Source of the DNA: Candidatus Hydrogenedentota bacterium
GTDB lineage: Bacteria > Hydrogenedentota > Hydrogenedentia > Hydrogenedentales > SLHB01
Assembly (NCBI GenBank): GCA_016215105.1
Contig: JACRLJ010000066.1
Location: forward strand, 1-42,267
Direction of reading: 5' to 3'
Length of the DNA stretch: 42,267 bases
In this document: positions 1 to 42,267 of the stretch, piece by piece
Layout: each line of letters starts with the position of its first letter
Position numbering within the stretch: the first letter of the stretch is position 1
Translations under genes and position numbers: made by a program
Notes under the pieces: model-generated
The model's input: the letters and a program-made list of their open reading frames with translations, nothing else
Told to the model about the DNA's origin: nothing
Database searches by the model: none

Positions 1-1
1 A

Positions 2-19
2 AATGAATAAGAATTCATT
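2..19. repeat. Small AT-rich inverted repeat
   Basis: AATGAAT (2-8) and ATTCATT (13-19) form a 7-bp stem around AAGA at the very edge of the window. The rest of 1-242 shows no gene. It may belong to an upstream terminator or to the promoter region of the next gene, but the missing flank prevents a decision. Confidence 0.3.
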
Positions 20-242
20 ATTTGATCACCTTGCATTCATCTATCAATCGTACAATCTGACCAATGTTGCGGAACGGTTTCCCGCCGATCGGAGTGAATT
101 GCCTTACCGACGCGCAAGGAATGAACGGCGCCGGCGAGTAGTCAACCAGAGTTAAAGCTGTGAACGAGAAGACCGGGAAAGCGCGTAATGGGTTGCATAG
201 CGTCTGAAATTACACGGCAAATGAGATTGAGAGGAGCCTGAC

Positions 243-2174
243 GTGAAGAAGTTAACCATCGCTCTATCACTACTACTGCTGGCGCTGGCGCCAGCGGTCC
301 ATGCCAGCACCGCCTACGGTACGCTGAACAACTTTGACTGCGTTAACGATACCGGGGTCGAAGCGCACGGTTTTGAAATCGAACTGGATGACATCCACAG
401 CACGGACGTCACGTACACCTACGATTACAATCACTATGGCATTCCCAAAATCACCCAAGACAACACCGACCCGGCCCATCCGAAGGTCTTTATTCGGTAC
501 GCGGCCACTTGGACCGGCAGCGCATGGAGCGCGTATACGGCGATTCCGTCAGGCCCCATCACCCCCACCGACGGCCACCAGTTTACGAATCCATCGATTA
601 ATTTCGGCGGAGAGCACTTTGGCGCGGGATATTACGGCAACCCAACCGCGGTAAAGTACAACTGGCTGATAGACGACGGAACGCACAACCTGGTGCACGG
701 GCCGCCGGTCTACGTCGCTACGCCCACCTTCATCTACAATCCGCCAGTTCCCGCGCAACCCGTGCCACAAGTTCAAGCGGTGATCGTTCCTCCCCCTCCG
801 CCCGTATTGCCCCCCAAACAATTCGGAGAGGCGACCTGGGTGAAGGAAATCAAGACCACCACACATAACGCCAACAAAGTGGAACTCGTCGATCTCCGCG
901 ACCCCGATCCCGGCAATCCCGCCGTCCAGGACTGGACCAACGGCGAGCCCGCCGAAGTTGAAATGGAGTGGAGAATTCTTCAGACCGAATTCGCAGATGC
1001 CGCCAATCCCAAGGGAGTACTGGCGGGAGCGCCGGAAGACCTTCCGGGCGGCGATGAGGTCATTACCCGCCGCTACGAATTCTACAAGTACACCGGTCCG
1101 GTTGACGCCGAAACGGGTGAAGCCATGGGGGACGCTGTAGGTCCCGACGGGATACACGGGACAGGCTCCGTGACGTACGCCGATCACTTCGATTTTGGCA
1201 CGGGAGAATGGGTCAAGATAACGGTCGACCTGTCGACCGTCGAGGTGGTCGGGGATTTCTTCGGCGCGCAGATGTCCGGCTTTGATGTAGCGCCGGCGCT
1301 GGGATTGATCGACCACATTCCGGACGGCGACCTCGGCGTCGCCTACGCCGATCGCACGGTGGTGGTACCGGGAGCAAATACCCCGTTCCACGCCACGGTA
1401 ACCGGTTCACTTCCCGACGGAACGAACCTCGATGAGTTCTCGGGCGTCTTTTCTGGTACGCCGGCTGTCGCCGGTGTCTTCACCTTCACGGTTGACGCCA
1501 AAGATCTGTTTACGGACGCCGTACTTGTGTCCAAACAGTATACGGTCACGATTCCGCCGAACGCGGTGATCGCCACGAGCACGATTACCACGAGCGCGGC
1601 GCCTATCGTCGGCGGTAGCACCGTCGGTGACGGCGTCTACGACGATGGAACGCCGGTGACCGTTACAGCGGCCGCCAACCCAGGCTACGCATTCATCAAC
1701 TGGACCGAGGGCGGCGTAGAGGTGAGCGCATCCGCAGTGTACCTATTTACTGCGGGTGGGAATCGTACGCTCGTGGCAAACTTCGTTCCGACGTACACCG
1801 TGACCACGAGCGCGTCTCCCGCGTCCCAAGGTACGACCAGTGGCGATGGCGTGTATAACAGTGGCGCTAACGTCACCGTCGACGCTGTAGCGAACGCGGG
1901 CTACAAGTTCCTAAACTGGACGGAAGGTGGCGGCGTGGTAAGCGCATCCCAAAGCTATTCGTTCACCGCCGGCGCGAACCGTGCTTTGGTGGCCAACTTC
2001 ACCCATCGAGAAGACGTAAATGGCGACGGGGCAGTTACCGCTGGCGACCTGCAACTAACGATCAATGCTGCGTTAGGTATCGACATTGGTGGCCAGAACG
2101 CGGATGTAAATGGAGACGGCATAGCCGACGCCATCGACGTTCAAATGATAATCATCTACGTACTGGGACTGTGA
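243..2174 (+). CDS. Secreted dockerin protein with Ig-like and bacterial-repeat domains
   Basis: A 643-residue exported protein. The start is GTG, preceded by a GAGAGGAG ribosome site. Residues 1-22 are a signal peptide (KK, hydrophobic core, VHAS). The N-terminal half is not recognised and contains a Pro-rich linker near 165-190. Around 345-440 is a putative Ig (He_PIG-like) segment with the typical GxLPDGT...FSGTPxxAGxFTFTV pattern. Two tandem repeats of about 70 residues follow (about 445-590), each ending in NWTEGG...F..G.NR.LVANF, the InlB B-repeat/bacterial-repeat type. The last 50 residues carry two Ca-binding loops of dockerin type I (DVNGDGAVTAGD and DVNGDGIADAID). Dockerins bind cohesins, but no cohesin protein is visible in this window. 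Its role as an extracellular or cell-surface structural or substrate-binding protein is inferred. Confidence 0.85.
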   Translation: MKKLTIALSLLLLALAPAVHASTAYGTLNNFDCVNDTGVEAHGFEIELDDIHSTDVTYTYDYNHYGIPKITQDNTDPAHPKVFIRYAATWTGSAWSAYTAIPSGPITPTDGHQFTNPSINFGGEHFGAGYYGNPTAVKYNWLIDDGTHNLVHGPPVYVATPTFIYNPPVPAQPVPQVQAVIVPPPPPVLPPKQFGEATWVKEIKTTTHNANKVELVDLRDPDPGNPAVQDWTNGEPAEVEMEWRILQTEFADAANPKGVLAGAPEDLPGGDEVITRRYEFYKYTGPVDAETGEAMGDAVGPDGIHGTGSVTYADHFDFGTGEWVKITVDLSTVEVVGDFFGAQMSGFDVAPALGLIDHIPDGDLGVAYADRTVVVPGANTPFHATVTGSLPDGTNLDEFSGVFSGTPAVAGVFTFTVDAKDLFTDAVLVSKQYTVTIPPNAVIATSTITTSAAPIVGGSTVGDGVYDDGTPVTVTAAANPGYAFINWTEGGVEVSASAVYLFTAGGNRTLVANFVPTYTVTTSASPASQGTTSGDGVYNSGANVTVDAVANAGYKFLNWTEGGGVVSASQSYSFTAGANRALVANFTHREDVNGDGAVTAGDLQLTINAALGIDIGGQNADVNGDGIADAIDVQMIIIYVLGL

Positions 2175-2259
2175 TTCGACGGATTTGGCGGTTAGCCTAA
2201 ACTCACTAGTGAATTCGGTTTTGGCGCTCCTAACGGGCGCACGAAAGAAAGGAATTACG

Positions 2260-2931
2260 ATGAAACCGTTATTGATAAGGGCTTTCATGCTCGTGGCTGT
2301 ATTCAGCGGGGTATTGAGCGCCGGCGCGTCTTGGGCAAATGTGATCAGTTTCGAGCAGGCCCCCGTGAACGGCGGCTTGGCGCTGTTTGACGACACGGGC
2401 GGATTTAGCTTTGCCGACGACTTTTCTCTGGCGACAAGCACAGACCTGAGCGAGATATCGTGGTGGGGCGGTTATGCGGGCAACGCGCTGCCGTCCTCGA
2501 GCGACTTTACGATTTCCATCTACTCGGATTCCGGCGGCAAGCCCGGCTCAGTGGTGACAAGTTATTCTCCGGCCGCAGTGGGCCGCACCTTAACAGGACT
2601 GACGGGAAACGATCTAACCAGCACGCCCGAGTCGATCTACGAATTTACCTACGCGCTGCCCAGCGTGCTCACGTTGACGCCCGGAGCTACCTACTACCTC
2701 TCGATCATAGATAACACATCGGCGATCTCGAGTTGGCTGGCCGGTACAGGAAACGGTTCCAGTTTCGTTGGGGATCCGTCGTCCAACCTTTGGGCCGCCC
2801 AGAGCCGGGACTTTGCGTTTGAATTGTCCTCGCCCGCCGTCGTACCAGAACCCACCAGCATGGTGATTTTGGGTGGACTTATTTCCGGGCTGTTTGTCAC
2901 GCGCAAGTTACGCCGGAAGAATCAACTGTAG
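2260..2931 (+). CDS. PEP-CTERM sorting-domain protein
   Basis: A 223-residue exported protein. The ATG at 2260 is chosen over the upstream in-frame start at 2185 because AAAGAAAGGA precedes it and a clean signal peptide begins there (basic start, hydrophobic core, AGASWA). The C-terminus has VPEPTSM, a hydrophobic helix and a basic tail (RKLRRK), which is the PEP-CTERM/exosortase sorting signal. The central part is a beta-rich domain without an enzyme motif I recognise. Such proteins are processed by exosortase and exported in exopolysaccharide-producing bacteria. It lies 85 bp after the dockerin gene on the same strand, possibly cotranscribed. Confidence 0.85.
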   Translation: MKPLLIRAFMLVAVFSGVLSAGASWANVISFEQAPVNGGLALFDDTGGFSFADDFSLATSTDLSEISWWGGYAGNALPSSSDFTISIYSDSGGKPGSVVTSYSPAAVGRTLTGLTGNDLTSTPESIYEFTYALPSVLTLTPGATYYLSIIDNTSAISSWLAGTGNGSSFVGDPSSNLWAAQSRDFAFELSSPAVVPEPTSMVILGGLISGLFVTRKLRRKNQL

Positions 2932-2940
2932 TATTTTCGA

Positions 2941-2998
2941 CTAGACGCCGGTCCAGAAATCACGGAGAGGGTTTATCCCTCTCCGTGATTTCGTCTAG
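2941..2998 (+). terminator. Long perfect hairpin after the PEP-CTERM gene
   Basis: A perfect 16-bp stem, GAAATCACGGAGAGGG (2956-2971) with CCCTCTCCGTGATTTC (2977-2992), encloses the 5-nt loop TTTAT. Outside it CTAGACG (2941-2947) pairs with CGTCTAG (2992-2998). There is no T-run, so this may act as a mRNA 3'-end stabiliser or a weak terminator. Confidence 0.6.
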
Positions 2999-3293
2999 CC
3001 GAACGGGTCCCGTCAATACGGTAAGAGGCAAGTTCATTTTCGACCGGCGAATATGGAAGCAGGTACGCGCAAGTAACGTATTCGTCCGGCGAACCCAGGT
3101 CTGCGCCCCCTTCCGAGGTGTAGGTCAGCGCGCCGCTGACGCCATTCAAGCGGCGCATGGAGAAGTGCTGACGGCCATCGATATTCGCGGCTGGCAAATG
3201 GGGGAGCTGCTGCCATTCATCGTCGGTGCATTCGCGCGGGAAGGCAAGACCGATATGTCTGTGTCGCAACAGCCGTGAGACGCGCCGCATCAA
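2973..3293 (-). pseudogene. Possible gene remnant, unknown
   Basis: An open frame of 106 codons whose middle (about residues 15-95) has protein-like composition, while both ends run into other elements. Its start lies in the truncated copy of the 125-bp repeat and its last codons lie in the hairpin of the PEP-CTERM gene. No ribosome site or known family was seen. It may be the leftover of a larger gene cut by repeat insertion, or chance. Confidence 0.2.
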
Positions 3294-3460
3294 AAGGCCG
3301 ACTTTCTGGCCAAATTCCCGGGTTCCATGTTCGGACGACGGCCAAGCCGTGGCAATTCGCCCTTGGGAATATTCGATCCTAATTCGGCTTTCCCTTCCGG
3401 AGTCGGTACAATACGGCCAGTGCGGTTGCCGGTAGTCCGCAAGTAGAATGAGGTCCAGCG
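2999..3460. other. Intergenic region upstream of the larA-like gene
   Basis: Apart from the doubtful remnant and the repeat fragment described separately, no gene is supported. TACAAT near 3409 could be a -10 box for the next gene, but no matching -35 box is convincing. Confidence 0.4.
3281..3325 (-). repeat. Truncated copy of the 125-bp inverted-repeat element
   Basis: Read on the minus strand, this segment carries GGCCAGAAAGTCGG followed by a TTTTGA-TGCGGCGCG block, matching the left end of the full elements at 37466-37590 and 41143-41267. The right arm of the element is absent at the expected distance, so only a fragment remains. Confidence 0.6.
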
Positions 3461-4744
3461 ATGAATCCTGAAACGACGGTAGATATTGCCTACGGAAAAG
3501 GCCGATTGCGCCTTGAACTAGACCGCAAGCTCGCGGAGTGGCGCGTCATCCGGCCCAAATTTGAGCCGCCTCTACCGAACCCGCATGCCGTATTTGACGA
3601 AGTCTGTCGAGCCCCCATTGGATCGCGCCCGCTGCGCGGCGTGGTAGACGCCAAAGATCGCGTGGTTATCGTTACGTCCGACGGTACTCGGCCAGTGCCC
3701 AACAATCTTCTTCTCCCCTGGCTGCTCGAAGAGCTCCCTGTTCCTCTTGATCAGGTCACAGTCCTTATCGGCACGGGAACCCACCGCGGCAATACCGACG
3801 ACGAGCTCCGTTCGATGTTTGGCGCGGACCTCAGCCGCCAAGTTCGGTTCGTCAATCACGACGCCTCGGACCCCGCGCAGAACGTCGAGATCGGCAGAAC
3901 GGAAACCGGCGTCCCCATAACCCTGAACGCGGAATATGTTCACGCCGATAAACGCATTGTTCTGGGTTTTATCGAACCGCATTTCTTTGCGGGCTTTTCA
4001 GGCGGGCCAAAGGGAGTCATTCCCGGAATCGCCGGGCTCGACACGATATTTCACATCCACGGATACGACTTGATCGCGCATCCTCAGAGTACGTGGGGCA
4101 TTTTGACTGAAAACCCGCTTCAGCGCGCCATCGCGGATATGGTGGCGCTGTGTCCGCCCGATTTCCTGGTGAACGTGTCGCTGAATAGTGAGAAGAATAT
4201 CACGGGCGTCTTCGCCGGACATTATATCGAGGCACATCGGGCGGGCTGCGCGCATGTCCGCGAAACCGCCATGATTCCCGTGCCGCATAAGTTTCCCGTG
4301 GTGGTCACATCCAACAGCGGGTATCCGCTCGACCAGAACCTCTACCAAACGGTGAAAGGCATGTCCGCCGCCGCGCGAATTACGGAAGACGACAGCGCCA
4401 TTTTTGCCGCCAGCGAGTGCAGCGACGGCATTCCGGCTCACGGCAATTTCGGAGCCGTGCTGCAACGGCACGAGACCGTCGCCTCCGTCGATTCCTGGCT
4501 TCAACAACTGGCATCACCGGTGCAGGATCAGTGGCAGATTCAGACGTTGGTTCAGATACTCAAGCGAAGCAAGGTCTACCTGCATTCGCAACTCGCCCCA
4601 GAGTGCGTGAGGGCATGCAAGCTGGCGCCCATCTCGTCGCTTGAACTGGGACTTCGCGAGCATATCGAGACCATCGGCCGAGGAGCGCCCGTCGCCGTAT
4701 TGCCGGAAGGCCCCGTCACAATCCCCTATTGTCAGGAGTCCTAG
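3461..4744 (+). CDS. larA: LarA-family nickel-dependent 2-hydroxyacid racemase/epimerase
   Basis: A 427-residue cytoplasmic enzyme of the LarA (DUF2088) family, which uses a nickel-pincer cofactor to invert the C2 stereocentre of 2-hydroxyacids. All hallmark residues are visible and fall at the same numbers as in Lactiplantibacillus plantarum LarA: His108 in GTGTHRG, His174 in EPHFFAGFSGG, Lys184 (cofactor-linking lysine) in GGPKGVIPG and His200 in HIHG. Length is normal for the family. The family includes lactate racemase but also malate and aromatic hydroxyacid racemases and D-gluconate 2-epimerase, so the symbol is by family only. It is convergent with the large catabolic operon, where sugar acids or lactate are plausible intermediates. 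The cofactor-maturation genes larB, larC and larE are not in this window. Confidence 0.88.
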   Translation: MNPETTVDIAYGKGRLRLELDRKLAEWRVIRPKFEPPLPNPHAVFDEVCRAPIGSRPLRGVVDAKDRVVIVTSDGTRPVPNNLLLPWLLEELPVPLDQVTVLIGTGTHRGNTDDELRSMFGADLSRQVRFVNHDASDPAQNVEIGRTETGVPITLNAEYVHADKRIVLGFIEPHFFAGFSGGPKGVIPGIAGLDTIFHIHGYDLIAHPQSTWGILTENPLQRAIADMVALCPPDFLVNVSLNSEKNITGVFAGHYIEAHRAGCAHVRETAMIPVPHKFPVVVTSNSGYPLDQNLYQTVKGMSAAARITEDDSAIFAASECSDGIPAHGNFGAVLQRHETVASVDSWLQQLASPVQDQWQIQTLVQILKRSKVYLHSQLAPECVRACKLAPISSLELGLREHIETIGRGAPVAVLPEGPVTIPYCQES

Positions 4745-4815
4745 GCGGCCAACCCAGGTGCGTTCACGGAGACTGCGCCACTGGGAGAATCCATTAGACG
4801 CCGACTCCCCGTCCG

Positions 4816-5595
4816 TCAAAAATCGCGAGAAAAGCCGCAGGTCCAGCCGCCGTCGACGATGAGGTTGTGCCCATTAACATAGCTCCCGGCGTCTGAGACG
4901 AGATACAAGACAGCGGCGGCGATTTCGTCGGTTTCCCCTGGACGCCCCTGCGGAATAAACGACACCAGCCGCTGCGCCAATTCTTTGTTGTTATAGAAGA
5001 GTTGGCGTGTGCCTTCGACAAGCGTCGAGCCAGGAGATACGCAATTGACGCGCACACCCATGGGGCCCAGCTCGCACGCCATGGCTTCGGTCATACGGAT
5101 GACACCCGCCTTCGCGGCTACGAAACCAACTTGAAGTCTCAGCGGCACGACTCCCGCAATGGATGCGATGTTGACAATCACTCCGGAGCGTTGTTTGACC
5201 ATCTGAGCCGCCGCCGCTTTGCAGCAGTAAAACGTCCCATCGAGGTCGACGCTCAGGATGCGCCGCCATGTTTCATCCGGATACTGGTCTACGGTCACGC
5301 GTTCCTCAGGCTTGTCCGTGTTAATCCCCGCGTTGTTCACGGCAATGTCGATCCGCCCGTGTTCCGCGGCGACCGCGGCGAACAACTCCCGTACCTGGGC
5401 TGCGTCCGACACGTCGCACCGGCGAAAAACCGCGTTGAGCCCGAGTTCCTTGGCTGTGGCGCGGCCCTTTGCTTCCTGGACGTCCGAAACCGTAACCAGG
5501 GCGCCGTTCCTCGCGAGCGCTTCGGCGATGGATCGTCCTATCCCCTGCGCCGCGCCGGTAACGACAGCCACTCGGCCCTGCAAATCCACTTGCAT
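4816..5595 (-). CDS. SDR-family protein with the catalytic Tyr replaced by Phe
   Basis: A 259-residue classical short-chain dehydrogenase/reductase and the last gene of the operon. It begins 3 bp after the lipoyl gene, with its ribosome site inside that gene. Visible are the nucleotide-binding TGAAQGIG (13-20), NNAG (87-90), Ser145 (VNIASIAG) and Lys162. The residue four before the Lys, normally the catalytic Tyr of YxxxK, is Phe158 (codon TTC; GFVAAK). The C-terminus has the usual DGGW-type end. Without the Tyr hydroxyl, ordinary ketone/alcohol chemistry should be impaired. It may act on a different reaction, bind a ligand, or be inactive. Context suggests a sugar-acid or keto-acid step. Confidence 0.85.
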   Translation of the reverse strand: MQVDLQGRVAVVTGAAQGIGRSIAEALARNGALVTVSDVQEAKGRATAKELGLNAVFRRCDVSDAAQVRELFAAVAAEHGRIDIAVNNAGINTDKPEERVTVDQYPDETWRRILSVDLDGTFYCCKAAAAQMVKQRSGVIVNIASIAGVVPLRLQVGFVAAKAGVIRMTEAMACELGPMGVRVNCVSPGSTLVEGTRQLFYNNKELAQRLVSFIPQGRPGETDEIAAAVLYLVSDAGSYVNGHNLIVDGGWTCGFSRDF

Positions 5596-5598
5596 CTA

Positions 5599-5898
5599 CT
5601 AGGCCCCCTCTTTCGAGCGAAACTCCTTCACGACCTGTTCGACATCGATCGATTCGCCCGGCGCCGCAATGATGGCTATAGGTTCAAAGCAAGGAATTTC
5701 GCCGTTCTCCGGCGTCGCGAGGATCTTCGCCAGCACTCCGGAATAATCCGCCTCGACTTCCAAGGTGGCCTTGTCCGTTTGGATGCTCATCAGGATCTCA
5801 CCCTTTTGGACCGCGTCGCCCTCATTCTTCATCCACTCGACAATTTCGCCCGCTTCCATGGTCTGTCCCAGGCGGGGCATTACGATTACATGCGCCAT
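5599..5898 (-). CDS. Free-standing lipoyl-domain carrier protein
   Basis: A 99-residue protein consisting of one biotinyl/lipoyl domain and nothing else. It has the MPRLGQTMEAGEI start typical of E2 lipoyl domains, and Lys43 in TDKATLEVEA is the expected lipoylation site. It has no subunit-binding domain and no acyltransferase core. AGAGGAGA precedes the ATG. It sits 16 bp after the E1 alpha gene, so it probably receives the acyl or aldehyde group from this E1. The missing E2 core and E3 would have to come from elsewhere in the genome. Confidence 0.88.
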   Translation of the reverse strand: MAHVIVMPRLGQTMEAGEIVEWMKNEGDAVQKGEILMSIQTDKATLEVEADYSGVLAKILATPENGEIPCFEPIAIIAAPGESIDVEQVVKEFRSKEGA

Positions 5899-5914
5899 TT
5901 CTCTCGAATCTCCT

Positions 5915-6871
5915 CTAGATTTGGGCAGTCAATATTAACGCTTCTTCCGGCGCAGGGAACGGGCTGTCCACCGCGAACGCGGCGGCTTCTTCCGCCTCCG
6001 CTTCGGCTTTCGCAGCCAACGCCGCGAAATCCTCCTCGCGTAGGACGCCGTCTTCAATCAGTTTCTGCTTCCAATACTCGATCGGGTCATGCTCACGGGC
6101 CTCCGTCAATTCCCCCTGCTTGCGATACGCCGCGTCGTCGCCTTCGTAGTGGCCGCGGACGCGGTACGTCACGGCCTCGATAAGCGTAGGGCCTTGGCCG
6201 GTCCGCGCGCGCGACAGGGCCGCTTCCGTCGCCGCGTACACCTCGTCTACGCAGTTCCCATCGACGGTGACACCGGGAATCGAATACGACGCGGCGCGAT
6301 CTCCAATCTTTTCGACGGATGTCGATCGCCAAACCGCCACCGACGTCGCATACCGATTGTTCTCGCAGACGAAAATCACCGGCAGCTTCCATACGGAGGC
6401 CAAATTCAGACTCTCGTGAAACGCCCCGTTGTTCGCGGCGCCGTCGCCAAAAAAACTCACCGCCACTCGATCGGTCTTCTGCATCTTCATCGCCAGCGCA
6501 ATGCCGGTCGCGACCGGTATCCCCGCGCCAACAATCCCAATCGTTCCCATGACGCCGATGTCCGGTTTGAACAAGTGCATCGTGCCGCCTTTGCCACCGC
6601 AGCAGCCCGTCTTTCTCGCGCACACCTCCGCAATCATCTCCTTCATGGGCATGCCCTTGGCGATGCAATGGCCATGACCGCGGTGGGTGCTCGTCAGGCA
6701 ATCGTCCACGCGAAGCTGTGCGCACACGCCCGCTGCAATTGCTTCCTGCCCTTCGTAAAGATGCGCAGCGCACGGGACTTTTCCATTCTTGTACAAGATC
6801 GCCAGCTGCAACTCGGCTTTTCGGATGTTCAACATCGTTTCGAGAAGCCGAACTTTCATCGCGTTATCCAT
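5915..6871 (-). CDS. TPP-dependent dehydrogenase E1 component, alpha subunit
   Basis: A 318-residue alpha subunit of a heterotetrameric 2-oxoacid or acetoin-type dehydrogenase E1. The TPP/Mg motif GDGAANNG (142-149) ends in the classical paired Asn near NN171-172. THRGHGHC (62-69) and the GGKGGTMH block (92-99) match the E1 alpha active-site region. Start ATG follows AAGGAGAGCG. It decarboxylates a 2-oxoacid, or cleaves an alpha-hydroxyketone or diketone, and passes the product to a lipoyl domain. Its sequence looks closer to the acetoin/pyruvate type than to the branched-chain type, but the substrate cannot be read from sequence alone. Confidence 0.88.
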   Translation of the reverse strand: MDNAMKVRLLETMLNIRKAELQLAILYKNGKVPCAAHLYEGQEAIAAGVCAQLRVDDCLTSTHRGHGHCIAKGMPMKEMIAEVCARKTGCCGGKGGTMHLFKPDIGVMGTIGIVGAGIPVATGIALAMKMQKTDRVAVSFFGDGAANNGAFHESLNLASVWKLPVIFVCENNRYATSVAVWRSTSVEKIGDRAASYSIPGVTVDGNCVDEVYAATEAALSRARTGQGPTLIEAVTYRVRGHYEGDDAAYRKQGELTEAREHDPIEYWKQKLIEDGVLREEDFAALAAKAEAEAEEAAAFAVDSPFPAPEEALILTAQI

Positions 6872-6884
6872 GGTGTCGCTCTCC

Positions 6885-7871
6885 TTACGCTTCGGACTTC
6901 AGCAGGGCGCGCACGGCAGCCGCAACACGCTCGGGATTGGGAAATACGTAGTCTTCCATAGGAGGACTGAACGGGATGGTGGTGTGCATCGTGGTCAGTT
7001 GGCGCGGCGGACGGCGCAAGGAGTCCATGGCGTTCTCCACGACAAAAGCAATGATCTCGGAGCCAAATCCGCAGTACCGGAACCCCTCTTCCACGCACAA
7101 TAGGTTTCCGGTCTTCCGGACCGAAGTCAGAATCGTTGCGCCGTCATACGGCATGAGCGTTCGTGGGTCAATGACCTCTACGGATATCCCCTCCTTCGCA
7201 AGCGCTTCCGCGGCCGTCAGACTGAAGCCCACCATGGCCCCGGTCGCGACGATCGTGAGGTCCGTGCCTTCCCGCTTCACTTCCGCCACCCCAAGTGGTA
7301 TGGCAAATGGCTCTTCGGGCACGTCGCCGCGCACGTTGAACAGAAGCTTGTGTTCGAGGTAGATCACCGGATCGTCGTCGCGAATCGCCGAGATGATAAG
7401 ACCCTTCGCGTCATTCGGCGTGCTCGGCAACACCACTTTCAACCCGGGCGTGTTTATAAACCACGAATAGAAGGAGCCGGAATGGTGCGCCGCGTTGGAC
7501 TTCGATTTCCCCGTCGACATCCGGTACACCAGCGGAACCTTCACCTGGCCGTTCGAGATGTAGCGGAGTTTCGCCGCTTGATTGCAGATTTGGTCCATCG
7601 CCAGCATCGAGAAATCGATCCACATCAAATCGGCAATCGGGCGCATGCCCATCATCGCCGCGCCCACGGCCGTTCCGGCGATGGCCAGCTCGGAGATGGG
7701 GGTATCCCGCAGCCGCTCTTCGCCAAACTGCGCGCACAGTCCATCGGTCTGTTTGAAGGCGCTGCCGTGTGGCCCCACGCCTTCGCCCATGATGAAGACC
7801 GAGGGGTCCCGTTCCATTTCCTGGCGCATGCCTTCACGCAGCGCCTCGATAAAACGAATTCTTCTAGCCAT
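6885..7871 (-). CDS. TPP-dependent dehydrogenase E1 component, beta subunit
   Basis: A 328-residue transketolase-like beta subunit, partner of the E1 alpha encoded 13 bp downstream. The ATG at 7871 is chosen because GAAGGAG precedes it and residues 1-25 (ALREGMRQEMERDPSVFIMG, then EGVG) align with the family's N-terminus; the open frame continues upstream into the preceding gene without homology. Visible are the GEGVG glutamate region and the central block rich in MIGMRPIADL-like sequence (here MMGMRPIADLMW), and near the C-terminus the usual LLCVEEG and the PP..TTMHTTIPFSPPME region. Together with alpha it forms the E1 tetramer. Confidence 0.88.
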   Translation of the reverse strand: MARRIRFIEALREGMRQEMERDPSVFIMGEGVGPHGSAFKQTDGLCAQFGEERLRDTPISELAIAGTAVGAAMMGMRPIADLMWIDFSMLAMDQICNQAAKLRYISNGQVKVPLVYRMSTGKSKSNAAHHSGSFYSWFINTPGLKVVLPSTPNDAKGLIISAIRDDDPVIYLEHKLLFNVRGDVPEEPFAIPLGVAEVKREGTDLTIVATGAMVGFSLTAAEALAKEGISVEVIDPRTLMPYDGATILTSVRKTGNLLCVEEGFRYCGFGSEIIAFVVENAMDSLRRPPRQLTTMHTTIPFSPPMEDYVFPNPERVAAAVRALLKSEA

Positions 7872-7894
7872 GACAACTCCTTCTATGAACCCGG

Positions 7895-8686
7895 CTAAAC
7901 GGCCTCGATGGCCTGCTTCGAGCAGCGAAAACCTTCTCCAGGCGTTAACAGCCGCACGAACACGTCCGGACACCGCCGGGCGCACGCCTGAACGAACGAC
8001 TCGGGGTCGCCGTTGTGTTCCTTGAACATCCAGTAGTGGCACGGAACCACTACCCGGGGCGAAATGAGCGCCGTAAGTTCGGCCGCCTCCTCCGCGTTGA
8101 GATTCCCGAAGCGTCCGTTGATACAGCAGAGGAAGACATCGGGTTTTAAGTCGATCAGCGGCTGCATCCAGGGAATGTTCAGCGCCGTGTCGCCCGTAAA
8201 CAACACCCGTACCTTGCCGAAATCGAACAACAGAGAAAGTGACGTTGGCGACAATTCGCCGTGATCCGATCGGGCTGTCACAATATCGACGCCGCCCAGT
8301 GAATAGCGTTGACCGGCTTCCATCAACGTGACTCGGCTCTCCGCGATGCCCATCTTCTCGTACTCGGGAATACACGCCACCGACCCAGCGAAACGGCAGG
8401 CCGGGTTGTTGCGCGCGATGATCGGCAGCGCATCGGTATCCAGGTGGTCAAGATGCTCATGCGAACTCACAACCCAATCGGCCCGGACCTCATCCGCCTG
8501 AATCGGCGCCAGCGAAAGGCGTTTGAATCCAAACGCCTTCTCGACCGCGTGCGAGAGATAGGGATCCACGTACATGACCGTGCCCGGAGCCGTCTTGAAG
8601 ACGAATCCGGCTTGTGCAAGCCACCACACATCCACGCCGCCATCCGGCGCGCTTGTCGCGTTGATTTCAGCAGCCAGCGTGTTCAT
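7895..8686 (-). CDS. UlaG-like metallo-beta-lactamase-fold hydrolase (probable lactonase)
   Basis: A 263-residue cytoplasmic metallohydrolase. The ATG at 8686 has GGGAGG upstream; the open frame extends another 44 codons into the FAH gene and is not used. The metal motif HEHLDH lies at 76-81, a GDT metal Asp at 165-167, and a late His in VPCHYWMF. WLAQAGF and DPYLS near the start, and INGR.GN.(N/D)AEEAAEL later, resemble UlaG, the L-ascorbate-6-phosphate lactonase. In an operon with two SDRs, opening of a sugar lactone made by oxidation is the likely role. The exact substrate is inference. Confidence 0.8.
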   Translation of the reverse strand: MNTLAAEINATSAPDGGVDVWWLAQAGFVFKTAPGTVMYVDPYLSHAVEKAFGFKRLSLAPIQADEVRADWVVSSHEHLDHLDTDALPIIARNNPACRFAGSVACIPEYEKMGIAESRVTLMEAGQRYSLGGVDIVTARSDHGELSPTSLSLLFDFGKVRVLFTGDTALNIPWMQPLIDLKPDVFLCCINGRFGNLNAEEAAELTALISPRVVVPCHYWMFKEHNGDPESFVQACARRCPDVFVRLLTPGEGFRCSKQAIEAV

Positions 8687-8703
8687 CGCATCCTCCCGCT
8701 TGT

Positions 8704-9501
8704 CTAGTGTTCGGCCACGACGCGGTTTCGCAAGACGCCAATTCCCTCGATGTCCACTTCGCACGCATCGCCCGCTTTGAGCAACACCGGCGGCTTCCGC
8801 GCAATTCCGACGCCGCACGGCGTGCCCGTGTAGATCGCCGTTCCCGGCGCCAACGTCATCGACTGGCTCAAATAACTTACAAGGTACGCCACGCTGAACA
8901 CCATGTCCTTCGTAGACTGATCCTGCAGCGTCTCACCGTTTACGCGCATGCGGATGCGGACGTTGCTTGGGTCGAGACCCGTGACTACGTACGGCCCCAT
9001 CGGGGCAAACGTATCGAAGCTCTTAGCCCGCGCCCACTGCCCGTCGCTCTGCTGGCAGTCGCGCGCGGACACGTCGTGGCCACAGGTAAAGCCGAACACG
9101 TATTCCAGCGCCTTCTCCACCGGAACATGCTTGGCCTTGCGCCCGATAATCGCCACCAACTCGGCTTCGTAATCGACCTGCGCCGGCGCGGCGCTCGGAA
9201 TGACGATGTTGTCCTCGTGCGCGATCAACGCGGTCGTCGCCTTGATGAACAGGAGGGGCGCCTTCGGAAGTTCGTCGGCGGTCTCCTTGGCATGCTCGAC
9301 GTAATTGCGTCCTATCGCGAGAATGTTGGGCGGGTCCACGGGTGGAAGATACCGCGTGATGTCCGCTTCCTTGATGATCTCGCCCGCCGGCTCCGGCGGG
9401 TCGAACAGTCCACCCTTCAACACTCGAATTGTCCCGTCTTCTTCCACCAAACCATATCTTCCCTGCGGGTACCGGGCGGTAATGAATCGAACGAACTTCA
9501 C
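8704..9501 (-). CDS. Fumarylacetoacetate hydrolase (FAH) family enzyme
   Basis: A 265-residue enzyme with GTG start after AAAGGAG. The FAH fold is shown by IGRNYVEHAKE (His70), the metal ligands Glu112 and Glu114 in DYEAEL, Asp143 in GHDVSARD, Lys160-Ser161-Phe162-Asp163 (AKSFDTFAP) and the C-terminal APGTAIYTGTPCGVG. Relatives hydrolyse or decarboxylate diketo acids: fumarylacetoacetate, 2,4-diketo-3-deoxy sugar acids of the L-fucose/L-rhamnose pathway, and acylpyruvates. Next to a lactonase and two SDRs, C-C cleavage of a diketo-deoxy sugar acid is a reasonable guess, but no sugar-acid dehydratase is present in the window. Confidence 0.85.
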   Translation of the reverse strand: MKFVRFITARYPQGRYGLVEEDGTIRVLKGGLFDPPEPAGEIIKEADITRYLPPVDPPNILAIGRNYVEHAKETADELPKAPLLFIKATTALIAHEDNIVIPSAAPAQVDYEAELVAIIGRKAKHVPVEKALEYVFGFTCGHDVSARDCQQSDGQWARAKSFDTFAPMGPYVVTGLDPSNVRIRMRVNGETLQDQSTKDMVFSVAYLVSYLSQSMTLAPGTAIYTGTPCGVGIARKPPVLLKAGDACEVDIEGIGVLRNRVVAEH

Positions 9502-9529
9502 GCGATGCGCTCCTTTCTTTGCGTCTGCG

Positions 9530-10486
9530 TTAGACCAACCGCGATGCCGGGTCTCTCCCGAGCAGGAAGTCCCGTGCGGCTTCGGCGGCTTTGCGTTGCA
9601 GCATCTCCACGGCGCGTTCCGAAACGGACGCGGCGTGACTGGTCAGAATAACATTTGGGAACGTGCGGAGCAGGCTTGCCGCCGGAAGCGGCTCTTCCTC
9701 GAACACATCGAGGCCCGCGCCGCCGAGACGTCCCGACTTCAGCGCCTCGACAAGGGCCTCCTCGTGTACGACCGGCCCGCGCGAGGTATTGACCAGAATG
9801 GCGCCCGGCTTCATCCGGCTGAACGTCTCGCGGTTCATGAGATGCGTCGTGGCCGGAACGAGCGGACAATGCAGTGAGATAACGTCGGCCCGTTCGAGCA
9901 ACTCGTCGAACGTGACGCGCGCCGTCTTGTATTCGGCAAATACGGAGTCGTTCACATAGGGGTCGTGAGCGGAAAGGGAAAAACCAAGCGACGCCGCTTT
10001 GCGCGCAAGGTTGCGGGCAATCCGTCCGAAGCTCACGAGGCCCAGGGTAAGATCGGTCAGCGCGTGCAGCGGCCGAAACGGGTTGATGCCCCAGCCGCCC
10101 TGGACGATCTGATGATGGTCCTGGGGGATACGCCGGCACAGCGACAGGATCATGGCCAAAGCGTGATTGGACACTTCTTCGAGGCAGTAGTCCGATACGT
10201 TGGCGGCTACGACCCCCAGGTCCTTTGCCGCATCAAGGTCAAAGTTATTCACGCCAACGCCGTAACGCACGATGCAGCGCACGTTGGGCAACGCCTCAAG
10301 CACGCGGCGTGTCACCGGCGCCCACTGCACCAGCAGGGCGTCCGCGTGACCACAGGTACGGATGATATCGTCTTCGGTCTTGCAGATCGGTTGGATGGTC
10401 TCGAATGCAAAACCCGCCGACTCGATCACCTTGCGCTCGATATCAACGTTCGGAAAGCCATAATCGGTAACGATCACTTTCTTCAC
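9530..10486 (-). CDS. D-isomer-specific 2-hydroxyacid dehydrogenase
   Basis: A 318-residue NAD-dependent dehydrogenase like phosphoglycerate dehydrogenase but without ACT domain. GTG start follows AAGGAGGAAGA. Catalytic Arg236 (NTSRGP), Glu265 (GLDVFEEEP) and His284 (LTSHAA) are present, and Asp175 at the end of beta-2 points to NAD. The usual Rossmann GxGxxG begins with Ser152 instead of Gly (GLVSFGRIA). It interconverts a 2-keto acid and a D-2-hydroxyacid, for example glyoxylate, hydroxypyruvate, D-lactate or a sugar acid. It is the fifth gene of the operon. Confidence 0.85.
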   Translation of the reverse strand: MKKVIVTDYGFPNVDIERKVIESAGFAFETIQPICKTEDDIIRTCGHADALLVQWAPVTRRVLEALPNVRCIVRYGVGVNNFDLDAAKDLGVVAANVSDYCLEEVSNHALAMILSLCRRIPQDHHQIVQGGWGINPFRPLHALTDLTLGLVSFGRIARNLARKAASLGFSLSAHDPYVNDSVFAEYKTARVTFDELLERADVISLHCPLVPATTHLMNRETFSRMKPGAILVNTSRGPVVHEEALVEALKSGRLGGAGLDVFEEEPLPAASLLRTFPNVILTSHAASVSERAVEMLQRKAAEAARDFLLGRDPASRLV

Positions 10487-10507
10487 AAATCTTCCTCCTT
10501 AGCGCTC

Positions 10508-13500
10508 TTATTCGTACGCAATTTCCTTGAGTCGGTTATTGAAATCAGCCGGCGCCGGGACGGCTGCCCCTTCGGCCTTCTCCGCCGCATATCCAATCAG
10601 GTTGAGTAGCAGCCGGTCCGCCGCCGGGTGACGGTCCATGTTGTTGAGCAGATTCAAGGAGTTCAGAACGAACCAGCCCTCACCAAACCGGTACGAGCCC
10701 AACAACACGCCGGACGCATAGCCTCCAGCCGGCGAAGTATGGCATGGCGCGAACGCCGCCGCGACAACTTCGTCGGGTGTATCCTGGCCTTCAAAAATAA
10801 AGTGCGGAATGACGGGACCATAGTAGTCCCAATCCATGATGCCTTTGGCCTGCAGTCCATTGAATATCGGATGCGCCTTCGCCACGCATTCTTTGTGATA
10901 AAGCCAGTCGTTGAATTCGTAGCCTTTCCCCTTGTTCTTCAAGGGCAACCAGCCGACGGCGTCTTCTCCGCGCTTGAAGGCCTGAGGGGAAAGAAATACG
11001 GCTACACTGCCGCACGCCACGCGGCGAAGCAGCTCGACGCGCAGTTTCGCATCCGGCGGCGGCCCCGGCAGTCCACCTACAAGGATGACGCCGCGCGTGT
11101 CCGCTTTTGAGGTCTCGAAAGGCCCGCACGTAACACCATGTGCCCCCAGCCAGACGCCGGTCGGATCATCGATTCCCCACGTCAACACCGTCTGTTTTAG
11201 CGGGGTCACCGGAACGGTGGATAGCCGGAACGTTAGCCGTCCACCCGAGGGCGCGCCGCCCGAATCGAGGTTTGCCGCGAACTCGTATTGTCCTTCTGGC
11301 CCGCTCAGGACCGCCTCGCCCGTAAACACGGGCACGGCCAACGGCCCGTCCTCCCCGGACGCAGGCTGCGGAATCCGCACAACGGTCTTTTGTTCCCAGA
11401 CGGTTCCCGCCGCGCCATTCACACGTAACGTGACTGGGTATTCTCCCGGCGCGAGCACTCCGTCGTTCGCCAGCACCGCCTCGAGCTTCACCGGTCTGCC
11501 GACATATCCGTGCATCGGGGATGCGAAAAGGCACCAGCGCAACGGAGCCCAGCCGTCTTGAAGCGCTTCGACGATGCCCGGCTTCCATTCGCGCCACAAG
11601 GTCCACAGCCCTTCTCCGGCGAATACATGGTCCAGCAGCCCAGTGAGATTGAGGCCGCAGATATTGGGATTCGAGCGGATCAGATCGAATCCGTGCGTGC
11701 GCTGGCGGCAATGAAGCCGCTGGCTCTCCCGCAGCAAGTCCTCCGGAAACGCATAGACGCCGTTGAAACCGAGACGGTTCCAATCCGCCTCGAACGTCTC
11801 GGCCATGCGGCGATAATATTGCATATCGTCGAGCTTGGGGTTCACACCGTATTGCTCGTACGTGCGCACACTGCGGATTACGTTGTCGAGACTGCCAATG
11901 CCGTACTCGGATAAGAAAATCGGCTTCGTGTCACGGCCGAGCGCGCGGAGATTGGCGTCCGCATCGGGCGACGTTGGAACGGCAGGGTAGATATGCGTGT
12001 CACCCATCACCTTGGGCGCTTTGACAGGAACGTAATCGGGGGCCTCATTGCCCCAGACATGCTCCCATTCGGCGCTACCGGGATTGCTGGCCGAGCCGAT
12101 GTTGTACTGCCCGTCCCAGCGTCCGCTGCCCAGCAGCGTCAGTCGTGTATCGTCGAGCGAGCGTACCAGTTTCAAGCTGTCCACGGCGTGGCGGAACACC
12201 GGGCCATCCTGGACCTCGTTAAGCAAGCCCCATATCACCACGCTCGGATGATTTCGGTCGCGCTTGATCGTTTCTCCCACCGAGCGATCGAACCGCTCCG
12301 CCATTTTCGGCGAATCAGCGAGCGCCGAAGCCGCTGCGTTTTCCTCATACACCATCAAGCCGATTTCATCGCACAAATCAAGTTGCTCTGGTTGCGCCGT
12401 ACACGCGATGAAGCGAACCGCATTGAAACCGGACGCTTTCATATACAACAGGTCCTTGCGCAACAGATCGGCCGTTTGCGCGGGGGGCACGACCTGCCCG
12501 ACGGGACACTGGTTGAGCGTGTGTGAGCTGCGCAAAAAGATACGGCGGCCGTTAAGCCGGAAGAACCCTTTCTCGACGCGGAAATCGCGGAATCCGAAAC
12601 GGACGTCATGTTCGTCAGAAGAAGAGGCCGCCGCGCACTCGAGCTTCGTTTGCAGACGGTACAGACTAGGCTCTTGCACGTCCCATAGGCGGGGCTGCTC
12701 GACTTGAACCTCCGCTTCAATCACGGTATTGCCCGGCCCAATGCGGCGTTCGAGCCGCGCCGACGCCGATGCCGCGTTTTCCGGCGCGCGCGTCACGATG
12801 AACTCGAGGACGGCGTCCGTCTCGCTCTCCGCGGTGTTGCGCACCGTTGCCTGAATCCGGATCTTTCCCGTTTTCCAATCCGGACGAACAAACACGTCCT
12901 CGATGCGCGCCGAAGAAACCCACTCGACGCGTACCGGTTCGTTTATTCCTCCCCAGTTATACGCGCAGCCCGTGGTTAGTATTGGATTCTTGAATTGGTG
13001 AGGCGTCTCGGAAATCACCATTCCGTCGATGAGGCGATCTCCGGTTGGATTCACAACGCGCACCGTGAGACGATTGCTCGCCCCCGGCTTCACGGCGTCG
13101 GTGGCGTCCAGAGCAAACGGCGTTTCGCCCCCTTCATGACTGCCCACCAAGATTTCGTTGAGCCAAACGTCGGCCGTGTAATTCACCGCTCCGAAGTGAA
13201 CCAGCAGACGCCCGCCGGGATATGGATTGGCGGAAACCATAAAGTCGCACTGGTACCATGCTACGCCATGATATCCGGGAAGCGACTCCTGGATGATTCC
13301 GGGGACTCGGGCGGGCTGCGCGCCTTCCAGCGCATTCTTCCACCAACTCCGATCCCGTCCCACGTTCTCGGAATCGGGCGCAATCTTCCACACTGCCCCA
13401 TCTATCGAGACACTCAGTCTCCCAGGGGTATGGCCTCGCGGCGTCGAGACGTTCACCGAAGTGGGCTCGGCGCCCAACGCCATCCACGCGGACGCCACCG

Positions 13501-13552
13501 CAATCAGAAGCAGAACGAGCGTTGTCTGCGCCCTCAGGCTACTCAGACTCAT
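10508..13552 (-). CDS. Secreted glycoside hydrolase family 2 protein
   Basis: A 1014-residue exported glycosidase. The ATG at 13552 is preferred to a GTG at 13564 because GGAAAAGAGA precedes it and the signal peptide (LVLLLIAVASAWMALGA) starts nearby. Domain order fits GH2: sugar-binding jelly roll (about 50-215, with WYQCDF and ADVWLNE), Ig-like domain (about 215-325, RLWDVQEPSLY), and TIM barrel (about 330-600) with acid/base Glu446 in WGLLNE and nucleophile Glu549 in LSEYG. The final 400 residues form beta-rich domains I do not recognise. Members act as beta-galactosidase, beta-glucuronidase or beta-mannosidase. It probably supplies the sugar taken up by the MFS transporter of the same operon. 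Confidence 0.88.
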   Translation of the reverse strand: MSLSSLRAQTTLVLLLIAVASAWMALGAEPTSVNVSTPRGHTPGRLSVSIDGAVWKIAPDSENVGRDRSWWKNALEGAQPARVPGIIQESLPGYHGVAWYQCDFMVSANPYPGGRLLVHFGAVNYTADVWLNEILVGSHEGGETPFALDATDAVKPGASNRLTVRVVNPTGDRLIDGMVISETPHQFKNPILTTGCAYNWGGINEPVRVEWVSSARIEDVFVRPDWKTGKIRIQATVRNTAESETDAVLEFIVTRAPENAASASARLERRIGPGNTVIEAEVQVEQPRLWDVQEPSLYRLQTKLECAAASSSDEHDVRFGFRDFRVEKGFFRLNGRRIFLRSSHTLNQCPVGQVVPPAQTADLLRKDLLYMKASGFNAVRFIACTAQPEQLDLCDEIGLMVYEENAAASALADSPKMAERFDRSVGETIKRDRNHPSVVIWGLLNEVQDGPVFRHAVDSLKLVRSLDDTRLTLLGSGRWDGQYNIGSASNPGSAEWEHVWGNEAPDYVPVKAPKVMGDTHIYPAVPTSPDADANLRALGRDTKPIFLSEYGIGSLDNVIRSVRTYEQYGVNPKLDDMQYYRRMAETFEADWNRLGFNGVYAFPEDLLRESQRLHCRQRTHGFDLIRSNPNICGLNLTGLLDHVFAGEGLWTLWREWKPGIVEALQDGWAPLRWCLFASPMHGYVGRPVKLEAVLANDGVLAPGEYPVTLRVNGAAGTVWEQKTVVRIPQPASGEDGPLAVPVFTGEAVLSGPEGQYEFAANLDSGGAPSGGRLTFRLSTVPVTPLKQTVLTWGIDDPTGVWLGAHGVTCGPFETSKADTRGVILVGGLPGPPPDAKLRVELLRRVACGSVAVFLSPQAFKRGEDAVGWLPLKNKGKGYEFNDWLYHKECVAKAHPIFNGLQAKGIMDWDYYGPVIPHFIFEGQDTPDEVVAAAFAPCHTSPAGGYASGVLLGSYRFGEGWFVLNSLNLLNNMDRHPAADRLLLNLIGYAAEKAEGAAVPAPADFNNRLKEIAYE

Positions 13553-13633
13553 TCTCTTTTCCACTTCGTCACCACGGTGTTGTTCTTGCCGCCACTCATC
13601 GAGGTATCTGCGCCTAGAATCAGGTTGTCTTTG

Positions 13634-14797
13634 TCACGCTTCCGGGGACAGCAGGCGCCGCGCCGCCGCAAGGACCTTGTCCTCAGGCCCGCGAAACGCC
13701 CACACCTGCGCCGTATCGTCACAACGGAAGCTGCCCGTCTTCCCGCCAATCGCAGGAATGTGATATTCGAGTTCGCTGAATTCGCCCAGCGCGCTGTTCA
13801 CATTACAGGCCTGGGTCGAGTATCCAAGATCCTCCGGGTCTTTCCACGGCGCATCGATGTATTCGCCGGAAGGATTCACGACGAAATTCCGCACGATGAG
13901 CGAGCGCGTCTTGCCCGCGCCGGAAAGATACCCGACGCGGCCCGTGGTCGCCACGGCGCGCACCCCCAACTTGTGTTCCCCCTTTGCCCGCATCTTGTAT
14001 CGGATTAAGTGCTCTCCCGCGATGAGATCTTCCGGCGATATCTCACCAAACCAAATCTTCGGCTCCGTCTTGTGATACACCGGAATCAGCAGGTCGCCGT
14101 TGTGCGGCATCTGCACCAAGTTCCACAACCCTATCATCGGTTTGTCTTTCGCAGGGTCCCCGAGCATCTCGAGACGCGTGTGTTGGGTGTAACCGGCGTA
14201 CTGCACGCCAGCGAGGTCGAGCTTCCGTTCATAGCGCAGCGGATTGGCCGCCGGACCGACGGACTTGGTCATGCGCAGCTCGACTTCCTGGCCGGATCGC
14301 GAAAGCTTGAGCTTGAGCCGGTTGACGAGTTCGAGTCCGCCATCGCCCTTCACGGCTTCGTAGTTGCCCGGATCGAGTTCGCGCGGCTGAAAGTAGGTCT
14401 TCGTGTCCGGATACTTCGGAAGGAATATATCCACTTCGGGCGCCAGCCACGTGCGATCACCGCCGGAGTTGTGCCAGTCCTTGCTCGCGTAGAATGCGCG
14501 CGCCGTCTCCTCCGCGCCAAGGGCGGGATGGGTCCAATAGAAATTGTCCTCGCTTCCCGGAGCGAACAGGCCGAGCACGCGCCCGCCGTACGGAAGCAGA
14601 AGGACGGTTGTACCGTCCGCTTGCGTCACGGCTTGGGCGGGTTTGCCGACCGCTTTCAATACTTCGAGAAGCCCGCTCTTGCCCGGCGCGGCGCCCACCG
14701 CGGCCGCCTCCGCTGCGGCTTCACCGGCAAGACCTGCGAGACAGGCCGCCCCAGTCCCTAGCGCCAGCATGTCCAGAAACTCCCTGCGGCTTTGCAT
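13634..14797 (-). CDS. Tat-exported protein of unknown function
   Basis: A 387-residue protein with an N-terminal twin-arginine signal (SRREFLDM, Ala-rich core). The start ATG is preceded by GGGAGG. The mature part is beta-rich with many WF/WTHP-type segments (for example FYWTHPALG and DRTWLAPEVD). It resembles galactose-mutarotase-like carbohydrate-binding proteins (DUF4380/DUF6786 type), but I did not recognise catalytic residues. It lies between the secreted GH2 and the MFS transporter, so binding or epimerising the released periplasmic sugar is a plausible role. This is inference. Confidence 0.7.
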   Translation of the reverse strand: MQSRREFLDMLALGTGAACLAGLAGEAAAEAAAVGAAPGKSGLLEVLKAVGKPAQAVTQADGTTVLLLPYGGRVLGLFAPGSEDNFYWTHPALGAEETARAFYASKDWHNSGGDRTWLAPEVDIFLPKYPDTKTYFQPRELDPGNYEAVKGDGGLELVNRLKLKLSRSGQEVELRMTKSVGPAANPLRYERKLDLAGVQYAGYTQHTRLEMLGDPAKDKPMIGLWNLVQMPHNGDLLIPVYHKTEPKIWFGEISPEDLIAGEHLIRYKMRAKGEHKLGVRAVATTGRVGYLSGAGKTRSLIVRNFVVNPSGEYIDAPWKDPEDLGYSTQACNVNSALGEFSELEYHIPAIGGKTGSFRCDDTAQVWAFRGPEDKVLAAARRLLSPEA

Positions 14798-14840
14798 AAG
14801 GAAATACCTCCCAGGTTATGAGAATGAATCCCAAGACAAC

Positions 14841-16223
14841 TCATTTCTTCTTCCACGAAGCTGCGATTTCCTCGAGTACTCTGCCTTTGGTCTCGGGCAG
14901 CATGCGCACCCCGAACACGAATGAGAACACGCATATCACCGAGAACAGCCAGAACGCCCCGCCCACGGAGCCGAAAATGCGCTCCGAGTAGTCGCTGATG
15001 ATTGGAAACAACTGGGCGCCGCTATAGATCGTTAGCCAGAGGAACGCGGTCGTCAGCGCGACGGCGCGGGCCCGAAGCCGGGTCGGGAAGATCTCCGACA
15101 TCATCAGCCAGGGCAGCGGACCAAGCGCCAAGCCGTGGGGTACCGTGCAAAGAATGATCACCACAAGCACGAACCAACCGCTCAAGTGGAACTGGAACAC
15201 CGCGCCGGTCATAGCCGTGACCACACACATCAACGCCGACGCGCCTAACCACAGCGGACGCCGGCCGACGCGATCCACGAACCAGCAGGCCGCAAGCGTC
15301 ACCGCTCCCATGAAACCGTACGTAACCGCATATTGCAGAAACGCCACCGAACGGTCCTCGAGCCCGGAGGCCTCGAACAGCATCGGAACATAGCCACTAA
15401 TGACGCTCCAACCCGTCCAGTTGTTGAAGAACGCCAGCAACAAACCGATGGCGAAGGCATACCGCGTTCCAGGCGCAAACAGTTCGGAAAAGCTTCCCGT
15501 TTCTTCGTTCAACGCGGCCTGGATCTGCTTCATCTCTTCGCGCGCGAAATCCGGACCGTCCACGCTCGAGAGCACCGCGAGCGCTTCATCGTTCCGGCCC
15601 CGGCCCGCCAGCCACCGCGGACTCTGCGGAAGGAAGGCCAGCAACACCAGGAACACGGCCACGGGCAAGATTTCCGAGGCGAACATCCACCGCCAGCACG
15701 TCTCCGGTGAGGCCACCTTGATGATGATATACGATATAAACGGCGCCGCGACGCTGCCCACCACGATCGCAAGTTGGTACATGACACCAAGCCCGCCGCG
15801 CATGCGGGGAGGCGAGACCTCGGAGATGTACATGGGCGACGCCACCGAGCAAAGGCCCACACCTACGCCGCCGATGATGCGGAATATGTTAAACGTCGTG
15901 ATGTCGTTCGGTATCGCGGTGAACAGCGACCCGATGCCCAGCAACGCGCACGCCACCATCATCGTCCGCGTGCGGCCCAACGCATCGCACATCCACCCTC
16001 CGAGAAAGGGTCCGATGATGCACCCCAGCGCGGCGCTGCCGGTCGCAAAACCAAACTCCGCCGGAGTCAAGTGGAAAACGTCCTTGAGATACAGGTTTGC
16101 GCCGCACACAATCGCGAGATCGTATCCGAACAGGAAGCCGCCCACCGAGGCCACAAACGCCACCCCAAAGGCATATCTGCGCGACTGCGTCTCCCCACCG
16201 GCGGCTTGGCTATCTCGATTCAT
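14841..16223 (-). CDS. MFS sugar:proton symporter, SP family
   Basis: A 460-residue inner-membrane transporter with about 12 membrane helices. The ATG at 16223 is chosen because ACAGGAGGAAG lies just upstream and helix 1 follows after a short basic tail. Signature motifs of the XylE/GalP-like sugar porter family are visible: GGFLFGYDLAIVCGA in helix 1, GRTRTM after helix 2, PQSPRWLAGRGR in the central loop, DRVGRRPLW, and PETKGR at the C-terminus. It is predicted to import a mono- or disaccharide, or a polyol. It is second in the operon. Confidence 0.9.
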   Translation of the reverse strand: MNRDSQAAGGETQSRRYAFGVAFVASVGGFLFGYDLAIVCGANLYLKDVFHLTPAEFGFATGSAALGCIIGPFLGGWMCDALGRTRTMMVACALLGIGSLFTAIPNDITTFNIFRIIGGVGVGLCSVASPMYISEVSPPRMRGGLGVMYQLAIVVGSVAAPFISYIIIKVASPETCWRWMFASEILPVAVFLVLLAFLPQSPRWLAGRGRNDEALAVLSSVDGPDFAREEMKQIQAALNEETGSFSELFAPGTRYAFAIGLLLAFFNNWTGWSVISGYVPMLFEASGLEDRSVAFLQYAVTYGFMGAVTLAACWFVDRVGRRPLWLGASALMCVVTAMTGAVFQFHLSGWFVLVVIILCTVPHGLALGPLPWLMMSEIFPTRLRARAVALTTAFLWLTIYSGAQLFPIISDYSERIFGSVGGAFWLFSVICVFSFVFGVRMLPETKGRVLEEIAASWKKK

Positions 16224-16281
16224 GAAGCTTCCTCCTGTTTCGCGTCCGATGAACAATAAGATGCTGCGATCAAAACACCTG

Positions 16282-17124
16282 CTACACGCCCGGGAGATAC
16301 CCCTTCCCAAAACGGGCCGTCCACTCGTTTCGAAAATCCGAAATCAACGACATCAGCGAGGTCGTGCCGCCGTCGGCCACGATGGTTTGACCCACGATGT
16401 AGCCCGAATCCTCCGAACACAGAAACACCGCCAGCTTGGCGATATCCAACGGTGTGCCCGACCGGCCCAAAGGCACTTTCGCGGCGGCGTCCTTCTTCGC
16501 GTCTTCCTCATTGAAGCCCGGTAAGACGTTGTAGTAGTTCTCGACCGTTACCCAGCCCGGCGCGATCGCGTTGATGCGAATTCCCTTGTGAGCCAGTTCC
16601 ACGGCCAGCGACCGCGTGTACGAGACAATCGCCCCCTTTGTGCCTGCGTATACCGAATGTTCCGGCGCGCCTTGCACGCCGTGAATCGAGGTGATGTTGC
16701 AGATGGTCCCGCCACCGTGTGGCTCCATATGAGCCGCGATGCGCTGGGTGAGGAAAAACTGCGCGCGAATGTTCACGTGATACATCTGGTCGAATTGCTC
16801 GCGCGTGACCTTCAGAAAGGGTTTGTTGAACGTAATCCCCGCATTGTTGACCAGGCAGTCAACCCCGCCAAGAAACTCGAGCGCCGATTCGCCCAGCGCC
16901 ACCACCTCATCCACGTCGTCAAAGTTCGCGCGGATTGCCGCTGCCTTGCGGCCCATGGCCTGAATCTCGTCGACCGCGCTCTTTGCGCCCGCGTCGCTGT
17001 GCGCGTAATGCAAGACCACGTCCGCCCCTTGACGCGCAAACTCGATCGCAATTTCGCGGCCGATTCCTGTGCCGGACCCCGTGACAAGCGCCTTCTTCCC
17101 TGCAAGCTTACCTGTGCGACTCAT
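16282..17124 (-). CDS. SDR-family sugar or alcohol dehydrogenase
   Basis: A 280-residue classical SDR and the first gene of the operon. The ATG at 17124 is chosen over a TTG at 17148; AGGGATGAGGG precedes it. The set is complete: TGSGTGIG (15-22), NNAG (93-96), Asn119 (VNI), Ser146 (NITSIHG), Tyr159 and Lys163 (YAGTK), then PGWVTVE. An insert around 185-210 (NYYNVLPGFNEEDAKK) is typical of glucose/sugar 1-dehydrogenase-like SDRs. It may oxidise the imported sugar to the lactone or another position. The closely following transporter supports this but does not prove it. Confidence 0.88.
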   Translation of the reverse strand: MSRTGKLAGKKALVTGSGTGIGREIAIEFARQGADVVLHYAHSDAGAKSAVDEIQAMGRKAAAIRANFDDVDEVVALGESALEFLGGVDCLVNNAGITFNKPFLKVTREQFDQMYHVNIRAQFFLTQRIAAHMEPHGGGTICNITSIHGVQGAPEHSVYAGTKGAIVSYTRSLAVELAHKGIRINAIAPGWVTVENYYNVLPGFNEEDAKKDAAAKVPLGRSGTPLDIAKLAVFLCSEDSGYIVGQTIVADGGTTSLMSLISDFRNEWTARFGKGYLPGV

Positions 17125-17260
17125 TTCACAGCCCTCATCCCTGCCCAAAAGGCAGACCGAACGACCTGAAGCCCAAGATCACGACGTGACCATGGCGAAA
17201 CCGCGGGACGCCCCGTCCCGGCGGCATCAGCAGCCACTTGAATATGCATTTGCGCGAACG

Positions 17261-17280
17261 CGTGTCCGGACACGTGTCCG
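17261..17280. promoter_or_regulatory. Overlapping palindromes, probable operator for the LacI-type regulator
   Basis: Two perfect 14-bp palindromes overlap: CGTGTCCGGACACG (17261-17274) and CGGACACGTGTCCG (17267-17280). They start 6 bp downstream of the -10 box, over the expected transcription start. This is a classic repression position. LacI-family operators are CG-centred palindromes, as here. The neighbouring lacI-type gene is the obvious candidate. Confidence 0.65.
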
Positions 17281-17286
17281 AACGGG

Positions 17287-17315
17287 ACTTTACAGCAATG
17301 TTTTCACGGAGTCAA
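17287..17315 (-). promoter_or_regulatory. Predicted sigma70-type promoter of the catabolic operon
   Basis: On the minus strand TTGACT (17315-17310) is separated by 17 bp from TAAAGT (17292-17287). The -35 matches consensus in 5 of 6 positions, the -10 in 4 of 6, and the spacing is ideal. It points into the operon beginning at 17124. Confidence 0.65.
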
Positions 17316-17419
17316 TAGCAGTTTTACCCGCAAGATCGGCGTTTCCCGCCCAGGTATTTCTGCCACGTGAATCGCTGAGTCTTGTCATGATCTCTGTTTC
17401 ACTCGGTCGCCAGCGTTCG

Positions 17420-17447
17420 TAATTCGTAATTGTTAATTCTTAATTAC
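17420..17447. repeat. Four 7-bp tandem repeats across the lacI-type stop codon
   Basis: TAATTNN occurs four times without gap (TAATTCG, TAATTGT, TAATTCT, TAATTAC). The stop codon of the regulator gene and its last residues (VIKN) fall inside it, so slippage here could change the C-terminus. Confidence 0.6.
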
Positions 17448-18452
17448 CCGCGGTGGCGCCGTCGACGACCGCACCACCAGTTCGACATTGAAGACCGTCG
17501 TTTCCGGTCTAGCGGCCTTGCCCGACAACATGTCCAGCAGGGTCTGGACGCAGAAATCGGCCATCTCCCGTGCGGGGAAGTGTACCGTTGTAAGCGGCAC
17601 TCGAAACATGTCGCTGCCCAACACGTCGCCGTTTCCGACAACGGAGATATCCTCCGGGACGGACAGCCCGGCGCCGAATATGGCCCTCATCGCTCCGCGC
17701 GCGGCGACGTCGTGCCACACCAGAAGAGCCGTGGGACGTTCGCCGGAAGCGAGAAGCTCGGCCGTACACCGCTCGGCGGACGCATCGTTGAACTCAATCT
17801 CACGGAAGAGACGCTCGTCGACGGGGATTCCGGCTTCCCAGAAGGCGTCCCGCACGCCGCGAGCGCGTTCGCGTCCCACGTTCGAGATGTGGGAGATGCC
17901 GAGATAGGCGATTTTACGATGGCCCAACCCGATCAGGTGCTCCGCGCCGAGCCGGCCCGCTTTGTAGTTGTCGCCCACGATCTGCGGCGCCGCCAAGTCG
18001 TCGATGAGCCCGTCCAGGGTTACAAGCTTGATGCCCGCCTCCACAAGTTCCTGATATGTGGCGGGCGGCGCCATGGAACCCGGGACCGCGATGACTCCGT
18101 CCACGCGACTCTTGAGCAACTGCTCCACGGCGGATTTGTCGGTCCCGTTCTCCTTGCCCGAAATGAACAGCAATGTCGAGTAACCGCCCTCGCGCAGTCC
18201 GCGCTCCACGGCCTCGATCACGGAATGCGATGCGTAGCAGATGCTGGGCTTGACCAGAACACCCACCAGATTCGTCTTGCCCTGCGTAAGACTGCGCGCA
18301 ATGTAATTCGGCCGGTACCGCATTTCAGCGGCCAGCGCTTCGATCCGCTTGCGGGTCTCAATTGAAATGTCCACCTTGCCCGACAGCGCGCGCAGCACCG
18401 TGGAACGGCTGACCCCCGCCGCGCGCGCTATATCATTGACCGTGCAACCCAT
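17433..18452 (-). CDS. LacI-family transcriptional regulator
   Basis: A 339-residue DNA-binding repressor. The ATG at 18452 is chosen since the helix-turn-helix begins right after it and AAGGA precedes it. The HTH is TVNDIARAAGVSRSTVLRALSG (about 4-25), the hinge region is RPNYIARSLTQGKTNLVGVLV (about 47-67), and a periplasmic-binding-protein-like sugar sensor domain fills the rest (DGVIAVPGS, GDNYKAGRLGAEHL, TALLVWHD, VPEDISVVG). It is encoded directly upstream of and on the same strand as the catabolic operon. It probably represses that operon through the palindromes at 17261-17280 until a pathway sugar binds. Confidence 0.92.
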   Translation of the reverse strand: MGCTVNDIARAAGVSRSTVLRALSGKVDISIETRKRIEALAAEMRYRPNYIARSLTQGKTNLVGVLVKPSICYASHSVIEAVERGLREGGYSTLLFISGKENGTDKSAVEQLLKSRVDGVIAVPGSMAPPATYQELVEAGIKLVTLDGLIDDLAAPQIVGDNYKAGRLGAEHLIGLGHRKIAYLGISHISNVGRERARGVRDAFWEAGIPVDERLFREIEFNDASAERCTAELLASGERPTALLVWHDVAARGAMRAIFGAGLSVPEDISVVGNGDVLGSDMFRVPLTTVHFPAREMADFCVQTLLDMLSGKAARPETTVFNVELVVRSSTAPPRVIKN

Positions 18453-18789
18453 TTCCTTGTTCCCAAGTCTTTCTACTGCGTTCCCCGCACAGTTCGCCAC
18501 CAACCGCAATCCCAACGCCGGCGGAAACCCGCGACAGATACCAAATAGAGCCCAACACCCCGAAACGTCCTGCTCTGACCACAAACCCGAATCACGCACC
18601 CGCGACGGCGGCCATTAGACACCCGCACGCTCAACCCATTCAAGCGACCGTGAAATTCCCGGCGTTTCCCCCTCTCCAAACTATGCTACTCACGTTCCGA
18701 ATCGCGAATTTCTGTCGTGAATTTTTTTCCTAAATCTGTGTCCATCTGTGAAATCTGTGGATCACTCTTTCTCTTTTTTCCCCCTTAAC
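18453..18789. other. Intergenic region between lacI-type gene and blaI
   Basis: The genes on either side are divergent. No gene is supported. The part at 18699-18779 is a copy of the CACAGAT-rich dispersed repeat; the part next to blaI is its control region. Confidence 0.5.
18699..18779 (+). repeat. CACAGAT-type dispersed intergenic repeat, copy 1
   Basis: It contains GTCGTGA, a T-rich stretch, and ATCTGTG three times at short intervals ending in ATCTGTGGATCACTCTTTC. The same order of blocks recurs at 26557-26640 and, inverted, at 31441-31525. Confidence 0.6.
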
Positions 18790-18805
18790 CGCGAAAGAAT
18801 TCGCG
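18790..18805. promoter_or_regulatory. Operator 1 upstream of blaI-like gene
   Basis: CGCGAAAGAATTCGCG, an inverted repeat CGCGAA-N4-TTCGCG, lies 4 bp upstream of the -35 box. The identical 16-mer recurs 53 bp downstream. It is a predicted site for the BlaI-family protein itself. Confidence 0.65.
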
Positions 18806-18809
18806 CCTA

Positions 18810-18838
18810 TTGACAAACTCCACCTGCGGGTGTATTCT
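18810..18838 (+). promoter_or_regulatory. Predicted promoter of the blaI-M56 genes
   Basis: TTGACA (18810-18815, perfect -35) and TATTCT (18833-18838) are separated by 17 bp. The promoter is enclosed by two identical operator-like palindromes, and the predicted start falls at the second. Confidence 0.7.
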
Positions 18839-18842
18839 GAAT

Positions 18843-18858
18843 CGCGAAAGAATTCGCG
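18843..18858. promoter_or_regulatory. Operator 2 upstream of blaI-like gene
   Basis: A second perfect copy of CGCGAAAGAATTCGCG, located 4 bp after the -10 box and over the expected transcription start. Binding here would block initiation, the usual autoregulation of BlaI/MecI repressors. Confidence 0.65.
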
Positions 18859-18878
18859 ACTACAGGAGGCTCCACCCC

Positions 18879-19274
18879 ATGGCGCGCCGCAAAACCAAGA
18901 CCCTCACCGAACTCGAACTCGAAATCATGCAGGCCCTCTGGGAACGCGGCGACGCCACTGTCGAGGAGCTCGCCGACATCTTCGCGGACCACGGCAAACC
19001 CCTCGCGCCCTCCAGCTTCCGCACCATGCTCAGCATCCTCAAAGACAAAGGCTACGTCACCCGAAAACGCGCCGGACGCGGCTTCGTCTACCAGGCGCGC
19101 GTCGCCGCCGAAAAGGCGCGGAAGAGCATCCTGTCCGACCTGATCAGCCGTGTGTTCGACGGCTCCGCAACGGACCTCGTCGCCGCGCTCGTCCGGGACG
19201 GCATGGTCAGCGCCGACGACCTTGCCAAAGCGCGCGCGCTCATACGCCAAACCGAAAAGGGGGAGAAACGATGA
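18879..19274 (+). CDS. BlaI/MecI-family transcriptional repressor
   Basis: A 131-residue winged-helix repressor. The ATG at 18879 follows CAGGAGG; an upstream TTG frame is ignored because it begins inside the -35 box. LTELELEIMQALWERGDATVEELA (about 8-31) and the recognition region SFRTMLSILKDKGYVTRKRAGRGFVYQ are typical of the family, as is the C-terminal dimerisation helix region. Such repressors are released by cleavage by, or signalling from, an M56 membrane protease, and that gene overlaps it by ATGA. The target need not be a beta-lactamase; none is present here. Confidence 0.92.
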   Translation: MARRKTKTLTELELEIMQALWERGDATVEELADIFADHGKPLAPSSFRTMLSILKDKGYVTRKRAGRGFVYQARVAAEKARKSILSDLISRVFDGSATDLVAALVRDGMVSADDLAKARALIRQTEKGEKR

Positions 19275-20428
19275 CAGCGAATTGGGCCACACTGGATCAA
19301 TGGGGATTTGCCGCCGCGCGCTACCTGCTTGAAGCGCTGTGGCGATCCACGCTCGTGTTCGCCGCCGTCGCGGCGCTGAGCGCAGTTCTGCGCCGCTACA
19401 CACCCCGCGCCCGCCGCGCCCTCTGGCTCGTAGCCCTGCTCATCGCGCCCGCACTGCCGCTGCTATCCACACTCGCCAAGCCGGCCGGTCTGCCCCAACA
19501 GTCCGTCGCTGCGTTCCCCGTCTATGCGCCACCGCCAGTGACCTTTGAACTCGAACCCGAGCCCACCGTCACGCCGACCATCGAGCTTCCTGTCGCGACG
19601 GTCGCCCCGCCCGCGCCGACGCCCCTCGACTACCCGTGGGCGCTGGGCTTGTTCGCGTACACCCTCGGCGCCGCATTCTTTCTCGCATGGACCCTGCTCG
19701 GCCACTTCCGCATTCACCAATGGATGCGCTCCGGACGCGCCGTGTCCGACCCATTGCTCGTCGAACCCTTTCACCGCGCGGCCGCGCGCCTCAATGTCCG
19801 CGGGCCCGTGCGCGTAGTCCTCACCGACCGCGTGCCCGCGCCCATCACCGCCGGCATCGTGCGTCCAACGGTCCTCCTGCCTAACACCATCACTGACGCG
19901 CTAACCCCCGACGACCTCTACGCCGTCGCGCTCCACGAAACCGTTCACATCCAGCAGCACGAGCCGCTCATCCTCACCCTCGCCAGCCTCGTTCGCAGCG
20001 TGCTCTACTTCCACCCGCTGGTCTGGCTCGCCTGCCGCCGCCTCGCCGTCCTCGCCGAACACACCGCGGACGACGCCGTCCTCGAAATCACCGGCGCCCC
20101 CACGGCCTACGCCAAACTCCTCACTACCTTCGCCGAACGCCTCCCCCTTCGCACCCCCGCCGCCGAAGGCGCCGCCGGCCTCGTCTTCTGCAAGAGCGCC
20201 TTCCTCAAACGCGTCGAAGCCATCCTCGGCGACCGCAACCGCGTCCGCAAGCTAACCCGAATCGCCCTCGCCTGCACGGTCGCGGCGGTTCTGGTTTCGT
20301 TGGCGGGGGCGCTGGCGCTTCCGCTGGCCTGCTTCGCCCTGGTGCTCGGCCTGTCCCTCATCCCGCCCAAATTAGATTTGACACGCCTGAGGGATACAGT
20401 TGCGCTGGGGTTGGCGGGGGTGGCGTAA
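19271..20428 (+). CDS. M56-family membrane metallopeptidase (BlaR1-like), probably truncated by frameshift
   Basis: A 385-residue inner-membrane zinc protease and sensor. The start overlaps the blaI stop (ATGA) and has GGGGGAGAAACG upstream. Helices lie near 27-45, 50-68 and 121-143, followed by the M56 domain with HETVH (222-226) and the third ligand Glu263 in AEHTADD, and a hydrophobic stretch near 335-360. The frame ends in a G-rich stretch (near 20405-20430). BlaR1-like proteins of this kind normally continue after the last helix into a periplasmic domain, and the next frame (from about 20446) looks like such a domain. A natural short form is the alternative. Confidence 0.85.
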   Translation: MTANWATLDQWGFAAARYLLEALWRSTLVFAAVAALSAVLRRYTPRARRALWLVALLIAPALPLLSTLAKPAGLPQQSVAAFPVYAPPPVTFELEPEPTVTPTIELPVATVAPPAPTPLDYPWALGLFAYTLGAAFFLAWTLLGHFRIHQWMRSGRAVSDPLLVEPFHRAAARLNVRGPVRVVLTDRVPAPITAGIVRPTVLLPNTITDALTPDDLYAVALHETVHIQQHEPLILTLASLVRSVLYFHPLVWLACRRLAVLAEHTADDAVLEITGAPTAYAKLLTTFAERLPLRTPAAEGAAGLVFCKSAFLKRVEAILGDRNRVRKLTRIALACTVAAVLVSLAGALALPLACFALVLGLSLIPPKLDLTRLRDTVALGLAGVA

Positions 20429-20445
20429 GGCCGGATGGCGTTTGG

Positions 20446-23400
20446 GTGGAACGCGGTGTCGCCGCTTTTCCAACCGACTTGGCGAGATGCCACGTTCGTT
20501 GCCGCGTGGCTAGCGGGGAATGGAAGACGCTGTTCAAAATGGATCAACCGGCAGATGGCGCAGCGCAATGGGGTTCCGCTTCAACGAGCACAACGGAAGG
20601 TGAAATACGGTTTGATGAACCGGTCCAGGTCGATGGCAAGACACGAGTTGTCGCCGCTCATACTATTCGGAATTCTGATTTTCGCATTGCCGCGCTGGAC
20701 ACTAGTGGCAAGGAAATTCCTCTTTCATCGGAGGGTGTCTTTGGCGGAAGTCCGAAACTTGGCATGCTTTCCAATACGTTCGCTGCACCCCTTACGAATA
20801 TCAAGACGATCCTCTTCCAAGCTCGGATACTCGAATGGGTCACGTTCAAGGATGTGCCACTGGCCCCGTCGTCGGCCGCTTCTAAATCCGAAGCAAACAA
20901 GATCCCCCTCACGCAGTCACCGGATACAATAAGTCCGGGCGGACCGGCGAAAGTCGAGAGTTTTCTGCGAGCCGCACTCGAGGCATCCCAAGGGATGCTC
21001 AAGAAGAAAGTAACCGTATCATGGCCAGACACAACACTCAGCGCCGCTATCGATACTTTGGCTAAAGAGGCGGACTTCAATATTGTCGTGGACAGCCGCG
21101 AAGGCAAGAATAACGCGCCCGTTCAGGCGGCCTCGTTCGATTATCAACCCTTGGTGAGCGTCCTCGTCGCCCTCTTGAGACCAACAAAGCTGGAATTCAC
21201 GGTTCAACCGGGCTACATCTGGCTAAGCTCGCCCCTGCTAATCCGTAAAGAAACGTATGGCGAACTCGAAACCCGGCACTACAGCATACCGGCGCCGACA
21301 CAAGAAGGACTTCAAAAACTCTTGGAGTTGCTGGACAAGTCCGCTCCAGCTGTGACGGATCCAAACACCGGGTCTCGCCTCAGTTACGTGCAAATCCTCG
21401 ATGAAGACTCGGGCATCATCACCGCTTACAATACCCCCGAAAACCTTGACGCTCTGGAGAAGCTCCTTCCAGCGCCAACGGATCAAGAATCCATGACGAA
21501 GGCTGACACCTCGCAATCGTCGGCCGGTTTCATCGCGCTACCGCCATCAAATCCGTCGTCCATCAAGGTTACGGGTTGTGTTACGGACACCCAAGGTAAT
21601 CCCCTGGAGAACGTTACAGTCACCGCCTTGCGCTCGTCCGGCTCTACCGCGTTCGGAATCGGCAAGGCGGTCACGAACGCCTCTGGCCGCTACGCGCTCA
21701 ATCTTCCAGACGGAAACTCAGGTGCAGGCGGCTGGCCGGCATTTCCTGTAGCGGTCGCTTTTGTACCGTCTCGGGACGGTTGGTTCGAGGCCAGGCGTTG
21801 GGAACAGGGGAGCCCGTATGGCGCCACTGAACGCCCCAAACCGGACAACGAATGGAACGTGGCTCCAGCCAAGGTACTTACACCGCGGGAAGCTCCCTAC
21901 GCAATCGACTTCGTCATGGAAAGTGGGGCGGTAATATCCGGACGCATTCGCGAGCCTGACGGATCGCCCTACACCCAGGACCTGACCCTTACCTGGGAGC
22001 GGCAGCCGTCGCGTTGGGATGCTTTCGTAACGATCGACCCCGACGAAGCAGGACGCTTTCGATGTACTGCCCCGGTCGGAAACGTTTGGCTTACTCGAGG
22101 TCCCGATACCTCGTACGGCCCCGTGGCGCTGCGCGCGCCCGGTAATTACAAAGCTGACCTTACCCTTGATGAGGGTGCCCATCCCTCGAAGTTAACCGGC
22201 GATATCGCTCCGGACACCGTAGAAGCCGCCCTGACCGGCCTATCGTCAGAGCTCGCGCCGAGAATCTCGCGTGACGACGCCTCCGGCTTCGAACTCCATG
22301 TCACCGATGGAACTCACCCCGCGGCAGGCGCCCACGTAGTTCTTGCCAAACCCGGATGGGAACTCAGGTTCGAGGAAGGCGAGTTCAAAGAAGCCTACGA
22401 CCACAACAAACTCGGAAACGCGCCGAGTGTGAAGACCGGAGCAGACGGGAAGTGCATTCTCCCCGCCATGGAAGGGCCATTTATGTTGGCGGTAGTCCAC
22501 CCGGCCGGTTATGCAATTTGCGGTTGCGACGAAGCCCTCGCCAAAGGAACGCTCGTACTTACACCGTGGGCGATCCTTCAAGGCACGCTACGCCTTAGCG
22601 ACGTTCTCTGCCCCGATATGAAACTACAAATTCAAAGCAGCCTGGAATTCGACTGCATTGGTAAGCCCCTTATACGCCCCGCTTCTAATGCTGCCGATGC
22701 CATTGCCGTGAATTTCCACGCGCTGGCGCGAACCGACGCCGCCGCACGCTTCGAGTCCAAACACTTGCCAGCCGGGCATGCGACACTCTCGCCCGCGTTC
22801 CCCACGGGCGAGAAAGACGGACTTGCCCCGGTTGTGGGATTGCAGGGCTCTGTCGCACTGGAATCGGGAAAGACCACGAAATACGACTTCGGTGAATCCC
22901 GCTCGACCGTCACCGGGAAATTCGATCCGAGCCAGACCCCCATGGACTGGAGCGCGGTCAAAGCCACCCTGCGTCTCGAAGCGCCCCACATCGGCCTTGA
23001 CGGTGACAATATCTTGTGGAAGAGCCAGGGCGACTTTGCGAAGTCGCCCATGGGGAAGCTGTACAATCGCCCCATCACCATCTACTCCGACGGCACATTT
23101 TGTCTCGACGAGGTCCCCGAAGGCCGCTACCAACTCATCGCATTCGGTCCATCCGGTTCCAACTACGCCTCCAGCAAATTCTCGCTCCCGCCAACGGGCG
23201 CCAAACCGGAAACCACGGGCCCGCTTTCCATCAACCTGACAGGTCCGTCCGCGCCTCGCCTGTTCCCGGAGTTTTCCTTTCAGGCAAAGGAAGTCACGAA
23301 TCCGGGCGGCGCGACGCAACTCAAAGGAGACGTCAAGTGTACATTCGGCGAAACCAGCGTCACCGCCGACCAAGCCGAATTCGGAAAAAGCATGCGCAAA

Positions 23401-24045
23401 TTCACATTCACCGGCGCCGTGACCCTCACCACCAAGGCCCCCGACGGCAAGACCTTGACGACGCATTCGGACCACTGCGAAATAGATTCAGACTACAAAG
23501 CCCACTTCACCGGAAACGTCTCTCTCGATTCTGAAAAGGGCAAGGGCGAGACCAAATCGCTAACCCTGGATCTGCGCACCGGTGAGTTTCAAATGGATGG
23601 CCCAAGCGCAGGCGCCGCGCAGATCGAATCGAACGCTCCCGCCGCAAGTGCCCCCGAAGGCGCTCAATCCACCATCGAGCAAGCCCTTGCCAAGACCGTC
23701 TCGCTTAAGATGGAGCACATCCACCTCACCGAAGTAGCGGAGTTTTTGACGCGCCAGTTGGGCGTGAAAATTGTGGTGGATTCCGCCGTAGTGGCGCCGC
23801 CCGGCGCCCCTAAAGAGGGCAGCCCAATCACTCGCTACGTTTCAGACGGAGCGGTTTCTTATATTGACCTCAAGGACGTGACGTTGAAGGAAGCGCTCAA
23901 GGCCCTTACCCGGCCCATGCGTCTCGGCTTTACCGTCAGCGGCGACACCATCACCATCACCACCCCTTCGCAGACAGCCGATCGCTACAAGAACGCCCTC
24001 GATAACCGATCCGAAAACGCAGGTGAAAGCCGCCTCCCACGATAG
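20446..24045 (+). CDS. Giant periplasmic multi-domain protein (secretin-N-like, carboxypeptidase-regulatory-like and LptA-like segments)
   Basis: An open frame of 1199 codons starting at a GTG without a good ribosome site or signal peptide. Residues 25-140 (WKTLFKMD...ILEWVTFKDVPL) resemble the periplasmic part of M56 proteins. About 185-265 is a secretin short-N-like (STN) segment (VTVSWPDTTLSAAIDTLA, FNIVVDS). About 373-425 is a carboxypeptidase regulatory-like beta domain (GCVTDTQGNPLENVTVTAL). About 425-930 contains further Ig-like/regulatory segments. About 950-1055 is an LptA/OstA-like repeat region (LKGDVKCTFGETSVTADQAEF, HFTGNVSLDSE). About 1075-1175 is a second STN-like segment (LTEVAEFLTRQLGVKIVVDS, DVTLKEALKALT). 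It probably continues the M56 gene out of frame; start and function are unproven. Confidence 0.7.
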   Translation: MERGVAAFPTDLARCHVRCRVASGEWKTLFKMDQPADGAAQWGSASTSTTEGEIRFDEPVQVDGKTRVVAAHTIRNSDFRIAALDTSGKEIPLSSEGVFGGSPKLGMLSNTFAAPLTNIKTILFQARILEWVTFKDVPLAPSSAASKSEANKIPLTQSPDTISPGGPAKVESFLRAALEASQGMLKKKVTVSWPDTTLSAAIDTLAKEADFNIVVDSREGKNNAPVQAASFDYQPLVSVLVALLRPTKLEFTVQPGYIWLSSPLLIRKETYGELETRHYSIPAPTQEGLQKLLELLDKSAPAVTDPNTGSRLSYVQILDEDSGIITAYNTPENLDALEKLLPAPTDQESMTKADTSQSSAGFIALPPSNPSSIKVTGCVTDTQGNPLENVTVTALRSSGSTAFGIGKAVTNASGRYALNLPDGNSGAGGWPAFPVAVAFVPSRDGWFEARRWEQGSPYGATERPKPDNEWNVAPAKVLTPREAPYAIDFVMESGAVISGRIREPDGSPYTQDLTLTWERQPSRWDAFVTIDPDEAGRFRCTAPVGNVWLTRGPDTSYGPVALRAPGNYKADLTLDEGAHPSKLTGDIAPDTVEAALTGLSSELAPRISRDDASGFELHVTDGTHPAAGAHVVLAKPGWELRFEEGEFKEAYDHNKLGNAPSVKTGADGKCILPAMEGPFMLAVVHPAGYAICGCDEALAKGTLVLTPWAILQGTLRLSDVLCPDMKLQIQSSLEFDCIGKPLIRPASNAADAIAVNFHALARTDAAARFESKHLPAGHATLSPAFPTGEKDGLAPVVGLQGSVALESGKTTKYDFGESRSTVTGKFDPSQTPMDWSAVKATLRLEAPHIGLDGDNILWKSQGDFAKSPMGKLYNRPITIYSDGTFCLDEVPEGRYQLIAFGPSGSNYASSKFSLPPTGAKPETTGPLSINLTGPSAPRLFPEFSFQAKEVTNPGGATQLKGDVKCTFGETSVTADQAEFGKSMRKFTFTGAVTLTTKAPDGKTLTTHSDHCEIDSDYKAHFTGNVSLDSEKGKGETKSLTLDLRTGEFQMDGPSAGAAQIESNAPAASAPEGAQSTIEQALAKTVSLKMEHIHLTEVAEFLTRQLGVKIVVDSAVVAPPGAPKEGSPITRYVSDGAVSYIDLKDVTLKEALKALTRPMRLGFTVSGDTITITTPSQTADRYKNALDNRSENAGESRLPR

Positions 24046-25063
24046 CCAGACCCTGAAATCCGTCCTCGATCCCCTGGTCCAACCGCTCAATCTCGAATAC
24101 GCGCTTCGGAAGGATTTCATCTGGATCAGTACCCCGCAGCGCATCGCTACCGATCCCTTTGGGAAATCCTCGCTTTCGGCCGCCCAGGATCCGGAGTTCT
24201 TCGTAAGTACCGAGATCAAAGTCATCGAAGCCCGCCACACGTTTGGCAGCGACGCGCTGCACGATCTGAAACCGCTCGCCAATGCCCGGCGCATCGAGGG
24301 CGACGCGATGGTCTTTACAGGTCCGGAGATACACATTGGAAGTCTCATGTATCCGGTAGAGAGGGAACGCCTATTTGACTGGATAGCGCCCGATGCGCCC
24401 CCGTTTCCCACAGGCGCAGAAGCCGGCAACGCTGGGAACGCGTCACAGGTCAAATTCGAGCTTATCTCGGCGCCACGAATTACGACCGCTCCCTTTCATG
24501 CTGGCGATTCGTACAAGGCCAAGGTCCTGTTGAACGATAGAATAGGCGCGCCTTCGTCCGGCCGGGTTGCTAAGCTCGCGAACGTGTGGAATGAATCCAC
24601 GTACAGCCGCTACTTCCTGAGCAAGGACTTTACACATGACTTTCTGAATCCCATACCTGAATCGTCACCAAGTCAAATCCGGCCAAAGCCCGCGGTTATC
24701 CTCGATTTCTGGACGAAGGTCATTACCAGCCGAGGCGCGGATGGCCGCGAAACGTCCGTACCGGCGTCCAAAGACCCAAACTACGGCGTGGCCATCGGAG
24801 AAAGCACAACGGTTCTGACCGATACGGGCGAACTGCGCACGGACTTAATCTTCCGGATGCGCGACGATACTGCTTTTGATTATCGCGGCGTCAGGATCGC
24901 CGACGCTAAGCCCGGTATCGAAGAGACTTCCTTTCGCTACGAGTTCCAATGCAAGCCGGACGAGGTCATCGGCTTCGCGCTCCCGTACCGTAACCGCGGA
25001 CACCTCTTCGTCATCGTGACCTTCGATTACCCAATGGCCGGGGCCGCATTCCGTCCCGCTTAG
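24023..25063 (+). CDS. Frame-displaced continuation of the giant protein, or separate remnant
   Basis: A 346-residue open frame beginning at an internal GTG, overlapping the preceding frame by 23 bp. Homology-like sequence starts abruptly: upstream in the same frame, codons from about 23999 read SITDPKTQ and join smoothly to VKAASHDSQTLKSVLDPLVQPLNLEY, the second half of an STN-like domain whose first half is missing. No signal peptide and no clear ribosome site are present. The rest (about 50-346) is beta-rich and unrecognised. A deletion plus frameshift within a longer gene fits best. Confidence 0.55.
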   Translation: MKAASHDSQTLKSVLDPLVQPLNLEYALRKDFIWISTPQRIATDPFGKSSLSAAQDPEFFVSTEIKVIEARHTFGSDALHDLKPLANARRIEGDAMVFTGPEIHIGSLMYPVERERLFDWIAPDAPPFPTGAEAGNAGNASQVKFELISAPRITTAPFHAGDSYKAKVLLNDRIGAPSSGRVAKLANVWNESTYSRYFLSKDFTHDFLNPIPESSPSQIRPKPAVILDFWTKVITSRGADGRETSVPASKDPNYGVAIGESTTVLTDTGELRTDLIFRMRDDTAFDYRGVRIADAKPGIEETSFRYEFQCKPDEVIGFALPYRNRGHLFVIVTFDYPMAGAAFRPA

Positions 25064-25138
25064 GGACGTAAGACGGTAGCCCACGATGGTATCTTATGTG
25101 CGATTTGGCTGTTTGGAGGCAACAGTAAAGGAACCTAC

Positions 25139-32990: not shown

Positions 32991-34585
32991 GTCGGCGGAA
33001 TATAACGCCCGCGTGAAATGATATCACTCGGATCCAGCGCGCGCTTCACCTGCTGCGCTACCTCCCAGAACGTGTCGCCGGGCTGAACGAGTTTCGGCAT
33101 GCCCCGCAATCCCGTGCGGTAGGGGATGTACCCCTGCGCGATCAGTGCGTCGACCGCTTCGTCGTAACAGGCGGTAGCGCGCGCGGCTTCTTCGGGCAGG
33201 GACTTGTCGAATGCGACGTTGAGAATGCCCACCATCGAGCGTTCATTCAGAAGCGTGAACGTTGCGGGCATGTCGAACGCGTGCTTTGCGAAGACGGGTG
33301 AAACGATATCGAGCACAGCCCGCGCGTCGCGGCCGGTCATGGGCAGCACCGGAGAAATCCATATCAGCCCGCAACCCGCATCCAGGGGATCACAGGGCGG
33401 CCCCGAGGGGGGATTCCGCAACAGCCATTGCGGACCCATGAGGGGCTCGATCGCGGGAAAGCCCTTGAGCAGCCCATAATTGGGGATCAATGAGCGAAGC
33501 TTCCCCGTGAGGCGCGTACCCAGGCCGACCGAATTCAGACCGCGCGCCACTTTTTTCGCCAGCGCAAGTTTCGTGTCGCCAACAAAGATGGGCCTGCCTA
33601 GACCCGCCACGGCCTTTCGCAGCGCCGCGCACGCCCCGCGCACCTGGCTCCTTGTGCCCGTCAATGCCCCGGCCACGTTCCACGCGCCCATGCCGCCATC
33701 GCGACGCAATCGCGCGCGCACTTCCGGCGGCATTGGAGTCTTGCCGCCAGTTTCGCTCCACGGATAGCGGCCAGTGGCGCTCAGCAGCCGCAGGTCATTC
33801 GCAATATGCACCGCGCTGGTCAGAATCCCCGCCAGCCGCATTGGCCGAAGTCTATCCACCAATGCGGTCAGCTTGTCCTCGTCTTTCACCGAGAGGAAGA
33901 AAAGCTGAAACGCATCGGGCTTCGGCATCAACCACACCGTAATCCGCGTGATAATGCCTAGGTTGGATTGGCAGAACAATCCGTCCAAGTACGGTCCGAC
34001 ACCGTACGGGTACACGTGCGTGGCCTTGCCGTTCGGATAGTGGCCAAAGCTGGTGTTCAACACTCGGCCGTCCGCCATCACGATTTCGAAGCCGCTGGCG
34101 GTAGCGAAATGGTCGCCGTACCGCGTGTGGCCAAATCCCCGGTCCAGCGTATTGCCCACCAAGCTCGAATCCGGACCCGCGCCGGTGCTATCCATCCACA
34201 AGCCGGTTTGGTGTTCCTGTAAGTAGTCGAACAACTCTTGCTGCGAAACGCCGGGCTCGATCACGGCGTAGGCCAATTCCGTATTCACTTCGAGGATGCG
34301 GTTCATCCGGCTCAGGTCTACGATTGCGGCGCCTTCCGTTGGCGCGCACATATCGCCGTAGCCCCAGTTCTTCCCGCGTGAAATGGGATACAGCACGACG
34401 CCCTGAGCCGCCGCGACGCGAACAATCTCCTGAACTTCGTGTGTCGAGCGCGGATACAGGACGCATACCGGGCGCGTGCCGGTCACCTGTGTGGTCCGCG
34501 CGTAGCGGTCCAGCGTTGCGTTATCCGCGGCCACGCCCGACGCGCCCAACGCGGCGCTCCACGCCTTTATCGCGGTTTCGCTCAC
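32984..34585 (-). CDS. VAO/PCMH-type FAD-dependent oxidase or dehydrogenase
   Basis: A 533-residue flavoprotein of the vanillyl-alcohol oxidase/p-cresol methylhydroxylase family. GTG start after AGGAGGAATC. The FAD domain is clear: RPVCVLYPRSTHEVQEIV (about 38-55), PISRGKNWGYG (67-77), and VGNTLDRGFGHTRYGDH (143-159), followed by GLFCQSNLGIITRITVWLMPKPD. The C-terminus ends DPSDIISRGRYIP. Relatives oxidise phenolic or alcohol side chains; a cytochrome partner would be required for the PCMH type, and none is next to it. Its start overlaps the chelatase stop by GTGA, so the two are translated together. Confidence 0.87.
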   Translation of the reverse strand: MSETAIKAWSAALGASGVAADNATLDRYARTTQVTGTRPVCVLYPRSTHEVQEIVRVAAAQGVVLYPISRGKNWGYGDMCAPTEGAAIVDLSRMNRILEVNTELAYAVIEPGVSQQELFDYLQEHQTGLWMDSTGAGPDSSLVGNTLDRGFGHTRYGDHFATASGFEIVMADGRVLNTSFGHYPNGKATHVYPYGVGPYLDGLFCQSNLGIITRITVWLMPKPDAFQLFFLSVKDEDKLTALVDRLRPMRLAGILTSAVHIANDLRLLSATGRYPWSETGGKTPMPPEVRARLRRDGGMGAWNVAGALTGTRSQVRGACAALRKAVAGLGRPIFVGDTKLALAKKVARGLNSVGLGTRLTGKLRSLIPNYGLLKGFPAIEPLMGPQWLLRNPPSGPPCDPLDAGCGLIWISPVLPMTGRDARAVLDIVSPVFAKHAFDMPATFTLLNERSMVGILNVAFDKSLPEEAARATACYDEAVDALIAQGYIPYRTGLRGMPKLVQPGDTFWEVAQQVKRALDPSDIISRGRYIPPTK

Positions 34586-34980
34586 GATTCCTCCTGGCGT
34601 TGCAGCGACTCGAGCACGCGGCGATGAATGATCAACGCCATACGCGCGTCCAATCCCAACGGTTGGGTCAAGCGATACGGAACGCCCGGAAAACGCACCG
34701 CTGCTTCACGCGTAATGCGAGGAATGTCCTCCATACTATGGCGTCCCGGTGACAGGAAGTACACGTGCACCACGATCTCCCGCGCCCCTTGCGCGACGCA
34801 CTTCGCGAACGCTTGCGCGATTGTCGGTTCGGCCAATTCCATGTGCGCGGGCTCGACGATGGCCGCTCCGGCAATGTCCTGGTACATGCGCGCTACCTCT
34901 TCGAGCAGCGCGTTGGCCTCCGCAAAGCGCGAACCATGGTCCACCAGAATCACCCCTATGTGCGGCGGAATCGGCTCCAT
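34582..34980 (-). CDS. CbiX-like sirohydrochlorin chelatase family protein
   Basis: A 132-residue small chelatase-like protein. VILVDHGSR (His15) at the start and SPGRHSMEDIP (His81) are the two metal/catalytic His sites of CbiX/SirB proteins, which insert Co or Fe into sirohydrochlorin. ATG at 34980 is chosen for fit to the family; ATG at 35004 would overlap the upstream gene, and neither has a clear ribosome site. No other cobalamin or siroheme gene is in the window, so the partner pathway is unknown. The stop overlaps the start of the flavoprotein gene (GTGA). Confidence 0.8.
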   Translation of the reverse strand: MEPIPPHIGVILVDHGSRFAEANALLEEVARMYQDIAGAAIVEPAHMELAEPTIAQAFAKCVAQGAREIVVHVYFLSPGRHSMEDIPRITREAAVRFPGVPYRLTQPLGLDARMALIIHRRVLESLQRQEES

Positions 34981-34984
34981 CGCG

Positions 34985-35716
34985 CTAAGACGTTTTCGAG
35001 TCATCGGGCGGCAGCACGATATCCGGCAGCGTTTCCTCAGTATCTTCCACTGTCGCCGTGACGGTTGTCAGCGGAACTTTGGGCGATTCGGGTTTCGCCG
35101 CCGGCGCGGCCGGCGTCTCGATTCGTTTGACTTGCGACTGCGCCGCCGCCGCGTCGCGTTCTTGGCGTATGTGATTCGCCATAAGGGAGTAGATCCGCGC
35201 GCACTGCTCACGCAACTTCCGTATCTGAATGCGTCCGGTCTTGGCCGCAATGTGATCGCAGCGGAGCTGATGCGCCGCGTACAGGTTTCGCATGTGCTCG
35301 GTGTCCAAGTTTCCGGCAAGCCATTCCCTTTCGGCCCTCCGATAGGACGCCATCATCAAACCGAGTATCTCGGCCAGCGTCTCCGAGTCGTCCGCGCTTT
35401 CGGCGCGGTCCGCCAAGGTGAGCAATTCCGAAAAATACGGCGCTATGCGCTGGCGCCGGCGCTCTTCCCCCCGCCGTCCCGCGGCGGCCGCAAAGATTGC
35501 CGCGAAGCAAACGGCGCCCAGGGCTAACAACAAGAAGAGCGGGGCGGCCTCCGGACGGCCGCCTTCCGAACCGCCCAACAGGCGGCTCAGAAATCCGCGA
35601 AGTCCGTCCAGGGCGCCGGGCGCAATGACGGGCACGATGAACAGGCCGGCGATGGCGATCAGCATGACCGGTATCGCGAACCACACCAGATTCGAGGTAT
35701 TGCGGTTTGGGCTCAT
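34985..35716 (-). CDS. Hypothetical membrane protein with two N-terminal helices
   Basis: A 243-residue protein of unknown family. Two hydrophobic helices (about 10-34, VWFAIPVMLIAIAGLFIVPVI, and 60-80, FLLLALGAVCFAAIFAAAA) flank a short Gly-rich loop. The soluble part (about 85-190) is charged and helical, and the C-terminus is Pro/Glu-rich and probably disordered. It is the first gene of a possible three-gene operon with the CbiX-like and VAO-type genes. Confidence 0.65.
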   Translation of the reverse strand: MSPNRNTSNLVWFAIPVMLIAIAGLFIVPVIAPGALDGLRGFLSRLLGGSEGGRPEAAPLFLLLALGAVCFAAIFAAAAGRRGEERRRQRIAPYFSELLTLADRAESADDSETLAEILGLMMASYRRAEREWLAGNLDTEHMRNLYAAHQLRCDHIAAKTGRIQIRKLREQCARIYSLMANHIRQERDAAAAQSQVKRIETPAAPAAKPESPKVPLTTVTATVEDTEETLPDIVLPPDDSKTS

Positions 35717-36494
35717 GCGTTGAACCTACCAAAGATCGGCGAGTGGTACAAGTCCGGCGTCGATGCGGACGAAGACGGAGTCCGCTCCCGCGGCGCATTT
35801 GGCCCCAATCGCGATTAGTACGAATACGCTGATACGAATCACTAACGGGAAAAGTGGCAAATATATGGAAAGTCACTGTAATGATAATCATGCTATACCA
35901 GTACGGCATTTGACAGAATGCTAATAGGGTGGTACTATTCGAGTGAGCGAAGTCGTAAGTCTGAATGGCCGATTTCGTGTCATGGGACTGGGGTTGGGAG
36001 AGTAGTTCGCGCTGGGGATCAGGGATACCGCCCGCAACGGCCGTTGCGGATCACCCCTTCTTAGAGCGCCAAGCAGGGCCGCGAAGTCCGCAAAATCGCC
36101 GGGTCTTGTTTGCCTCACGGTCGCGATCTGGGACTTACGTTCTCGGGCTGCCGTAACGCAGCAGCTCTGCGTCCGCGAGTTCGAAGTCGCGCTCGAATCG
36201 CTTCCCCTTTCCTTCACGCCAGGTTCCGTGAAACAGGCGGCGCCAGGCGCTTCGATGAGACCGCCGTTCTTGAGCCGCGCTGTGTGTCAGCGAAGAAAGG
36301 AGGAGCGCGATCTTTTGTGTCTTGTGTCCAGCGGTCTGTGTTCGCTGGATACCTTTGCCGTAACGCAAGTGCAGTGTCTGGAAGTATTGGCTTCTTCGTC
36401 AGTGTCTTTTGCGCGGTACGCAAAGACGCCGCTGTCAAAGAAGTCACCGCGTCAACTATGGAGTTGCGGCGAACCCGCAACAGGAGAGGAAGTA
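35717..36494. other. Intergenic region of 780 bp
   Basis: No supported gene between the membrane protein and the DUF1559 gene. An AT-rich patch (35830-35940) and an 18-bp palindrome (36032-36049) are present. CCAGCG/CGCTGG (near 36332-36349) can form a small stem. In-frame starts upstream of the DUF1559 gene give non-protein-like sequence and are not used. Confidence 0.55.
36032..36049. repeat. Perfect 18-bp palindrome
   Basis: CCGCAACGG directly followed by CCGTTGCGG, with no loop. A regulator site or recombination site is possible; nothing close to it identifies a protein. Confidence 0.5.
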
Positions 36495-37415
36495 ATGAAG
36501 AAGCGTGGATTTACTCTGATTGAATTGCTGGTGGTCATTGCGATTATCGGGATCTTGGCCGCCATTCTGCTCCCCGCGTTGGCCCGCGCGCGCGAAGCCG
36601 CCCGCCGCGCCAGTTGTCAAAACAACCTCAAGCAGATAGGGCTGACGTTCAAGATGTACGCCAACGAAGCCAGTGGCCAGAAATTTCCGAGGAACGTTTG
36701 GGATGGCGACAAGAATCCTGGTCCCGGTGACTCGCCCCGGCCCTTCCCGAGCGGACCGGCGATCTATCCCGAGTATTGCACTGACTTGCACGTCTTCTTC
36801 TGCCCTTCGAGCACCGTTAAGGCAGACACCTTTCTGGACTGCGCCCAAAACGGAGAATGGTGTACTAACGGCGCGATCAACGCCACCTTTATCGGCACAA
36901 CCAACGCGCTTTGCTACGCCTATTACGGTTGGGTACAGGAAGACCAAAACGTATTTGCAACCCGCTATGACGTCACAGAGAACGCCAATTGGGCGAGCCC
37001 CAATTTCGCAATTCGCTATCTCGACAACGACTTGAACGCCGGTGAAGCCTTGGCGGCGGACCTCGCTATACTAAACGGCCCCATGGACAGCCAAGGAAAC
37101 AGTGTCGTCTCCCTGGGATTGGCCCCGTTTAAGTTCCAGGGCAACGCGGGCGGAAGCACGATCCACCGGCTCAAGGAGGGCGTCGAACGTTTCCTGATTA
37201 CCGACATCAACAATCCCGCGGGCAGCGCCAGAGCCCAAAGCGCGGTTCCCATTATGTGGGATCAATTCGCCACCGAGAAAGGCGGACTCCAGCGGTTTGG
37301 GCACGTCCCCGGCGGTTCGAACGTCCTGTACATGGACGGTCATGCCACCTTCATCAAGTACCCCAGCCAGTACCCCATTGACCAATATGTGGCGCTGATT
37401 GGACCCAGTTGGTAG
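36495..37415 (+). CDS. DUF1559-type pseudopilin-like protein
   Basis: A 306-residue exported protein. The ATG at 36495 follows GGAGAGGAAGTA. Residues 1-30 are a type IV pilin-like N-terminus ([19 protein letters not shown]): the G-F cleavage site lies between residues 5 and 6, the +5 Glu is present, and a membrane helix follows. The family's long body ([20 protein letters not shown]) continues to the C-terminal H-x9-DG motif ([16 protein letters not shown]). Such proteins are abundant in planctomycetes and relatives and are assumed to be prepilin-peptidase-processed surface or secretion-related proteins; the precise role is unknown. A strong terminator follows. Confidence 0.9.
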
Positions 37416-37465
37416 CCCGCCGCAGAAGCTTTACTGAAGCCTTCGGCGCGGCGCCAACCCATCAG

Positions 37466-37590
37466 ACCTAGGAGTTCGGCCAGAAAGTCGGCTTTTTGAC
37501 GCGGCGCGGCCAGAAAGCATCTGTAGGTTGTTTAACACTAGCGTTCGTTTTTGTAGGGTTTTGGTAAGCGGAGGCTTTCTGGCCGCGCCT
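37466..37590. repeat. 125-bp inverted-repeat element, copy A
   Basis: It has a 16-bp perfect inverted repeat: GGCGCGGCCAGAAAGC (37503-37518) with GCTTTCTGGCCGCGCC (37574-37589). GGCCAGAAAG also occurs once more near the left end, giving a direct repeat. Copy B at 41143-41267 has the same length and the same spacing. It has no coding capacity and is MITE-like. Confidence 0.7.
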
Positions 37591-37602
37591 CCAGATAGCC
37601 GG

Positions 37603-37640
37603 GGCGCCCGTTCATTCGTGGAACGGGCGCCTTTTCTTTG
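37603..37640 (+). terminator. Rho-independent terminator after the DUF1559 gene
   Basis: GGCGCCCGTTC (37603-37613), loop ATTCGTG, GAACGGGCGCC (37621-37631), then TTTTCTTT. A perfect 11-bp GC-rich stem and a T-tract, oriented to end plus-strand transcription; the 125-bp element lies between the gene and this terminator. Confidence 0.85.
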
Positions 37641-37800
37641 TCGTCCCGAACCGCCCCTTCCGGAGCTGACTCGCGCCAGTAATGAGCCTTTGGCTTGAAC
37701 CCTGCGCCAGGGAGTGTTACGATCATGTCAATCAGTTTCGCACACATCCAATCAACGGGTCATGCGTTCGCGCGGCTCAAAACAGGACATTAGGATTATC

Positions 37801-38724
37801 ATGAAAAACTTGTTGGTCACGGGGTACGGCGGATTTGTCGCGGGAAGTGTAGTATGGCAAGCCCTTCGCGACCGCAATTGGAACGTGTACGCGCTTTCGC
37901 TGACAGAGAACTCCGAGGAAAAGGAGCGTTTTCACTGTATTCAGTTCGATCTGTGCGACGCAGCCAAACTCAAGGAAGTGTTTTGCGCTGTGCGGCCGGA
38001 CGCCGTCGTGCATACCGCTGCGCTCGCGGACATCGACTATTGTCAAAACAATCAGGACGCCGCGGAGAAGATCAATGTCGGCGTCACCCGCGAGCTGGCG
38101 CAACTGTGTTCTAACGTTGACTCGAAACTTATCGTGTGCTCGACCGATACGGTATTTGACGGCGGCAAGGGTATGTACACCGAAGACGATCAACCGCATG
38201 CGCTTAACTTCTACGCCGACACCAAAATTCGCGCTGAACAGATTGTCCGTTCGACAGTTGCCCGGGGCGTAGTCACGCGGCTGTCCCTGGTCATGGGACT
38301 GCCAGTCCTTGGCGCCGGAAATTCGTTTCTCGCAAAGATGTTCGACAGCCTCAAGAAAGGCGATCAGGTCAAGTTTCCGGCCAACGAAATTCGCACGCCC
38401 ATGGACGTCATCACTATAGGCCGCGCCTTCCTCGAGATCGCCGCGGGCGACTTCGTTGGCACGATCCACTTGGCGGGCTCGACGCGCATCAACCGCTACG
38501 AGATGGCCTGCCAAATCGCTGAAAAGCTCGGGTTCTCTCGCGACTTGGTCGTGTCCACCGACTCGAACGCCACTCCCGGGCGCGCGCCGCAGCACAATGA
38601 CGCTTCGTTGTACAATTCAAAGGCGAAGAACGTCCTGGCAGTTGGTGCTACAGGCGAAAGAGCAGCAGAACGCAGCTCAGTGAGCCGGCAGGCCCGTCCC
38701 GCCAGTGGTTTGATTTACAGTTGA
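37801..38724 (+). CDS. RmlD-like NAD-dependent epimerase/dehydratase-family reductase
   Basis: A 307-residue extended SDR. The ATG at 37801 starts directly at the Rossmann strand (NLLVTGYGGFVAG), although no clear ribosome site precedes it. The block DAVVHTAALADIDYCQNN, then STDTVFDGGKGMYTEDD and YADTKIRAE (Tyr and Lys of YxxxK) are typical of dTDP-4-dehydrorhamnose reductase-like proteins. Use in nucleotide-sugar synthesis is likely but unproven, since no rmlA, rmlB or rmlC lies nearby. The last 35 residues (from KAKNVLA) are Ala/Ser/Arg-rich and unlike the family's usual C-terminus. Confidence 0.82.
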   Translation: MKNLLVTGYGGFVAGSVVWQALRDRNWNVYALSLTENSEEKERFHCIQFDLCDAAKLKEVFCAVRPDAVVHTAALADIDYCQNNQDAAEKINVGVTRELAQLCSNVDSKLIVCSTDTVFDGGKGMYTEDDQPHALNFYADTKIRAEQIVRSTVARGVVTRLSLVMGLPVLGAGNSFLAKMFDSLKKGDQVKFPANEIRTPMDVITIGRAFLEIAAGDFVGTIHLAGSTRINRYEMACQIAEKLGFSRDLVVSTDSNATPGRAPQHNDASLYNSKAKNVLAVGATGERAAERSSVSRQARPASGLIYS

Positions 38725-38964
38725 GAGCCATTATGTTTGCTAGTGTTCTTGGCTATTCCTGGGTACAGCGGTTTGTTCCCTCTCGGCTTTGGCCGCTTTT
38801 TCAGCGCCAGGTAACGGTTATTTCGCAAAGAATAATGATCCATCGGCTTAAATCAAACCACTGGTTGCGCGCAACTTCGGAATCGCGGTATATTCCCTTC
38901 CGTTCGGCACATGAGGTCGCGCGGCCTGTCCCGCTCAGATCGTTCCAACGTGAGGAGTCATACC

Positions 38965-39786
38965 GTGAAGCCAACAGCTTCGCAACTTGCCCAGTTCCAC
39001 AGCGACGGATTCCTGCTCGTTCCCCATTTCTTCAGCGAACGCGAAGTGCGGGCCATGCGGCTCGAACTTGACCGTCTTCGCCGCGACGGGTTCCTGCGCA
39101 ACGTCGCGACCGACGGTGACGGCGAGACGCACTCAACGACCAAAATGAACTTACAGATCTGCCCCATGCATGACAAGAGCACGTTCTACCGGGCGCTTGC
39201 ATTCCATCCGAAGGTAGTCGCTTGGGTGCGCGCGCTAATCGGCGACCCGGTCCTGCGTCATCTTGACCAGAGCTTTCTGAAACCCGCCCGGTGCGGCGCT
39301 CCGACGAACTGGCACCAGGACAACGCCTACTTCCAGATTAGCGACCCACTAAAAGGCACGGCCATGTGGACGGCGATTCACGACGCGACGCTCGCCAATG
39401 GAACCATGCGGCTCATTCCCGGTTCGCACCGCGAGAAACTCGAACACAGCCGCGATCCGGAGAGCGACCATCACATCCGGTGCTACCCGGACGAATCGAA
39501 AGCGGTAGCCGCCGAGTTACCCGCGGGAGGCGTCGCGTTCTTCTGCTACGGGGCCGCCCACGCGACGGGATGCAACAACACCGACAGCGATCGCGCCGGC
39601 GTTGCCTACCACTTCCTCAATGCGGATTATGCGACCGAGGGTCTCCTCGATAACCCCAAGAATCCGATCCCTTATCTAACGGGTCCGCAGGCGACAGGCG
39701 GTCTCCGCGAGTACGGCGTGAAAGTCGAAGGCACGTTTGAAGCCGAGGCGACGCGCGTCCTCGAACAAGCGTCGGTGACGGCCTAA
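38965..39786 (+). CDS. Phytanoyl-CoA dioxygenase (PhyH) family protein
   Basis: A 273-residue non-heme Fe(II)/2-oxoglutarate-dependent dioxygenase. The GTG at 38965 is chosen over ATG at 38911 because GAGGAG precedes it and the family homology starts there (QLAQFHSDGFLLVPHFFS). Iron ligands His117 and Asp119 (NWHQDNAYF) and His199 (GAAHATGCN), plus the 2-oxoglutarate Arg210 (DRAGVAYHF), are present. Members hydroxylate varied substrates (fatty acyl-CoA, small alkaloid or osmolyte compounds). The product here is unknown. Confidence 0.85.
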   Translation: MKPTASQLAQFHSDGFLLVPHFFSEREVRAMRLELDRLRRDGFLRNVATDGDGETHSTTKMNLQICPMHDKSTFYRALAFHPKVVAWVRALIGDPVLRHLDQSFLKPARCGAPTNWHQDNAYFQISDPLKGTAMWTAIHDATLANGTMRLIPGSHREKLEHSRDPESDHHIRCYPDESKAVAAELPAGGVAFFCYGAAHATGCNNTDSDRAGVAYHFLNADYATEGLLDNPKNPIPYLTGPQATGGLREYGVKVEGTFEAEATRVLEQASVTA

Positions 39787-39804
39787 GACCTCTCGCAACT
39801 TCGT

Positions 39805-41112
39805 TCACTTCCCTTGTAGCTTCACGACGTACCGGTTCTCGCCTTTCTGGATGTCGTAGCGCAAGAACAGGAGTTCGCGCGGGAGGATTTTTCCTTCGAC
39901 CATACCCGGCGCGTCGGCAATCTGATACAGTGAGAAGTCTCCCCATATCGCTACGCCAAAGGGCATGGCGCAGGGGCTTTGCACCGTAAACTCCAACTCG
40001 CGGCGCCACGGCAACTGCGTGTTTCGATGCAGCCGCACACGCGGAATCTTTGGCTCCTGGAAATACTCGCCCGGCGCGTTTGGCCGCGCGTAGTTCCGTA
40101 TGCACACCGGCTCCGCCTTACCTTCGATAAACATCATCTGCGCCGCGCGATCGTAGAACAGAAACGTTTTCGGCCACGGTCCCACCGGCGTGCCCCAGCC
40201 GTAGTCCGGGTTGTGATGCGGAATCGGCGTGTCTTCCCACAGCATGTACGACGACGCGGTCGCGGCGTTTTGATCACGATAGAACGCGGCGGCCTCCGGC
40301 AAGGTCATCATCCGCGCGGAATCCTTGATGTGCCGCGCAAAACCGTCCAGCATCACTGCGGCCTCACGAATGTCCTCGTCCGTATAGCATTGGCTGAGCT
40401 CGGTGCGCTCCATCTCATGCGCCTCTTGATGCTGTAGCAGGAACACGTGCTCGTTGTAGCGCGTGTTGCGCCGATAGTTGTCGGCCATCGCCTTCAAATA
40501 GTCAATCTGCTCCCATGAACACAACCCGCTTCGCGCCACGTCATTGGGGTCGGTCGAGTAAATGCACGGGTTGCCGGAATGAAAACTCTTGAGCAAATCG
40601 CGCGCCGTCCACTCCATTCCGATTACGCCGCGCCCCTGTGCAGGACGCAGCCGCTCGCCGCGGTCCATATAGTAGAAGCCCCAGGGACAGCCGCGATCCG
40701 TGATCCCGTCCACTTCGATCTGTTCCCAGCAGAATCCCCAAAGCCCCTGAAAGCCGGTGTCTTCGAGCACGGAGGCGATCTCCGGATCTTGATGACCGGC
40801 CGCAGCGACCGTCAACGACGCCCACGGCAGGGCATTGCCAACCGCATCGCGGCGCGCCGCCATCTGCGCCGTCTTGTCCGCAAGCGTACCGGACAATTCC
40901 GGCGTGTGTACCGCGATGTCATCGCCAAAGTCGTGATGCCAGCGCGTCAACTCCGCCGCCGCAATCCGCGCCGACTCCGGACTTACGATCCACGTAATCT
41001 TGATTCCGTGAGGATGCAGGGTGTCCGCCAATAGGCGCATGCCTTGGATGCAGGTCACCCCGTCCTTGTGACGCGCGGCGAACGACGCGAACATGTAGAT
41101 CATCTGGCCCAT
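39805..41112 (-). CDS. Conserved-looking protein of unknown function, possibly deacetylase-fold
   Basis: A 435-residue cytoplasmic protein without signal peptide. ATG at 41112 follows AAGGAGAA at a long distance. The N-terminal 150 residues (LLADTLHPHGIKITWIVSPESAR, DDIAVHTPE, AAAGHQDPEIASVLEDTGFQG) have the pattern of a (beta/alpha)-barrel deacetylase or GH57-like catalytic domain, but the metal motif of NodB is not seen clearly. The C-terminal 150 residues are beta-rich. I could not place it in a family. Confidence 0.65.
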   Translation of the reverse strand: MGQMIYMFASFAARHKDGVTCIQGMRLLADTLHPHGIKITWIVSPESARIAAAELTRWHHDFGDDIAVHTPELSGTLADKTAQMAARRDAVGNALPWASLTVAAAGHQDPEIASVLEDTGFQGLWGFCWEQIEVDGITDRGCPWGFYYMDRGERLRPAQGRGVIGMEWTARDLLKSFHSGNPCIYSTDPNDVARSGLCSWEQIDYLKAMADNYRRNTRYNEHVFLLQHQEAHEMERTELSQCYTDEDIREAAVMLDGFARHIKDSARMMTLPEAAAFYRDQNAATASSYMLWEDTPIPHHNPDYGWGTPVGPWPKTFLFYDRAAQMMFIEGKAEPVCIRNYARPNAPGEYFQEPKIPRVRLHRNTQLPWRRELEFTVQSPCAMPFGVAIWGDFSLYQIADAPGMVEGKILPRELLFLRYDIQKGENRYVVKLQGK

Positions 41113-41142
41113 CGTGATGTTCTCCTTTTTCGAGGGATCTGA

Positions 41143-41267
41143 ACCTAGGAATCCGGCCAGAAAGTCGGTTTCTTGACGCGGCGCGGCCAGAAAGCGCCTG
41201 TACGTTGTTCAATACCGGCGCTCGCTCGTGCGGAGTCCTGCTATGCGGAGGCTTTCTGGCCGCGCCT
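41143..41267. repeat. 125-bp inverted-repeat element, copy B
   Basis: It has the same 16-bp inverted repeat (41180-41195 and 41251-41266) and the same total length as copy A, with many differences in the loop between the arms. It lies in the divergent intergenic region between two genes. Confidence 0.7.
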
Positions 41268-41392
41268 CTAGACGGTACAGGCGGAACGGTCGTTGAGTCA
41301 ATTACCGCAGACGCGCAGCGCCATTGCTCCAAGTTTCTGCGTTCGCTACACTGTCCTCGGGTGAGTGTTGCAGACAAGAAGGTGTACTGCGC

Positions 41393-42267
41393 GTGTTGGA
41401 ACGTCAGGAAATCATCTGCACCGAGGTCTGGGGCGGCAATGGCCCCGTGCTCAAGGAACTCACCCTGCCCGGCATGAAGGGCGTCATCTGGTCGCAGCCC
41501 GTAGGTGGAAAAGCCGGCGGCGACCTCTATTACGTGTCCGCGTGTTCTTCCGGCGTTATTCTGCGGGTGTGCTTGGCGGACGTCGTTGGCCACGGCGCCG
41601 AAGTCGCGCAGATTAGCGCGTGGCTCCGGGAGATCCTGCGCGCCAACATGGAGCGCCGCGACCCGTCGCGCATCTTCACCGGAATGAATCGCCGCGTGAA
41701 CGAGCGGGGACTTGACGCCCTTACTACCGCGGCCGTGATTCATTACCACTGCAAACGCGGCCAACTGAAATACTGCTATGCCGGCCATCCGCCAGCCTTG
41801 CTCTACCGGAGGACGGAAGGTGTTTGGAAACCGCTCGAACTCGCGCCGTCGACCGGCGCCCGTATCAGTAACGTGCCCTTCGGAGTTACGGATCCCGTCG
41901 TGTACGAAGTTAACGACCGGACCGTGGAGCCGGGAGATCGTATCTGTGTCTTCTCGGATGGCGTCACGGAAACCAGGGATGGGGCCAACACGTTGTTTGG
42001 CCTGGAGGGCCTTCAAGAGGCCTTGAACCGGGGCCACAAGTTGCCGCTCGTGGTGCTCGCCGCATGGTTATCCCAAGCCCTCGCCAAACACCGCGGCGCC
42101 GGCCCCATCGACCACGACGACGTTACCTTCATACTGCTGGAGGTGGAGAAACGAAAACGTGCGCCGCTCGTCTGGCTTCTCTTGCGCAATCAGTATCGCC
42201 GGTTCCGCCGCGCCCTCGCCTCATCTAACGCGGCGCCCGCCGCGCCACAGGACTATTTCTGTTGCGC
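41393..42267 (+). CDS. SpoIIE/PP2C-family serine phosphatase, 3'-truncated by window end
   Basis: At least 291 residues are visible, and no stop is reached. GTG at 41393, with AAGAAGG upstream, is the likely start. Metal-binding motifs are clear: AGGDLYY (41-47), LADVVGHG (61-68), FSDGVTET, and DHDDVTFIL near 245. AGHPPALLY also fits the family. It is probably an RsbU/SpoIIE-type regulator dephosphorylating an anti-sigma-factor antagonist; no sensor domain precedes it, so regulation by an unknown partner or a C-terminal domain beyond the window is possible. Confidence 0.88.
   Translation, partial: MLERQEIICTEVWGGNGPVLKELTLPGMKGVIWSQPVGGKAGGDLYYVSACSSGVILRVCLADVVGHGAEVAQISAWLREILRANMERRDPSRIFTGMNRRVNERGLDALTTAAVIHYHCKRGQLKYCYAGHPPALLYRRTEGVWKPLELAPSTGARISNVPFGVTDPVVYEVNDRTVEPGDRICVFSDGVTETRDGANTLFGLEGLQEALNRGHKLPLVVLAAWLSQALAKHRGAGPIDHDDVTFILLEVEKRKRAPLVWLLLRNQYRRFRRALASSNAAPAAPQDYFCC

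Follow-up and report, generated by a model that had tools for sequence, protein, structure and literature searches.

An eleven-gene Hydrogenedentota operon that looks like an undescribed route for non-phosphorylative sugar oxidation

Layout and putative control of the operon

In the window analyzed here, a stretch of 42,267 nucleotides from an uncultured Hydrogenedentota bacterium, eleven co-oriented minus-strand genes occupy positions 4816-17124 (Table 1). From 5' to 3' they encode SDR1, an SP-family MFS porter, a DUF6786 protein, a GH2 enzyme, a D-2-hydroxyacid dehydrogenase (HADH), an FAH hydrolase, a UlaG-like MBL-fold enzyme, E1 beta, E1 alpha, a lipoyl-domain-only protein and SDR2, separated, with the gene starts chosen here, by 58, 43, 69-81, 21, 28, 17, 23, 13, 16 and 3 bp. 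The arrangement described in an earlier note on this DNA, eleven co-oriented genes with gaps of 3-81 bp, an upstream lacI gene and a promoter with overlapping palindromes, was confirmed on the sequence. Pfam matches also uphold the families listed there, a list from which the lipoyl protein, one of the eleven, was missing.

Table 1. Features of the operon and its flanks
Feature	Position	Strand	Family match or evidence
LarA, nickel-dependent lactate racemase, converging on the operon	3461..4744	+	NF033504, 461.2 bits (cut-off 460)
SDR2, SDR relative with altered tetrad D117-S145-F158-K162	4816..5595	-	PF13561; tetrad and clade-specific invariants
Lipoyl-domain-only protein, TDKA lipoylation-type site	5599..5898	-	PF00364 only
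E1 alpha, thiamine-dependent dehydrogenase	5915..6871	-	PF00676, E 2e-85
E1 beta, thiamine-dependent dehydrogenase	6885..7871	-	PF02779/PF02780
UlaG-like metallo-beta-lactamase-fold hydrolase, probable sugar lactonase	7895..8686	-	PF13483
FAH-superfamily hydrolase	8704..9501	-	PF01557, E 7e-71
D-2-hydroxyacid dehydrogenase (HADH)	9530..10486	-	PF02826/PF00389
GH2-family glycoside hydrolase	10508..13564	-	PF02836, PF00703, PF02837
DUF6786, mutarotase-like, Tat-type N-terminus (by eye) in Hydrogenedentota	13634..14797	-	PF20583
MFS sugar porter (SP family)	14841..16223	-	PF00083, E 1.7e-88; TIGR00879, 292.6 bits (cut-off 237.8)
SDR1, probable sugar 1-dehydrogenase, N-S-Y-K tetrad	16282..17124	-	PF13561/PF00106
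Promoter-like site (17315-17287), then twin palindromic operator (17280-17255)	17255..17315	-	Motif search
LacI-family regulator, upstream of the operon, same strand	17433..18452	-	PF00356, PF13377; start chosen among candidates

The promoter-like site, TTGACT-17-TAAAGT, agrees with the consensus at 9/12 positions and is weak on its own, since 7 sites of such quality occur in 17.5 kb against 4.6 expected. Downstream of it lies the palindrome CGGACACGTGTCCG (17267-17280), overlapped by a second copy with one mismatch (17255-17268). Within the window, the operator motif is not above chance (3 matches versus 2.33 expected), and an exact copy is absent from 148 of the 157 loci scanned. The motif nevertheless appears to be more than chance, because it returns at the same place, upstream of SDR1, in two other genomes: another Hydrogenedentota genome (L020/L024) has two overlapping exact copies there, and the LacI-SDR1 region of an armatimonad (L027) holds two exact copies separated by 90 bp. 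This recurrence supports the LacI control proposed earlier. A wider LacI regulon was dropped, since sites with up to one mismatch are too many genome-wide (38 forward and 36 reverse, against 7 and 14 for the control); elsewhere in the window's genome, the exact operator occurs once, inside a coding frame of contig C138.

Related clusters and the search for a dehydratase

The HADH-UlaG-E1 core was found in 7 of 68 Hydrogenedentota genomes. Fuller or partial sets occur in loci of Armatimonadota, Planctomycetota, Verrucomicrobiota, Chloroflexota and Bacteroidota, where phyla, six in all, are assigned by record title and many records are metagenome-assembled. SDR1, UlaG, E1 and SDR2 co-occur in several phyla with differing order and fusions, and in Bacteroidota (L050, L052) and Hydrogenedentota (L019, L021) these four and the lipoyl gene occur in stretches that lack FAH. 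In one locus, L042, two SDRs accompany a UlaG-like gene in a stretch lacking E1. E1 is likewise not seen in the stretch of many loci whose UlaG-like genes are more distant. The clusters often adjoin glycosidase genes, including GH2, GH36-type and GH127. Thus, comparison of gene order in relatives favors the single pathway envisaged earlier, with the core order retained in six other Hydrogenedentota loci and pieces recurring in other phyla.

Other genes are less constant. Four of the six other Hydrogenedentota loci carry extra genes between DUF6786 and HADH, which in L020 are PfkB, URO-D and Ldh_2. GH2 relatives are present in Planctomycetota and Bacteroidota clusters (L034, L036, L048, L050) and in 0/6 other Hydrogenedentota loci within the stretches examined, so that GH2 is not part of the conserved core; its specificity is not fixed by database names or profile matches. 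FAH is kept in 5/7 Hydrogenedentota blocks and missing from some other clusters; 2 of the 18 genomes searched have no relative at 1e-30, the sole relative in G040 (96% complete) is only 38% identical, and in the L048 and L050 genomes a 47% relative lies outside the cluster. FAH, like GH2, is therefore not a constant member. Within the stretches of six relatives, LarA, whose role in the pathway is uncertain, turns up once (L020, 65% identical, about 5 kb past SDR2). Relatives' clusters include Ldh_2 and GlcD-type 2-hydroxyacid enzymes, and 2-hydroxyacid-oxidizing enzymes of three families are found across the clusters.

The absence of a sugar-acid dehydratase, remarked upon before, is borne out: Pfam detected no enolase-, IlvD- or UxaA-type dehydratase in the eleven-gene block or among 30 neighbor proteins from relatives' clusters. 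The window's genome has a single gene of the IlvD type and none of the UxaA type, along with three enolase-superfamily/MR_MLE matches over cut-off, none of them inside the window and one of them MenC on contig C24 (Pfam-confirmed); candidates for an unlinked dehydratase are an enolase-superfamily protein on C121 and a weak match on C104. Such an enzyme is possible because relatives' genomes carry 4-10 MR_MLE matches each (8/8 searched). Moreover, the KDG-kinase-like PfkB of L020, scoring below family cut-offs, and DHDPS-type genes in some relatives' clusters hint at 2-keto-3-deoxy intermediates. In Thermomicrobium, a distant UlaG-like relative (29%) adjoins an enolase-superfamily gene.

The encoded enzymes

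The front half of the operon reads as a mutarotase-like protein, a sugar 1-dehydrogenase and a lactonase. SDR1 scores 235.4 bits with the NCBIfam model of a glucose 1-dehydrogenase subfamily, above its cut-off of 215, aligns with the classical tetrad intact and has relatives in other clusters with up to 86% identity. DUF6786, absent from the families listed in the earlier note, appears mutarotase-like, since the best PDB folds for its AF2 model (pLDDT 77.4) are sugar mutarotases (E 2e-5, TM 0.41). Its relatives outside Hydrogenedentota have no N-terminal leader. No paper in the open-access literature searched mentions DUF6786, for which this fold would be a first clue to function.

The UlaG-like enzyme has an MBL fold with the HxHxDH metal motif of the UlaG lactonase family, and H76, H78, D80, H81, D166 and H217 are invariant in 30 aligned sequences. 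Its AF2 model (pLDDT 95.5) finds L-ascorbate-6-phosphate lactonase UlaG (2wyl/2wym) as best PDB fold at TM 0.82-0.85, but identity over the structural alignment is 18%, the equivalog score is 45.5 bits against a cut-off of 306, and the block holds no other ascorbate genes; a PHROGs scan of the protein gave no match. With UlaG as nearest fold, the lactone formation and opening suggested previously would be likely first steps. A role as acyl-lipoyl thioesterase was dropped, since a full E2 is encoded in Chloroflexota L045 and members of the family also accompany SDRs in stretches where E1 was not seen.

SDR2 shares family, Gly-rich motif, Ser and Lys with classical SDRs (glucose 1-dehydrogenase/FabG-like) but has Asp in place of Asn and mostly Phe in place of Tyr. 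Asp-Ser-Phe/Tyr-Lys is found in 19/19 relatives (D-S-F-K in 15, D-S-Y-K in 4), whereas 32 of 41 aligned comparison SDRs have N-S-Y-K and the other 9 deviate in their first, second or fourth residue; no comparison SDR starts the tetrad with D or lacks the Tyr. Three residues before the catalytic Tyr/Phe, SDR2 has Gln where, by spacing, the Arg148 described in PMC11199699 would fall. Given the changed tetrad, ordinary dehydrogenation by SDR2 is doubtful. SDR2 was also considered as the missing dehydratase and rejected, as no sound mechanism was found on paper.

In the phylogenetic tree, the operon-linked E1s form a single clade (n=17, support 0.985), whose placement beside any one E1 group has supports of only 0.72-0.87; the host's C17 E1, on a long branch, groups with an Azospirillum E1 beside the clade. 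The window's pair shares 43-49% identity with E1s of the acetoin type and with those linked to polyols or sugars, compared with 33-38% for two other E1s of the host. Distant members of its own clade, at 45-49%, are thus about as far from it as the acetoin and polyol E1s. The E1 beta HS loop has Gly/Ala/Ser in 17/17 clade members and Gln in 10/14 others, but it does not diagnose a new reaction because Gly also occurs there in one of the four acetoin operons; for the same reason, the Gln-to-Gly change was rejected as proof of acetoin-type chemistry. Acetoin dehydrogenase (acoAB-acoC-acoL) is among the closest named E1s, with E1 beta 46-48% identical to Klebsiella and Acinetobacter operons and polyol-linked E1s equally close; the operon here differs by its separate E1 clade, its sugar-oxidation context, and the absence of an E3 gene and an E2 catalytic domain, as judged from annotation of the eleven genes. 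It is not evident that the E1 is a pyruvate dehydrogenase. By Pfam, reading frame and comparison, the lipoyl protein has no E2 catalytic domain, as in most lineages seen. L045 encodes a full E2 (PF00198, 269 bits), which points to acyl-CoA as the product, and the host genome encodes E2s.

Candidate pathways

Sequence establishes the protein families, their conserved grouping, the recurring operator, the SDR2 tetrad, the separate E1 clade and the lipoyl carrier without an E2 catalytic domain. The best reading of these, at a probability of about 0.38, is a LacI-controlled pathway that oxidizes one sugar non-phosphorylatively and ends with the thiamine-dependent cleavage of a keto-aldonate. The sugar would, in this genome, be released by the GH2 enzyme and taken up through the MFS porter. 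Anomer exchange would be sped up by the mutarotase-like protein, which carries an export-type leader here but none outside the phylum. SDR1 would oxidize C1 to the lactone, the UlaG-like enzyme would open it to the aldonate, and SDR2 would make the keto-aldonate. The acetoin-dehydrogenase-like E1 would then cleave the hydroxyketone bond beside the new keto group, loading an acyl piece (acetyl from a 6-deoxyhexose, otherwise glycolyl) on the dedicated lipoyl protein; a host E2 core may then pass this piece to CoA, and the leftover aldehyde-acid and 2-hydroxyacid pieces would fall to HADH and, where present, FAH. Tartaric semialdehyde formation from 5-keto-gluconate by a mutant transketolase offers a chemical precedent (PMC12016104). 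Clusters and genomes lacking FAH, the missing dehydratase, the separate E1 clade with its identities and HS loop, the full E2 of L045 and the host E2s speak for this reading. Against it stand the altered SDR2 tetrad, the low sister-group supports of the E1 clade, the retention of FAH in most Hydrogenedentota blocks, the FAH relatives outside the clusters of L048 and L050, and the PfkB, DHDPS-type and Thermomicrobium enolase-superfamily neighbors.

The main rival, possible but on balance unlikely, is a variant of the non-phosphorylating L-fucose/L-rhamnose diketo route (FucM, FucA, FucB, FucC, FucF, FucG; LRA5/LRA6). Mutarotase, 1-dehydrogenase and lactonase would yield the aldonate, an unlinked dehydratase the 2-keto-3-deoxy acid, and SDR2 would oxidize C4; FAH would release pyruvate and lactate, LarA and HADH would convert lactate to pyruvate, and E1 with the lipoyl protein would form acetyl-CoA. 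As described in PMC11199699, that route has the same front-end logic (FucM-FucA-FucB). It uses a mutarotase, an SDR 1-dehydrogenase, a lactonase, another SDR and an FAH hydrolase, for each of which the operon has a candidate; the operon differs in its UlaG-like lactonase, lack of a dehydratase in the block, altered SDR2, including the Gln at the Arg148-equivalent spacing, and dedicated E1-lipoyl module. FAH has the 2,4-didehydro-3-deoxy-L-rhamnonate hydrolase model NF053535 as best NCBIfam match and is related to L-2,4-diketo-3-deoxyrhamnonate hydrolase (8gsr, 161.7 bits), but it reaches only 189.5 bits against the NF053535 cut-off of 500, scores higher with other FAH enzymes than with 8gsr (184.4 bits with 4pfz) and is missing from several clusters and two genomes. 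LarA just reaches its racemase cut-off, but recurs in a single relative's stretch. The Ldh_2 and GlcD-type enzymes, the L020 PfkB and the relatives' MR_MLE genes also suit this route. Against it, no dehydratase turned up in the block or among the 30 neighbor proteins, and the window's own genome offers a single candidate, on C121, plus the weak C104 match.

We consider it improbable that SDR1 and SDR2 produce a diketo-cyclitol whose ring the UlaG-like enzyme hydrolyzes. The Thermotoga inositol pathway is a parallel for such hydrolysis, and the E1-free L042 locus would fit, but the mutarotase-like proteins and the GH2, GH36-type and GH127 neighbors suit a reducing sugar better, and the nearest fold of the UlaG-like enzyme is a lactonase. 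Chain shortening, still less probable, would have HADH oxidize the aldonate at C2 and E1 decarboxylate the 2-keto-aldonate, the shorter acyl lactonizing and being reopened by the UlaG-like enzyme; the three families of 2-hydroxyacid-oxidizing enzymes and the carriers without E2 catalytic domain agree with this, but it leaves SDR2 without a role and conflicts with the full E2 of L045. That two unrelated blocks, for sugar oxidation and pyruvate handling, merely share an operon is very improbable, as SDR1-UlaG-E1-SDR2 stay together in several phyla despite differing order and fusions, even if gene content differs among lineages and many loci with distant UlaG-like genes show no E1 in the stretch.

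Extending the keto-aldonate cleavage reading beyond this genome, we tentatively propose a widespread breakdown of sugars without phosphorylation or dehydration, in which an SDR with a rebuilt center would oxidize the sugar acid, E1 would cut it, and the acyl piece would go onto a private lipoyl carrier and via the host E2 to acyl-CoA. In the open-access literature, we found no paper combining most of the cluster's components, or most of the UlaG/SDR/inositol/lactonase context, and from its sequence the eleven-gene set looks like an undescribed route for non-phosphorylative sugar oxidation in which a vitamin-B1 enzyme cuts the sugar. It offers testable enzymes, namely, the Asp-Ser-Phe-Lys SDR family and an E1 pair whose carrier comes without an E2 catalytic domain. 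Because the set recurs in six phyla, often beside glycosidase genes, such a route could explain part of the carbohydrate turnover in sediments and waters.

Organization, control and conservation of the operon

The 42,267-base window lies on contig C103 of a 6.68-Mb genome (171 contigs, 95.2% complete), and protein searches place its closest relatives in Hydrogenedentota. The operon reads, in order of transcription, SDR1 (a probable sugar 1-dehydrogenase), an SP-family MFS porter, DUF6786, GH2, HADH (D-2-hydroxyacid dehydrogenase), an FAH-family hydrolase, a UlaG-like MBL protein, E1 beta and E1 alpha (a thiamine-dependent dehydrogenase pair), a lipoyl-domain-only protein and SDR2 (a short-chain dehydrogenase relative). 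With the starts chosen here, the eleven co-oriented genes and the gaps of 3-81 bp described in an earlier note both hold. A LacI gene is located upstream and a convergent LarA gene at the downstream end.

Behind the promoter-like site, which matches at 9 of 12 positions, come CGGACACGTGTCCG and a second, overlapping copy that has one mismatch, the two spanning 17255-17280. In L020/L024 a pair of exact, overlapping copies precedes SDR1; in an armatimonad locus (L027) the LacI-SDR1 region holds two exact copies separated by 90 bp. The exact motif was not found in block stretches L017, L018, L019, L021 and L022/L041; in L017 and L041, lacI directly precedes SDR1 with a short gap, so the promoter may lie ahead of lacI, beyond the stretch. 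The only further exact occurrence in the window genome is within a coding frame, and LacI control is thus taken as local.

Using the UlaG-like protein as query against 68 genomes of the phylum, we found matches at 1e-10 in 12, of which seven, window genome counted, matched at 2.5e-51 or better. Conservation of the block in relatives, at issue in the earlier note, stands for E1 and HADH, which adjoin the UlaG-like gene in all seven genomes, and falls short for FAH, present in five and not in stretches L019 and L021. With a contig of 8.3 kb, one genome (G050) can show only part of the block. Of 18 genomes, 16 have an FAH relative at 1e-30. Outside the window genome, just five reach 71-80% identity; in the L048 and L050 genomes a 47% relative is encoded elsewhere than in the cluster.

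Scanning a single genome per species gave 121 UlaG-like relatives, with 80 loci among the matches listed. Counted over 82 loci (L023, L024, L025 and L041 were left out as repeats of stretches already taken), the stretch includes E1 beta in 6/7 loci with UlaG-like identity of at least 60%, 5/17 at 43-60%, 4/10 at 35-43% and 3/48 below 35%, all lower bounds since many contigs are short. The compact set of L050 (Bacteroidota) consists of SusD, an unknown protein, GH2, GH127, the mutarotase-like c8, SDR1, UlaG-like, a fused E1-lipoyl protein, SDR2 and a RhaT-type transporter.

Coordinates of the operon and of other features observed in the window and in compared loci
Stretch	Positions	Feature	Observation
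Window	243-2174	Repeat protein with dockerin	
Window	2185-2931	DUF7901 protein	Follows the dockerin protein; PEP-CTERM-like tail, recognised by eye
Window	4816-17124	Eleven-gene operon	Minus strand
Window	18830-20428	M56 (BlaR1-type) peptidase gene	Divergent, upstream of LacI gene
Window	28948-29565	Y1 (IS200-like) transposase-family gene	24.9 bits, cut-off 23
G000 C103 (L002; L128:8272-11454)	117842-119863	Second GH2	Same contig, ~100 kb from operon; 56% identity to operon GH2; surrounding frames in L128 without likeness to operon
L022	9575-10281	UlaG-like gene	Matched in two overlapping frames; frameshift or assembly error
L039	5810-7726	URO-D family protein	Near UlaG-like gene
L020	5529-6758	URO-D family protein	Near UlaG-like gene
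L055	10790-11866	URO-D family protein	Near UlaG-like gene
L140 (Vescimonas plasmid)	2800-9975	Tartronate-semialdehyde-reductase-like protein, MBL-fold hydrolase, full E1-E2-E3	One row, after TRAP transporter

The front half: UlaG-like, DUF6786 and SDR1

The metal-binding residues of the UlaG-like protein are invariant across 30 aligned sequences, and the nearest folds to its AF2 model (pLDDT 95.5) are those of UlaG (2wyl/2wym; TM 0.82-0.85, identity 18-19%). The DUF6786 model, built from 11 sequences (pLDDT 77.4), has hexose-6-phosphate mutarotase and galactose mutarotases as top PDB matches (E 2e-5), a fold call that is moderate since TM is only ~0.4. SDR1 scores above the cut-off of the glucose 1-dehydrogenase subfamily, a broad model that SDR2 also passes (229.7 bits). 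Together, the two predicted folds and the SDR1 family suggest that the front half may carry out mutarotation, C1 oxidation and lactone opening. DUF6786 occurs in 13 distinct loci, window counted, and c8 in nine, never both in one stretch; no Pfam or NCBIfam model matched c8, and we read it as mutarotase-like from its sequence.

The URO-D family proteins near the UlaG-like gene come from several lineages, and one is fused to corrinoid-binding domains, hinting at methyl-group removal from the sugar.

The enzymes of the operon are all of known families, and the logic of the front half is likewise familiar; searches of an open-access library gave no paper on this enzyme combination.

The back half: E1 pair, lipoyl protein and SDR2

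In the tree, all 17 linked E1s compared group into a single clade (support 0.985). Four operons resembling acetoin dehydrogenase have an E1 beta 42-48% identical to that of the window: L115, with butanediol dehydrogenase; L134, with acetoin reductase and butanediol dehydrogenase; L139, with a sigma-54 regulator and an NAD kinase that we take to be AcoX; and the Klebsiella locus L133, presumably acetoin-type, whose E1 alpha matched in part only. Identity of the window E1 beta is 46-50% with the polyol- or sugar-linked E1s (L114, L116, L135, L136, L137) and 35-38% with two further E1 betas of the host. For both subunits, identity is 43-49% to the acetoin and polyol/sugar-linked groups, 33-38% to the host E1s on contigs C17 and C88, and 45-49% to clade members outside Hydrogenedentota and Armatimonadota (51% in one Chloroflexota row); it is thus the tree, rather than identity, that supports the clade. 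There the host C17 E1 and an Azospirillum E1 group together on long branches, tentatively placed next to the clade (supports 0.72-0.87). In the E1 beta loop, the position following the active-site HS carries Gly, Ala or Ser in 17/17 clade rows and Gln in 10/14 others; an Enterococcus acetoin operon, outside the clade, has Gly.

The acetoin-type E1/E2 sets of L114, L116, L135 and L136 are on plasmids, where transport genes of sugar or sorbitol type adjoin them; the stretch includes E3 for three of the four. The L140 gene row is a possible distant cousin of the window system.

The lipoyl protein stops right after its domain in six Hydrogenedentota loci, is separate but short in L052, and is fused to E1 in L032, L034, L048, L050, L092 and L095; in L039, L040 and L049 this region runs off the contig. 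In L045 (Chloroflexota) the E2 is complete, comprising lipoyl, E3-binding and catalytic domains. The window genome has PF00198 matches on five contigs, candidates for a host E2 core.

SDR2 carries an altered tetrad, D117-S145-F158-K162. Among its 19 relatives at least 44% identical to the window protein, duplicates removed, Asp replaces the tetrad Asn in all 19, Ser and Lys are kept in all 19, and the catalytic Tyr position has Phe in 15 and retains Tyr in four, L017 being an example of the Tyr form. R99, R153, Q155, Y201 and W251 are invariant across the SDR2 clade. The two forms are intermingled on the tree, so the Tyr hydroxyl seems not essential. The comparison group, which includes L066 (45% identity, without the clade motif) and leaves out a 42nd sequence, a fragment lacking the tetrad region, comprises 41 other SDRs from the loci; 32 have N-S-Y-K and nine differ at another place, with no Asp at the first tetrad place and no loss of Tyr. 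The three best PDB relatives of SDR2 have Asn and Tyr at the altered places.

Proposed fate of the sugar acid

The block encodes no sugar-acid dehydratase, in line with the earlier note, which saw none in the window, and a Pfam scan of 30 neighbour proteins found none of enolase, IlvD or UxaA type. One IlvD-type gene, no UxaA-type gene and four MR_MLE matches are present in the window genome. Of the three MR_MLE matches over cut-off, one is MenC, adjoining chorismate-binding and thiamine enzymes, another scores best with muconate cycloisomerase, below that model's cut-off, and the third is weak. In eight relatives searched there are 4 to 10 MR_MLE matches per genome, so a dehydratase may be encoded at an unlinked site. 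In Thermomicrobium, a distant UlaG-like relative (29%) adjoins an enolase-superfamily gene.

Given the FAH-free sets, the lack of a dehydratase, the clade formed by the E1s and the unusual SDR2, we tentatively favour (probability about 0.38) a route in which the thiamine-dependent, acetoin-type E1 cleaves a keto-aldonate. Such cutting has precedent in PMC12016104. Ranked second, and only a little less likely, is the diketo route described in PMC11199699, with pyruvate and lactate as products; it draws on the presence of FAH, a LarA just above its cut-off, three families of 2-hydroxyacid enzymes, and the KDG-kinase-like and DHDPS-type genes of some clusters. The E1-lipoyl step would yield an acyl-CoA, with the host E2 core presumably taking over where the block encodes no catalytic domain. 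A 6-deoxyhexose would suit as candidate substrate, since it fits acetyl transfer to the host E2 core.
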